Shown here piece after piece: positions 1-64,000 of a stretch of DNA of 64,000 bases; position 1 is the stretch's first letter, and each line of letters opens with the position of its first letter. Under the pieces are notes generated by a model. The model made no database searches. It had not been told where the DNA came from and saw only the letters and a program-made list of their open reading frames with translations. Source of the DNA: Henckelia pumila (taxonomy: Eukaryota > Streptophyta > Magnoliopsida > Lamiales > Gesneriaceae); assembly GCF_033568475.1 (NCBI RefSeq), contig NC_133121.1, positions 128,186,375-128,250,374 of the forward strand. The letters are read 5' to 3'. The position numbers and the translations under genes are program-made.

Positions 1-2
1 CT

Positions 3-3000
3 GCTGGAAAGGGAAAGTTACAATTCAACGATGTCAGAGATCGAATCCTTGGTGAAGAAGTTCGCAGGAGGGATTCGGGAGAAGCAACATCATCGAGATC
101 TGCCCTAAATCTCGAAAACAGAAGTAGGGGCAGAAGTGCTGAAAAGAATTCTAACAGATGGCGTGGCAGATCCAAATCAAGAACTGGAAAAGACAAAAAT
201 ACCTTCGAAAAGAAATTGAAGTGCTGGAGCTGTGGTGAAACTGGTCACATGAAAAAGGACTGCAGATCACCCAAGAATAATGCAAATGCTGTTACTGAGG
301 ATGTACATGATGCCTTAGTACTATCCATGGAAAGTCCGGTTGATTCTTGGGTTATGGATTCAGGAGCTTCATTTCATACCACCGGTGATCGTGAGGTATT
401 CAGTAATTACATTGTTGGTAATTACGGAAAAGTTTTCCTGGCTGATGGAAAACCGTTGGAAATAGCTGGTATGGGTGATATCAGTTTGAAAATGTCAAAC
501 GGATCCATCTGGAAGCTCAACAAAGTGAGGCATGTACCAAAGTTGACCCGAAATCTGATCTCAGTGGGACAACTCGATGACGAAGGCCATAAAGTGACCT
601 TTGGTGACGGCTCTTGGAAAGTGAGCAAAGGAGCCATGATTGTTGCTCGAGGAACGAAAACTGGAACCCTCTACATGACTTCCAGTTGCAGAGACATGTT
701 AGCAGTTGTGGATGCTGGAGCTAACTCAAGTCTATGGCACTGTAGACTTGGACATATGAGTGAGAAAGGAATGAAGATGCTGATGTCAAAAGGGAAACTA
801 CCGGAGTTAAAAAATGTCGAACACAAACTGTGTGAAAGTTGTGTTCTTGGAAAGCAGAAAAGAGTGAGCTTTTCGAAAAGCGGTAGAGAACCGAAAGCAG
901 CAAAGTTGGAGCTGGTTCATACTGACGTGTGGGGGCCATCTCCTGTGACATCCCTTGGAGGCTCAAGATACTACGTCACATTCATCGACGATTCGAGCAG
1001 GAAGGTTTGGGTTTATTTTCTGAAAAATAAATCTGATGTTTACGAGACCTTTAAGAGGTGGAAAGTCATGGTGGAAAATGAGACCAACTTGAAAGTGAAG
1101 TGTTTACGGTCTGATAATGGTGGAGAATATGAAGATTTTGAATTCAAGAAATATTGTGCACAGAACGGGATCAAGATGAAGAAAACCATTCCTGGTACTC
1201 CTCAACAGAATGGTGTGGCTGAAAGAATGAACAGAACCCTGAATGAACGTGCCAGGAGCATGAGATTGCACGCTGGACTGCCAAAATCATTCTGGGCTGA
1301 TGCAGTTAACACTGCAGCTTATCTGATCAACAGAGGACCTTCGGTACCACTTGATTGCAGAATACCAGAGGAGGTCTGGAGCGGCAAAGGAGTAAACCTT
1401 TCGTTCTTGAAAGTGTTTGGTTGTCTCTCATATATTCACATCGATTCAACCAACAGAACGAAACTTGATCCGAAATCAAAGAAGTGTTTCTTTATTGGTT
1501 ATGGAGATAATGAGTTTGGTTATCGGTTCTGGGATGACCAAAATCGAAAGATCGTTCGGAGCAGAGATGTCATTTTCAATGAACAAGTTTTGTACAAGGA
1601 CAAGTCAGACATTGCAGCAGGAGATAAATGTCCTGAAGTCCAGAAGTCAAATGAAGTGCCATTGATAGATATTCCTATGAATGAGTCGGAGGATAGTAAC
1701 CATGAAGAAGAAACTGCACAAGAAGCTGATCCACGAACTCCGGTGATTGAACTCAGGAGATCGTCGAGAACAATCAGACCACCTCAGAAATACTCCCCTG
1801 CACTTCACTATATTTTGCTGACTGATAAAGGTGAACCGGAAACCTTTGAAGAAGCAATGCAAAATGATGATTCAACCAAGTGGGAGTTAGCCATGGAAGA
1901 TGAGTTGGATTCACTGTCATCCAATCATACTTGGAAGTTGACGAAACTTCCGGAAGGCAAGAAAGAATTACACAACAAGTGGGTGTACCGGATCAAAGAA
2001 GAAGTTGATGGCAGCAAACGGTACAAAGCAAGACTTGTTGTAAAAGGCTTTCAACAAAGAGAAGGAGTTGATTACACCGAGATTTTCTCTCCAGTGGTTA
2101 AGTTAACCACTATCAGAACAGTACTTGGACTAGTGGCTAAGGAAGATTTACATCTGGAGCAGTTGGATGTAAAGACGGCGTTTCTTCATGGTGATTTGGA
2201 TGAAGAAATTTATATGAAGCAGCCACAGGGATTTGAAGTACGAGGGAAGGAGAAAATGGTATGCAAACTTCAGAAGAGCTTGTACGGTCTCAAACAAGCT
2301 CCAAGACAGTGGTACAAGAAGTTTGACGGATTCATGAATAACAACGGTTTCCTGAGGTGCCAGGCAGATCACTGTTGTTATGTGAAGAAGATTGATGGTT
2401 CATATATCATTCTACTGCTATATGTGGATGACATGTTAATAGCAGGAGCGTGTCTGGAGGAGATTGATAAGCTCAAGAGAGAGTTATCAAAAGAATTTGA
2501 TATGAAGGATTTGGGAGCTGCAAAACAAATTCTTGGTATGAGGATCTTGAGAGATAGGGTGAACGGAGTCTTGAAGCTATCTCAGGCAGAGTACGTGAAA
2601 AAGGTGCTTAGCAGATTCAACATGGATGAAGCTAAACCTGTGAGTACTCCTTTGGCTAGTCATTTCAAACTAACCAAAGCCCAATCACCATCGACGGAGC
2701 AGGAGCATGCTTATATGAATAAGGTTCCTTATGCATCTGCTGTCGGAAGCCTCATGTATGCAATGGTGTGCACCAGATCAGACATAGCACATGCAGTGGG
2801 AGTTGTGAGCAGGTTTATGAGCAATCCAGGGAAACAACATTGGGAAGCAGTGAAGTGGATTCTCAGATATTTGAAAGGTACTGTTAGTTCATCTCTGTGC
2901 TTCAGAAAGTCAAATTCAGGCTTACAGGGTTTTGTAGATTCCGACATGGGTGGTGACTTAGACGGCAGGAAGAGTACTACTGGATATGTGTTCACATTAG

Positions 3001-3383
3001 GTGGTACGGCAGTAAGCTGGGTGTCCAAGTTGCAAAAGATTGTTGCACTTTCGACCACTGAATCTGAGTATGTTGCAGTGACAGAAGCTAGCAAGGAGAT
3101 GATATGGTTGAGATCATTCCTTGAGGAATTGGGTCAGAAGCTTGAGGATAGCACATTACATTGTGACAGTCAGAGTGCTATTCATTTGGCAAAGAATCCT
3201 GTTTATCATGCTAGGACGAAACATATACAGGTTCGGTACCATTTCATCAGATCTGTTCTGGAAGATGGAATCTTGATGCTTGAGAAGATTCCTGGAAGTA
3301 AAAATCCAGCTGATATGTTCACAAAGGCGGTGACCACTGACAAACTGAAGTTATGCTCGACTTCAGTCGGACTGCAAGTATGA
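3..3383 (+). CDS. Ty1-copia Gag-Pol polyprotein, 5' partial
   Basis: The frame is open from position 3, the window edge, to the TGA at 3381-3383, so the true start lies outside. The first ~70 residues are the basic, Arg/Ser-rich end of gag, followed by a CCHC zinc knuckle (CWSCGETGHMKKDC, 221-262). Next come the protease with DSGAS (about 357-371), a GAG-pre-integrase zinc region (HCRLGH, CESC), the integrase core with DDE-type residues (HTDVWGP, SDNGGE, PQQNGVAER), the reverse transcriptase with YVDDM (about 2421-2435), and RNase H with an acidic triad (DSDMGG, TESEY, HCDSQ). All catalytic motifs are present. The product would copy and integrate the element from virus-like particles. Transcription would come from the LTR. 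Confidence 0.93.
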   Translation, partial: AGKGKLQFNDVRDRILGEEVRRRDSGEATSSRSALNLENRSRGRSAEKNSNRWRGRSKSRTGKDKNTFEKKLKCWSCGETGHMKKDCRSPKNNANAVTEDVHDALVLSMESPVDSWVMDSGASFHTTGDREVFSNYIVGNYGKVFLADGKPLEIAGMGDISLKMSNGSIWKLNKVRHVPKLTRNLISVGQLDDEGHKVTFGDGSWKVSKGAMIVARGTKTGTLYMTSSCRDMLAVVDAGANSSLWHCRLGHMSEKGMKMLMSKGKLPELKNVEHKLCESCVLGKQKRVSFSKSGREPKAAKLELVHTDVWGPSPVTSLGGSRYYVTFIDDSSRKVWVYFLKNKSDVYETFKRWKVMVENETNLKVKCLRSDNGGEYEDFEFKKYCAQNGIKMKKTIPGTPQQNGVAERMNRTLNERARSMRLHAGLPKSFWADAVNTAAYLINRGPSVPLDCRIPEEVWSGKGVNLSFLKVFGCLSYIHIDSTNRTKLDPKSKKCFFIGYGDNEFGYRFWDDQNRKIVRSRDVIFNEQVLYKDKSDIAAGDKCPEVQKSNEVPLIDIPMNESEDSNHEEETAQEADPRTPVIELRRSSRTIRPPQKYSPALHYILLTDKGEPETFEEAMQNDDSTKWELAMEDELDSLSSNHTWKLTKLPEGKKELHNKWVYRIKEEVDGSKRYKARLVVKGFQQREGVDYTEIFSPVVKLTTIRTVLGLVAKEDLHLEQLDVKTAFLHGDLDEEIYMKQPQGFEVRGKEKMVCKLQKSLYGLKQAPRQWYKKFDGFMNNNGFLRCQADHCCYVKKIDGSYIILLLYVDDMLIAGACLEEIDKLKRELSKEFDMKDLGAAKQILGMRILRDRVNGVLKLSQAEYVKKVLSRFNMDEAKPVSTPLASHFKLTKAQSPSTEQEHAYMNKVPYASAVGSLMYAMVCTRSDIAHAVGVVSRFMSNPGKQHWEAVKWILRYLKGTVSSSLCFRKSNSGLQGFVDSDMGGDLDGRKSTTGYVFTLGGTAVSWVSKLQKIVALSTTESEYVAVTEASKEMIWLRSFLEELGQKLEDSTLHCDSQSAIHLAKNPVYHARTKHIQVRYHFIRSVLEDGILMLEKIPGSKNPADMFTKAVTTDKLKLCSTSVGLQV

Positions 3384-3442
3384 AAGAGAAAACATGAGTT
3401 GCTGCATTGATTGTGTGAAGTCATGATTGAAATCAAGTCTTC

Positions 3443-3454
3443 AAGTGGGAGATT
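3443..3454 (+). other. Polypurine tract of the Tnt1-like element
   Basis: The purine-rich AAGTGGGAGATT sits immediately before the TG of the LTR. It is the usual plus-strand primer of plant copia elements and fixes the LTR start at 3455. Confidence 0.85.
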
Positions 3455-3875
3455 TGTTAGGTGGCAGCTAATTGGTGGAGGTTGACAGATAGGAGCTAGT
3501 AGTTGGGAAGTGGGGAGGTGATGCATTTAATTCACACGGTTTGGGAGCTCTATAAATAGAGCTCCCCATTCTCTGTTTCTATCATCCCAAATTCGAGAGA
3601 AGCAAATAGCAAGTGAGGAAAAGAAACAAAGAGTTTCTTGAGTGTTCTTTCTTGTGTGAGTTAGAGAATTATTTCTCGGTAATACTCGGCGAGTGGGATA
3701 GTGAGAGATATAGTGTTTTGTATACACTTGTAATATTTCTCCGGTCATAAATATTGCAGCAGCTCCGTGGACGTAGCCTATATTGGGTGAACCACGTAAA
3801 TCTTGGTGTTCTTGTTGATTGTTTTATTCCGCAATTATTATTATCGTCATGATCATTTCGGCATAATCCATAACA
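3455..3875 (+). repeat. 3' LTR of the Tnt1-like element (421 bp)
   Basis: The LTR begins TGTTA and ends TAACA (inverted termini), with a polypurine tract directly upstream. It contains a TATA box at 3551-3558 inside a perfect palindrome and a transcribed-looking leader downstream. Its right edge falls two bases before the ATG of a RING-H2 reading frame. The 5' LTR is outside the window, so LTR divergence cannot be measured. Confidence 0.88.
3543..3566 (+). promoter_or_regulatory. LTR TATA box inside a 24-bp perfect palindrome
   Basis: TATAAATA (3551-3558) lies at the centre of two 11-bp arms, GGGAGCTCTAT (3543-3553) and ATAGAGCTCCC (3556-3566), separated by AA. It is the likely core promoter of the element. 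The symmetry lets the DNA or any transcript across it fold as a hairpin and places a TATA-like sequence on both strands. Confidence 0.75.
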
Positions 3876-3877
3876 GA

Positions 3878-4117
3878 ATGGACGACTCTGAAATCAATAT
3901 CTGCACAGAAATGGTGGTTCTTTGTGAAAGCAGAACAAATCCAGGGCCTGATTCTCATGCCTGTCCAATATGCCTCGAGTTATATATTCCTGAAGATATT
4001 GTAAGGAGGACAGAAAAATGTGGGCATTGTTTCCATGCTCAATGCATTGAATTGTGGTTAAGGAAAAACATCACCTGCCCTGTTTGCAGAACAGCCCTTC
4101 TTGATGTTGAATCATGA
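3878..4117 (+). CDS. RING-H2 zinc-finger protein, probably 5'-truncated by the LTR insertion
   Basis: The frame from ATG 3878 encodes 79 residues ending in a complete RING-H2 finger: CPIC, then CGHCFHAQC, then CPVC, with a Trp between the sixth and seventh ligands. RING-H2 fingers of this kind are E3 ubiquitin ligases that bind E2 enzymes. Plant ATL-type proteins normally have a membrane segment and a GLD region before the finger, and neither is present here. The copia LTR ends at 3875, so the missing 5' part probably lies left of the whole retrotransposon, outside the window. The same frame stays open into the LTR back to ATG 3803, so an LTR-initiated transcript could encode a 104-residue chimera. 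It may be a real small gene or a disrupted remnant. The RING call is firm and function is inferred. Confidence 0.6.
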   Translation: MDDSEINICTEMVVLCESRTNPGPDSHACPICLELYIPEDIVRRTEKCGHCFHAQCIELWLRKNITCPVCRTALLDVES

Positions 4118-5548
4118 TATATATTTTTTTAGTTTCAGATGATTTATTATATTATTTTTCTTCTCATTGAAAGAATAGTTTTGGAATGATTTTTATACGA
4201 GAGATTAAATAATTTAATTTCTATATTAGAATTAGTGGTCATGACATGATGTAAGATGTATTAGTTAGTTGTACTTGTAGTTAACTTTAACATAAAAAGG
4301 AAATGGAAATTTTAGAGGAAATGCATCTAATCAATTAAGCTTTATGTACATATAATATAATGTTTACCCATTGATTCTACTTGAAACCTCAGTTGGACGT
4401 TTCCTTCTGTTTTATCCGTTTATCATTTCTCTAATTCTTAACATGGGAATTTTTGTTAGCCAAGTGCCACAAGCCTTCCCAAAGGTGAAGGGGTCAATTT
4501 TTTATTTTTTATTTTTTTTGGTTATTATTATTTTTTACATGAATTGTACGGGTCAAGGTGGGAGTCTCATGTCCATAGTCTACTACCAATTTAGTAAATA
4601 ATTGTTAACTAGTCGAACACTCATTTGTCGTAAGTTTCTTGTTCCCTCGCCATTATGTCAGCATGGTTCGATTTATGAATTTAGACAACTGAACACTTTT
4701 TAACATATTTTTTACGGACAAAATTAATATGATCCAAGTTGGGGTTTCGTGTTCAAAACCCAATTATTATAAATTATCCCCGCTACTTGAAAAAAATTCT
4801 GCTCGAGCCAAGGCCGGATGGTACCATTTATAATCAATAATTTTTTTTTGGAAGAAATCAATATCAAATCTATCTGACATACTGTACGCTACATTCAATG
4901 GTCCAATTTTAATTTCGTGGGTCCACATATTTTCATAGGCCTCACATGTTCAAATCAATTTTGGATCATTAGATCTTACAGTAAAATACTACTATTGTGC
5001 TAGCATGAACTCAACAGTGAGACACATATAATGCGTGAGCCGTGATATTAATGCCTAGAAAATCACTTAATTCAATATCATTCTATCAATCTCATTTTTT
5101 TAAAAAAACTAATTTCTATCAATCTTCGTTCAAGCTCGAGACTCACGAAGTAGGTATTCAATCAGTGGAAAATAGCTAACTACTTCTGTTAAATATTTTC
5201 TATAAATCAACTATTATTTAATTTTGATTACATATTATATTATATTGTCTTGTTTTTCAAAAAATACAGGTTACCAACTATTAATTTAATTATACGAGTC
5301 CATAAACAGAAATTCCATGCAGAAACCCAAACGTCATGCCTTTTTCCAATAGTTCTGTATAGAAGTAAAATAAGTAGTCAGCGTTAGGTAGTCGGTTAAC
5401 GAAGAAGAGACTGGTAGATTTGGTCACCAAGAATTTTAAAACTTCTGAGCAAGAGATTTTGATTCAGGGGTTTTTATAAGATAAGATAAGATGGCCAATT
5501 TCAATTCTTAATTACTACCAGACGTTCTTTTTTTGAAACAGTGTATTG
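4118..5548. other. Spacer and presumed LACS promoter/leader
   Basis: AT-rich spacer between the RING fragment and the LACS start codon, with no convincing gene. Three overlapping GATAAG-like repeats (about 5476-5490) resemble I-box elements. A 6-codon ORF (ATG 5491, stop 5509-5511) lies 37 nt before the LACS ATG and would be an upstream ORF if transcribed. A pyrimidine-rich stretch ending CAG (about 5525-5541) could be a leader-intron acceptor. Confidence 0.4.
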
Positions 5549-8500
5549 ATGGCGGAAACAGACAAGTTCATTGTAGAGATTGAGAAGGCAAAGGAAGGCA
5601 AAGATGGGAAGCCATCAATTGGGCCAGTTTATAGAAATGTGCTTGCTAAAGATGGATTCTTTCCTCTCCCTCAAGAACTTGATAGTTGTTGGGATATTTT
5701 CTGGTAATGAAATTTTAATCTTTTTCTTGTGCGATTGATACTTTCTTGAAAATCGAAAACAAGAAGGAAAAAAAAAATGCTAATTTCCAAATATGAAACG
5801 AGAGAAGAAAGTTTTTTATGCACTTTCTCTCCGTTTTTGCTTGATATCCAAGCATGCCGTGTTAGATGACTCTGCTACTTCGCTTGCATTGCAATCCATT
5901 TTCAGTTCATTGGACACCTGTGAATGTAAATTGTTTGCAAGCAGATGTTTGGATGTTGGTGTGCATTTTTGTCTATATCTCAGTTTTGAAGGAGAATATA
6001 CGTGATTGGCAAGGGATCTCTCTGCTTGGGAATTGGACTAGTGTTTCCTTTGTGCACTGATCAAGCGCAGAATGTTGATATACTCATAAGTTTTTGTGAC
6101 CTCATTTGCAGTCGGTCTGTGAAAAAATTTCCCAATAATGCAATGCTTGGTGAGCGGGACATGGTGACAGGGAAGGTATGAAAATATTTTAATGCTTCTA
6201 TATCTTCTATTTTATATTTTTGTCCAGGGGCATTGGTGATGCTGAAGAGGTGGGGCAAACACGGGCTAATGTACTTTTTTTGTTCGTTTTTGAATTTTGA
6301 GTACTTGCAGGCAGGTTCGTATGTGTGGTTCACTTATCAAGAAGTTTATGACTTAGTTCTTAAAATTGGAGCCTCCATTTGTTCTTGTGGTTCCATGCAG
6401 GTAAGATTTTCAGGCTTCAACTTCAACAGGTAGATGCTCTTTAAGACATAAAACGAAGTTTTGATATGTAGGCTGGTTTGTGCCATGCGTGTTTGATATG
6501 TAGATTGAGCTAATAATACTCCAAGTTCGGCATGTTTTATTGATATGTGGACTGGTTTGTCCCATGCCTTTTGATGCACCACTCAATCTTTTTGATGGAA
6601 TCTATTCTTTATAACTAACTCATTTTTGTTTCACATGTTTGATTCAACTCCTTTTATATGTGTTGATGTTCCTTTCCGCACAATTAAATTAAAACTTCAA
6701 CGCAAATTGAGACGAACCTATCGATCATAAATTCATAATGCGTGTGTTTGTTTATTGATTATTCTATTTTGTACAGGGTGATAGGTGTGGGATCTACGGA
6801 GCAAACTGCTCAAACTGGGTTATAACTATGCAGGTTATTGAAGCTTATTTGTAGGACTAAAATTTGAATATTATTTGTATCGGACGGTTATGATTGTTGA
6901 CCGTCCAAGCCATAAATTTTCTGTGTGTTTCATTTCCACCATTTAATCAATATTCTCCTTTTTTATGTATGGAATATTGAATATATGACCCGTTTGATGC
7001 TTGCATAATGAGTGATTCCTTAATGGGGGAATAATATAATAGTAGGTATATCTTTTGCAGGCTTGCAATGCTTATGGTCTGTACTGTGTTCCCTTGTACG
7101 ATACTCTTGGTAAGTTCCTGAGTAGTCTCCGTTCACCATACAGACTAAGAATTTGTTAGGCATGGTGAAATATTTACATATACATCATTTCCACAACCGT
7201 AATGGGAATTTGGCTTTTGAACACTGTATTACATTCATGGTTTTAGGTGCTGGAGCAGTGGAATATATTATTAGCCATGCTGAGATTTCTATTGTTTTTG
7301 TGGAGGAAAACAAAATTTCTGAGGTAATGATTTTATTGCAATATTGATCATCAGGAAACTGTTTTTTTTATTTTCAACCTCTTATATTCAGAAACTTGAT
7401 GCACCAACTGCTTCAGTTATCTGACCGCTTTTAACAAAAAATGCAGGTACTGAAAACATTTCCTAGCACTGAAAAATACTTGAAGAGTAAGTTGCTTTTC
7501 AGGATTTTATTATAGGTAAATCAAACAATAATCCTTTTAAGTCACTAATTCATTGCTATAGCAATTGTAAGCTTTGGAAAGATCAGCCCACAACAAAAGA
7601 AGGAAGCTGGAAACTTTGGCATCAAAATGTATTCTTGGAATGAATTTTTACTTCTGGTATGCTGATTCTTTCAACTAAAATGAGACTATTATTAAAATTT
7701 GTGTCTGTCTAATTTCCCTCTTCCCTCCTTGTGGGATTTGCGCAGCATATACATTTGTGTTGAATTGCAGCATTTCCATGCATAACCGGGTAGTTAATAT
7801 TATTGTATTATCCTTAAATTATATTCCAGGGAATTGACAAGCGATTTGACATTCCCACCAAGAAGAAAACAGATATTTGTACAATAATGTACACAAGTGG
7901 GACAACAGGTGATCCAAAGGGAGTCGTGATTTCCAACGAGAACATTCTTTCAGTTATATTTGGAGTAAATAACCATTTGGAGAGCATGAATCAAGAGGTG
8001 AATTCATATTGTCTTCATATACTCTTTGTGCCTAACCGAGCTGCTAGAATCAGCCTCTTTTTCACCCCTTTAATTGAAAAATAAGAATGCATTAAATGTG
8101 TCTCTCTCAATCACAGTTTTGCGAGACAGACGTATATTTTTCTTTTCTCCCTCTGGCACATATATTTGATCGGGTAACTGAAGAGTTGTTCATATCGAAA
8201 GGCGCTGCAATTGGATTTTGGCACAAAGTATGTGTAAGATAATAGATTTCAGATTCCTAAGATTTAAATTTTGTAAACATTGACTCAATCGTTATGAATG
8301 GTTTTCAGGATATTAAGTGTTTGCTTGACGATATCAAAGAGCTTAAACCAACAGTATTCTGTGCTGTTCCTCGTGTGTTGGACAGAATATATTCAGGTTT
8401 TTGTGAACTATGCTTCACTTGCAATTGGTAAAAAGGTCCCTTAATGTGTTCACATTGATATTAAAAATTCGCCAACTTCCATCCACTCCACCTCCAACCT

Positions 8501-10589
8501 CAAATTACACTTTCAAATTCAGAACAACTTAGTGTAGTCTGAAGTCTGAACTTTTCCCAACGCGTGACACTGCAAATGCCTGTTAAAGTGCTTAGTCCAA
8601 AAACAAGTTTCTGCAGATGATGTGTGAATCAGGTTGTCTTGTGTTTATATTGGCAAGTTTTACTGTTTTTCAGGTTTGATTGAGAAGATCTCTGCAGCCG
8701 GGGTCGTCAAACATGCACTCTTTAATATTGCTTATTCCTAGTAAGAATCAAAATTAATAATGATGCTTCCTAGTGTGAATCAGGTTGCCTTGTGCTGTAT
8801 TCTATTCGTGATGCACTCTTAAACTTCAGAAATGGCAAAAAATTATCTAGGTTCTAGGATGTTGGTTATGTAAGAATCAAAATGCTGGAAACATATGATA
8901 CGAATATGTGTGTTATAGTATTATATGGTCATTTACTCCATCCATCTGACAAACATATGAAAAACATATTAAAATTTGCTTGTAGGGACGATTATAGATG
9001 AAGTCAAAGGTTTGATTCCTTAAAAATATTTCTTTCATGTATTGATGATGGTGTACTTCGATGTTGCAGCAAACTGCGTAACATGCATAAAGGCTATAAA
9101 CATGTGGAAGCAGCGCCAATTTTTGACAAAATTATTTTCGACAAGGTGATGAATTAACAGCTGTTGCCAGCTTATGGTTCTTAAGTTTTTCAGACTAATT
9201 TGAATGTGATCCCAAGTGTCGACGACCCATTGAGTTGTAAATTTTAGGTGAACGAAGGTTTAGGTGGGAATTTACGGCTCATCTTATCTGGAGCAGCGCC
9301 TCTTTCTCACAGTGTGGAAACCTTCCTCCGTGTCGTGACATGTGCTCATGTTCTTCAGGGATATGGTTGATAGCATACTAAAACTAAATTTATGTGGCCT
9401 AAATCTTATGTCTTTGATAGTGAAGATGGATACATGTGATGTACTGTGCTGTAGGTTTAACTGAAACCTGTGCCGGGTCTTTTGCTGCACACCCGGATAA
9501 AATGGCGATGATTGGTACTGTGGGCCCTCCACTGCCTATGGTAGATATATGCCTGGAATCAGTTCCTGATATGGAATATGACGCCCTTTCAAGTACTCCT
9601 CGAGGAGAAATATGCATCAGGGGGAAGTGTTTGTTCTCGGGATACTACAAACATGAAGATCTCACCAGAGAGGTGATGGTTGGTGATTGGTTTCATACTG
9701 GTATGTTATTTAAGTACTACATTGTTGCTAAGTTTCTTGATGTGTTATGTTTAGTAATATTGTTTGCCCTGAGCCTGCTACAGGTGACATAGGCGAATGG
9801 CAACCAGACGGTAGCATGAAGATTATTGATCGCAAGAAAAATATTTTTAAGCTTTCTCAAGGGGAATATGTATCTGTTGAGAAACTGGAGAGCATTTACT
9901 CTCTCCCCCCAAGTATTGATGCGGTTCGTCCTTTCTTTCAGGACTCCATTTTTCAATTAACTTGCTCAAGTTCTTCTCCCAACAATGTCCAAATCATGTT
10001 TCAGATATGGATATACGGGAATAGTTACAAGTCATTTCTTGTTGCTGTTGTGAACCCGAATTTGGAATCTCTTAAACAATGGGCTCAAGCGAACGAAGCT
10101 ACCATAGATTTGAATGGCATGTGCTCGGATCCAAGAGCAAGAAATCATGTTCTTGGAGAGTTAACTAGTATTGGTGAAAAGGAAAAGGTATTTGATACTG
10201 ATTTGAGGCTTCATTCTCTTCTTTTCTGGTCGATAAAATGTTTTTGTCCAATTGTTTATTCTTAGCCCATTATGTCTGGTTCTACGCTCAAAATCAGTGG
10301 TGAAACTAGAGAGAGGATTTTAATTGCTTGTGTTTGGCAGTTAAAGGGGTTTGAATTCATCAAAGCTGTTCACCTTGACCCGATGCCATTTGACATAGAA
10401 CGTGATCTTCTAGGGCCAACTTACAAGAAGAAGAGGACCCAATTTTTAAAATATTATCAGGTAGTTAGTTCTGCACTATATACTCTGAAAAATAAATGTT
10501 GTTTTAGAAAATTATTCTTACAGGCTTACATAGAACCCTGACTTGGTGTTGAATTGCAGAGAGTCATCGAAGATATGTATAGGATCTGA
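5549..10589 (+). CDS. Long-chain acyl-CoA synthetase (LACS family), 19 coding exons
   Basis: This enzyme activates fatty acids with ATP and CoA via an acyl-AMP intermediate for membrane, wax/cutin or storage lipid synthesis. Exons by eye: 5549-5703, 6112-6175, 6311-6400, 6777-6833, 7061-7109, 7247-7323, 7447-7486, 7562-7656, 7830-7997, 8117-8227, 8309-8396, 8674-8740, 9070-9145, 9248-9365, 9455-9700, 9784-9923, 10005-10187, 10341-10460, 10560-10589. They sum to 1974 nt (657 aa, the usual family length) with phases matching at every junction. Motifs seen are the AMP-binding loop YTSGTTGDPKGV (about aa 230-241), GYGLTET (417-423), TGDIGEW (500-506) and DRKKNIFKLSQGEYV (516-530). There is no C-terminal peroxisomal signal (it ends YRI), so an ER or other non-peroxisomal LACS such as the LACS1-5 group is likely; I cannot choose the member. 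No lesion seen. All catalytic motifs are intact. Confidence 0.93.
9924..10004 (+). other. In-frame, stop-free 81-nt LACS intron (possible exitron)
   Basis: The intron between exons 16 and 17 is 81 nt, divisible by three, starts in phase 0 and has no stop codon. Its donor is weak (GTTCGT). Retention would add 27 residues just before IWIYGNS. Removal restores the spacing I remember for the family, so splicing is the expected default. Confidence 0.6.
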
Positions 10590-12059
10590 TTACCTTCAAT
10601 ACCCTCTTTTCAAACAAAGAAGAACACTAGAAAAAGAAAGGCAAATGCGCGGAGGGGAAAATCTCAGTTTTTTTATTGTCTGCATGGTATTCATGTGTCT
10701 TGTTTTATGATTGTACATTGTAAATGCAGAATATTGCTATTTTGTTAAATGAGTGAATTCGAGTAGTTTAACAACACAATGAACTCTTGAATCTTCAAAG
10801 CATGACTGGTCAAGATTAACATCTCTCTTGTTATTGTCTAACCTCTTTCAATATGCAATCATATGTATACTATTCCTCGAGAGATTAGTAGCAGAAGACA
10901 TAATAGAAGCAAAAGGGGGTTACCAAGCTGATCATGAAAAATAGGAGGCATAGGATCAAGATGTCCAAGCTAATTGAGTTCTGATCAGTACAAAAACCTC
11001 AAGAATATAGAAACAACAATGGGCTTCATCAGAGTCTCCAGTATACTTGCTGATTGCCCTTCCTCTTTTACCAAAGCATAATTAACTCAATATTCTGCCT
11101 TTTTTATAGGCATCTCCATCATTTTTCCTGTGATGCTGATGACATGCTGCTTGTGTAAAGCAGGTACCCATGCCCGCCACTGTCCTGAGTCGACCCTAGC
11201 ATGAACATTAGTAATGCTTATATAGCAATGCAGTAGTTAAAGCAGACAGAATAACGATACATATCTTCAATCCTTTATTTATCTGATTGATCACAAAAAA
11301 TCCAATGCCAAAAGCTAGCTTTAAAAATCTTGCAAAGACGTATCTCTCCTTTCTTAGCTAATGGCTGCTCCAATCAACAATTTATTTGTTTAAAGGGCAG
11401 TAAACTGATCACTGATAAAACATTCACACTTGCATGAAAAAACAAAAAACAAAAAAACAAGTACTAGCAAAATTGGCTCTATTTCATTCAGTCAAGTTGA
11501 AATACTTTTCAGTTTTCACCTGCATTTTCTCAAATGTATAGTTAAACTTATTGTGTATTTTAAATTAATGGTAAAACCGAAACTCTTACACAAAACAAGG
11601 CCCAACCAGTTAACTTATATATTTTTTCTTTAAAAAAATTGTAAAAACTATTAGCACACATGTAATATCACCCGTTCATTGCGAACCTCTTTTAGAGATG
11701 AACAGGAATGTATGACACTTGGTCAGCAAACAATCTATGAAGCCAACTGGACAGCATAATATAACTCGTCGAGGCCGAGTCAAGAAGGTTAGTTCCAAAG
11801 TTGATGGCAATGCTTCCGATATTGTCTACGAAGGCTCCAATTACCCACTTTCCAACAGACGAGAGATCCAACTGTACAGATGTTTGGATATCACTATTAA
11901 TTCATCAAAAAACATATTTGACCACACAAAATGTGTCTTAGAAAAATGCTCAGGCAAAGTATATTAAAATTTGTTGATGTAAAATATACAATATAAAATA
12001 TGAGTTTGAATAGAAATAGGAAGAAAAATAATAGGAAATCTGGAGCTGTTGAAGGGGAA
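10590..12059. other. Convergent spacer: LACS 3' end and helicase downstream region
   Basis: The LACS 3' UTR probably ends around 10730-10760. No gene is recognised in the rest. Short ORFs here (for example 11430-11633 and 11719-11967) match nothing I know and look like chance frames. Confidence 0.4.
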
Positions 12060-12330
12060 TAGGGAGAGTCAACTATCATATGCCTATAGTCGATTCATAA
12101 TCAGCAAACATGGCTCAGTCATACCTGAAACCTACAAGAGTCCCAATTTTGATATTTTGATCTTTGGTGCATGATTCTGAAATAACATCATAAAGCTAGA
12201 ACAATTGTCGGTGTTAAAATCATAGCTGGTTTGCCAATTAAGACCACACGAAGCATCTTTGGCACACCGAACTTGAGCTTTGGCAAGAGCAATAGGTCCT
12301 CGGTTTCATTTCTGGGATCCACCAAATTGA
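12060..12330 (-). pseudogene. Decayed duplicate of a TRCF-like helicase exon joined to an unknown coding-like segment
   Basis: About 12065-12240 aligns in the same orientation with the helicase exon 4 end plus intron flank at 19670-19870. Both carry the intron words GTCAACTATCA and CATGCC, the donor junction ATACCTGAAACCTAC, and the protein segment around [10 protein letters not shown] (here MILTPTIVLAL then a stop). Because intron sequence is included, this is DNA-level duplication, not retroposition. On the - strand the exon fragment is preceded, in the same open frame, by about 30 residues I do not recognise (VRYFNLVDPRNETEDLLLLP at its start). It lies just past the end of the intact helicase gene and could fall in that gene's 3' UTR. 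Confidence 0.6.
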
Positions 12331-12391
12331 AGTATCTCACAGAATATATCGTGACACTAGTCCTAAGATGAGATCATGCAAAATTATAAAG

Positions 12392-15300
12392 CTAATATTT
12401 GATCAGGGCCGGTAGTGAAGCATAGAGTTCAGCAAAGCACTGGAAGATCCAGTTGAGCAATTGTTCTCTTGGTAGTTCCAAAAGTAGTCCAGCCTACACC
12501 ACACGAAATGAAAGATGTGAAAAGGCATAATTTGTAGGTCATTAATGATGTTCTCACCAAGTTACTCATGCAAGGAATTTTGTGAAAGGGAAAATAAATA
12601 ATGCACAAGAAGACTTCAAAATGGAAACTAGACAGAGTTAACTTGTTTAACTGGCAACAGGCAACAATATAGTACACTATACATTTTCATTTGTAAACCA
12701 CCAAGTTTGAAAGCAATACAAAAGCATTCTCCAAGCTCTCTAGTGTTCTTACAAACACTTACACACACTTGCGCAACAAAGTTTGCTTTCCTAGTACTCG
12801 CGAGGGGCGAAGTCAACGAGCGAAGGCCGTACGTGATCTTAGAAGGACTAAGTCCGTGACATTCTGCTCCTATAAAAATTGATGGTGTAATGATTCAAGA
12901 AGATACTAAACCTATTCACACAAACACGTACAACCACCTGGAGATCCTGAGGATTCAACTTCTTTCGAAATCCTTCATTAGTGAATATCTTTTTTAAAAA
13001 ATAAAAATAAAAATTTGCATACCTTGATTGATCCATCCTCATAAATAAGAGAATTGCGGTGTATTTCAGACACCATAGAATCTCTTATCAGTCCGAAAAC
13101 CTTTTCACTCATGTTCGTTTTCATGCAGACCATCTTCCCTGAAGCATATACATTAGTGATTCCCAAATCTGCGGACATTCTCCTGACATATAGTTTCTTT
13201 AAAAGAATTTCCATGGAATAAGGCTCTTTTCCATATTGGCGGCGCAGATTTTCAGTAAACTGAACGAGCTCCCACATGTCTTTCTCTGCAGCTTTCTCAG
13301 CTTCCTTGACTGTTTCCAGAGGATTCTCTAGATAATTGATGTATTCTGAAGGGAGATGATGATGTAAATTCATGTCGAACTGCATCGTGTCAAGGATGAG
13401 GGAATGAATGTGAATCCCAGAGTTAGTCATATATTCTGCTACATTTGAAAGAGATACACAGAAACAAATACCAGAAAAAAAAATACAAATATTCCAATTC
13501 ATAAGAAATGTCATTTAAGACAACACTTCTTTTTATCCATGTGGTAACCAGATTACAAGAAAGAAAAGGAATAAAGTAGACCATGTATAGAACATAAACA
13601 GAATATAAACTAAATCAATAGGCCCCTAAAAAATTTAAATTGGCTGTAAAATGTGATCGTCTGTGGGCTCATTCACTTCAGCTCATGGGTATTTTACACA
13701 TTTCTAGGTCTTCCTTCCCCATACATTGCATATGATGCTCCTAATCGACTCAGCTGCTACGAGATTTAACAATATGATGCAAGTCACTTGGAATGGTGAA
13801 TAAAATCCTGACCTTTGAACAAGTTAAAATAGTTGATAAACTATCAAACATTGCAGTTTGCTTTTTTTCATTTATGATTTCATGTTTTAGATAATAATGT
13901 GACAATCTAGTGTGATAACCAATTTTTTTGCATGAATACAACATTAGCCCAAATTAACTAATTGCAACGTACTGATTAAAATCACTTTCATGGATACACG
14001 ATCACTACATTGTTCTGAAACACTTCGGACAAAGAAACACATTGGAGAAATCATACTTCTAGAACCTAAAAACTGATGTATTCACGCCCTACTGAAACTA
14101 AAACAATCACCTAGAGATACTACTTGATATTATTAATAAAGGTTACAAGGTTTTCGTAAAAAAAAAAAAAAGAAACTGAAACAATCACACGTGAGAAGAA
14201 AGTAAAGCATCGTTTCAAACTACATATATTTTTCATTTTATTATTATTATTATTTTTTATTTTTTATTTTTATTTTTTTAAAAAAGGCATTAACATTTCA
14301 ATTTCTTGTCCTGGAATTCATTTACTTCAACTTCTTGAAGGCCTCAAGGTAAGCAGGAGAAAAAGCATGAAGCCAATTCAAATGAAGGATATAAAAATGA
14401 ATGCTAACAGAATGGTCCCTAGTGAAAGAAAGGAGTGTTGATTATCATAAGCTTACTAAACGTCAATGCATCCTCGACTATCTCGAAGTGTACTGTAATA
14501 TTTCTTGAAGCATACAAATGAAGAGTGATTTAATTACTTAATACAAATAAACAATTAAATTAAATACCAAAAAAAAACATTCTGGTTTAATTTTTTTTAG
14601 ATATTAAAATTATTTTAAATTCAATCTAATAATTGAGTCAAACTATTAAAGAATTTGACTTCCCAAGGCAAATGGAATGTATACCTATGACAAGAGAGAA
14701 GAGATTGAAAAAAATATCCTTTCTTTTAAACAACAATTAAATAAGCTTCCAAAGGGAAAAAAGTGTTCTGGTTGCTTAGCACCAATACAACTTGCTAAAT
14801 GGTACAGCAAGAGTAATGTTTTGAAGTGTCTTGTCAAAAGAGAGCACTACCTGCACAGATTGGAAAGAAACAGGGACCACACGGTGTTCATCAACCTGCA
14901 GGACAAAAATAGTTTGTGAATTGGAGAAAAATAGTAAGTCAACAGTGATGGATTAAGCTGCGATATTTGAGAAAGCGTCATAAAATTGTGCAAATACATG
15001 ATTTTTTTCAAATGACACAGCGTGCCTTAACAAACCTTGGATAGGCTTTCAAAAAGCATTTCAAAGAAAAGATCAATCCCCACATTTCCGACATCCCCGG
15101 TTTGTTGTTCACCAAAGATGTTACCAAAACCTCTAATTGCCATATCTCTTTCTGCAAGGTGAAAACCTTGACCAAGATCCCGGCAATCTTCAAGTGCAGA
15201 AAGCCTTTCCTAAAGCATCAAAAATCATTTTTTATATCATAGAAGAGCGTGTTCTATCAGATTAATATAGATGAAGTACTGATATGATGGACAAAACTGT

Positions 15301-18300
15301 ATTGTTGCATTGGTATTAACTGAAGCATGAAGATGGACATACAAGTGCCTGATCAGAAAGCAATGACTTGTCCGGGTAAAATAAGAACGCATGAGCCTCC
15401 TTATCTGCTCGGCCCACCCGTCCACGCAACTGGAAAATCAAAGGAATTGTCAAGGTATGTATGCAAAACATTACAAATGAAACAATATCATGAACAAGTG
15501 GAGTATTATTTTGTTCAGTATATACAGAGCAAACAAACTATGAAACTGAAAGTAGTCAGAGTTAGCAAGAAACTAAACATTGTTGCTTCTACATTGTGTT
15601 AATCAGCAGTTATCACGCAGGGTTAATTGAGCGAAGTTTAAAGTGAGAGCATCTAAGCTCTGGAACCAAAGAAAGGCTAAACACACAATATGTGAAAAAT
15701 TAACATAAAACGTGAACAAAAGTGAAGAAATAGAAGGGTGCATCGTAGCTTTGGTTGTGGTAGAAAAAATAAACTCCAACACAATACAATTTCAACCGTT
15801 CAACCTCATCCTAAATTCTACCTGCTTGAAATTTCAAGAGAGTGTGAAAAACACCTGATACAATTGTGCAAGGCCAAATTGCTGAACTTCCTGGATAATA
15901 ATGGTGTTCGCATTTTGAATGTCAAGTCCACTTTCAACTATATTTGTGCATATCAAAATCTTAATGTGTCCAAGGCAAAACTTTTCCATGGTGCCCTCAA
16001 GCTGTCTTGAGTTTTGCTGCAAAGGGACAAAAACTTACATGAAGAAAAGTTAAACAAGTCACGACACTTTTAGCCCAGTAAATTTTATCAACCAAATTAC
16101 AGAACCATGCATTAAAGCCACATCACCTTTGTGGTTTTTCAAAAAAAAATCTCGAAGGTTTGCCTCCATAATTTCGACTGCTTGTTAATAGTCTCATCAA
16201 ATAAAACTATGTCACAACTCACAACAAATATCAGAGCTTATACTGATGTACAATGTTGGTATTTCATCTAATACTAATTGCAGAAAAGGGTGAAATATGA
16301 CATGCCTAAAATTGATAGGAAAAATCCTTTTGTCACATGTTGACTATAGTAATTACTACTACATCATAAATAACTTCAATCACCTCACATTCATGACATA
16401 AACCGCTCCTTCCTATAACACCCATCATATCATTTTAGATATTATATCAGATACCTTCTAAATGAATAAATATAATTCTTAAATCATTACGTCTTCCCAT
16501 TATCTTTCATACAACATAATTTGGCTCCTCAGAAAATCTTTTTAACCAAATTGATTACTGAAAGTGATGTATCAACCATAATTATTTGCTCAACTTTTCT
16601 GTCTCAAGTCTGCATAGTGTGATTGACAAGGTCAGTTTGGCTATAACTGCAACTTTAACCACGATCATATATTATTTTATCTCAAGTCTCTTATAAAAAA
16701 GTTCAATCATCCAGGTTTCTCTAAGATCTTCCAAGCATGCCCATCAGCAATAATCATCAGATCCACTAAGCATCACTTTCTTCAACAATGTAAAAGTATC
16801 GTCATTACCACATATTTACAGTGAATGCACACTCACCAAAATGTGAAAACTAGGACAAACTTTTTTGGACTAACTGTTAGTTCCGACTCTAACCAGATAC
16901 AGCATCATCCAAATATTTCATAAACTCTTGCTTAACACTTCATCTGGTCCCAGGTGTGAGTCATACACTCAAGAGAAAGTTTGGATGGTAACTGGAGCCC
17001 AATATAAATAATTAAGGGAGAATACCTTTCCATGAGCTATTGCTATCTCAATATGTGGAAAATGTTCTTCCAGAAATTCCATAACCATTTCAAGCCCTGT
17101 AAATGGTGCACAAGCTTATGATTATGTCTGTGGTGCTATGTGAAGACATGTCCTTATGCAATACATGGAAAGGTCTATATTGAGGCTACCTTTAATACGA
17201 GGCAAAACATAAAAAACCTGGCCACCACGGTCCAGCTCATACTTGATAGCGGCTATCACTTTGTCTTTCGTGAATGCAAAAAGATGGGTTCGTATTGGGA
17301 CCCTCTCTGGAGGCGGTGTTGATATTAAACTGCAGTGAGAAAACAGAAAATGATAGGAGTGAAAAAGTTTGATACATAAGATGAAATTCTAAAAGGCATA
17401 TATGAGCAATCAAGAGAAATAGGGATGCCAAACAAGCTAGCAGCCGCTTAAATTTTCTCTATCGGTAACAATGGATACCCAAGATCATTATTGTATAATG
17501 TAAGTGGTTAATAATGCAATAAGGTGAAACAAATTATTCAACTTCATAGAAATGCTTGTTTCTTACTCTTCCGTTAATTACCCCAAATTTATGTGGCATA
17601 TTCTTATCCCAGCACTGCATTCATTCCCATAGAAAAGATAAATATTAGGAGACATCACATGCTATCATATTGAACAAGTACCTGGCATCACGAAACCCGG
17701 TTAATGCTAAATAAAGTGTTCTCGGAATAGGTGTTGCCGAAAGCGTGAGCACATCAACTGAACTTTTGAATGAGGCAATCCTCTCTTTCTGTTTTACTCC
17801 AAATCTCTGGATACAAAAATTGCATACAAGCAGGTGGGTAATGCTTTAAAAAATTAATAGAAGAAATCCAACAGTTGTGAAAATTATAACCAAACAATGG
17901 CTACTTGAAGATAGAGATTTCACATTTTCTCTTCTTCTGGTTACACGAAGTACTTTGATTATGTGTACATTTCTCCTGCTAATCTCATATACGAGTTACC
18001 CATATACCAATAGATACCTAATGTCTTTTGAGGTATATGGGATTCAAACCTAGATACCCAAATGAAATTTATCTTTTAAAAAAAGTAAAAAACCCACTAC
18101 CAAAAATGGACTTTCAAATGTAGAGAAAGATGATGGTGAATATGCATTACTTATATGGAAATCCATATAATGGCACAATATTAGGTAGAAATAACAGCAA
18201 AGAGTTGGACATGTTGATTTTACCTTTCATGGGACAGATATGAAGATGGATGCATCTTCCGAGTTTGAATTTTATTATTTGGAATTTTATTGAGGAATGT

Positions 18301-21300
18301 TACAGAATGACTAAGGTTGGGTTTACAGAAGTTCTTTTGCTGGGAACATGCCATTTAAAATTCAGGCAATACTCAGTTATAGTCACTGGTAGTTGAGGTT
18401 TTTTACATGAATCCAAAAAATACTTAAATATTCTTTTTTTAAGAGAGACAGCCTCGAGCAGCATTAAACTTCCTACTAGAAGGGTTTTAACTCACATAAG
18501 TCCAGCGATAAGCATATGAAGCAGGAGATTTATAGGTCTCAAACCTTTGGATTGAACTAGGTCCATGTTCTGTTAAAAAATATTCAAATCCACTTAACAG
18601 CTAAGCTTTTGAAATCTGGTTCGGTTACCAAGAATTTAAAATACTGGCAATTTAAATCAATAAAGTTGGCAATCTAAAGTAATCATATACACAATTCAAA
18701 TTCCTTTTCCTATCAAAGCACTAGTACTGAAGTGAAAAGCTCATAAAAATATAGTATGTCACAGGCATAACCGCATAATTACTTTGTTTAGATTCAATAG
18801 TCAAAAACCAAAAGTTGGGTCCACTGCATCAATTCAATCTTGACAGCATTTGATATGGGAGACCTCCAGGGTTTGATTATTCCATCATCTAAAACTAAGA
18901 AAGGGGCAACCGCCTTTGATTTATAGTTTGAGAAAGCTGGTCCATAGTGATTTTTATTGAGTAATTCAGTAAATGTTTGACCATTGAAGAAGATGCTGAA
19001 AGCTGAATGCTCACTTAATTTTTTCCGAACCAGTTCAGATACACTCGGTACTGCAGGCGTAGGGTAGCTTGTTACTGAAACATATATTTATGTTAGGAAT
19101 TTTAAAAGGATATGAATATGAATAAGATAGAAATCCTTCAGAATGCAAGCTTAAGGATGCTGACCATCCAATCATAAAAATGAAAACTAAACCTCGCAAA
19201 ACTTTAGCAGAATGGATTTCCACTCATTTGGCAGCTCAAAATAAAATTAAAGGAATTTAATTCATTGAAGAATGAAGGCACGCACAATGACGAGTGTGAA
19301 GAATCAAGTGGATGAATATCTGTAAAAGAATTAGAAGTAGACAAACCTGCTCCTCATCGATAACAAGCAACCCAAGGTTACTATAAACAACACGATTTCC
19401 CAGTAGCGAGTGAGTACCGACAATGATGTCTAGATCACCATGTTTAATCATATTTAAATGAGCCTCTTTTTCCAACTTGGTCTGCATGTTCAATGTGACA
19501 GAATTAATATGTCAAAATATTACTATTGACTCATCGAAAAATTATTTTGATCACTCAAAAATGAATAATTGAAGCAGAATGTATGATAAAACATGAACGT
19601 GGATGGCAAATTAGGAAGAAACATAAGCAGAAAACTGCAAAAATTTAAGGATTATAGGGTATAAAGTCAACTATCACATGCCAGGGGTAGATTGAAAACC
19701 AGCAGGAATGAAACTGCTCGATCATACCTGAAACCTACTTAAGAGTCCAACTTTGATGTTAGGATAACTGGAAAACCTTTCTGAAATAACATCAAAATGT
19801 TGTTTGGCAAGCACTATTGTTGGCGCTAAAATCATAGCTTGCTTGCCAGCCGAGACCACACAAAATATGGCACGCACTGCAACTTCAGTTTTACCAAAAC
19901 CAACATCCCCACAAATCAGTCTATCCATGGGGGTTTCTCTCTCTGTCAAATCCCTCTCCACGTCCATGAAAGCCTAAAAATATATAAATTATGAGATAAA
20001 TGAACATTACACAATAGTATCTACAAGTGTAAATGTGAATATTAAATTAATTGAGTTGAAAAATGAATTGATCCAAAGTAATGAGGGACTGAGGGTTTTC
20101 ATAAAAATATTATCCAAATATTAGAGAGTAGTGATTCGGTTAGAGCAGAAATGACCGGATAAGTGCATAGACATCTGAGAAGGAATTATCTCGAGTAGAA
20201 ATACTAAAATCTCTACTAAATGGATTCAAAACTAGTAAATTTGGAAGTGATGAAGAAAATACAGTAAGTACCTGTTTTTGGTCTGGAGTTGGCTCAAATG
20301 GAAACTGAGATGCAAACTCAGACATGGAAGAACTTTTAGGGTAGGGAGGCCGCTTCTGTTTCAATCTATGCAAGTACAATTCCATCAGGTCAACAACCAT
20401 TTTCTGAACCGCAACTTTGCCCTTTATCCTTCTCCTTTCCCATGCACTGGTATCGCTCAATTTGCTTAGAGTCCTTGGTTTTTTGGTTTCGCTTGGTCTG
20501 TTAGCAGAGGAAAAAAGTAAAAGAGCATAACAATTGGTAGGTCAAATTTGCCTTATCATTGCCAATTCCATCGATACTAGGAAACACTTGCTAACTTAAT
20601 TTTTCAAGCGATATCAAAGGATACTTTTGGACAAGGAAGGGTGACGTGAATAAACAATATTTTCTTCTAAAGAGTGAATTGCATTGAGTACCGTTTTGAA
20701 AGTAAAGATTAGAGAAGATTATGGCATCATTTAACTATGGCAGGACACAAAATGAGTCAAGAGTCAACTGAGAATCACCAAATGTGATTTTTTGCAATTT
20801 AATTCAAACGTAATCATCAGAAACAAGTGCTTGCCAATCAACTTTTTAGCGGGGAGATTAAATTGAGGATTTACAAACAGAGAGGGGAAAGGGATCTGAA
20901 ACACCTACAAATTGTAACGGTAGAGCACACGAGATGCCTGCCTAACAGGAAGCTTGGCCATTCCATCTGCGAACTCTATGTAAACATACTCAATTGGGTC
21001 CAAGGAACCATTTGGAACATCATATTTTACCCCCACAAATCGTCCAATGCCAATTTTCTTGTGCACAACATAATCTCCAGAATGGAGGGAATGCGGATCG
21101 ACCTTGTAACTGAAGGCATCTCCAGTCCCATACGCATTGCTCCCCTTGAGCTTCTTCAAACCCCTCTGCTGCTGCTCTTTCACCAGCTGAATGTACTTGT
21201 CGGCCTCCTCGGACTCCACGGATGGCCTGGACGACGGGAAATCTCTCTTGCTATGCTCCCGCCGAATCCTCTCGTTAAGCAGAGATATGGCGTCACCCCC

Positions 21301-21657
21301 CTCTGATGGAACAGAAATACATAACTAAGACAAATGGGCAGATTACAAAGATGCCAGAGAAATCGAAACAACTGTGGAGTTGAAAGACCAAATGCTGGAT
21401 TGAACCCAATTCGAAGGACTGAGTGCATTCACCTTACCTGAAAAACATTTGACGGAAATCGTCTTTCTTGTACCAGAAGATGTATAGCAGAGATATCCCA
21501 AAGACAGAGCTGAAGTGGTGAAGCGCAAACAGCCGCAGATGCTGATAACTCTACAATTAGGATGGCGATGGAACATGGAGGTCTCCGGCGGCAGTGAGCG
21601 ATTCCTCGACCGGAAAGCGGATGCTCCCACTGTTTGACTATAAGCGGCAATCGCCAT
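12392..21657 (-). CDS. Plastid TRCF/Mfd-like ATP-dependent helicase, 14 coding exons
   Basis: Superfamily 2 helicase related to bacterial transcription-repair coupling factor. Exons in transcript order: 21657-21438, 21302-20909, 20497-20272, 19973-19728, 19481-19347, 17806-17682, 17329-17190, 17096-17026, 16016-15855, 15429-15343, 15209-15036, 14895-14851, 13379-13023, 12493-12392. They total 2484 nt, 827 aa, with consistent phases. Residues 1-73 are Ser/Arg-rich with few acids, like a chloroplast transit peptide. About 135-203 is a CarD/RNA-polymerase-interacting domain ([15 protein letters not shown]). Next are Walker [10 protein letters not shown] (~302), DEEQ (404-407), the SAT motif (~430) and motif [13 protein letters not shown] (570-580). 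The rest is the TRCF C-terminal domain. The UvrB-like N-terminal module of bacterial Mfd is absent, as I recall for the Arabidopsis homologue (At3g02060, similar length). Its role in plastid DNA or transcription is inferred. Confidence 0.92.
14094..14188 (+). mobile_element. Tiny retroposed insert with poly-A tail and 17-bp target duplications
   Basis: A 61-bp insert (14111-14171), a 47-nt body plus A14, is flanked by GAAACTAAAACAATCAC (14094-14110) and GAAACTGAAACAATCAC (14172-14188), identical but for one base. Direct repeats plus a poly-A tail are the hallmark of LINE-mediated insertion of a SINE or a 5'-truncated RNA. It sits in the helicase intron between 13380 and 14850, so it is tolerated. 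The source of the body is not recognised. Confidence 0.65.
17807..19346 (-). other. Large helicase intron
   Basis: A 1.5-kb intron between the exon ending in DEEQ and the exon encoding the SAT motif. AT-rich; I see no gene or recognisable mobile element in it. Confidence 0.6.
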
Positions 21658-22362
21658 TACGGTGGCTAGCCAAGTTCGTTATTATCTGTAGCTAAAAACA
21701 TCAGCCACCTGATTTCTGATGATGATGATAACGGAAAACGGCTCGAAATCAATTGGGCAATGGATAAGTCCATTCCAATCACCTCAAAAAGCCCATTAAA
21801 ATTAAGAAAGCTTGACACGGGCTGGTGGCCTAACAGTATAAGTCCCAAGTCCAACAAAGGGATAATCCGTTTATCAAATGTAGAGACTTTTAACTTCGAC
21901 CCGGTGGATGCGAACCCATTTTTTCGAGCGAATCTGTCCCATAAGATTTACTTGATATAATTTATTAAATTAATATGGTTTATAAGTTATTATAAAGTAG
22001 TTGGTTTTGTAGAAATCACAAATTTAACAAGGCATCAATTTTCCATACGAGAGATCAGAAGTTTAATCCATTAATAATCAAACAAAGAGTGGAAATATAT
22101 CATTGGAAAATACGACATAGCATCATGATAAGATCTTTATTTTAAAGATGTCATCATGTTCGTTAACCATCATACATAAATCAAAGATTACGGGATACTA
22201 CTAGAGCAACGGATGAGCCTGTATTAGCTGAATGCCTAACATAGATAATACATAGCTATTATTTCTTATTTAGTTATTATCATTGTACATCGCCTCAATC
22301 TAAAGACTAAATTTAGAGCAAAGCTTCATGGAGATAGATGTTTTCCTCTCACATTAGGCCGA
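21658..22362. other. Spacer holding the helicase promoter
   Basis: About 700 bp between the helicase start codon (transcribed leftward from 21657) and the stop codon of the next - strand gene. It must contain the helicase promoter and leader and the neighbour's 3' UTR. No further gene seen. Confidence 0.5.
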
Positions 22363-25277
22363 CTAAGGTTTATCTTCATCCGACGGTTGGCATTGCCCGG
22401 GGATAGAATCCGAATCAACGAAGAACTCCTCGACTGCAAGAAGCCCAGAACAAGTGAGAAAAGAAACATGAAATATTTCGGGCCATAATTAAAAAACACA
22501 ACTCACATGCATTTGCATTCTTAGTCAGAAGTGAAGTAAAACTATGAAGCATTACCTATATCCTCTTGTTCCGGAGAATCGAGTAGAATATCTGAATCAG
22601 AAGGCAAAAATGGCGATCCGGGATAATTTCCGAGAGCTCCCAAGTCTGCATTTTAATATGTAGTAGAAAGTTTCAAAAAAATATGACAGGCTCTGCAGCT
22701 AGGAAGTTTCAAGAAAATATGCAGTTCCGTGTATAGCAGGTATATAAACCCTTAGCTTGCATGCTTATACGTTATTGTGACATATGAGCATCAAATCTTG
22801 TTCCAAACAGAACGAAATTAAATTCAGAACATGCAAAAGGTTCGGTTATATTAGAATTTACCTCCCAAGTTTGATAAATCTGCAGTTAGGTCTGAAAGAC
22901 TGAAATTCCATGGAATCTGAGCCAAGGATCTGAGTGAATCTCTGGAATTCCCAGCTCCGCTGTCTTGGGAAAGCTGCAGTCCCACCGAACCAGCCACGTC
23001 CGTCGTGAAAGCCGTATCAAGGGCTGAATTGTCCACGGCCATGCCTGATATTTCCGATGCAGTAAAGGGAAAATGGCTACTTGATGCCACTGAAGTAGGG
23101 CTAGCAGGCAAATCTGACATGGATGAGAGTCCGTTGTTTGGTGGCATAACGGGAGATACATCAGCAGCAGTATTGTCGATCACCATTCTGAAATAAAAAT
23201 CCGTTTATAAGCACAGAGATTTGGTTAGATAATTAGTGATATAATCCAAAATAACAATAGTATCAAAGAGTTAATTTTGTCAGATCCTAACAATTATCTC
23301 CCTCTTCAAGTTTAAAAGTTGCTACCATCACAAATAAGTCTCCCCCGTAATTTCTCCACAATAAAAATTAAACAGAAAAATAGAGTTCGGGATACACTGA
23401 GTAAAAGAGAATCCTCACTCATTTCCAGAATTCATCCGCATCGGAAGATAATTTCCCGGAGCTGGAATTCCATTGACAATGTGACAGTTGGGTGTGGGAA
23501 AGCCCATGGGATCAATATGAGGTTGCCCTGTAGCAGGAACTGGAGGCTGCTGCATGACTGGGTATCCCATCGGTAAGTTGTTGACTGCACTGCAAAGAAG
23601 CACCATTGAATATTGATGATAATATAAATGTAACATGTTACACCATTAAATAAGATAGTGTAAATATTTGGACAAGTGTTTTCATGGCAAGTCATTTTTT
23701 TTTTGACTCCGCACTTCTTTTTTCAATTCAGAGAGAGCGAAAGGTCAACAACAGATATTTTAAAATTCTTGCCACCAATACTTGGAAGGATTACTGAGAA
23801 GCTTGGTTCTAGACGGACATGAACTAGAGAACAGATAATTTTACACTTGAATAAAGCACCAAAAGGTGAGTCTAACCGGGCATTGGATGGATTCCATTCT
23901 GCATTGGATGAATTCCATTCTGCGCAGGAGCCAAGGGAACCTTAGGAGGCACTTGATACCTCATCAGATGATACTGATGCTCGAGCAAGTGGTTAAATGA
24001 GATAATTTGCTTTTTCAATTTCAGCCTTATATAGTATGCCCGGAAAAATTCAGAATTTTCTTCTTCTAGTTTCTGCCATACTATTTGTGGAATGAATGGA
24101 AGGATGCATAAAAAAAAGGTTAATAATACTGAAAACATCCTTGCACGATGAAGGAAATACGCGTCAAAATCATCACGCATGTTTGACAGAAGGGTTTCTA
24201 TCACAACTGAAAGACACATACCTAATGAGGTGAATCCAGGATCTATTCGGGCACGATTAAGTAGGGTCTTTACCACCTCATCTCTATTCATATATAACTG
24301 AAGACATCTTTCAATCAGATTCTGAACCTGTAGTAGATATGTTAAATCAATTAAAACAGATAACCACAGTATGAAAGTTGTTGCATAAAACTTAAAAGAA
24401 AAAGGGTTCAAAAATTTATAGTTGGCTTACAAGTTCAATATCCTCACGGGACACTTTTCTCTTGTCATTGCTTGATACTGAAACTGAGGCCGAGTCTGGT
24501 ACAGGAGTCTCAGTGGCATTGTTTGGATGTTCACTTTGGCTATCATTTAAAACAAGATTAGTAGGCTTTATGTCCCGAGTGTTTGGTGGATCCTGCATAA
24601 GGTTCTTTAAGTCAGTCAAAAGAAAAGCAGACTAAACAGTCATAATTTCAAGGATCTAAAAATACTGACATTCAGAATGAGCAAAATGTTTAACATGTTT
24701 TTCCATATTATAGTTATACAGAGTTAACTCCATAGCTAACCTTTCGTGATGCAAAATCTCCATTTATAGGCAATTTATAGCTTCAAACAACCATTTTGCA
24801 TTCAATGTTTGCCTGGTTATTAGACTTGAAGAAGAAAACTGAATCACATGGTAAAAACAATATTCATCTGCTACGAACAACAAAACGGTAAATGGATGTG
24901 CCGTCACAAAGAAGAAAAACACAAACAAAGAAAGAAAATGCAGACATTATCTTCTTGTAACTAAATATATACAATTAACCTTTGCATCTCAATTTTCTTT
25001 TCTTTTTCTCCTTCCCGTGTTGATATCAAGAATAAATGGTAAGTATCCAAATGCAAAATCTATGCTGCAATTTTCAGGAAGAATATACAAAAAAGGCAAT
25101 GCATATCTGATGGTTTTAAACCAGAAATCAAAAACAAAAATTCAATTCTAGCAACACATAAGTTATTCTCCTCCAAAAAAAAAAATCAACTTCAATTACA
25201 GTTGGGAAAAGAAAATGTTATCCATTAGAAAACTTAAAGGAGGGTTCAAATATAAGAGTAACCTGTGTGCTCTTCAT
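22363..25277 (-). CDS. Plant-specific TIGR01589-domain protein, 8 coding exons
   Basis: Exons in transcript order: 25277-25263, 24592-24431, 24327-24222, 24080-23877, 23584-23419, 23187-22862, 22645-22556, 22433-22363. They total 1140 nt (379 aa) with all phases consistent; the first coding exon is only MKSTQ. Residues ~55-130 (DIELVQNLIERCLQLYMNRD through VWQKLEEENSEFFRAYYIRL) match the conserved helical block I know as the plant-specific TIGR01589 domain. The middle is Pro/Met/Gln-rich with a short repeat (QNGIHPM twice), and the C-terminal half is Ser/Asp-rich and acidic, ending in an acidic tail. Such composition suggests a disordered, possibly nuclear regulatory protein, but the function of the family is unknown to me. 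Some databases label members misleadingly as angiotensin-converting enzyme 2; nothing here supports a peptidase. Confidence 0.85.
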
Positions 25278-27440
25278 TTTATCTAAAAGCCAGTTGATAA
25301 TGGCTCTCCATGAAGCTTTTGTATCTCTTAAAGGTATTTAATTTTACCCACTTTAAACTGAGGCACTTCTTCACCTGAAAGAAATAATGTGTCGCTAAGA
25401 AGTGAATATTCGTATTTTGGCATGAAATTATCTGAAATATTATTGTCTTCAGTTTCGCAGGATTACGGACACATAATTTATTAGCCTAGTAAACCAATCA
25501 TAGGACAAATCAACGGTTTTAAGCATACATCTGGCATCAAAATTATATTTATTTTACCATCATTTCAAAAGTGTAATGCATATCACAACCAAATATAAAT
25601 ATCCGACAAGCAAATATCATCACCTAGAAAATCAATTGGTCAATTATTGCAATAATGATATCAAGTTGTACGTAGTTGTGAAACATGTGTTACAGGACAT
25701 GTAGGTACTATGCTGCATTAAACCTACGAAATCCATGTTGAGCAAAAAAGTTGAAGGATCTTGGGTTTCAGATCTCTAGAAGATGGTTTGAGTTACTCAT
25801 ATGCAGCACATACAACCACTTGTGATTAGAGAAAGAGGACTGACGTTGTCGGAAAAAAAATTAGTGCTGACTGAAGGTGACCATTAGTCCATTTTCCGAA
25901 TCTACCACCAGGAATATCCATGTGTGTCGAAAGCTGGTCATTTACCGTCAACATGATATGATTGTCAACAAAGATTAGGGATTCAAACTACAGCAGTCTC
26001 ATTCCGCTGGAGGTAAATTTTAATTGTAAGTATAGGATTCAAATTATTATCCTTTTCCCACGGTAAACACTACAGACTCTTCGGTGGTATTGATCCAAAT
26101 AAGCCACAAAAAGGCAGAAGGGGCTCTTCAATCCCCAAATAGGAGAAAGGGTAATTTTTTACCCTCAAATTCAAGTGTACCCCATGATGCGTATCATGTT
26201 CCCCAGAAAACTCAAGGAAGTCCAAAGTCGCAATCAAGAATTACTGCTATAAAAATTCGATATTTTCCCTTCACAAGGACACTACTTATCGGCTAAGCCA
26301 AATTCCATCTGATTCCCGCATTTCCTCTTGAGTTTCAAATCTCAGGAACTTAGCTCATCACACAAAAAATGTCCGGCAAACCCATTCAGAAAGAGATTGC
26401 AGACACACACAATCACCATCAGCACTGTAACCACAAGCTCCAAACGGGCAACATTTTTACAACGTCGACAGACAGAAAAATGACTTAGTTTCCGCGCATC
26501 TAATTAGCCACAAGCAGTAGTGGGGGGAGTGAAGGTCCAGCCATGTGGTGGTCGGCTGTCTTCGATATTGTATGGTTTTCGTACACTAAGGGGTGAAATG
26601 TATTTTGCCTCCTAAAGTTGGAGCATTTTACTTCCGCCATCAACTAAAATTACTCCGCTAGAAACCAAGAGAGCTTAATTTAGTCCCAATAGCCAGAACA
26701 GGCGCGCGCCAAACTTGCGGGCCTATTACTACATTCAAACAGTTCATCATGAAAGACGAGACGTTTAGCAGATACAGTTTATTGATAAATCCACAACAGT
26801 CAATGTTTAGCACCAAGATTTTATACTTTATAACAAGACAAGAATATTAATATTCTAACTCTTCACTATAATCAAGGCAATAGCATTTCTTGTTTTTCCA
26901 CAACATGTTTGAAGCAAGAATGATGATCTGAGAGAAGAAAAAACCCAAAAAAAACAAATTTATTTTCTCTTACATAACTGAAAACATCAAATTTTCAATC
27001 TTTTGCAGATATCCATCAACGGGTGCAAAATCTTCCCGTATATTTTAATTTTAACCCATAAACATACATCCATCCAAATCTAAGAATTCCCATATCCACG
27101 ATAACTTAAATAGTAGAAAAGATCTACAGAATTTGAAAGCACAATTCTCATTATTATGAAAAATGATAGACCCACATGGATTTAAAATAAATAAATCAAG
27201 AAAGTACCTTTTTAAGCAGCTTGAACTTCAACCGCTCGAAAAGGTCCAATCTTTAGGATTATATCGACAAATTATCCAACACCAGTAAAGTAAAAGCAGA
27301 TTCGGACTAAAATTTCAATATGAGAAGCGAGAGTTCAAGAACTCTCTATCGTGTTTGCCTCAGCTTGCATTGCGAAAACCAAGAAAATGTATGCTTATAT
27401 TATTGAAGAGAAAGAAAATTGGGAACAGAAGTGGAGCAAC
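25278..27440 (-). other. Probable spliced 5' leader of the TIGR01589-domain gene
   Basis: A good acceptor (pyrimidine run then CAG) ends at 25375, making 25374-25278 leader sequence in the first coding exon. A plausible upstream leader exon has its donor (AAG|GTACTT) at 27208/27207 and would start near 27440. The 1.8-kb intron between shows no gene. These junctions rest on consensus only. Confidence 0.45.
25279..25311 (-). promoter_or_regulatory. 10-codon uORF ending one base before the main ATG
   Basis: On the - strand, ATG 25311-25309 opens MESHYQLAFR and stops with TAA at 25281-25279. The main ATG begins at 25277, one base further on. If the leader is transcribed as inferred, this uORF would impose reinitiation on the main frame. 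Confidence 0.5.
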
Positions 27441-27599
27441 TGAGCATTTTTCCCCATGGTGAAGTTGGTCGGAGTCATGGAGGATCTGCTTTCGGTTAAA
27501 AATGGTGGCTGTGAATCATGTGAGAGGTTTTATTATGGTTTTGTTGTTGCTGTCACTGGCGAGGGTGGCGCGTGTTCGTGTTGTGATAAGTTTGACATG

Positions 27600-27604
<5 letters not shown>

Positions 27605-27640
<36 letters not shown>
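27605..27640. repeat. (GA)n microsatellite, first tract
   Basis: Uninterrupted GA dinucleotides, about 36 bp, some 165-200 bp upstream of the presumed start of the - strand TIGR01589-domain gene. On that strand it reads (CT)n, like plant GAGA/CT-rich promoter elements bound by BPC proteins. Confidence 0.9.
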
Positions 27641-27645
<5 letters not shown>

Positions 27646-27651
27646 TTTTCA

Positions 27652-27656
<5 letters not shown>

Positions 27657-27690
<34 letters not shown>
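27657..27690. repeat. (GA)n microsatellite, second tract
   Basis: A second GA tract of about 34 bp, separated from the first by 16 bp of AT-rich sequence and in the same orientation. Confidence 0.9.
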
Positions 27691-27691
<1 letters not shown>

Positions 27692-29466
27692 CCGAGAAAT
27701 CTGCACCGTGACCCAAATTATGTGAGTTATTAAAAAATGGAATATCAATTTTGATTTTGTTGGCAAGTGTGTCCGACCAAGGGGAAGATAGGGGATTTTA
27801 GCTTCTAACATCAAATATAATTCGGGATTAGTTTTCACATCATGAGATTTCGAATATGTTTGCTGAGTATAAGCTCCTTAAATTTACTTGAGATTTTGAT
27901 ATAAATACATTTTAATTGGGTATATTACTTATATCATGCGTGAGAAACAAAATCTAACAAAATTAATCTATTGACATATACATTTCAAGTATCAACCAAA
28001 TCAAATCGGATGTGTGATTATAATTTTTAGGTATGGAATATTAACACTTTTTTGGGTCAAATAAAGTAATTGCTGAAAATATGACTCTCTCTCTCACACA
28101 CACATATATATATATTAGGCACATGTAGCTTAAATTAAATATCACTGTATCAGTACTCAACTTAATTTGGGTACATGACTGTAATTTATTTTTTATTTTT
28201 AAGTTCAGTGAACTGAAATGAAAAAATATGTCAGCTCATAGACTTATAACTAATTTTTTCTTACACGAAAACTCAATCATAACTTATGTCTTCAATCATA
28301 ACTTATTTGGAGTTAAGACGAATCTCAATTCACCCAATTTATACTTTTCAAGTTTACTATATGTATAACATATAATATTCAATCTCGCGTTATTCTCGTC
28401 ATATTATTTATTTATTTAGTAACTATTTATTTACATCAATCAAATCATTAATTATTTATATTATATCAATCAAATCATTGAATTTAAATTACTATATTAT
28501 CATTATAAATAATATTATTCATATTTTATTTATTCTTAAAAACATAAAATGGTAATTTATCATTTTTATATAAAATTTAATCAATCAAATCAAATAAACT
28601 ATAATCTATCAATCAAATCAAATATTATGTTAACTATTATTTTTTTATTTATTTTATATTACATTATGTTATTTATCTATATATTATTTATCACATTACT
28701 CAAACCAAACACTAATCCATACAAAATTAAATTAATCATATTTAACCCTTCCCAAGCCAATCCCTGCTCTTAAAACATGAAAATTCTCATACAGCCATTC
28801 CTATTATATTGGCTTTTTTTTTTTCTGGAGACTTGCTTTTAGACAGTGACCTCTTTTGGATGAAATCAATTTGGCGTGTTGCAGCTCCTCATATGTCATA
28901 TGAAATTTTCTTTACAATATGGTACCACATGTGGTTTCGCATCTGGATGCTTCAACGAAGCTTGCGAGTCATTAAGTAAATTTTGACTACCTAAGCATTA
29001 GTTGATGGTTATTTTTTTTATTTCGTTACATGTTTAGTTCAAGCTCGATAAATTATTATAGTAATAAATCATCATTTTATTCATATAAATTGATTTGTCA
29101 TTTATATGATATATATCTGATGCGATTATCATAAAATGGGTATCCGAAGTGGGTATGACCCAGGGATAAAAATAGCAGCAAGCTTTCTCGCCTCGTCGTG
29201 AAGTTTCTCTACATACCAGAAACAAGAAAATTCGTCAGTGGGATGCCGGAGGGTTCTCCGGCGTCGTTATTCCGATGCTTAAGTTAGATTAAGATGTATG
29301 AAATGAGCTTATTAGATTTAAAGAAATTGAGTGTGAATGTGAAGATGTATATGAACGTAATAATATCATTCATCATTGATTCATTTCATTCCGTCAAATG
29401 ATGATGAACATGAATGATAATCTCTTTTGCAAAATAAAATTCGAACTTATGCATGAAACGTTCATA
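27691..29466. other. AT-rich spacer
   Basis: No supported gene. Holds a compound microsatellite (CT)n(CA)n(TA)n at 28085-28115 and long AT-rich stretches with repeated ATCAAATCA words (about 28430-28620). The stretch 29130-29290 is less AT-rich and has a 14-codon ORF (ATG 29243) covering a 7-bp stem and 4-nt loop (29245-29262); it could be a leftover leader or first exon. Confidence 0.4.
28085..28115. repeat. Compound microsatellite (CT)n(CA)n(TA)n
   Basis: Three adjoining dinucleotide runs with no interruption, in an AT-rich spacer. Confidence 0.85.
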
Positions 29467-29883
29467 GTAGGGGTGTAAACGAACCGAATCGAGTCAAATA
29501 ATGGTAAAATTTTAAGGCTCGAATTCGAGTTCGAGTTCGATTCGAAGTTCGATAATTTCAAATATTTTGGCTCGAGTTCGGCTCGAAATGAAGTTCGAGT
29601 TCGGTTCTAAATATTCGAACCTATTCGTGAACTATTTGGATATTATGATTCAAAAATCTTGAAATGTATATATTTTATTATATAATTATATTATATTAAT
29701 TAAATATTAAGGCTCGCGAACTATTCGCGAACTATAGAACAGAGTAATTTTGGCTCGAGCTCGACTTGAAAAAAAGTTCGAACATGTTCAAATTCGGCTC
29801 GAGTTCGATAAGCTCGAATACAAATCAAATATTTATCGAGCGGGTTCGTAAAGCTCACGAACATGTTCAGTTCGTTCGCACAC
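29467..29883. mobile_element. hAT-like MITE, about 417 bp
   Basis: The left end reads GGGTGTAAACGAACCGAA and the right end, in reverse complement, reads GTGTGCGAACGAACTGAA, giving imperfect terminal inverted repeats. TTCATA occurs on both flanks (29461-29466 and 29884-29889), consistent with a partly decayed 8-bp target duplication. The interior is full of TTCGAG/CTCGAA words and has no ORF. Sequences starting GGGGTGTAAACGAnCCGA are common non-autonomous plant elements; the hAT assignment is inference. Confidence 0.55.
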
Positions 29884-29889
29884 TTCATA

Positions 29890-32182
29890 AGACGAGTCAG
29901 CAATGAAATCTTCGATGAATGAGTTAACTCCGTCATTATTGGTTTTTTGAATAAATTGAGAAATCATTGTGAGTAAAAAGGAAGTGTGTATATGATATAA
30001 AAAACGTTAATTAGTTTTTTTCTCAATGCATGAGAACTCGATACATGATAAATATTGAAGCATATATACAGAATATCAATAATGAAAAAAATATTAAGAT
30101 ATAGAGATAAGATTGGCGGGTAAATTAGTATTGAGGTTAATAACTGAAGTAATGACGACATTAATATATTAATTAAATGATTTGTTGAACTCCTTAGACA
30201 CTCTTTCGCCTATGAGTCAATTTGAGACATTCATTAAAAGCATTTTCAACCGTCCTCTATAATAAAGAATTCATCTATTATAGAAAAGGTTTTATGTGAT
30301 ATTTTTATTTTAAATGAGAAAAATGAAAGATTTGAAATGTGTTTATAATGGGCTACAATAAAATTCTATGACAACATGGTCATTTTGTTTTGTTTTGTTT
30401 TTTCGTTTATTTTATTTTTCTAATATTTGTTTACTTGATCTGAGTGTTCAAAATTTTAAATTTGTTTTGATATATATGTGTGTTTGTTTAAAAAAAAAAA
30501 AAAAGAAGAATAGAATAGTGGAGTATTTGATATTTAGAAGATATGGATTAGAGAAATTTTTTGAAAATAGAGATTAGAGACCCATATTTTGAAAGATAGA
30601 AAATGAAAAATAAAGGATATGTGATGAAAATGACCTAATGATTAAAAGTATACGATATCTTGTAATTAAATAGTTAAAACCTTACAAATTCGACGAGTGG
30701 AATATTTTTTTCTAGCCGCCGATAGAAAAATTGGTTTTTCCCTTATTAACATTTGAATCCAAATAACACATAAAGTCTATACATGCATAAAGAATAAAAG
30801 AACCTAATATATTTATTCACGTTCCAAAGGTCACGAGAGTTTCCTGATCTCCTACAGTATATTATATTATTAACGCATAAACATTGGAAAACATAGCATA
30901 AAAATTTAGATATCTTTAGTCATTAACCCGTCAAACCAATTAAATTAACAAAGGTTGAATAAAATTACTTTTCGATGCCAATTAAAATCATCAAAATGGG
31001 CTAAGCCGTTGGATTGAATCATCCGCCAAATAAACGGATTAAATTGACAAAAAATTTTTGTTACGATTCATAATATAATACTAACCCGTTTTGACCGATC
31101 AATCATTGAAATATGAACCGGATTGCAAAAGGGTAGCTTCTGGTGAAAGAATATAAGTCCAAATGAAAATAATTATAATGATAATATTATTTATTTTATT
31201 AAAAAGTTTTGAATCGCTCGGTTCCTTTTTCCAGATCTGAACAAAAGGAGGAGAAAAGGTTGAAGGAAAGGAATATTAAATGTAGGCCATAAGGTTAGTT
31301 GTTTGAGCTTTTCTCACATCAAAAGGCCAGGCAGGGAGAAATTTGGGAATTCACACTCTAAATGACACTCTAAAATCCAAATCGCCTTTTCATGGTCGTG
31401 TCTTTTTACCTTAATAATCCGTTAAAATATTTTTTAAACATATAATTTTTGCTATTTTAAAATTAATGGTTTTTTTATTAGAAGTGATAAAATATTTTAA
31501 AATTTTAAAATATTTATAAAGATATTATTTTATTAAAAAAATAAATAAAAATAGGATTGATGATTTAGAAAGAATAATTATTCAACAATTTTTTTAAAAA
31601 AATAATTAATAAAGTTATATAACGAGTGTATATTGTAATTTTATATAAGTTTTATGTATGTGTTACGTGCTTGTATAATGTATGTTTTTTAATATAATTA
31701 TTTAAAAAAATTGAAAAATTTAAACTTAAAATTTGTTGGTTTTTAAAAATATTATTCGGGAAAAAAACTTTTGGTGTCAATTAAAATTTTATCCTTTATA
31801 AAGATTTAATGATCATATGATTGAGGCGATTCTATTTGATGACTAGTTGAGAGTTTAAAATCGAGTTTGGATGAGATGATTTGATTTTAAATGATTAATT
31901 TGATTCGATAAGATATTTGAATAAAGATATATCGAGTGATTTTCAAATAATAATAAGTATCATTAGATATACATAGATTAAACAAGGGGTGTATTTCAAC
32001 AAAAATCAATCAAAACAATATAATTGAGTCTCGAACTTTAAATATCATCACAAACTTAAGATAATGATGTCAAATAAGCTACAAGTCATCGACATAGATA
32101 TCTATAAAATAGACGATTACCCTATTTTATTCGTATCATGCCCATTGCAGTAATTAAAATATATATATATATATTTCATACC
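29890..32182. other. AT-rich spacer before the retrotransposon cluster
   Basis: No gene recognised. It contains an A-run at about 30489-30503 and, just before the first LTR, an (AT)n tract at about 32159-32174. Small ORFs here are AT-rich chance frames. Confidence 0.5.
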
Positions 32183-32792
32183 TGATGTTATGGGATATAT
32201 CCCGATATATCGTCTGATATCTCGGGATATATTTATTTTTTCGCATGAACTTAGATCGGGATTTGTGATCATCAGACAGATTATTGGTGGTAATTGGTGT
32301 TTGATAATTATTAATGGATATGGGTCTGTCAAATATTTACTATCTACATCTGGGTTTGGACTTGTCAATATAATTAAATCATGGGCCGCATCCCATGAGA
32401 CCAGGGACCTGCATATCATCTGATCATGGACTTTTGCCCTCTTAGTTATGGACTGACATCAGGGGCTACACGTCTTCCACGATCTACATCACAGGGGACA
32501 CCAGTACACGTCTTCCACGATCTACATCACAGGGAAGTTTTTACGATATATACTGGTTTTTCCTGATTACACAGACAAGTTGGGAAGAGAGTTTCTACAC
32601 TTTCTTCCCCATGATGTCTCTCACAATTTTCTTCTATATTTTTCTCTCATGTTTCTCTGCCTGACTTAGGCATCGGATGGGTCACGCCGGGAGAAATCCT
32701 GGCGCCCCCTGACCGGTTTATTCATGATTTTCAGGCAAGGACAGTCGGAGAATTCACAAAGACGACGAAGGAAATTTTTTGGGATGTCATCA
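32183..32792 (+). repeat. LTR of a LARD-like (non-coding) retrotransposon, copy A
   Basis: 610 bp beginning TGATG and ending CATCA, followed at once by a primer-binding-site-like TTGGCGCCGTCTGTAGGA. It holds a 30-bp direct repeat (32467-32496 and 32505-32534) and a TATA-like GATATATACTGG around 32543. The PBS form is typical of large non-autonomous plant LTR elements. No matching 3' LTR is seen: the internal region ends at the gypsy LTR at 34257. Confidence 0.7.
32467..32534. repeat. 30-bp tandem repeat within the LARD-like LTR
   Basis: Two identical 30-bp copies (32467-32496, 32505-32534) separated by 8 bp. The pair recurs in the duplicated unit at about 50986-51053. Confidence 0.85.
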
Positions 32793-34256
32793 TTGGCGCC
32801 GTCTGTAGGAAATTGAGTCTGATTCAATTTCTCTCTTTCTCTTAAAAAAAAGCATCCGGGCAGAAAGAATTCCTCTCTTACTCCCGCTTAAAAAAAAGGA
32901 TGTACCTTAACCAGGACATTCTTGGGTTTATTCCATCGGTTGTTGCGGCTTTTTCAAGTTTTTTCAATTGTTTCTACAGCCCAAGTCTTGAACCAGACAA
33001 CATCTTCATTCTCGAATTTTCTGCTGCTCGATGGGGAGAAGTAACATGAGCAACAGATTTTTGGTGAAGGTGGGCCACCGCAAATTTCATTTCTGCTTAG
33101 GAATTAGGGCTCTTACATTCCGACTTCCGGATTTCGAATTGCTGCTGGGTTGGGGTTGCTTGGATTCGATTCTAGAGTGTTTATGGGCTTGTTGTTCGTA
33201 TGTTGAAGCTATTTTCTTGACTACCCTGTGGTTGCATTTCGAGCTTGAACAGTTTTCTATCTGCTCAAATTTGAGAGCTTCTAATTGCCATCTCTGTTTT
33301 GGTTCGAGTTACTGGTGCGTGAAGGCTGTTGGGGAGCGTTTGATGCAATGTTTATCATTGTTTGGAGTTTTTGTGGTGCTGTTCTGGCTGCCTTTGTCAC
33401 TTATGAACATGTCTCAAAATTATGCCCGCCAAGTGATTGACATATTGCTTGCTGGTTGGATTATGGTTTCTCTGATATGTGGGGAACGATTTCATGCTCC
33501 TCGGTCTCATTATAAGTTGTACGTCTCAGTTAGTGCTTCTTTGGGCTTCCTTAATGGCCCAGTAGATAACGTTTCTACATGGCTGCTACATTGTGCATCC
33601 ATCGAATCGGCGCGCGACGTTATCCTGAGGAATATGATGATATAATTTTGATCTTTGGCTTAATATTTTCTTTTAAGTGCAGGGACAACACCTGAAGCAT
33701 GATTCCATTGGCAATGATCTCGGGCCAATACGAGATGAATACATCAGGAAGAACAAGGGAAGTCAATACATAACCACGAAGTTTTCTTGGGGTGTTCGAA
33801 TGTCGGGAACCGAGGCGCTACATCTCATTTATGTTTTGCTTGCAATGGACTTTTACTTTTTTAATTATCAAGAGCTGTAGCTCGACATGACGCATCGACT
33901 TCTAGCTCAATGCCACGCCTCGATTCCTTCTGTTGCGCTCGGTGTTTGATGCATTTTTTGAATTGGTTTTTCACATTTGCCGAGTTGAGTTTTGGCGGGA
34001 CAGTGGTGGACGCGAAGCCGTCTCCGGTGGTGATGGTGTTCATCTCGAGGAGACCCAACACGACCATATTGCAAATTCGGAGGTCTCGTATGGTGAAGTC
34101 GGACTTAAATATCTTACGACATAAGCAGCTTGACAGCTTGATTTGGAGCAGTCGGGCCCACCGGGCTTGGGATGGACGTTTGGAGGGAGTCGGGTTTCCT
34201 TTCCTAAATCCTATAAGCCCAGCGCATATCTCCGGGAGAAATATAAGTATTGATTT
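32793..34256 (+). mobile_element. Internal region of the LARD-like element, truncated by gypsy insertion
   Basis: Starts with the primer-binding site and has no gag or pol homology. It carries an ORF at 33031-33645 and a second short one at 33677-33880 preceded by an acceptor-like TTTTAAGTGCAG. The region stops where the gypsy LTR begins. It may carry captured host sequence, but I recognise none. Confidence 0.55.
33031..33645 (+). CDS. Unrecognised 204-residue ORF in the LARD-like element, copy A
   Basis: An ATG-started frame of 204 residues, rich in Cys, Leu, Phe and Trp, with one strongly hydrophobic run near residues 105-125 (CLSLFGVFVVLFWLPLSLM). I recognise no domain. It is unchanged in the duplicate at 51550-52164, but that duplicate is too recent for conservation to mean anything. 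No gag, protease or pol motif is present. It could be captured host sequence, an element-specific protein, or chance. Confidence 0.3.
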   Translation: MGRSNMSNRFLVKVGHRKFHFCLGIRALTFRLPDFELLLGWGCLDSILECLWACCSYVEAIFLTTLWLHFELEQFSICSNLRASNCHLCFGSSYWCVKAVGERLMQCLSLFGVFVVLFWLPLSLMNMSQNYARQVIDILLAGWIMVSLICGERFHAPRSHYKLYVSVSASLGFLNGPVDNVSTWLLHCASIESARDVILRNMMI

Positions 34257-35685
34257 TGTAGTGACCCTGCATGGTATCACCTACTAACTGGCAACTAATA
34301 GCATGCATTAAACTTAATTCAGCAAAATAACTTAACAGAGTAAAACATGCGAAAACAAAACCATAAAATACATATCAGCTTAGTAATAAAATCCAGGCTT
34401 AAATCTGTAGTGATACAACCAAATCGAAAACTTAAACAGTAAACATTATACAGCTATATTGAATCCTGCTGTATAATAAAATCTTCAAGGCTCATGCTCC
34501 CTAATCCTGCCTTGAACTACCAGCTCCGTCCATCCTGCGACCTGCCCCATGGAATAGGGTGTCCAAGATAACAACTAGGACGTGAGCGCTAACGCCCAGT
34601 ACATGAGTACACGTAAATATATGATGCATGCAACATGATGACTGGTAACGGGTCATTTGAAAATCATGCTCAGTGCCGGCGCCACATGAGTGCTGCCACC
34701 ACACGGATCAACCTCTGGGTGCAACCACACTCGTCCAGTACACCAGAGTAGACAGACATAAATGCCCCCACCGTCGCGGTACTCTCAGTGACAGACTATC
34801 GAATATAGAGCTGAGCGGCTCTATAGTCAGGTATAACAAGGTATAGGCTCAACGTGTATATGCACATGACATATGAATATATAAAGCGGTAAATCATATA
34901 TCATGCCAAATAAATGCAACATATAAACATGTATACTCGCTGGCAATCTCAGTCAATGTGTACGTACCTCTAGGCTAGTTCAAGTAAAATAGGATTCTAG
35001 GTTCCAAGCCTATATTCAAAAGTTCACCGTATCACCTCATAAATTCTATAAGCCTTAACTAAGCTAATAAGTACTCCCAAAACTTAAACAGATTCCCGGA
35101 CCATACCTTCGTCCGTAGTTAGCCCTTTGGAGTCGCTAGTCCCGGATGACTATAACCACACCTTGGTTATTCCAGAACCTCTATTATAACCGATAGGGCC
35201 CTCAAGTGTATATCTCACACTATATAACTGAAGAAAGAAACTCGGGAATTCGTATTTAGAAATGAATCTGAGAAGCCCTATTTATAGGCAAAATTCCCGG
35301 CCAGGATCGGAACTTCCGATTTCAGGATCGGAGCTTCCGATCAGCTCACTGCATGCATGTGTGACATATCGGGATCGGAACGTCCGATCGGGCGATCGGA
35401 GCTTCCGATCTGCTCTACGTTCAACACTTGTCAAAACTCGCGGCTGAGTCATCGAGCATTGCTGGCAGCTGGAGATCGGAACTTTCGTTCCAGGATCGGA
35501 GCTTCCGATCTCTGTGCTTCCGATGAGGTTCCGAAGTGGCTAGGATCGGAGCTTCCGATCTGGGTTCGGAGCTTCCGATCCGGCCCAAAGTCAAAAGCCC
35601 AAATTAAACTCCGGAATCAGTTAATTACTAACCCTTAATCATGTTTAACATATTATTATCTTAAAATATAATCTGGGTTACTACA
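34257..35685 (-). repeat. 3' LTR of the gypsy element, copy A (1429 bp)
   Basis: Forward strand starts TGTAGTGACC and ends GGTTACTACA, and a polypurine tract (35686-35699) lies just inside. A TATA box on the - strand is at 35279-35286, with eight paired quasi-palindromes directly upstream of it. Confidence 0.85.
35279..35581 (-). promoter_or_regulatory. Gypsy LTR promoter: TATA box plus paired 17-bp quasi-palindromes
   Basis: On the - strand TATAAATA occupies 35286-35279. Upstream of it (higher coordinates) are eight copies of GATCGGANNTTCCGATC or close variants. They start at 35305/35326, 35373/35394, 35474/35494 and 35544/35564: four pairs with 21, 21, 20 and 20 bp between starts. The nearest copy is 18 bp from the TATA box. 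Position suggests an upstream activating array; the binding protein is unknown. Confidence 0.7.
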
Positions 35686-35699
35686 TTCTCCCCACCTTT
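35686..35699 (-). other. Gypsy polypurine tract, copy A
   Basis: On the - strand this reads AAAGGTGGGGAGAA immediately before the LTR, the expected plus-strand primer. Confidence 0.8.
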
Positions 35700-35805
35700 A
35701 GATATTTCGTCCGCGAAATAACATCTAAAGACAAATCAAGATAACAATATGAAACATCAAACCATGTTTTATTACAACAACTGTAATTACATCTTACATG
35801 GTAAA

Positions 35806-36315
35806 TCAAAAGTACAAAGCAAACAACTCAGGATATTCCGCTTGCATACGACTTTCAGTTTCCCAAGTTGCTTTTTCAACGCCTCGGCGCTGCCACTGTA
35901 CCATCACAAGTGGTATAGTCTTATTCCGAAGAACTCTCTCCTTCCTGTCTAGGATACGGATTGGTCGTTCAACAAAAGACAGATCTGGCTCTAGCTGAAT
36001 ATCAGTAGACTGAATCACATGAGATTCATCAGCTATATACTGTCGAAGTAACGACACATGAAAAACATTATGTATATTGGAAAGAGTTGGCGGTAAAGTC
36101 AAACGATATGCAACATCTCCGATCTTTTCTAGTATCTGGAAAGGTCCAATAAAACGAGGAGATAACTTTCCTTTCACGCCGAATCTCATCACCTTTCTGA
36201 AAGGTGATACTTGGAGAAACACATATTCACCAGGCTCAAACTGAAGTGGCTTGCGACGAATATTAGCGTAACTGGCTTGTCTATCTTGAGCAACTTTGAT
36301 CCTATGCTTGATCAA
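35806..36315 (-). CDS. Gypsy integrase C-terminal and chromodomain segment, copy A
   Basis: 169 residues: the integrase C-terminal GPF/Y-type region (RFIGPFQILEKIGDVAYRL) and then a chromodomain-like end (about residues 118-165: ILDRKERVLRNKTIPLVMVQ, then TWETES). Chromovirus chromodomains target insertion to heterochromatin. It is separated from the integrase core by a TAG (LVQ-stop-IVDKVDL, likely CAG to TAG), shared by all copies in the window. The listed ATG is internal; the natural protein is the end of pol. Confidence 0.85.
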   Translation of the reverse strand: MIKHRIKVAQDRQASYANIRRKPLQFEPGEYVFLQVSPFRKVMRFGVKGKLSPRFIGPFQILEKIGDVAYRLTLPPTLSNIHNVFHVSLLRQYIADESHVIQSTDIQLEPDLSFVERPIRILDRKERVLRNKTIPLVMVQWQRRGVEKATWETESRMQAEYPELFALYF

Positions 36316-36333
36316 ATCTACCTTGTCTACAAT

Positions 36334-37824
36334 CTACTGCACCAATTCAGGACCCTCGACTTGTCGTTCCCCGACTTCATCCCAGAATAACGGAGTACGA
36401 CACCGTCGACCATACAATGCCTTGAAAGGTGTCATATCAATACTACGATGATAACTGTTATTGTAGGCAAATTCGTTCAAAGATAACTGATCCTGCCAAG
36501 ATAAGCCAAAATCCATGACAGAAGAACGTAGCATATCCTCCAGCGTACGAATCGTCCGTTCTGACTGCCCGTCAGTCTCCGGATGATATGCAGTGCTCAA
36601 ACTCAGAGTGGTACCCAACGCCTCCTGAAAACTACCCCAAAAACGTGAGGTAAATCGTGGATCTCTATCACTGACTATGCTCACTGGAATCCCATGTAAT
36701 TGCACTATCTCCTGGATGTATAAACGTGTCATGCGATCATAAGAATACTCCCGGTTATAAGGAATAAAGTATTCTGATTTTGTCAAACGGTCAACAACGA
36801 CCCAGATAGCATCACACTGACGTGAAGTCATAGGTAAGTGGGTAACAAAATCCATAGTTACGTGCTCCCACTTCCATTCGGAAATCTCAAGATTCTGTAG
36901 TAATCCACCTGGTCGTCGGTGTTCAGCCTTGACCTGTTGACAAACCAAACATCTTGAAACAAATTGATACACACTTCGCTTCATCCCTTTCCACCAGAAT
37001 CTAGTTCGCAAGTCCTTATACATTTTCATGCTTCCAGGATGGACTGATAATCGACTCCTATGTGCTTGAGAAAAAATATCATTCCTGAGCTCCGCAACAT
37101 TATGTACAACCACTTGATTAGATAAGCACAATAAACCATCTGCCTGAAAATGAAATCCAGATGTATTAACTCCATTGGCTAAACGTGCCAAACGGTGAGT
37201 CTTAACATCAGATATCTGAGCATCTCTGATCCGAGAATACAATGCTGGCTCATACAAAATAGTATACAACCGAATCCCATTTCTCCCTTTCTTGTGCTTG
37301 AGCGTAAAACTCAATGAACAATACTCTTGAATCATATGAGATATTTCACTAGTCTGAAGTGCAGAAAGTCTCACCTGCCGACTCAAGGCATCAGCAGTAA
37401 GATTAACAGAACCTGGATGATATTTAATTTCACAATCATAATCCTTCAGAAGATCCATCCAGCGTCTCTGTTGCATATTCAACTCCGCCTGAGTGAATAA
37501 ATACTTCAAACTCTTGTGATCCGTGAATATCTCAAATTTCTTGTCATAAAGATAATGCCTCCAAATCTTGAGTGCAAATACAATGGCGGCTAATTCGAGA
37601 TCATGTACTGGATAATTACTCTCATGCGCCTTCAACTGTCGAGAAGCATAGGCAATAACATGTCCATGCTGTGTTAGAACACATCCTAACCCCTGACCAG
37701 AGGCATCAGTATAGACAACATAACCTCCTGATCCAGAAGGTAGAGCTAGCACAGGTGCAATAGTCAGACGTCTACGCAGCTCGTGAAATGACTTCACAAT
37801 CCGAGGACCAAATGAAGGTAACAT
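36334..37824 (-). CDS. Gypsy RNase H and integrase, copy A
   Basis: 496 residues. RNase H comes first ([13 protein letters not shown] near residue 37, then [11 protein letters not shown] and DALSR). Integrase follows with an HHCC zinc domain ([17 protein letters not shown]) and a DDE core ([28 protein letters not shown]). The true frame starts further upstream; a frame break near 37772-37824 separates it from RT (the ORFs overlap in different frames). It ends at the TAG shared with the other copies. Confidence 0.88.
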
Positions 37825-38962
37825 CTTTCCGAGTAAGCTGAGTCAAAGGCCTGGCCAACTGTGAAAAATTCTCGATGAACCGACGGTAATATCCAGCTAG
37901 ACCCAAGAAACTACGAATCTCAGCAACCATCGTTGGACGAGACCAGTTCAGCACTGCCTCTATCTTACTAGGATCAACAGATATCCCTTCATTAGAAATC
38001 ACATGACCGAGAAACACTACCCGATCAAGCCAGAATTCACACTTGCTCAATTTCGCATACAGCTGCTTATCTCGTAACGTCTGTAAAACAATCCGTAGAT
38101 GTTGTGCATGCTCATCCTTGTCATGAGAATAGACAAGAATATCATCAATGAAGACGATGACAAATCTATCCAGATACTCTCGAAATATCTTATTCATCAG
38201 ATTCATAAAGACTGCCTGTGCATTCGTCAAACCGAATGGCATCACCAGAAATTCATAATGCCCGTATCTGGTCCTGAAAGCAGTCGTAGATATATATGAG
38301 TCTCGTACCCGCATCTGATGGTATCCAGATCTCAGATCTATCTTCGAGTAAACAGAAGTACCCTGTAATTGATCGAACAGATCATCAATCCGCGGCAAAG
38401 GATACTTATTCTTGATGGTGACACGATTCAACTGCCTGTAATCAATACATACTCGCATTAATCCATCTTTCTTCTTGACAAATAAAACAGGTGCTCCCCA
38501 CGAAAAAACACTCGGACGAATATATCCCTTATCAAGCAAATTCTGTAATTGATGTTTCAATTCCCTCATCTCTGAAGGTTCCAGACGATAAGGTGCTCGG
38601 GATATAGGCGTAGTTCCTGGTACTAAATGAATACCAAATTCAACCTCTCGCACCGGAGGAAAACCAGGAATCTCATCAGGGAATACATCAGGAAACTCGC
38701 TGATAACCGATAACTGATCAATACTCGTACTACTCGTGGACATATCAACTGCGTAGATGAGGTAGCCCTCCTCACCTGACTCCAATACATGACATGCCTT
38801 CAGAGCCGAAACAAGTGGCATCGGAAGTCGCGCACCCTCACCATAAAAATACCAGCTATCACCCACAATCGGATGAAACTGTACCAGACGCTGATAACAA
38901 TCCACAGTAGCATGATACAAAGTCAGCATATCTATTCCCAAGATACAGTCAAAATCTGTCAT
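37772..38962 (-). CDS. Gypsy reverse transcriptase, copy A
   Basis: 396 residues, from the end of protease ([10 protein letters not shown]) through RT. Motifs: [40 protein letters not shown], and the catalytic FIDDILVYS. Compared with copy B it carries a private D-to-Y change (MRVRDSYIS versus MRVRDSDIS). Its upstream continuation is interrupted 3 bp before the Sirevirus target duplication, so the ATG at 38962 is not the natural start. Confidence 0.88.
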
Positions 38963-38964
38963 CG

Positions 38965-38969
38965 CTAAT
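38965..38969. other. Target-site duplication CTAAT, left of the Sirevirus-type element
   Basis: CTAAT directly precedes the left LTR and recurs directly after the right LTR at 48215-48219. The perfect 5-bp duplication proves a single insertion event into gypsy. Confidence 0.92.
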
Positions 38970-40125
38970 TGTTAGAACCTAATGGGAGGGGGGGGGGGAT
39001 TTAGGTTCTATTGGCAACTTTAGCAATTTAAAGAGATTATGCAAATACGCAAGCGGAAAACTTAAAGCAATTAATAATAAGTGCAGTAAATAAATGCGTA
39101 AAGTAAATAAAGCAGTAAAAGGGATAAGAGATGTTTATGGAAGTTCGACGATAAATCATCTACGTCTCCCCTTCTTGGGTTAAGATCGATTAACCAAGAA
39201 TCCACTAGCACTTTGAACAACTTGTCTTTGATGGATCCAAGGATAGCCTTACAACTTGACACGTTCACCGCGCCGATACAACTCAACACTTGGTCTTAAG
39301 GGTTCCAAGGATAGCCTCAACAATCACACAACACTTGGTTTCACACTCAAGTGTTTACACCAACGATGTTCACAACCCCGGATACAACTCGATATATGAA
39401 TATATTTTGAAAGCTCAAAGGGGCTACAAATTTCTCAACAAATAGCTCAAATAATGCTTAAGAGGATTCAGAGACTTGAAGATGTTGGGATACTTGAAAT
39501 GGTCTCGGAATGCCTCTATTTATAGTTGAAAATTTGGCATCGATCGGAACTTTCGTTCCCAGCATCGGAGCTTCCAAAATGTGAATTGTGAGTCACACGG
39601 TTTGTACAGGATCGGAACTTCCGATCTCACTTCGTAGCTTCCGATCGGCGCATTAAATATGTTGTCGGGAAAAAGTCTTCCAGACAAGATTATCAGGCCG
39701 CCGTAGTAGATCGAAACTTCCGATATATGATCGGTGCTTCCGATCTCGTCACTTCGTAGCTTCCGTTCTGTTTTCGAACAATATAAAATTCCTTGAAAAT
39801 AGATCGGAGCTTCCAAACCATGATCGGAACGTCCGATCGTCCCTTAGCTTTCGAAGATCCTTCTGTTCTGGATCGGAGGTTCCGAACTCCAATCGGAACT
39901 TCCGAACTCGTAGTAGAGTAAGTCTTTGAAATTTGTTTCTGATCTTGAATAAACTTGTACGAAATTGAGCCTTGAAAATTTTAACTCTGTAATAAGCTCA
40001 TTGTAAACATTAGTAACATTTTAACCTAGATTTGTTAATCATCAAAACATAAACAAAAGGGCCTTGTTAATGCATTAAAAACATTAATCTCACAATCGAG
40101 ATTTATATGCGTTTAAGGCGTAACA
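38970..40125 (-). repeat. 3' LTR of the Sirevirus-type element, copy A (1156 bp)
   Basis: Starts TGTTAGAACC and ends GGCGTAACA, with a G-rich run of about a dozen bases near the left end. Contains a - strand TATA box (39517-39524) and the motif array upstream of it. Confidence 0.92.
39517..39907 (-). promoter_or_regulatory. Sirevirus LTR promoter: TATA box plus paired quasi-palindromes
   Basis: TATAAATA on the - strand at 39524-39517. Upstream of it lie about eleven full or degenerate copies of the 17-bp motif, starting near 39542/39563, 39610/39630, 39709/39729/39752, 39802/39822 and 39871/39891, that is, mostly 20-21 bp spacing within a group. The nearest copy is 17 bp from the TATA box, close to the 18 bp seen in the unrelated gypsy LTR. 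Confidence 0.68.
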
Positions 40126-40139
40126 ATCTCCCCCTTTTT
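40126..40139 (-). other. Sirevirus polypurine tract, copy A
   Basis: On - this reads AAAAAGGGGGAGAT immediately before the LTR. Confidence 0.85.
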
Positions 40140-40426
40140 GATGATCACAAAACTTGGTTAAAAATAGAAAATAAAAATAGACAATAAAAAGCATATAAGT
40201 ATTTAAATTGCATGTAAAAACTCCCCCTGAAATAAGCAACATAGTTTTTAACAAATAAATAGTTTTTACTCAATTTAACTGTTAAACCAATTAATTCTCC
40301 CTTTTTTTTGTGATAAGCAAAAAGTAATAATAAGTGAATAAAAGAGAATGAATATAAAATATTTTATTTCAATAGAATTTAAATTTTACATAAGACCAAA
40401 TACAACTTAAAATGCAAAATAAAAAT

Positions 40427-41644
40427 CTAAGAGTCATCATCGCGAGTCGGCGGAGGATAGCGAGAGGTGAACTCATCAAATTGGGTCTCCAAAGAAGCAA
40501 CTCTAGCAGTCAACTCGGAAAAGTGAGTGTGCATGCTCGTCTCCATACGATGAAGTGTCTCGAATATATGGTCGCTAGGGAATTGGTTTGCTGGGGTTGC
40601 AGGGACCTCAGGAGTTTGGAAAGGAACATCTTCAAGGTTTGCCGCAAAGGCCTCAAAACTGGAAGATGATGGAATATCAGAGTTAGGAGGACCAGTCGGA
40701 AAACCTTTGATTTGGATAGAGTGGGGAAGAGAGGAATATGGTAAATGAAAGGCAGAAATAGGTGAAAATCTAGAAAATACTCTTCCTCGATCTTCAACCC
40801 ATCGAGAATACACAAGATTCCAGGATAAATCTATCCTGGTGATAGACTGATGGTTAAATATGTGACTTGGTGGGATTTCAATAAAAGGTATCCCATCAAA
40901 TTTAACATCAAAACGACTCAAAATCCGGTTGATAAACCGGGCATAAGGAAAAGAAACCTTTTTCACCGTCTTTGCCGTGTGATGCATAGTCTGCATAATA
41001 AAGCGCGGAAGGTTAAAAGGTCGAGATGAAATGATATGAAATAGAATGTATAAATCTAAATATTTGAAAGTGGAGAGGTCTCCACTGCGAGGAACGATAG
41101 AAGTGGTAATGAGTTTTTGAATGATTTGAAAATCAGGACAAAGACTCTTGAGGTGAATACGATCATCAGCAGCAGTAGCTGGACGACCAAGAATGGTAGA
41201 AAGTAACAACTCGCAATCAAAAGTAGGATCATTTTGAGGCCAGTTTTGCGAGAAGTATTCACCGGGTCCATTCCTGGGAAGATCAAACCAGGAGGACAAA
41301 TCAGTAGAAGAAAAACGAATATGCCTGCCTTGAACAATCGTGGCAATGATGATCTCACCATGACCTAATTCGAGTTCAAGATTGGCATAGAACTCGTGAA
41401 TGAGAGAAATGTAGATGGAGTCATGGACAGATGGAAGAAAGAAAGATTCCCACTGTTGAGCCTTGATAAGGTCCAATAGAAGGAGATGAGACTGGGCTAA
41501 ATAGGCGGAATCTAAGATACGACCAGGATGAATAGTACGGTCCTGATAGTCTTCGGGAATGGGCCTAGAGATGGTAGGCTGGGTCGGATCATGGGATTGG
41601 GCTTGGCTTGTAGTGGCTACAGCACGACGGCATTTGGATGCCAT
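40427..41644 (-). CDS. Sirevirus third (env-like) ORF, copy A
   Basis: An intact 405-residue ORF between pol and the 3' LTR. The middle (about residues 75-270: IHEFYANLELELG, GRHIRFSSTDLSSWFDLP) resembles what I know as the putative plant transposon protein domain (PF20167-like) often found downstream of Sirevirus pol. The C-terminal ~60 residues (FETLHRMETSMHTHFSELTA onward) have a heptad-like, coiled-coil pattern. I see no signal peptide or membrane segment, so 'env-like' denotes position only. It stays intact in both copies although gag and pol are broken. Its own TATA box and motif array lie just upstream (41722-42067). Role unknown. Confidence 0.8.
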   Translation of the reverse strand: MASKCRRAVATTSQAQSHDPTQPTISRPIPEDYQDRTIHPGRILDSAYLAQSHLLLLDLIKAQQWESFFLPSVHDSIYISLIHEFYANLELELGHGEIIIATIVQGRHIRFSSTDLSSWFDLPRNGPGEYFSQNWPQNDPTFDCELLLSTILGRPATAADDRIHLKSLCPDFQIIQKLITTSIVPRSGDLSTFKYLDLYILFHIISSRPFNLPRFIMQTMHHTAKTVKKVSFPYARFINRILSRFDVKFDGIPFIEIPPSHIFNHQSITRIDLSWNLVYSRWVEDRGRVFSRFSPISAFHLPYSSLPHSIQIKGFPTGPPNSDIPSSSSFEAFAANLEDVPFQTPEVPATPANQFPSDHIFETLHRMETSMHTHFSELTARVASLETQFDEFTSRYPPPTRDDDS

Positions 41645-41721
41645 TTAGAGAGGTTTAGATCGGATTAAAGGGAGAAAAGAAGATGATTTTTAGGTGTGAA
41701 AAATCGGAATGAGCGATCTGA

Positions 41722-42067
41722 TATTTATAGGGACGGAATCGATCGGAAGCTCCGATCTGCGATCGGACGTTCCGATCAAGCGGTCGACTTAAATCAAGAC
41801 ACGTGTCGATCGGAAGCTCCGAACGTTCTTCGGACGTTCCGATCCTGAAGCGGTAATTAGTTTTAAGGCGGTGAAAATAATTCAAAAAGCCGGATAAGAT
41901 ATGGATCGGAAGTTCCGATTTGTGATCGGAGGTTCCGATCTATGTCTTGGAGGGAAAATTACCGCATAGAATAGGAAATGGCGGGATAGGGATCGGAAGT
42001 TCCGATTCTCAATCGGTCTTTCCGATCCGGAATTGGTGATTCTGATCCAGAATCGGTGGTTCCGATC
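41722..42067 (-). promoter_or_regulatory. Putative internal promoter of the third ORF, copy A
   Basis: A - strand TATAAATA (41729-41722) lies 78 bp before the third-ORF ATG. Upstream are ten copies of the 17-bp quasi-palindrome, starting at 41741/41761, 41808/41828, 41904/41924 and 41991/42011/42031/42051: intervals are exactly 20 bp within each group. The nearest is 11 bp from the TATA box. Relative to the LTR arrays the motif centre is in the opposite orientation (AAGCT versus AGCTT). Confidence 0.65.
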
Positions 42068-42271
42068 CACCTAAGGTAAAATTGCGATTTTTGACTCTTT
42101 AATTTTAAATTTTGCAAATTAATTCTTAAACAGATAAATCATATAAAAATGTGAGCTTTATAGTATTGAAAAATACAATTAATTTGTATTCTCCAACATT
42201 AATTTGCTCGATTTTTTAATATTAAGCTCCCCCTTAATATAACATTAATTTTAACTTATGTCTACAAGCGA

Positions 42272-43741
42272 TTACAACTCAATCATGCCAAGTTCACCAC
42301 GCAAACGAATAAAAGTATTTTCATCTAGTGGTTTTATAAAAAATATCGGCAATTTGATTTGACGTGTCAACATATTGAAATTCAACTCCATTTCGTTCGA
42401 TGTGGTCACGAATAAAATGATGACGAATGTCAATATGTTTGGTGCGCGAATGTTGAATTGGATTCTTTGTAAGACAAATGGCGCTAGTGTTGTCACAGAA
42501 AATAGGGATTTTTGAAAAAGAGACGCCATAGTCGAGCAATTGATGCTTCATCCAAAGAATTTGCACACAACAACTACCGGAAGCCATATATTCGGCTTTG
42601 GTCGTTGACAATGCAACACAGTTTTGCTTTTTGGAAAACCAAGAAACTAAACAGTTTTCTAAAAAGAAACAGGTTCCACTAGTGCTTTTCCTGTCCACCT
42701 TATATCCACCAAAGTCGGCATCACAGTATGCTTTTAAATCAAAGAAATAATTTTTCGAATACCACAAGCCGAGATTTGGAGTATTTGAAAGATATTTGAA
42801 AATGCATTTTAAGGCGAACAAATGTGATTCCTTTGGACATGATTGAAATCGTGCACACGAGCAAACACTAAACATAATATCCGGTCTACTAGCAGTAGCA
42901 TATAATAAGGAGCCAATCATACTACAAAAGGAAGATTGATCTACAGTTTTACCATTTTCATCCTTGTCGAGTCTGATTGCTGTGCTCATCGGTGTGGATG
43001 ATGATTTTGTGTTCTCCATTCCAAACTTCTTTAGAATCTCCTTGATGTATTTGCTTTGGTTCACAAAGAACCCATCCTTGCACTGTTTGATTTGCAATCT
43101 GAGGAAATAGTTATGTTCCCCCATCATGCTCATCTCAAAGTGTTCCTGCATAAGCTTGAAGAAATCTTGACAAAGAGATTCATCAGTAGAACCAAATATT
43201 ATATCATCAACATAAATTTGCACAATCAAAAATTTTTGACATTCTTGGTGAATAAATTAATGTCGATCTTTCCTCTTGAAAAACCATTTGAAAGCAAGAA
43301 AGTAGACAATTTATCATACCAAGCTCTAGGAGCTTGTTTCAATCCATACAAAGCTTTGTTTAATCTATACACATGATCAGGCAGTAAAGCATCAATAAAG
43401 CCATCAGCTTGTTCAATATAAACTTCTTCTTTCAATTCATCATTCAGGAAAGCACTCTTAACATCCATTTGAAATAACTTAAAATTTCTAGAGCAAGCAA
43501 AAGCAAGTAGCATGCGAATGGATTCTAGTCTAGCAGCAGACGCATATGTCTCATCATAATCAATGCCTTCTTCTTGACTATATCCTTTAGCTATAAGCCT
43601 AGCTTTATTTCTAGTGATAGTGTCATGCTCATCAAGTTTATTCCTAAACACCCATTTAGTTCCAATAATATATCTATCATGCGGCCTAGGAACAAGATAC
43701 CAAACATCATTGCGTTTAAACTCATTCAATTCATCTTGCAT
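42272..43741 (-). pseudogene. Sirevirus reverse transcriptase and RNase H, frameshifted, copy A
   Basis: Three pieces (43741-43226, 43229-42321, 42529-42272) together match the single intact 490-residue frame of copy B at 60789-62261. Relative to copy B, this copy lacks 4 bp near 43230 and has one extra A in the run near 42340, each breaking the frame. RT motifs (DVKSAFLNDELKEEVYIEQ, YVDDIIFGS) and RNase H motifs (CDADFGG, STTKAEYMA, FCDNTSA) remain readable. Confidence 0.88.
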
Positions 43742-43906
43742 AGCAATAATCCAAGAATCATTTAATAAAGCATCATCAATGCACTTAGGTTCAACGTGTG
43801 AAACAAAAGCAAGATGATTGCAAATATTATTAAGAGAAGAACGAGTGGTTACACCCTTCGAAGGACTTCCAATGATAAGATCTATATGATGATCTTTGTG
43901 AAGCGT

Positions 43907-44374
43907 TCAATCCTTCGAAAGTGGTGTTTCCATAACAGAAACATCTAAATCATTTAGACTTGATGAAGCCATCTCTTCTTCGAGTAATTCTACATCATCA
44001 TTGTTAGTGCGAGAGACTATTGACATAGATTCATCAAATACAACATGCATAGATTTTTCAACAAGTAAAGTACGTTTATTAAAAACTCTAAAAGCCTTAC
44101 TTGTTGTGGAATATCCAAGAAAAATACCTTTGTCGGATTTGGCATCAAATTTGCCAAGGTTATCTTTACCGTTATTATGTATGTAGCATTTGGAACCGAA
44201 AACTCGAAAGTAAGAAATGTTAGGCTTTCTCCCTCTCCATAATTCATATGGAGTTTTCTTAAGAATTGGCCTTATTGATACACGATTAATGATGTAACAA
44301 GCAGTGTTCATTGCTTCAGCCCAAAAATATTTTGATAGAGAATGCTCACATATCATGGTCCTTGCAATCTCCAC
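43907..44374 (-). CDS. Sirevirus integrase C-terminal segment, copy A
   Basis: 155 residues continuing the integrase after a TAA in the conserved TPQQNGV motif (CAA to TAA at about 44408-44410). Contains the FWAEAMNTACYIINR and KVFG-like (FRVFGSKCYI) segments typical of copia integrase, ending at a TGA before RT in the same frame. So pol here is broken only by nonsense codons between integrase and RT. Confidence 0.85.
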   Translation of the reverse strand: MEIARTMICEHSLSKYFWAEAMNTACYIINRVSIRPILKKTPYELWRGRKPNISYFRVFGSKCYIHNNGKDNLGKFDAKSDKGIFLGYSTTSKAFRVFNKRTLLVEKSMHVVFDESMSIVSRTNNDDVELLEEEMASSSLNDLDVSVMETPLSKD

Positions 44375-44407
44375 AAGTGTCCTATTTTTCCTTTCAACGA
44401 CCCCGTT

Positions 44408-45340
44408 TTATTGAGGAGTCCTAGGACAAGAAAAATTATGACCGATGCCTTTCTCTTCACAAAAATTTGTAAAACTCTCATTTTGAAATTCAGTTTCGTG
44501 GTCACTACGGATCTGTTTTATAGAAAGATTTTTCTCATTCTCAACTCGTTTTACAAAAGTTTTAAAATAATCAAAGACATCATTTTTGTGGGCTAAAAAC
44601 AATGTCCACGTGTAACGTGAGAAATCATCCACAATAACAAATGCATAAAGCTTCCCTCCTAGGCTAGCGTTCCTCGAGGGACCACATATATCTAGGTAAA
44701 GAAGTTCAAGGGGCATAGAAGTAGATATAAAATTATTGCTTTTAAAAGATTCTCTTGTATGTTTGCCAAGTTGACACGCATCACAAACAGAATCTAATTT
44801 TAAATTGAGTTTTGGCATACCAATAACTAAATCAAGTTTAAAAAGTTTTTCTATGGTACTAGGACCAACATGACCTAGTCGTCTATGCCAAAGAATGTTG
44901 TCATCAACATTCAAGGATACAAGGCTTTTAATATTTGATAAAGATAAATTGTTTAAAGAAACCTTGTATACATTTTCACTTTTATATCCTTTGAAATTTA
45001 TGGATTTGTCAGTCATGAGTGATATAGTGCAGTGTTGAAGAGTGAATTTGACTTCAAAACCTCTATCGCACAATTGAATTATGCTTAGTAGATTATATTT
45101 AAGCCCTTTCACTAGGAGTACATCATCAATCAAGCAGGATTTAAAAATACCTATTGAGCCGATTCCTTCGATTACTCCTTTGCTATTGTCTCCAAAGGTG
45201 ACAGATCCCTTCTCCTTTGGTTTGATGGATTGGAGTAGCTCTTTGTTTCCCGTCATATGTCTAGAACATCCACTGTCTAGATACCATATGCTAGGGAGAA
45301 CAGTTTTCCTATTTCCCTGCAAAAATTGGTTTTGGTACAT
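44408..45340 (-). CDS. Sirevirus protease and integrase core, copy A
   Basis: 310 residues: aspartic protease motif DSGCSRHMTG (residues 22-31), GAG-pre-integrase zinc region (WHRRLGH, CDACQLGKH), and integrase core (LDICGPSRN, SDHETEFQN). The canonical catalytic surroundings read SDHETEF where functional copies usually have SDNG/HG-type residues. Ends at TAA immediately after TPQ. The same TAA is in copy B, so it predates the duplication. Confidence 0.87.
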   Translation of the reverse strand: MYQNQFLQGNRKTVLPSIWYLDSGCSRHMTGNKELLQSIKPKEKGSVTFGDNSKGVIEGIGSIGIFKSCLIDDVLLVKGLKYNLLSIIQLCDRGFEVKFTLQHCTISLMTDKSINFKGYKSENVYKVSLNNLSLSNIKSLVSLNVDDNILWHRRLGHVGPSTIEKLFKLDLVIGMPKLNLKLDSVCDACQLGKHTRESFKSNNFISTSMPLELLYLDICGPSRNASLGGKLYAFVIVDDFSRYTWTLFLAHKNDVFDYFKTFVKRVENEKNLSIKQIRSDHETEFQNESFTNFCEEKGIGHNFSCPRTPQ

Positions 45341-45614
45341 TTTAGTTCTTTTGGGTCCACAATGTTAGAAAAAGAGATATAAAATAGACTTCTAAGAGTT
45401 CAGTCTCTCATAAAAACATCATCGCCACTTTCTAAGAGTGCTCCCAGTAGTAGGTAGGGCTATGGCCTCTTTAAAAATCTATTTTCTTGGACAGAGCAGC
45501 GTTCATCAGGAAGACCAGTCGCAAGTCAAGGCAGTTTAAACCGGTCTATGATGAACTCCCTTAGATCATGATCTCATAATGCCAACTGATGAGTTGTTAA
45601 GTACTCTTAGGCCT
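45341..45614 (-). other. Linker between Sirevirus gag and protease, no open frame
   Basis: About 275 bp with stops in all gag/pol frames on the - strand. In intact Sireviruses gag and pol are usually continuous, so this is either decayed coding sequence or an inserted/intron-like piece. It is duplicated in copy B up to the window end. Confidence 0.4.
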
Positions 45615-46670
45615 CTATTTCATATAACTCTTTTGATCATATTGAAATCTCAAGGATCTACATTTATATCTAGCATGACCAATTTTACAACAATAAGAGC
45701 ATGTAGGGGGTGATCTCATTTTTGCTTTAGCAATTAGACTAGTAAAGTCTATTGATTTCTTACCGTACCCTATTCCACCCTTATCAAAACTACATTTCTG
45801 CATGCTAAGTAGATTATTCAATTTATTACTACTGGCATTGAACTTATTAAAAGATTTTTCTAAGTGGGCTATGTCATCCTTTAATCTTACGTTTTCATGC
45901 CCCTTAGTTTCTAATTCATTTTTAAGGTTTTTATTTTCCTTTCTAAGTGACTTAGCCATATCAAACATTTGTTTATATGCATGTAGTAGTTCGTCATAGG
46001 TAGGTACATCGTCATCGTCGTCGGAGACGATGTCATCACTTTTAGCCATGAGGCAGATGTTAGCTTCCTCCTCGTCATCGTCGCTATCACTCCAAGTGGC
46101 TATGAGTGCTTTCTTCTTTCCCTTGTCAACTTTCTTTTTGAGAGGACACTCATTTGCATAGTGGCCTTGTTGTTGACAGTTGTAGCAGGTAACTTCTTTG
46201 TCCGTCTTCTTTTTGAAGTTGTTTTCTCGCATAAATCTTTTGAATTTTCTTGCAAAGAGTGTCATATCATCGTCTTCATCTTCTTTGGATTGGCTAGATA
46301 GAGCAATCCCCTTTGCCTTGATATCTTCTTTCTTTATTTCCTTCCTTGTTGAAAGTTTCAACTCATGGGTTTTTAGAGTCCCATGAAGTTGATCAAGGTC
46401 ATAGGAAGCGGTGTCGCCTTTGTTGGATTCTATGATATCCGTCCTCTTGGCATCCCACTCCTTGGGTAAGGCGCGTAGAGCTCTCCTCCACACTTGTTTG
46501 GTTGGATATTGTTCCCCGAGTTGGGCTAGCTCATTGATAATTTGAGTAAGCCTTCGGAACATAGTATCTACATATTCATTTGATTCCATCTCGAATGTTT
46601 CGTATTTGAGTTGGAGTAGATCGATCTTTGTTTCTTTGTCTTGATTAGTCACTTCATGGCATATCTCCAA
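45615..46670 (-). CDS. Sirevirus gag, main part, copy A
   Basis: 351 residues with a UBN2-type gag region, a CCHC zinc knuckle (CYNCQQQGHYANEC, about residues 162-175), an acidic stretch (SDSDDDEEE, SDDDDD), a predicted coiled coil (about 232-275) and a second CCHC knuckle (CSYCCKIGHARYKC, near 325). The two knuckles and the coiled coil fit Sirevirus gag. A TGA upstream (AKEI-stop-DKLE, likely Trp TGG to TGA) separates it from the N-terminal piece. Confidence 0.87.
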   Translation of the reverse strand: MEICHEVTNQDKETKIDLLQLKYETFEMESNEYVDTMFRRLTQIINELAQLGEQYPTKQVWRRALRALPKEWDAKRTDIIESNKGDTASYDLDQLHGTLKTHELKLSTRKEIKKEDIKAKGIALSSQSKEDEDDDMTLFARKFKRFMRENNFKKKTDKEVTCYNCQQQGHYANECPLKKKVDKGKKKALIATWSDSDDDEEEANICLMAKSDDIVSDDDDDVPTYDELLHAYKQMFDMAKSLRKENKNLKNELETKGHENVRLKDDIAHLEKSFNKFNASSNKLNNLLSMQKCSFDKGGIGYGKKSIDFTSLIAKAKMRSPPTCSYCCKIGHARYKCRSLRFQYDQKSYMK

Positions 46671-46676
46671 CTTGTC

Positions 46677-47048
46677 TCATATCTCTTTAGCGGATGAGCA
46701 CATTGAGATCTGGTTGTACTCGTTCATATCTAAGGAACAATGAAGAATATTCATGGCTTTAGCATTTTGAGATATAAGTTTCATATCCTCAGAAAAGTCG
46801 TCCATTCCCTTAGGAATTTTGACACCCTCAACCTCTTTAGTAGGTATATAGGGACCTTTCACAGTAACCTTCCAAAGGTCATAATCTACGGATTGGATAT
46901 ATAGGGACATTTGGTTTTTCCAATATCCGTAGTTTATGCCATTGAAAAGAGGAGGACGATTTGTTGATGCCCTTGAGCATAGTCGCTCGCTAGATTTGCC
47001 ATAAAAACATTTTTGAAAATATTTTGAAAAAGGTGGCTCTGATACCAC
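46677..47048 (-). CDS. Sirevirus gag N-terminal segment, copy A
   Basis: 123 residues that begin next to the primer-binding site: PPLFNGINYGYWKNQMSLYI is the usual start of copia gag. It ends at a TGA in place of a Trp codon; the frame continues in the next ORF. The start codon is uncertain (the listed ATG lies in the PBS region; a later ATG is likely). Confidence 0.75.
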   Translation of the reverse strand: MVSEPPFSKYFQKCFYGKSSERLCSRASTNRPPLFNGINYGYWKNQMSLYIQSVDYDLWKVTVKGPYIPTKEVEGVKIPKGMDDFSEDMKLISQNAKAMNILHCSLDMNEYNQISMCSSAKEI

Positions 47049-47049
47049 T
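47037..47049 (-). other. Sirevirus primer-binding site
   Basis: On -, TGGTATCAGAGCC lies two bases inside the 5' LTR, complementary to the 3' end of plant initiator tRNA-Met. Confidence 0.9.
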
Positions 47050-48214
47050 TGTTAGAACCTAATGGGGGGGGGGGGGGGGGATTTAGGTTCTATTGGCAAC
47101 TTTAGCAATTTAAAGAGATTATGCAAATACGCAAGCGGAAAACTTAAAGCAATTAATAATAAGTGCAGTAAATAAATGCGTAAAGTAAATAAAGCAGTAA
47201 AAGGGATAAGAGATGTTTATGGAAGTTCGACGATAAATCATCTACGTCTCCCCTTCTTGGGTTAAGATCGATTAACCAAGAATCCACTAGCACTTTGAAC
47301 AACTTGTCTTTGATGGCTCCAAGGATAGCCTTACAACTTGACACGTTCACCGCGCCGATACAACTCAACACTTGGTTTTAAGGGTTCCAAGGATAGCCTC
47401 AACAATCACACAACACTTGGTTTCACACTCAAGTGTTTACACCAACGATGTTCACAACCCCGGATACAACTCGATATATGAATATATTTTGAAAGCTCAA
47501 AGGGGCTACAAATTTCTCAACAAATAGCTCAAATAATGCTTAAGAGGATTCAGAGACTTGAAGATGTTGGGATACTTGAAATGGTCTCGGAATGCCTCTA
47601 TTTATAGTTGAAAATTTGGCATCGATCGGAACTTTCGTTCCCAGCATCGGAGCTTCCAAAATTTGAATTCCGAGTCACGTGGTTTGTACAGGATCGGAAC
47701 TTCCGATCTCATTTCGTAGCTTCCGATCGGCGCATTAAATATGTTGTCGGGCAAAAGTCTTCCGGACAAGATTATCAGGCCGCCGTAGTAGATTGGAACT
47801 TCCGATCTATGATCGGTGCTTCCGATCTCGTCACTTCGTACTTCGTAGATTCCGTTCTGTTTCCGAACAATATAAAATTTCTTAAAAATAGATTGGAGCT
47901 TCCGAACCATGATCGGAACGTCCGATCGTCCCTTAGCTTCCAAATATCCTTCTGTTCTGGATCGGAGGTTCCGAACTCCAATCGGAACTTCCGAACTCGT
48001 AGTAGTATAATTCTTTGAAATTTGTTTCTGATCTTGAATAAACTAGTACGAAATTGAGCCTTGAAAATTTTAACTCTATAATAAGCTCATTGTAAACATT
48101 AGTAACATTTTAACCTAGATTTGTTAATCATCAAAACATAAACAAAAGGGCCTTGTTAATGCATTAAAAACATTAATCTCACAATCGAGATTTATATGCA
48201 TTTAAGGCGTAACA
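47050..48214 (-). repeat. 5' LTR of the Sirevirus-type element (1165 bp)
   Basis: Same termini as the left LTR, with a pure G-run of about 18 near the left end. The TATA box is at 47599-47606 and the paired motif array at 47624-47998. An extra copy of ACTTCGTA near 47834 alters motif spacing here. Other differences from the left LTR are scattered substitutions. Confidence 0.9.
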
Positions 48215-48219
48215 CTAAT
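48215..48219. other. Target-site duplication CTAAT, right
   Basis: Identical to 38965-38969. Removing the element and one copy rejoins the gypsy frame ...ANLMIL to [11 protein letters not shown]. Confidence 0.92.
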
Positions 48220-48614
48220 ATCATCAAATTAGCTGCTAACACATTACCCTCAAACTCCAGAAGGCAACCCATCACTAGATGCTTAGTTACTATCTCTTGC
48301 TCCAATGGAGTAGATACAACTAAATCCATATCTAATGATACATAAGGTAATCTATGTCTTTTAATAAAGCGACTAGAAATAAAGGAATGCAATGCTCCAG
48401 TATCAATTAATACAAGTGCAGGAATACCACATAACAGGAAGGTACCTGCCAACATGCGATCGTTTCCCTCTGTAACCTGCTCCTGAGACAGAGCAAACAC
48501 CTGCCCTTGAGTCTGGGGACGATAACCAGAAGAACTCTGTGGTGCTAGCTGCTGACGTGGAACAATAGAAGCATGAGATCCAACATGTGATCTCGATCCA
48601 CTAGCAGAACCCAT
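48215..48614 (-). CDS. Gypsy protease region
   Basis: About 133 residues: a Ser/Gln-rich linker, then the aspartic protease LIDTGALHSFISSRF. Cut at 48219 by the Sirevirus insertion and continued at 38964 across it. Upstream, a TAG inside the zinc knuckle (YICGQ-stop-GHLRRDC) separates it from gag. Confidence 0.8.
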
Positions 48615-48644
48615 GCGCTGAGGACAATCTCTCCGCAGATGTCC

Positions 48645-48884
48645 CTACTGACCGCAAATATAACAAGCACCAGTAGCTCTCCGACATGAAGCTGCAGGAT
48701 GCTTCCCTCCACAATAACTACAAAACTCCTCCTTCTTCTTCTTCTTCTTTCCAAAACGGAACATACCTCGTGAACCACGAGATCCAGATGAAGTAGTAGG
48801 AGTAGAAGAAGACGTAGGTCCAGATTGCACAACAGATTGAGCTCGAGTCTCAAAAGATCCACTAGGTTGTGCTGGCATCATCAA
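48645..48884 (-). CDS. Gypsy gag C-terminal piece with zinc knuckle start
   Basis: 79 residues ending at the knuckle (CYICGQ then TAG), with a Lys-rich stretch and an upstream half-knuckle-like CSYCGGKHPAASC. It begins after a TGA in the left arm of the foldback. The right arm keeps CGA at the matching place, so the TGA arose by C-to-T after the foldback formed. Confidence 0.7.
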   Translation of the reverse strand: MMMPAQPSGSFETRAQSVVQSGPTSSSTPTTSSGSRGSRGMFRFGKKKKKKEEFCSYCGGKHPAASCRRATGACYICGQ

Positions 48885-49129
48885 CTGTGCTCACCTGTTG
48901 CTAGTCTCCACAAGACGGCAACGGTTCACCAAAGTCTCAAAAGATACCGGGTCATCACAGACGACAACCTGAGAGTAGATATCTTGGTTCAAACCTTGCA
49001 GAAAGATATCTACTCTCAGGTTGTCGTCTGTGATGATCCGGTATCTTTTGAGACTTTGGTGAACCGTTGCCGTCTTGTGGAGACTAGCAACAGGCGAGCA
49101 CAGTTGATGATGTCAGCACAGCCTAGTGG
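48859..49129. repeat. Foldback: 127-bp inverted arms with a 17-bp spacer inside gypsy gag
   Basis: Left arm 48859-48985 and right arm 49003-49129 are reverse complements with only a few mismatches and no indels; paired coordinates sum to 97988 throughout. Both arms derive from the same gag coding stretch (SQVVVCDDPVSFETLVNRCR). The right arm is inverted relative to the element, destroying the gag frame. Confidence 0.9.
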
Positions 49130-49629
49130 GCATCACTCTCATTAATATGAGGACTGAAAGGTAGCAGATCAAGAAATCGTTGCTGATATTGATCAATAGT
49201 CATTAATCCTTGCCTCAGAGTAAGCAACTCCATAGATCGTGCTTGGCGAACAGCCGGAGGAAAATACAATTTTTGGAACTCCCGACAGAAATCCCCCCAA
49301 GTCACCTGTCCTCTCTCAGTACGTGCCTGAGCAGCTTTGGCATCCCACCAAAAACGTGCTCGATCCTCTAGAACAAATTCTAGAACTTCCAATTTCTGAT
49401 CCTCAGTACAATCGAAAGCACGAAAAGTACTCTCGAGTTTAGACATCCAACTCCTCGCCTGTTCAGGATTCTCGCCTCCGACCAAGGGTTTCGGTCCTAC
49501 TTGCATGAACTTATTGATAGAGTAGCAACATCTACCCTCATGAGGACGATGTCGATCATCCTGATGATGATGGCGATGATGATGATGACCACCTCCCTGG
49601 CCAACACTACCGTGACTCTCGTCAGCCAT
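49123..49629 (-). CDS. Gypsy gag N-terminal part, truncated
   Basis: From ATG 49629, about 168 residues: a His-rich leader, then the retrotransposon gag core (LVGGENPEQARSWMSKLEST, FWWDAKAAQ, WGDFCREFQKLYFP, LTLRQG). The frame runs into the inverted arm and stops at 49123, so nucleocapsid and linker are disconnected. Confidence 0.82.
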   Translation of the reverse strand: MADESHGSVGQGGGHHHHRHHHQDDRHRPHEGRCCYSINKFMQVGPKPLVGGENPEQARSWMSKLESTFRAFDCTEDQKLEVLEFVLEDRARFWWDAKAAQARTERGQVTWGDFCREFQKLYFPPAVRQARSMELLTLRQGLMTIDQYQQRFLDLLPFSPHINESDAH

Positions 49630-49737
49630 ATCCTGAAAAGAATTGCACATTAAAATCCCAATGCGCAAGAATTACTCAAAACTAAACTAAATCCCAAGTA
49701 CTAATCCCAAAATCTAAGCATGCTCTGATATCAAAAA

Positions 49738-49772
49738 TATAGTGACCCTGCATGGTATCACCTACTAACTGG
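49738..49772 (-). repeat. Truncated 5' LTR stub and primer region of gypsy
   Basis: 35 bp matching the first bases of the 3' LTR (TAGTGACCCTGCATGG onward), preceded on the inside by a primer-like TGATATCAGAGCATG. The remaining ~1.4 kb of this LTR is missing: the sequence jumps to gypsy pol at 49776. Confidence 0.82.
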
Positions 49773-49775
49773 CTT

Positions 49776-50731
49776 GTCAAACGATATGCAACATCTCCGA
49801 TCTTTTCTAGTATCTGGAAAGGTCCAATAAAACGAGGAGATAACTTTCCTTTCACGCCGAATCTCATCACCTTTCTGAAAGGTGATACTTGGAGAAACAC
49901 ATATTCACCAGGCTCAAACTGAAGTGGCTTGCGACGAATATTAGCATAACTGGCTTGTCTATCTTGAGCAACTTTGATCCTATGCTTGATCAAATCTACC
50001 TTGTCTACAATCTACTGCACCAATTCAGGACCCTCGACTTGTCGTTCCCCGACTTCATCCCAGAATAACGGAGTACGACACCGTCGACCATACAATGCCT
50101 TGAAAGGTGTCATATCAATACTACGATGATAACTGTTATTGTAGGCAAATTCGTTCAAAGATAACTGATCCTGCCAAGATAAGCCAAAATCCATGACAGA
50201 AGAACGTAGCATATCCTCCAGCGTACGAATCGTCCGTTCTGACTGCCCGTCAGTCTCCGGATGATATGCAGTGCTCAAACTCAGAGTGGTACCCAACGCC
50301 TCCTGAAAACTACCCCAAAAACGTGAGGTAAATCGTGGATCTCTATCACTGACTATGCTCACTGGAATCCCATGTAATTGCACTATCTCCTGGATGTATA
50401 AACGTGTCATGCGATCATAAGAATACTCCCGGTTATAAGGAATAAAGTATTCTGATTTTGTCAAACGGTCAACAACGACCCAGATAGCATCACACTGACG
50501 TGAAGTCATAGGTAAGTGGGTAACAAAATCCATAGTTACGTGCTCCCACTTCCATTCGGAAATCTCAAGATTCTGTAGTAATCCACCTGGTCGTCGGTGT
50601 TCAGCCTTGACCTGTTGACAAACCAAACATCTTGAAACAAATTGATACACACTTCGCTTCATCCCTTTCCACCAGAATCTAGTTCGCAAGTCCTTATACA
50701 TTTTCATGCTTCCAGGATGGACTGATAATCG
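49776..50731 (-). mobile_element. 956-bp extra copy of gypsy integrase region at the duplication junction
   Basis: Matches 36098-37053 (offset 13678) almost base for base, including the TAG in LVQ-stop-IVDK. Left edge: three unmatched bases (CTT) after the LTR stub. Right edge: an ATCG microhomology with the start of the second unit. It encodes the end of the integrase zinc domain and the core, but is only a fragment. Confidence 0.88.
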
Positions 50732-52775
50732 TCTGATATCTCGGGATATATTTATTTTTTCGCATGAACTTAGATCGGGATTTGTGATCATCAGACAGAT
50801 TATTGGTGGTAATTGGTGTTTGATAATTATTAATGGATATGGGTCTGTCAAATATTTACTATCTACATCTGGGTTTGGACTTGTCAATATAATTAAATCA
50901 TGGGCCGCATCCCATGAGACCAGGGACCTGCATATCATCTGATCATGGACTTTTGCCCTCTTAGTTATGGACTGACATCAGGGGCTACACGTCTTCCACG
51001 ATCTACATCACAGGGGACACCAGTACACGTCTTCCACGATCTACATCACAGGGAAGTTTTTACGATATATACTGGTTTTTCCTGATTACACAGACAAGTT
51101 GGGAAGAGAGTTTCTACACTTTCTTCCCCATGATGTCTCTCACAATTTTCTTCTATATTTTTCTCTCATGTTTCTCTGCCTGACTTAGGCATCGGATGGG
51201 TCACGCCGGGAGAAATCCTGGCGCCCCCTGACCGGTTTATTCATGATTTTCAGGCAAGGACAGTCGGAGAATTCACAAAGACGACGAAGGAAATTTTTTG
51301 GGATGTCATCATTGGCGCCGTCTGTAGGAAATTGAGTCTGATTCAATTTCTCTCTTTCTCTTAAAAAAAAGCATCCGGGCAGAAAGAATTCCTCTCTTAC
51401 TCCCGCTTAAAAAAAAGGATGTACCTTAACCAGGACATTCTTGGGTTTATTCCATCGGTTGTTGCGGCTTTTTCAAGTTTTTTCAATTGTTTCTACAGCC
51501 CAAGTCTTGAACCAGACAACATCTTCATTCTCGAATTTTCTGCTGCTCGATGGGGAGAAGTAACATGAGCAACAGATTTTTGGTGAAGGTGGGCCACCGC
51601 AAATTTCATTTCTGCTTAGGAATTAGGGCTCTTACATTCCGACTTCCGGATTTCGAATTGCTGCTGGGTTGGGGTTGCTTGGATTCGATTCTAGAGTGTT
51701 TATGGGCTTGTTGTTCGTATGTTGAAGCTATTTTCTTGACTACCCTGTGGTTGCATTTCGAGCTTGAACAGTTTTCTATCTGCTCAAATTTGAGAGCTTC
51801 TAATTGCCATCTCTGTTTTGGTTCGAGTTACTGGTGCGTGAAGGCTGTTGGGGAGCGTTTGATGCAATGTTTATCATTGTTTGGAGTTTTTGTGGTGCTG
51901 TTCTGGCTGCCTTTGTCACTTATGAACATGTCTCAAAATTATGCCCGCCAAGTGATTGACATATTGCTTGCTGGTTGGATTATGGTTTCTCTGATATGTG
52001 GGGAACGATTTCATGCTCCTCGGTCTCATTATAAGTTGTACGTCTCAGTTAGTGCTTCTTTGGGCTTCCTTAATGGCCCAGTAGATAACGTTTCTACATG
52101 GCTGCTACATTGTGCATCCATCGAATCGGCGCGCGACGTTATCCTGAGGAATATGATGATATAATTTTGATCTTTGGCTTAATATTTTCTTTTAAGTGCA
52201 GGGACAACACCTGAAGCATGATTCCATTGGCAATGATCTCGGGCCAATACGAGATGAATACATCAGGAAGAACAAGGGAAGTCAATACATAACCACGAAG
52301 TTTTCTTGGGGTGTTCGAATGTCGGGAACCGAGGCGCTACATCTCATTTATGTTTTGCTTGCAATGGACTTTTACTTTTTTAATTATCAAGAGCTGTAGC
52401 TCGACATGACGCATCGACTTCTAGCTCAATGCCACGCCTCGATTCCTTCTGTTGCGCTCGGTGTTTGATGCATTTTTTGAATTGGTTTTTCACATTTGCC
52501 GAGTTGAGTTTTGGCGGGACAGTGGTGGACGCGAAGCCGTCTCCGGTGGTGATGGTGTTCATCTCGAGGAGACCCAACACGACCATATTGCAAATTCGGA
52601 GGTCTCGTATGGTGAAGTCGGACTTAAATATCTTACGACATAAGCAGCTTGACAGCTTGATTTGGAGCAGTCGGGCCCATCGGGCTTGGGATGGACGTTT
52701 GGAGGGAGTCGGGTTTCCTTTCCTAAATCCTATAAGCCCAACGCATATCTCCGGGAGAAATATAAGTATTGATTT
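50730..52775 (+). mobile_element. LARD-like element, copy B, 5'-truncated
   Basis: Corresponds to 32211-34256, lacking the first 28 bp of the LTR. Holds the 30-bp repeat pair, the primer-like site (from about 51312) and the internal ORFs. Confidence 0.7.
51550..52164 (+). CDS. Unrecognised 204-residue ORF, copy B
   Basis: Same protein as the copy A ORF at 33031-33645. See that entry for composition; function unknown. Confidence 0.3.
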   Translation: MGRSNMSNRFLVKVGHRKFHFCLGIRALTFRLPDFELLLGWGCLDSILECLWACCSYVEAIFLTTLWLHFELEQFSICSNLRASNCHLCFGSSYWCVKAVGERLMQCLSLFGVFVVLFWLPLSLMNMSQNYARQVIDILLAGWIMVSLICGERFHAPRSHYKLYVSVSASLGFLNGPVDNVSTWLLHCASIESARDVILRNMMI

Positions 52776-54204
52776 TGTAGTGACCCTGCATGGTATCACC
52801 TACTAACTGGCAACTAATAGCATGCATTAAACTTAATTCAGCAAAATAACTTAACAGAGTAAAACATGCGAAAACAAAACCATAAAATACATATCAGCTT
52901 AGTAATAAAATCCAGGCTTAAATCTGTAGTGATACAACCAAATCGAAAACTTAAACAGTAAACATTATACAGCTATATTGAATCCTGCTGTATAATAAAA
53001 TCTTCAAGGCTCATGCTCCCTAATCCTGCCTTGAACTACCAGCTCCGTCCATCCTGCGACCTGCCCCATGGAATAGGGTGTCCAAGATAACAACTAGGAC
53101 GTGAGCGCTAACGCCCAGTACATGAGTACACGTAAATATATGATGCATGCAACATGATGACTGGTAACGGGTCATTTGAAAATCATGCTCAGTGCCGGCG
53201 CCACATGAGTGCTGCCACCACACGGATCAACCTCTGGGTGCAACCACACTCGTCCAGTACACCAGAGTAGACAGACATAAATGCCCCCACCGTCGCGGTA
53301 CTCTCAGTGACAGACTATCGAATATAGAGCTGAGCGGCTCTATAGTCAGGTATAACAAGGTATAGGCTCAACGTGTATATGCACATGACATATGAATATA
53401 TAAAGCGGTAAATCATATATCATGCCAAATAAATGCAACATATAAACATGTATACTCGCTGGCAATCTCAGTCAATGTGTACGTACCTCTAGGCTAGTTC
53501 AAGTAAAATAGGATTCTAGGTTCCAAGCCTATATTCAAAAGTTCACCGTATCACCTCATAAATTCTATAAGCCTTAACTAAGCTAATAAGTACTCCCAAA
53601 ACTTAAACAGATTCCCGGACCATACCTTCGTCCGTAGTTAGCCCTTTGGAGTCGCTAGTCCCGGATGACTATAACCACACCTTGGTTATTCCAGAACCTC
53701 TATTATAACCGATAGGGCCCTCAAGTGTATATCTCACACTATATAACTGAAGAAAGAAACTCGGGAATTCGTATTTAGAAATGAATCTGAGAAGCCCTAT
53801 TTATAGGCAAAATTCCCGGCCAGGATCGGAACTTCCGATTTCAGGATCGGAGCTTCCGATCAGCTCACTGCATGCATGTGTGACATATCGGGATCGGAAC
53901 GTCCGATCGGGCGATCGGAGCTTCCGATCTGCTCTACGTTCAACACTTGTCAAAACTCGCGGCTGAGTCATCGAGCATTGCTGGCAGCTGGAGATCGGAA
54001 CTTTCGTTCCAGGATCGGAGCTTCCGATCTCTGTGCTTCCGATGAGGTTCCGAAGTGGCTAGGATCGGAGCTTCCGATCTGGGTTCGGAGCTTCCGATCC
54101 GGCCCAAAGTCAAAAGCCCAAATTAAACTCCGGAATCAGTTAATTACTAACCCTTAATCATGTTTAACATATTATTATCTTAAAATATAATCTGGGTTAC
54201 TACA
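52776..54204 (-). repeat. Gypsy 3' LTR, copy B
   Basis: TG...CA bounds as in copy A. TATA box at 53798-53805 on - and the eight paired motifs at 53824-54100. Confidence 0.85.
53798..54100 (-). promoter_or_regulatory. Gypsy LTR promoter array, copy B
   Basis: Same eight quasi-palindromes in four 20-21 bp pairs upstream of TATAAATA as in copy A (35279-35581). Confidence 0.68.
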
Positions 54205-54324
54205 TTCTCCCCACCTTTAGATATTTCGTCCGCGAAATAACATCTAAAGACAAATCAAGATAACAATATGAAACATCAAACCATGTTTTATTACAACAAC
54301 TGTAATTACATCTTACATGGTAAA

Positions 54325-54834
54325 TCAAAAGTACAAAGCAAACAACTCAGGATATTCCGCTTGCATACGACTTTCAGTTTCCCAAGTTGCTTTTTCAACG
54401 CCTCGGCGCTGCCACTGTACCATCACAAGTGGTATAGTCTTATTCCGAAGAACTCTCTCCTTCCTGTCTAGGATACGGATTGGTCGTTCAACAAAAGACA
54501 GATCTGGCTCTAGCTGAATATCAGTAGACTGAATCACATGAGATTCATCAGCTATATACTGTCGAAGTAACGACACATGAAAAACATTATGTATATTGGA
54601 AAGAGTTGGCGGTAAAGTCAAACGATATGCAACATCTCCGATCTTTTCTAGTATCTGGAAAGGTCCAATAAAACGAGGAGATAACTTTCCTTTCACGCCG
54701 AATCTCATCACCTTTCTGAAAGGTGATACTTGGAGAAACACATATTCACCAGGCTCAAACTGAAGTGGCTTGCGACGAATATTAGCATAACTGGCTTGTC
54801 TATCTTGAGCAACTTTGATCCTATGCTTGATCAA
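54325..54834 (-). CDS. Gypsy integrase C-terminal and chromodomain segment, copy B
   Basis: Identical in protein to 35806-36315, including the upstream TAG separating it from the integrase core. Confidence 0.85.
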   Translation of the reverse strand: MIKHRIKVAQDRQASYANIRRKPLQFEPGEYVFLQVSPFRKVMRFGVKGKLSPRFIGPFQILEKIGDVAYRLTLPPTLSNIHNVFHVSLLRQYIADESHVIQSTDIQLEPDLSFVERPIRILDRKERVLRNKTIPLVMVQWQRRGVEKATWETESRMQAEYPELFALYF

Positions 54835-54852
54835 ATCTACCTTGTCTACAAT

Positions 54853-56343
54853 CTACTGCACCAATTCAGGACCCTCGACTTGTCGTTCCCCGACTTCATC
54901 CCAGAATAACGGAGTACGACACCGTCGACCATACAATGCCTTGAAAGGTGTCATATCAATACTACGATGATAACTGTTATTGTAGGCAAATTCGTTCAAA
55001 GATAACTGATCCTGCCAAGATAAGCCAAAATCCATGACAGAAGAACGTAGCATATCCTCCAGCGTACGAATCGTCCGTTCTGACTGCCCGTCAGTCTCCG
55101 GATGATATGCAGTGCTCAAACTCAGAGTGGTACCCAACGCCTCCTGAAAACTACCCCAAAAACGTGAGGTAAATCGTGGATCTCTATCACTGACTATGCT
55201 CACTGGAATCCCATGTAATTGCACTATCTCCTGGATGTATAAACGTGTCATGCGATCATAAGAATACTCCCGGTTATAAGGAATAAAGTATTCTGATTTT
55301 GTCAAACGGTCAACAACGACCCAGATAGCATCACACTGACGTGAAGTCATAGGTAAGTGGGTAACAAAATCCATAGTTACGTGCTCCCACTTCCATTCGG
55401 AAATCTCAAGATTCTGTAGTAATCCACCTGGTCGTCGGTGTTCAGCCTTGACCTGTTGACAAACCAAACATCTTGAAACAAATTGATACACACTTCGCTT
55501 CATCCCTTTCCACCAGAATCTAGTTCGCAAGTCCTTATACATTTTCATGCTTCCAGGATGGACTGATAATCGACTCCTATGTGCTTGAGAAAAAATATCA
55601 TTCCTGAGCTCCGCAACATTATGTACAACCACTTGATTAGATAAGCACAATAAACCATCTGCCTGAAAATGAAATCCAGATGTATTAACTCCATTGGCTA
55701 AACGTGCCAAACGGTGAGTCTTAACATCAGATATCTGAGCATCTCTGATCCGAGAATACAATGCTGGCTCATACAAAATAGTATACAACCGAATCCCATT
55801 TCTCCCTTTCTTGTGCTTGAGCGTAAAACTCAATGAACAATACTCTTGAATCATATGAGATATTTCACTAGTCTGAAGTGCAGAAAGTCTCACCTGCCGA
55901 CTCAAGGCATCAGCAGTAAGATTAACAGAACCTGGATGATATTTAATTTCACAATCATAATCCTTCAGAAGATCCATCCAGCGTCTCTGTTGCATATTCA
56001 ACTCCGCCTGAGTGAATAAATACTTCAAACTCTTGTGATCCGTGAATATCTCAAATTTCTTGTCATAAAGATAATGCCTCCAAATCTTGAGTGCAAATAC
56101 AATGGCGGCTAATTCGAGATCATGTACTGGATAATTACTCTCATGCGCCTTCAACTGTCGAGAAGCATAGGCAATAACATGTCCATGCTGTGTTAGAACA
56201 CATCCTAACCCCTGACCAGAGGCATCAGTATAGACAACATAACCTCCTGATCCAGAAGGTAGAGCTAGCACAGGTGCAATAGTAAGACGTCTACGCAGCT
56301 CGTGAAATGACTTCACAATCCGAGGACCAAATGAAGGTAACAT
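54853..56343 (-). CDS. Gypsy RNase H and integrase, copy B
   Basis: 496 residues, the same protein as 36334-37824: RNase H (YTDASG), HHCC zinc domain and DDE core. The frame break to RT is also shared, so it predates the duplication. Confidence 0.88.
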
Positions 56344-57481
56344 CTTTCCGAGTAAGCTGAGTCAAAGGCCTGGCCAACTGTGAAAAATTCTCGATGAACC
56401 GACGGTAATATCCAGCTAGACCCAAGAAACTACGAATCTCAGCAACCATCGTTGGACGAGACCAGTTCAGCACTGCCTCTATCTTACTAGGATCAACAGA
56501 TATCCCTTCATTAGAAATCACATGACCGAGAAACACTACCCGATCAAGCCAGAATTCACACTTGCTCAATTTCGCATACAGCTGCTTATCTCGTAACGTC
56601 TGTAAAACAATCCGTAGATGTTGTGCATGCTCATCCTTGTCATGAGAATAGACAAGAATATCATCAATGAAGACGATGACAAATCTATCCAGATACTCTC
56701 GAAATATCTTATTCATCAGATTCATAAAGACTGCCTGTGCATTCGTCAAACCGAATGGCATCACCAGAAATTCATAATGCCCGTATCTGGTCCTGAAAGC
56801 AGTCGTAGATATATCTGAGTCTCGTACCCGCATCTGATGGTATCCAGATCTCAGATCTATCTTCGCGTAAACAGAAGTACCCTGTAATTGATCGAACAGA
56901 TCATCAATCCGCGGCAAAGGATACTTATTCTTGATGGTGACACGATTCAACTGCCTGTAATCAATACATACTCGCATTAATCCATCTTTCTTCTTGACAA
57001 ATAAAACAGGTGCTCCCCACGAAAAAACACTCGGACGAATATATCCCTTATCAAGCAAATTCTGTAATTGATGTTTCAATTCCCTCATCTCTGAAGGTTC
57101 CAGACGATAAGGTGCTCGGGATATAGGCGTAGTTCCTGGTACTAAATGAATACCAAATTCAACCTCTCGCACCGGAGGAAAACCAGGAATCTCATCAGGG
57201 AATACATCAGGAAACTCGCTGATAACCGATAACTGATCAATACTCGTACTACTCGTGGACATATCAACTGCGTAGATGAGGTAGCCCTCCTCACCTGACT
57301 CCAATACATGACATGCCTTCAGAGCCGAAACAAGTGGCATCGGAAGTCGCGCACCCTCACCATAAAAATACCAGCTATCACCCACAATCGGATGAAACTG
57401 TACCAGACGCTGATAACAATCCACAGTAGCATGATACAAAGTCAGCATATCTATTCCCAAGATACAGTCAAAATCTGTCAT
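56291..57481 (-). CDS. Gypsy reverse transcriptase, copy B
   Basis: 396 residues with FIDDILVYS. Differs from copy A at two residues I can see: VYAKIDL (A has VYSKIDL) and RVRDSDIS (A has RVRDSYIS). Each copy therefore has one private change from the usual family residue. Confidence 0.88.
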
Positions 57482-57488
57482 CGCTAAT

Positions 57489-58642
57489 TGTTATAACCTA
57501 ATGGGAGGGGGGGGGATTTAGGTTCTATTGGCAACTTTAGCAATTTAAAGAGATTATGCAAATACGCAAGCGGAAAACTTAAAGCAATTAATAATAAGTG
57601 CAGTAAATAAATGCGTAAAGTAAATAAAGCAGTAAAAGGGATAAGAGATGTTTATGGAAGTTCGACGATAAATCATCTACGTCTCCCCTTCTTGGGTTAA
57701 GATCGATTAACCAAGAATCCACTAGCACTTTGAACAACTTGTCTTTGATGGATCCAAGGATAGCCTTACAACTTGACACGTTCACCGCGCCGATACAACT
57801 CAACACTTGGTCTTAAGGGTTCCAAGGATAGCCTCAACAATCACACAACACTTGGTTTCACACTCAAGTGTTTACACCAACGATGTTCACAACCCCGGAT
57901 ACAACTCGATATATGAATATATTTTGAAAGCTCAAAGGGGCTACAAATTTCTCAACAAATAGCTCAAATAATGCTTAAGAGGATTCAGAGACTTGAAGAT
58001 GTTGGGATACTTGAAATGGTCTCGGAATGCCTCTATTTATAGTTGAAAATTTGGCATCGATCGGAACTTTCGTTCCCAGCATCGGAGCTTCCAAAATGTG
58101 AATTCTGAGTCACACGGTTTGTACAGGATCGGAACTTCCGATCTCACTTCGTAGCTTCCGATCGGCGCATTAAATATGTTGTCGGGAAAAAGTCTTCCAG
58201 ACAAGATTATCAGGCCGCCGTAGTAGATCGAAACTTCCGATATATGATCGGTGCTTCCGATCTCGTCACTTCGTAGCTTCCGTTCTGTTTTCGAACAATA
58301 TAAAATTCCTTGAAAATAGATCGGAGCTTCCAAACCATGATCGGAACGTCCGATCGTCCCTTAGCTTTCGAAGATCCTTCTGTTCTGGATCGGAGGTTCC
58401 GAACTCCAATCGGAACTTCCGAACTCGTAGTAGAGTAAGTCTTTGAAATTTGTTTCTGATCTTGAATAAACTTGTACGAAATTGAGCCTTGAAAATTTTA
58501 ACTCTGTAATAAGCTCATTGTAAACATTAGTAACATTTTAACCTAGATTTGTTAATCATCAAAACATAAACAAAAGGGCCTTGTTAATGCATTAAAAACA
58601 TTAATCTCACAATCGAGATTTATATGCGTTTAAGGCGTAACA
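57489..58642 (-). repeat. Sirevirus 3' LTR, copy B
   Basis: Matches 38970-40125 but begins TGTTATAACC (G to T) and has a shorter G-run. TATA box at 58034-58041 and motif array to about 58424. Confidence 0.9.
58034..58424 (-). promoter_or_regulatory. Sirevirus LTR promoter array, copy B
   Basis: Same TATA box and paired quasi-palindromes as 39517-39907. Confidence 0.66.
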
Positions 58643-58943
58643 ATCTCCCCCTTTTTGATGATCACAAAACTTGGTTAAAAATAGAAAATAAAAATAGACA
58701 ATAAAAAGCATATAAGTATTTAAATTGCATGTAAAAACTCCCCCTGAAATAAGCAACATAGTTTTTAACAAATAAATAGTTTTTACTCAATTTAACTGTT
58801 AAACCAATTAATTCTCCCTTTTTTTTGTGATAAGCAAAAAGTAATAATAAGTGAATAAAAGAGAATGAATATAAAATATTTTATTTCAATAGAATTTAAA
58901 TTTTACATAAGACCAAATACAACTTAAAATGCAAAATAAAAAT

Positions 58944-60161
58944 CTAAGAGTCATCATCGCGAGTCGGCGGAGGATAGCGAGAGGTGAACTCATCAAATTG
59001 GGTCTCCAAAGAAGCAACTCTAGCAGTCAACTCGGAAAAGTGAGTGTGCATGCTCGTCTCCATACGATGAAGTGTCTCGAATATATGGTCGCTAGGGAAT
59101 TGGTTTGCTGGGGTTGCAGGGACCTCAGGAGTTTGGAAAGGAACATCTTCAAGGTTTGCCGCAAAGGCCTCAAAACTGGAAGATGATGGAATATCAGAGT
59201 TAGGAGGACCAGTCGGAAAACCTTTGATTTGGATAGAGTGGGGAAGAGAGGAATATGGTAAATGAAAGGCAGAAATAGGTGAAAATCTAGAAAATACTCT
59301 TCCTCGATCTTCAACCCATCGAGAATACACAAGATTCCAGGATAAATCTATCCTGGTGATAGACTGATGGTTAAATATGTGACTTGGTGGGATTTCAATA
59401 AAAGGTATCCCATCAAATTTAACATCAAAACGACTCAAAATCCGGTTGATAAACCGGGCATAAGGAAAAGAAACCTTTTTCACCGTCTTTGCCGTGTGAT
59501 GCATAGTCTGCATAATAAAGCGCGGAAGGTTAAAAGGTCGAGATGAAATGATATGAAATAGAATGTATAAATCTAAATATTTGAAAGTGGAGAGGTCTCC
59601 ACTGCGAGGAACGATAGAAGTGGTAATGAGTTTTTGAATGATTTGAAAATCAGGACAAAGACTCTTGAGGTGAATACGATCATCAGCAGCAGTAGCTGGA
59701 CGACCAAGAATGGTAGAAAGTAACAACTCGCAATCAAAAGTAGGATCATTTTGAGGCCAGTTTTGCGAGAAGTATTCACCGGGTCCATTCCTGGGAAGAT
59801 CAAACCAGGAGGACAAATCAGCAGAAGAAAAACGAATATGCCTGCCTTGAACAATCGTGGCAATGATGATCTCACCATGACCTAATTCGAGTTCAAGATT
59901 GGCATAGAACTCGTGAATGAGAGAAATGTAGATGGAGTCATGGACAGATGGAAGAAAGAAAGATTCCCACTGTTGAGCCTTGATAAGGTCCAATAGAAGG
60001 AGATGAGACTGGGCTAAATAGGCGGAATCTAAGATACGACCAGGATGAATAGTACGGTCCTGATAGTCTTCGGGAATGGGCCTAGAGATGGTAGGCTGGG
60101 TCGGATCATGGGATTGGGCTTGGCTTGTAGTGGCTACAGCACGACGGCATTTGGATGCCAT
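58944..60161 (-). CDS. Sirevirus third (env-like) ORF, copy B
   Basis: 405 residues, intact. Differs from copy A by one residue that I can see (RFSSADLSS versus RFSSTDLSS). Domains as in copy A. Confidence 0.8.
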   Translation of the reverse strand: MASKCRRAVATTSQAQSHDPTQPTISRPIPEDYQDRTIHPGRILDSAYLAQSHLLLLDLIKAQQWESFFLPSVHDSIYISLIHEFYANLELELGHGEIIIATIVQGRHIRFSSADLSSWFDLPRNGPGEYFSQNWPQNDPTFDCELLLSTILGRPATAADDRIHLKSLCPDFQIIQKLITTSIVPRSGDLSTFKYLDLYILFHIISSRPFNLPRFIMQTMHHTAKTVKKVSFPYARFINRILSRFDVKFDGIPFIEIPPSHIFNHQSITRIDLSWNLVYSRWVEDRGRVFSRFSPISAFHLPYSSLPHSIQIKGFPTGPPNSDIPSSSSFEAFAANLEDVPFQTPEVPATPANQFPSDHIFETLHRMETSMHTHFSELTARVASLETQFDEFTSRYPPPTRDDDS

Positions 60162-60238
60162 TTAGAGAGGTTTAGATCGGATTAAAGGGAGAAAAGAAGA
60201 TGATTTTTAGGTGTGAAAAATCGGAATGAGCGATCTGA

Positions 60239-60584
60239 TATTTATAGGGACGGAATCGATCGGAAGCTCCGATCTGCGATCGGACGTTCCGATCAAGCGG
60301 TCGACTTAAATCAAGACACGTGTCGATCGGAAGCTCCGAACGTTCTTCGGACGTTCCGATCCTGAAGCGGTAATTAGTTTTAAGGCGGTGAAAATAATTC
60401 AAAAAGCCGGATAAGATATGGATCGGAAGTTCCGATTTGTGATCGGAGGTTCCGATCTATGTCTTGGAGGGAAAATTACCGCATAGAATAGGAAATGGCG
60501 GGATAGGGATCGGAAGTTCCGATTCTCAATCGGTCTTTCCGATCCGGAATTGGTGATTCTGATCCAGAATCGGTGGTTCCGATC
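60239..60584 (-). promoter_or_regulatory. Putative internal promoter of the third ORF, copy B
   Basis: TATAAATA at 60239-60246 on - and ten motifs at exact 20-bp intervals within groups, as at 41722-42067. Confidence 0.63.
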
Positions 60585-60788
60585 CACCTAAGGTAAAATT
60601 GCGATTTTTGACTCTTTAATTTTAAATTTTGCAAATTAATTCTTAAACAGATAAATCATATAAAAATGTGAGCTTTATAGTATTGAAAAATACAATTAAT
60701 TTGTATTCTCCAACATTAATTTGCTCGATTTTTTAATATTAAGCTCCCCCTTAATATAACATTAATTTTAACTTATGTCTACAAGCGA

Positions 60789-62261
60789 TTACAACTCAAT
60801 CATGCCAAGTTCACCACGCAAACGAATAAAAGTATTTTCATCTAGTGGTTTTATAAAAATATCGGCAATTTGATTTGACGTGTCAACATATTGAAATTCA
60901 ACTCCATTTCGTTCGATGTGGTCACGAATAAAATGATGACGAATGTCAATATGTTTGGTGCGCGAATGTTGAATTGGATTCTTTGTAAGACAAATGGCGC
61001 TAGTGTTGTCACAGAAAATAGGGATTTTTGAAAAAGAGACGCCATAGTCGAGCAATTGATGCTTCATCCAAAGAATTTGCACACAACAACTACCGGAAGC
61101 CATATATTCGGCTTTGGTCGTTGACAATGCAACACAGTTTTGCTTTTTGGAAAACCAAGAAACTAAACAGTTTTCTAAAAAGAAACAGGTTCCACTAGTG
61201 CTTTTCCTGTCCACCTTATATCCACCAAAGTCGGCATCACAGTATGCTTTTAAATCAAAGAAATAATTTTTCGAATACCACAAGCCGAGATTTGGAGTAT
61301 TTGAAAGATATTTGAAAATGCATTTTAAGGCGAACAAATGTGATTCCTTTGGACATGATTGAAATCGTGCACACGAGCAAACACTAAACATAATATCCGG
61401 TCTACTAGCAGTAGCATATAATAAGGAGCCAATCATACTACAAAAGGAAGATTGATCTACAGTTTTACCATTTTCATCCTTGTCGAGTCTGATTGCTGTG
61501 CTCATCGGTGTGGATGATGATTTTGTGTTCTCCATTCCAAACTTCTTTAGAATCTCCTTGATGTATTTGCTTTGGTTCACAAAGAACCCATCCTTGCACT
61601 GTTTGATTTGCAATCTGAGGAAATAGTTATGTTCCCCCATCATGCTCATCTCAAAGTGTTCCTGCATAAGCTTGAAGAAATCTTGACAAAGAGATTCATC
61701 AGTAGAACCAAATATTATATCATCAACATAAATTTGCACAATCAAAATATAATTTTTGACATTCTTGGTGAATAAATTAATGTCGATCTTTCCTCTTGAA
61801 AAACCATTTGAAAGCAAGAAAGTAGACAATTTATCATACCAAGCTCTAGGAGCTTGTTTCAATCCATACAAAGCTTTGTTTAATCTATACACATGATCAG
61901 GCAGTAAAGCATCAATAAAGCCATCAGCTTGTTCAATATAAACTTCTTCTTTCAATTCATCATTCAGGAAAGCACTCTTAACATCCATTTGAAATAACTT
62001 AAAATTTCTAGAGCAAGCAAAAGCAAGTAGCATGCGAATGGATTCTAGTCTAGCAGCAGACGCATATGTCTCATCATAATCAATGCCTTCTTCTTGACTA
62101 TATCCTTTAGCTATAAGCCTAGCTTTATTTCTAGTGATAGTGTCATGCTCATCAAGTTTATTCCTAAACACCCATTTAGTTCCAATAATATATCTATCAT
62201 GCGGCCTAGGAACAAGATACCAAACATCATTGCGTTTAAACTCATTCAATTCATCTTGCAT
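60789..62261 (-). CDS. Sirevirus reverse transcriptase and RNase H, intact frame, copy B
   Basis: 490 residues without a break: RT (DVKSAFLNDELKEEVYIEQ, YVDDIIFGSTDE) and RNase H (CDADFGG, STTKAEYMA, FCDNTSAI, the end ADIFIKPLDENTF). Copy A has a 4-bp loss and a 1-bp gain relative to this. The ATG is internal: the frame continues upstream to a TGA at 62427-62429, which separates it from integrase. Confidence 0.9.
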   Translation of the reverse strand: MQDELNEFKRNDVWYLVPRPHDRYIIGTKWVFRNKLDEHDTITRNKARLIAKGYSQEEGIDYDETYASAARLESIRMLLAFACSRNFKLFQMDVKSAFLNDELKEEVYIEQADGFIDALLPDHVYRLNKALYGLKQAPRAWYDKLSTFLLSNGFSRGKIDINLFTKNVKNYILIVQIYVDDIIFGSTDESLCQDFFKLMQEHFEMSMMGEHNYFLRLQIKQCKDGFFVNQSKYIKEILKKFGMENTKSSSTPMSTAIRLDKDENGKTVDQSSFCSMIGSLLYATASRPDIMFSVCSCARFQSCPKESHLFALKCIFKYLSNTPNLGLWYSKNYFFDLKAYCDADFGGYKVDRKSTSGTCFFLENCLVSWFSKKQNCVALSTTKAEYMASGSCCVQILWMKHQLLDYGVSFSKIPIFCDNTSAICLTKNPIQHSRTKHIDIRHHFIRDHIERNGVEFQYVDTSNQIADIFIKPLDENTFIRLRGELGMIEL

Positions 62262-62426
62262 AGCAATAATCCAAGAATCATTTAATAAAGCATCATCAAT
62301 GCACTTAGGTTCAACGTGTGAAACAAAAGCAAGATGATTGCAAATATTATTAAGAGAAGAACGAGTGGTTACACCCTTCGAAGGACTTCCAATGATAAGA
62401 TCTATATGATGATCTTTGTGAAGCGT

Positions 62427-62894
62427 TCAATCCTTCGAAAGTGGTGTTTCCATAACAGAAACATCTAAATCATTTAGACTTGATGAAGCCATCTCTTCTT
62501 CGAGTAATTCTACATCATCATTGTTAGTGCGAGAGACTATTGACATAGATTCATCAAATACAACATGCATAGATTTTTCAACAAGTAAAGTACGTTTATT
62601 AAAAACTCTAAAAGCCTTACTTGTTGTGGAATATCCAAGAAAAATACCTTTGTCGGATTTGGCATCAAATTTGCCAAGGTTATCTTTACCGTTATTATGT
62701 ATGTAGCATTTGGAACCGAAAACTCGAAAGTAAGAAATGTTAGGCTTTCTCCCTCTCCATAATTCATATGGAGTTTTCTTAAGAATTGGCCTTATTGATA
62801 CACGATTAATGATGTAACAAGCAGTGTTCATTGCTTCAGCCCAAAAATATTTTGATAGAGAATGCTCACATATCATGGTCCTTGCAATCTCCAC
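62427..62894 (-). CDS. Sirevirus integrase C-terminal segment, copy B
   Basis: 155 residues, the same as 43907-44374. It is in the same frame as both neighbours, so in this copy pol from 63860 to 60789 is one frame broken only by TAA (62928-62930) and TGA (62427-62429). Confidence 0.85.
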   Translation of the reverse strand: MEIARTMICEHSLSKYFWAEAMNTACYIINRVSIRPILKKTPYELWRGRKPNISYFRVFGSKCYIHNNGKDNLGKFDAKSDKGIFLGYSTTSKAFRVFNKRTLLVEKSMHVVFDESMSIVSRTNNDDVELLEEEMASSSLNDLDVSVMETPLSKD

Positions 62895-62927
62895 AAGTGT
62901 CCTATTTTTCCTTTCAACGACCCCGTT

Positions 62928-63860
62928 TTATTGAGGAGTCCTAGGACAAGAAAAATTATGACCGATGCCTTTCTCTTCACAAAAATTTGTAAAACTCTCA
63001 TTTTGAAATTCAGTTTCGTGGTCACTACGGATCTGTTTTATAGAAAGATTTTTCTCATTCTCAACTCGTTTTACAAAAGTTTTAAAATAATCAAAGACAT
63101 CATTTTTGTGGGCTAAAAACAATGTCCACGTGTAACGTGAGAAATCATCCACAATAACAAATGCATAAAGCTTCCCTCCTAGGCTAGCGTTCCTCGAGGG
63201 ACCACATATATCTAGGTAAAGAAGTTCAAGGGGCATAGAAGTAGATATAAAATTATTGCTTTTAAAAGATTCTCTTGTATGTTTGCCAAGTTGACACGCA
63301 TCACAAACAGAATCTAATTTTAAATTGAGTTTTGGCATACCAATAACTAAATCAAGTTTAAAAAGTTTTTCTATGGTACTAGGACCAACATGACCTAGTC
63401 GTCTATGCCAAAGAATGTTGTCATCAACATTCAAGGATACAAGGCTTTTAATATTTGATAAAGATAAATTGTTTAAAGAAACCTTGTATACATTTTCACT
63501 TTTATATCCTTTGAAATTTATGGATTTGTCAGTCATGAGTGATATAGTGCAGTGTTGAAGAGTGAATTTGACTTCAAAACCTCTATCGCACAATTGAATT
63601 ATGCTTAGTAGATTATATTTAAGCCCTTTCACTAGGAGTACATCATCAATCAAGCAGGATTTAAAAATACCTATTGAGCCGATTCCTTCGATTACTCCTT
63701 TGCTATTGTCTCCAAAGGTGACAGATCCCTTCTCCTTTGGTTTGATGGATTGGAGTAGCTCTTTGTTTCCCGTCATATGTCTAGAACATCCACTGTCTAG
63801 ATACCATATGCTAGGGAGAACAGTTTTCCTATTTCCCTGCAAAAATTGGTTTTGGTACAT
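62928..63860 (-). CDS. Sirevirus protease and integrase core, copy B
   Basis: 310 residues, the same as 44408-45340: protease DSGCSRHMTG, zinc region and integrase core, ending at the shared TAA after TPQ. Confidence 0.87.
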   Translation of the reverse strand: MYQNQFLQGNRKTVLPSIWYLDSGCSRHMTGNKELLQSIKPKEKGSVTFGDNSKGVIEGIGSIGIFKSCLIDDVLLVKGLKYNLLSIIQLCDRGFEVKFTLQHCTISLMTDKSINFKGYKSENVYKVSLNNLSLSNIKSLVSLNVDDNILWHRRLGHVGPSTIEKLFKLDLVIGMPKLNLKLDSVCDACQLGKHTRESFKSNNFISTSMPLELLYLDICGPSRNASLGGKLYAFVIVDDFSRYTWTLFLAHKNDVFDYFKTFVKRVENEKNLSIKQIRSDHETEFQNESFTNFCEEKGIGHNFSCPRTPQ

Positions 63861-64000
63861 TTTAGTTCTTTTGGGTCCACAATGTTAGAAAAAGAGATAT
63901 AAAATAGACTTCTAAGAGTTCAGTCTCTCATAAAAACATCATCGCCACTTTCTAAGAGTGCTCCCAGTAGTAGGTAGGGCTATGGCCTCTTTAAAAATCT

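Follow-up and report, generated by a model that had tools for sequence, protein, structure and literature searches.

Two nested retrotransposons at the locus

The DNA analyzed is a 64,000-nucleotide stretch of Henckelia pumila (GCF_033568475.1, NC_133121.1, 128,186,375-128,250,374, forward strand), referred to here as the window; the LTRs, coding regions, palindrome arrays and octamers given coordinates below all lie on its minus strand. The outer element is a gypsy retrotransposon, whose 3′ LTR (34259..35683, about 1.4 kb with approximate ends) directly follows the PPT-like tract AAAGGTGGGGAGAATG; its far end was placed by 34 bp that perfectly match a remnant next to the PBS-like TATCAGAGC (49722). 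Its pol region (35806..38962), split by the second element, was identified with Pfam as reverse transcriptase, RNase H and integrase (RVT_1, RT_RNaseH, Integrase_H2C2 and SH3_Tf2-1), with rve, RVP_2 and Chromo falling below their curated cut-offs. The chromodomain match is weak (PF00385, E = 0.00039; 20.7 bits, where the cut-off is 25.1), and the element may be chromovirus-like. As the carrier of the gypsy array encodes Ty3-type reverse transcriptase, RNase H and integrase, it is not a Sirevirus.

The second element, a Sirevirus with the Pfam domains RVT_2 and Retrotran_gag_2, lies inside the same gypsy element, about 3.4 kb from the gypsy array, and is flanked on both sides by CTAAT. Its 3′ LTR (38969..40125) is 96.7% identical to its 5′ LTR (47049..48214). 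The PBS TATCAGAGC is at 47036, and the end of the 5′ LTR reads CAAGTGGTATCAGAGC on the minus strand, in agreement with the Sirevirus LTR/PBS junction defined as CA-A(T/G)TGG-TATCAGAGC (PMC2829016). Likewise, the octamer AGGGGGAG (40128..40135) stands 2 bp before the start of the 3′ LTR and recurs at 40221 and 42227, matching the Sirevirus PPT octamer, which is defined as having several copies in the linker (PMC2829016). The published Sirevirus integrase signal is a C-rich stretch of about 19 bp at a mean distance of 21 bp from the end of the LTR; compared by position, the C run here stops 14 bp short of that end. The third, envelope-like ORF (ORF3; 40427..41644, 405 aa) matches PF20167, and fold prediction for it gave a mean pLDDT of 36.5 (two sequences), with only a C-terminal helix usable.

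Seven palindrome arrays of three kinds

Searching the window for GATCGGA-N3-TCCGATC with at most three mismatches returned 67 matches against 1.5 expected (maximum of 5 in 100 shuffles), and 63 of them fall within seven arrays. Exact half-sites (GATCGGA or TCCGATC) are similarly confined, 77 of 82 being inside arrays; the others are two from the ORF3 leader (a single site plus its duplicated copy) and three from the integrase region of gypsy (a single site present three times). The arrays are of three kinds, located in the gypsy LTR (35305..35580, eight palindromes forming four pairs), in the Sirevirus LTR (3′ copy at 39542..39907, 11 palindromes) and before ORF3 (41741..42067, ten palindromes in reversed direction); a site was counted if 10 or more of its 14 arm positions matched, an overlapping pseudo-hit at 35386 (11/14) having been discarded. 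Motif and octamer searches confirmed these three clusters as described in the first-pass annotation, including their coordinates, 20-21-bp pitch and distances to the TATA, and corrected its remark that clusters were noticed nowhere else. Four further arrays are present: one in the Sirevirus 5′ LTR (47624-47996, with TATAAATA at 47599) and three in the copies produced by an 18.5-kb tandem duplication (99.87% identity between copies), where motif and TATA searches located the gypsy TATA and array at 53798..54099 (array 53824-54099), those of the Sirevirus LTR at 58034..58424 (array 58059-58424) and those of ORF3 at 60239..60584 (array 60258-60584). These four contribute no independent array kind. 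One independent gypsy LTR lineage is visible in the window.

In all three kinds, the array sits upstream, on the transcribed strand, of TATAAATA, which an octamer search placed at 35279..35286 in the gypsy LTR, 39517..39524 in the Sirevirus 3′ LTR and 41722..41729 before ORF3. The first palindromes are 18, 17 and 11 bp, respectively, from these TATA positions (TATTTATA at 35279, 39517 and 41722). Across both strands of the whole window there are 14 TATAAATA octamers, of which seven are at arrays. Some 80 bp separate the ORF3 TATA from the start codon, and they contain no other ATG.

Within pairs, the steps are 21, 21, 20 and 20 bp in the gypsy array and 21 bp followed by four of 20 bp in the Sirevirus 3′ LTR array, which also has one unpaired site. 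For the ORF3 cluster, the annotation's interval of exactly 20 bp applies to every in-pair step, with the qualification that the 20-bp run includes a degenerate site at 42031 (10/14). The gap between the first and second pairs is 30 bp (a 47-bp step from palindrome 2 to 3) in all three arrays, and the pairs start 26, 94 and 195 bp from the TATA in gypsy, 25, 93 and 192 bp in Sirevirus and 19, 86 and 182 bp before ORF3. Among the spacing statistics, which were selected post hoc after inspection of the data, the chance of a 47-bp step in all three arrays is 0.0002 under uniform steps of 20-100 bp and 0.02 when each array's own steps are randomly reordered, and the simulated p values for agreement in pair position are 0.001 (gypsy versus Sirevirus), 0.0004 (ORF3 versus Sirevirus) and 0.012 (gypsy versus ORF3).

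Anatomy of the palindromic sites

The central triplet, which the annotation had left as a free N3, is RCK in eight of eight gypsy sites and 10 of 11 Sirevirus 3′ LTR sites, and in the ORF3 array it is RCK in none of ten and the reverse complement of RCK in six of ten. Site direction is coherent within arrays, with the ORF3 array reversed relative to the LTR arrays. Across 58 half-sites, the core bases are retained in 55 (T3), 55 (C4), 57 (G5), 53 (G6) and 54 (A7) cases, and the outer bases are looser (G1, 45; A2, 49); because sites were chosen by likeness to the consensus these levels are inflated, but the contrast between core and outer bases is unaffected by selection. Between the two Sirevirus LTRs the sites are not spared, with seven changes in 187 positions at sites and 22 in 970 elsewhere.

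The observed/expected CpG ratio across the arrays is 1.25-1.75. The gypsy array (ratio 1.25, GC 0.55) is the only one to pass thresholds of GC > 0.5 and ratio > 0.6 over 200 bp, GC over this length reaching 0.475 in the Sirevirus 3′ LTR array and 0.49 in the ORF3 array. Of the 29 differences that separate the Sirevirus 5′ and 3′ LTRs, nine are CpG transitions. The TCGGA core is retained despite containing a CpG.

A shared promoter-proximal array and its alternatives

The first-pass proposal of one module upstream of a TATA, common to two unrelated families, is upheld, the gypsy array lying within a true gypsy LTR. We consider it probable that the three arrays represent one kind of promoter-proximal cis-regulatory array for a putative dimeric factor, used by both families, and, with more moderate support, that the gypsy module was acquired or shared. 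In favor of this reading are the high density of sites, the TATAAATA close to the array in all three kinds, the retained half-site core, the common spacing and the published RMs of Sirevirus LTRs and ENV upstream regions. Each 17-bp palindrome (core TCGGA-N3-TCCGA) would be a putative site for a dimeric DNA-binding factor; as the 20-21-bp pitch would set neighboring dimers on the same face of the helix, the members of a pair could cooperate. With a TATAAATA 11-18 bp downstream of it, the array would then activate transcription from this octamer, the LTR arrays driving genomic RNA and the pre-ORF3 array giving ORF3 its own mRNA through an internal promoter. The Sirevirus arrays are the known repeated motifs (RMs), and the gypsy LTR carries the same module, which would have been gained from or shared with a Sirevirus by recombination long ago. 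The reversed site direction of the ORF3 array is unexpected for a strictly directional factor, and the changes at sites between the two Sirevirus LTRs, which are no fewer than elsewhere, also count against this reading.

Comparison of the gypsy and Sirevirus sequences bears on the origin of the module. Both contain the 18-mer GATCGGAACTTTCGTTCC, which deviates from the consensus twice and in the same way, and both LTRs have the same restricted central triplets in one orientation. Their same-strand alignment exceeds shuffles of both site order and gap letters (p = 0.022 for the 3′ LTR and 0.005 for the 5′ LTR), although it is unremarkable for the 3′ LTR when only the gaps are shuffled (p = 0.22), and eight other array comparisons gave p of at least 0.18 with the combined shuffle. 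In the best local alignment, pairs 3-4 of gypsy fall on pairs 1-2 of Sirevirus, a register other than the TATA-based one. In the distal U3, a similarity score of 42 was reached by none of 662 scores from overlapping real windows of like GC; this similarity is rich in A and T, and a non-LTR stretch beyond the ORF3 array aligns with the distal U3 of gypsy as well (p = 0.027 versus shuffles), so composition may account for part of it. The inter-pair sequences (TATA to pair 1, gap 1 and gap 2) showed no similarity between gypsy and the Sirevirus 3′ LTR in six tests (p = 0.11 to 0.88), nor did the sequences downstream of the TATA in six gypsy-Sirevirus tests (p = 0.27 to 0.82), so these tests lend no support to exchange of a larger block.

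On this moderate and mixed evidence, drawn from a single visible gypsy LTR lineage, exchange of the module between the families is provisionally favored over convergence; an old recombination from, or sharing with, Sirevirus is moderately supported as more likely than fresh evolution in gypsy. Only tentatively would we extend this to the full proposal, in which the whole U3 enhancer (palindromes paired at fixed spacing, upstream of a TATA) moved as a module between the Copia and Gypsy superfamilies and thereby placed unrelated retrotransposons within a single plant under one trans-acting factor, and in which a second, reversed copy of the module serves Sirevirus as promoter for the third gene. 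Independent convergence, in which internal duplication within each family built an array around the site of a host factor, without exchange, is a real possibility; it is a question of origin and does not conflict with the promoter-array mechanism. The unrelated sequences of the tested gaps and the coherent site direction within arrays, which suits local duplication, both agree with it, as does the variable, lineage-specific 5′ CpG island of monocot Del elements (PMC4029996), which implies that CpG-rich blocks can arise within gypsy LTRs on their own. However, the matching central triplets, the doubly deviating 18-mer, the pair positions and the weak distal U3 similarity would then require extra coincidences or a very strict factor.

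It is unlikely that the palindromes instead act as RNA, with hairpins in genomic or read-through transcripts feeding small RNAs and the arrays serving as hotspots of silencing instead of activating transcription. In this reading's favor, folding of each of the three arrays is much stronger than that of shuffles (z = −6.6, −4.7 and −6.7), maize Sirevirus palindromes are hotspots of small-RNA mapping (PMC5311732, PMC10760457), and the CpG ratios and transitions given above fit methylation. Yet palindromes fold in any case, and silencing may result from the array rather than be its use. Moreover, arm deviations affect 37 of 203 cells, with both arms changed in one and none of the 37 compensated, which argues against an RNA hairpin as the conserved feature and, together with the conserved TCGGA core, makes the palindrome look like a pair of DNA half-sites. 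The short TATA distance, the 20-bp pitch and the 30-bp gap would also be left unexplained.

Less probable still is that the arrays bind a Sirevirus-made protein such as ORF3, with an anti-silencing or trans-activating role like that of VANC for VANDAL, which gypsy would exploit. Such a factor would fit the placement of arrays at both the LTR promoters and the presumed promoter of ORF3 itself, the coherent direction of the sites, which is also found in the dense, one-orientation short motifs targeted by VANC21 in non-coding parts of its own TE (PMC5735166), and the restriction of extra linker RM copies to ENV-bearing Sireviruses (PMC2829016). Against it, ORF3 has no Pfam DNA-binding domain (PF20167 only), its fold prediction is uninformative, and four ENV-less Sireviruses carry RMs (PMC2829016), so ORF3 is not required for LTR arrays. 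The function of the envelope-like gene is described by the MASiVEdb authors as experimentally unproven.

Finally, despite the Sirevirus nearby in the same element, it is very improbable that the array of this gypsy copy came recently from local gene conversion, which the annotation had named as a potential refutation, or from a nested fragment of a Sirevirus LTR. The tested gaps align like shuffles when the two Sirevirus LTRs are 96.7% identical; the array lies between the gypsy PPT-like tract and the TATA, in an LTR with both ends delimited; and resemblance to this Sirevirus LTR does not extend downstream of the TATA. This evidence concerns this Sirevirus, a fragment from another Sirevirus family being a separate possibility.

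Comparison with known systems

Two of the three array kinds, those of the Sirevirus LTR and before ORF3, have been known since 2010, when Bousios et al. (PMC2829016) described palindromic CGG-CCG RMs upstream of the TATA in Sirevirus LTRs and before the third, envelope-like ORF; they found no single factor for all RMs. The present arrays resemble RMs in their CGG-CCG palindrome, their copy number of at least eight (here 8, 11 and 10), their position upstream of a TATA and the extra copies before ENV. Among the 13 RMs listed there, the exact core CGGA-N3-TCCG matches three by our count from Table 3 (HOPIE, OPIE-2 and PREM-2) and the consensus GATCGGA-RCK-TCCGATC is absent. The RM was called Sirevirus-specific and lacking in the classic Ty1/copia elements compared (PMC2829016), whereas here a gypsy LTR carries the motif, for which we found no report in the literature searched. 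The layout is also added here: 17-bp palindromes in pairs on a 20-bp step, a 30-bp gap and coherent site direction do not appear in the parts of PMC2829016 used, and the ENV promoter, not conclusively identified in that source, can be set against a TATAAATA 11 bp from the ORF3 array. The RM box was described as a CpG island (PMC2829016); here, the arrays have CpG ratios of 1.25-1.75, but only that of gypsy exceeds a GC of 0.5 over 200 bp.

Cruz et al. (2014; PMC4029996) described plastic CpG islands in the LTRs of Del chromoviruses. These LTRs have a variable CpG-rich block at the 5′ end, as does the chromovirus-like gypsy element here, but their CpG islands were found in monocots only, with none among the eudicots studied, and 'palindrom' has no occurrences in the main text as consulted. 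For a host protein of the present DNA, the best hits that carry a name are from eudicots, which is weak evidence about the host. The maize Sirevirus palindrome CACCGGACNNNGTCCGGTG is also present in Helitrons (PMC10760457), so that one palindrome occurs in two TE superfamilies, as here; that sharing is between Copia and Helitron, and Ty3/RLG elements generally lack a peak of such structures, unlike the gypsy element described. The VANC target arrays of VANDAL (PMC5735166) are likewise dense, same-orientation short motifs in non-coding TE sequence, but belong to another TE class with another motif, and a TE-encoded factor is only conjectural for the arrays here.

Relative to the Sirevirus arrays, a gypsy LTR with the same palindromes, pairing and spacing in otherwise different sequence provides a natural comparison, which singles out the TCGGA half-sites, the 20-bp pairs and the 47-bp step as candidates for the features that matter. 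The TATA beside the ORF3 array gives the idea of an internal promoter for the envelope-like gene an exact place, and, if exchange is true, the control regions of plant retrotransposons would evolve as swappable parts.

Distribution of the palindrome arrays

Allowing up to three mismatches, a scan of the window for the 17-bp palindrome GATCGGA-N3-TCCGATC returned 67 matches against 1.5 expected, and 63 of them fall inside seven arrays. Exact half-sites (GATCGGA or TCCGATC) are similarly confined, with 77 of 82 inside arrays; the remaining five comprise two in the leader of the third Sirevirus ORF (one site, duplicated) and three in the integrase region of the gypsy element (one site, three copies), and wider use of the motif within the window is rejected on this count. 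The three clusters described in the first-pass annotation, in a gypsy LTR, in a Sirevirus LTR and upstream of the third, envelope-like Sirevirus ORF (ORF3), are real, as are the gaps of 18, 17 and 11 bp, respectively, that it gave between array and the TATA octamer TATAAATA. The observation is thus sound, except that the motif had been noticed nowhere else: four further arrays are present, one in the 5′ LTR of the minus-strand Sirevirus (47624–47996, from the palindrome scan) and three as copies from an 18.5-kb tandem duplication. Because the extra arrays are a second LTR and duplicates, the seven represent three independent kinds. A simple tandem repeat is rejected, as what TRF reports within the arrays is limited to fragments 1.9 to 3.5 copies long. 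A lone plus-strand TATCAGAGC at 16229, distant from both elements, may belong to a different retroelement or have arisen by chance.

Both array-bearing elements have minus-strand orientation. The gypsy element encodes Ty3-type reverse transcriptase, RNase H and integrase domains, with a weak chromodomain, and a protein search with its RNase H–integrase region gave 7975 matches, the 120 listed having 42–60% identity. Its array is inside a true LTR that is bounded at both ends: a purine tract near 35683 immediately precedes the LTR, and the opposite end, near 34259, is placed by a perfect 34-bp match to a remnant next to a PBS-like sequence (49722). The gypsy pol region is interrupted by the Sirevirus, which has LTRs at 38969–40125 and 47049–48214 (96.7% identical, minus strand), CTAAT on its flanks, a C-rich LTR end and two published Sirevirus signatures, namely the PBS junction and copies of the PPT octamer. 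Between Sirevirus pol and ORF3, a 405-aa ORF of family PF20167, lies the third array, and TATAAATA is approximately 80 bp upstream of the ORF3 ATG with no intervening ATG. The ORF3 protein search found one relative among 3856 candidates (P0001), whose N-terminus is extended, perhaps through translation of sequence upstream. A search with a host protein returned 302 matches and, among the 120 listed, the best named ones are from eudicots. Two viral contigs matched the palindrome scan, by pattern match alone, and three protein queries against viral contigs matched 3, 3 and 15 stretches, with no relatives confirmed.

The tandem duplication relates 32204–45480 to 50724–64000 with 99.87% identity (17 differing columns), its second copy being incomplete as the window ends inside it, and may be either a real rearrangement or an assembly artefact. 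At its junction, a gypsy integrase piece runs into the beginning of the following unit via a short stretch common to both sides. A 956-bp fragment of the gypsy integrase region (49776–50731, 100% identical to 54617–55572) adjoins this junction and directly follows the 34-bp gypsy 5′ LTR remnant. A near-perfect palindrome of 271 bp (48859–49129, 93.7%) directly borders the gypsy gag ORF at its 3′ end.

Layout and direction of the sites

The 17-bp sites are paired, with 3 or 4 bp between pair members, so that a half-site recurs about every 10 bp; the exceptions are one unpaired site in the Sirevirus LTR and a run of four at the end of the ORF3 array. All three array kinds have a gap of 30 bp between pairs 1 and 2, which corresponds to a 47-bp step. 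Measured from TATA, pairs start at 26, 94, 195 and 265 in gypsy, at 25, 93, 192, 285 and 354 in the Sirevirus 3′ LTR, and at 19, 86, 182, 269 and 309 in the ORF3 array. In placement simulations this agreement gave p = 0.001 for gypsy against Sirevirus, 0.0004 for ORF3 against Sirevirus and 0.012 for gypsy against ORF3, for a statistic selected post hoc with the data already seen. Within the 30-bp gap, CACGTG, which we take to be G-box-like, occurs at 41800–41805 (ORF3 array) and 47676–47681 (Sirevirus 5′ LTR array); the Sirevirus 3′ LTR differs at this position.

The centre triplet is RCK in all eight gypsy sites and in 10 of the 11 Sirevirus 3′ LTR sites but in none of the ten ORF3 sites, six of which carry its reverse complement. 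The central base is C in 18/19 sites of the LTR arrays versus 0/10 in the ORF3 array (Fisher p = 5e-7, although sites of one array are not independent). This bias indicates that the sites are directional and the arrays coherent, the ORF3 array being reversed relative to TATA.

DNA half-sites are favoured as the conserved feature

The core TCGGA is kept over 58 half-sites, with C4 in 55 and G5 in 57 despite CpG, and the outer bases are looser (G1 in 45 and A2 in 49), levels that are inflated because half-sites were picked by likeness to the consensus. RNA folding exceeds shuffled sequences in the three arrays (z = −6.6, −4.7 and −6.7), as palindrome arrays necessarily fold. Hairpin conservation as the main reason for the arrays is set aside: of 203 arm cells, 37 deviate, both arms are changed in one, and none is compensated. 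These patterns favour DNA half-sites as the conserved feature, and small-RNA effects may coexist. The 29 differences between the Sirevirus LTRs do not help a functional reading, with 22 at 970 aligned non-site positions and 7 at 187 site positions, so that sites are not visibly better preserved than their surroundings since insertion; CpG transitions account for nine of the 29, a pattern expected from methylation.

Common origin or convergence of the gypsy and Sirevirus arrays

An old exchange between the families is only moderately favoured over convergence by sequence comparison. The gypsy and Sirevirus LTR arrays agree in direction and in their limited choice of centre triplets, and they have in common an 18-mer in which two identical deviations from consensus occur. 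Same-strand gypsy–Sirevirus alignments scored higher than controls in which site order and gaps had been shuffled (p = 0.022 for the 3′ LTR and 0.005 for the 5′ LTR), the eight other array comparisons showing no signal in this combined shuffle; the array-shuffle comparison comprises 30 p-values, and all alignment p-values are uncorrected for multiplicity. In ten masked alignments, gypsy against the Sirevirus 3′ LTR was reached by 0/300 shuffles, against the 5′ LTR p was 0.003 and against ORF3 0.027 (all three same-strand), the other seven giving p of at least 0.06. Against exchange, shuffling only the gaps leaves the gypsy–3′ LTR alignment unremarkable (p = 0.22). The best local gypsy–Sirevirus alignment differs in register from the match based on TATA.

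Among 15 region alignments (three distal U3, six downstream, six gap), only the two same-strand distal U3 tests gave low p (0.002 and 0.008), and the 12 tests downstream of TATA and in the gaps detected no gypsy–Sirevirus homology (p at least 0.11). The distal U3 similarity is weak, with a score of 42 that was reached by 0 of 662 scores from overlapping real windows of like GC. The gypsy distal U3 also resembles sequence outside the LTRs, on the far side of the ORF3 array (p = 0.027). Part of the similarity may therefore stem from AT-rich composition, and this composition control slightly lowers the odds of exchange. Recent local gene conversion from the neighbouring Sirevirus, a kind of event that the first-pass annotation had named as a possible refutation, is unlikely, because the Sirevirus LTRs still match at ~97%, whereas little beyond sites and spacing is common to the gypsy and Sirevirus arrays.

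Candidate factors and relation to known arrays

The arrays likely act as an enhancer adjoining TATA that would be bound cooperatively by dimers; we infer binding, promoter activity and exchange between families. The LOB-domain (LBD) family recognizes CGG–CCG dimer motifs, hence an LBD factor is one possible candidate. Heat-shock elements are rejected, as their consensus, nGAAnnTTCn, is incompatible with a 1- or 3-base centre. For ORF3 as a DNA-binding protein no support was found (AlphaFold2 mean pLDDT 36.5).

The literature searched, with limited coverage of subscription journals, yielded no report of a palindrome array in a gypsy LTR, and searches with six motif 13-mers matched only a text on a human protein. 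In maize, the Sirevirus palindrome also occurs in Helitrons, and Ty3 elements are described as without an obvious peak of such structures (PMC10760457). Del LTRs have variable 5′ CpG islands in monocots and none in eudicots (Cruz et al. 2014, PMC4029996); unlike the gypsy array here, those islands are described without mention of palindromes in the main text. For Sireviruses, Bousios et al. 2010 described palindromic boxes in 13 elements, 12 with a CGG–CCG core, located in the LTR upstream of TATA, and extra linker boxes in the nine elements that carry an envelope-like gene, 77 of 79 being upstream of that gene (PMC2829016). These authors proposed a regulatory role; no single factor emerged, and they could not conclusively identify an internal promoter (PMC2829016). 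Overlapping authors later cited work on expression of the envelope-like gene through either an internal promoter or suppression of a stop codon (PMC3414828). The exact core of the present arrays, CGGA-N3-TCCG, is found in 3 of the 13 published Sirevirus consensus motifs (PMC2829016). Sirevirus arrays of this kind are already known, and the array in the gypsy LTR appears to be the new part.
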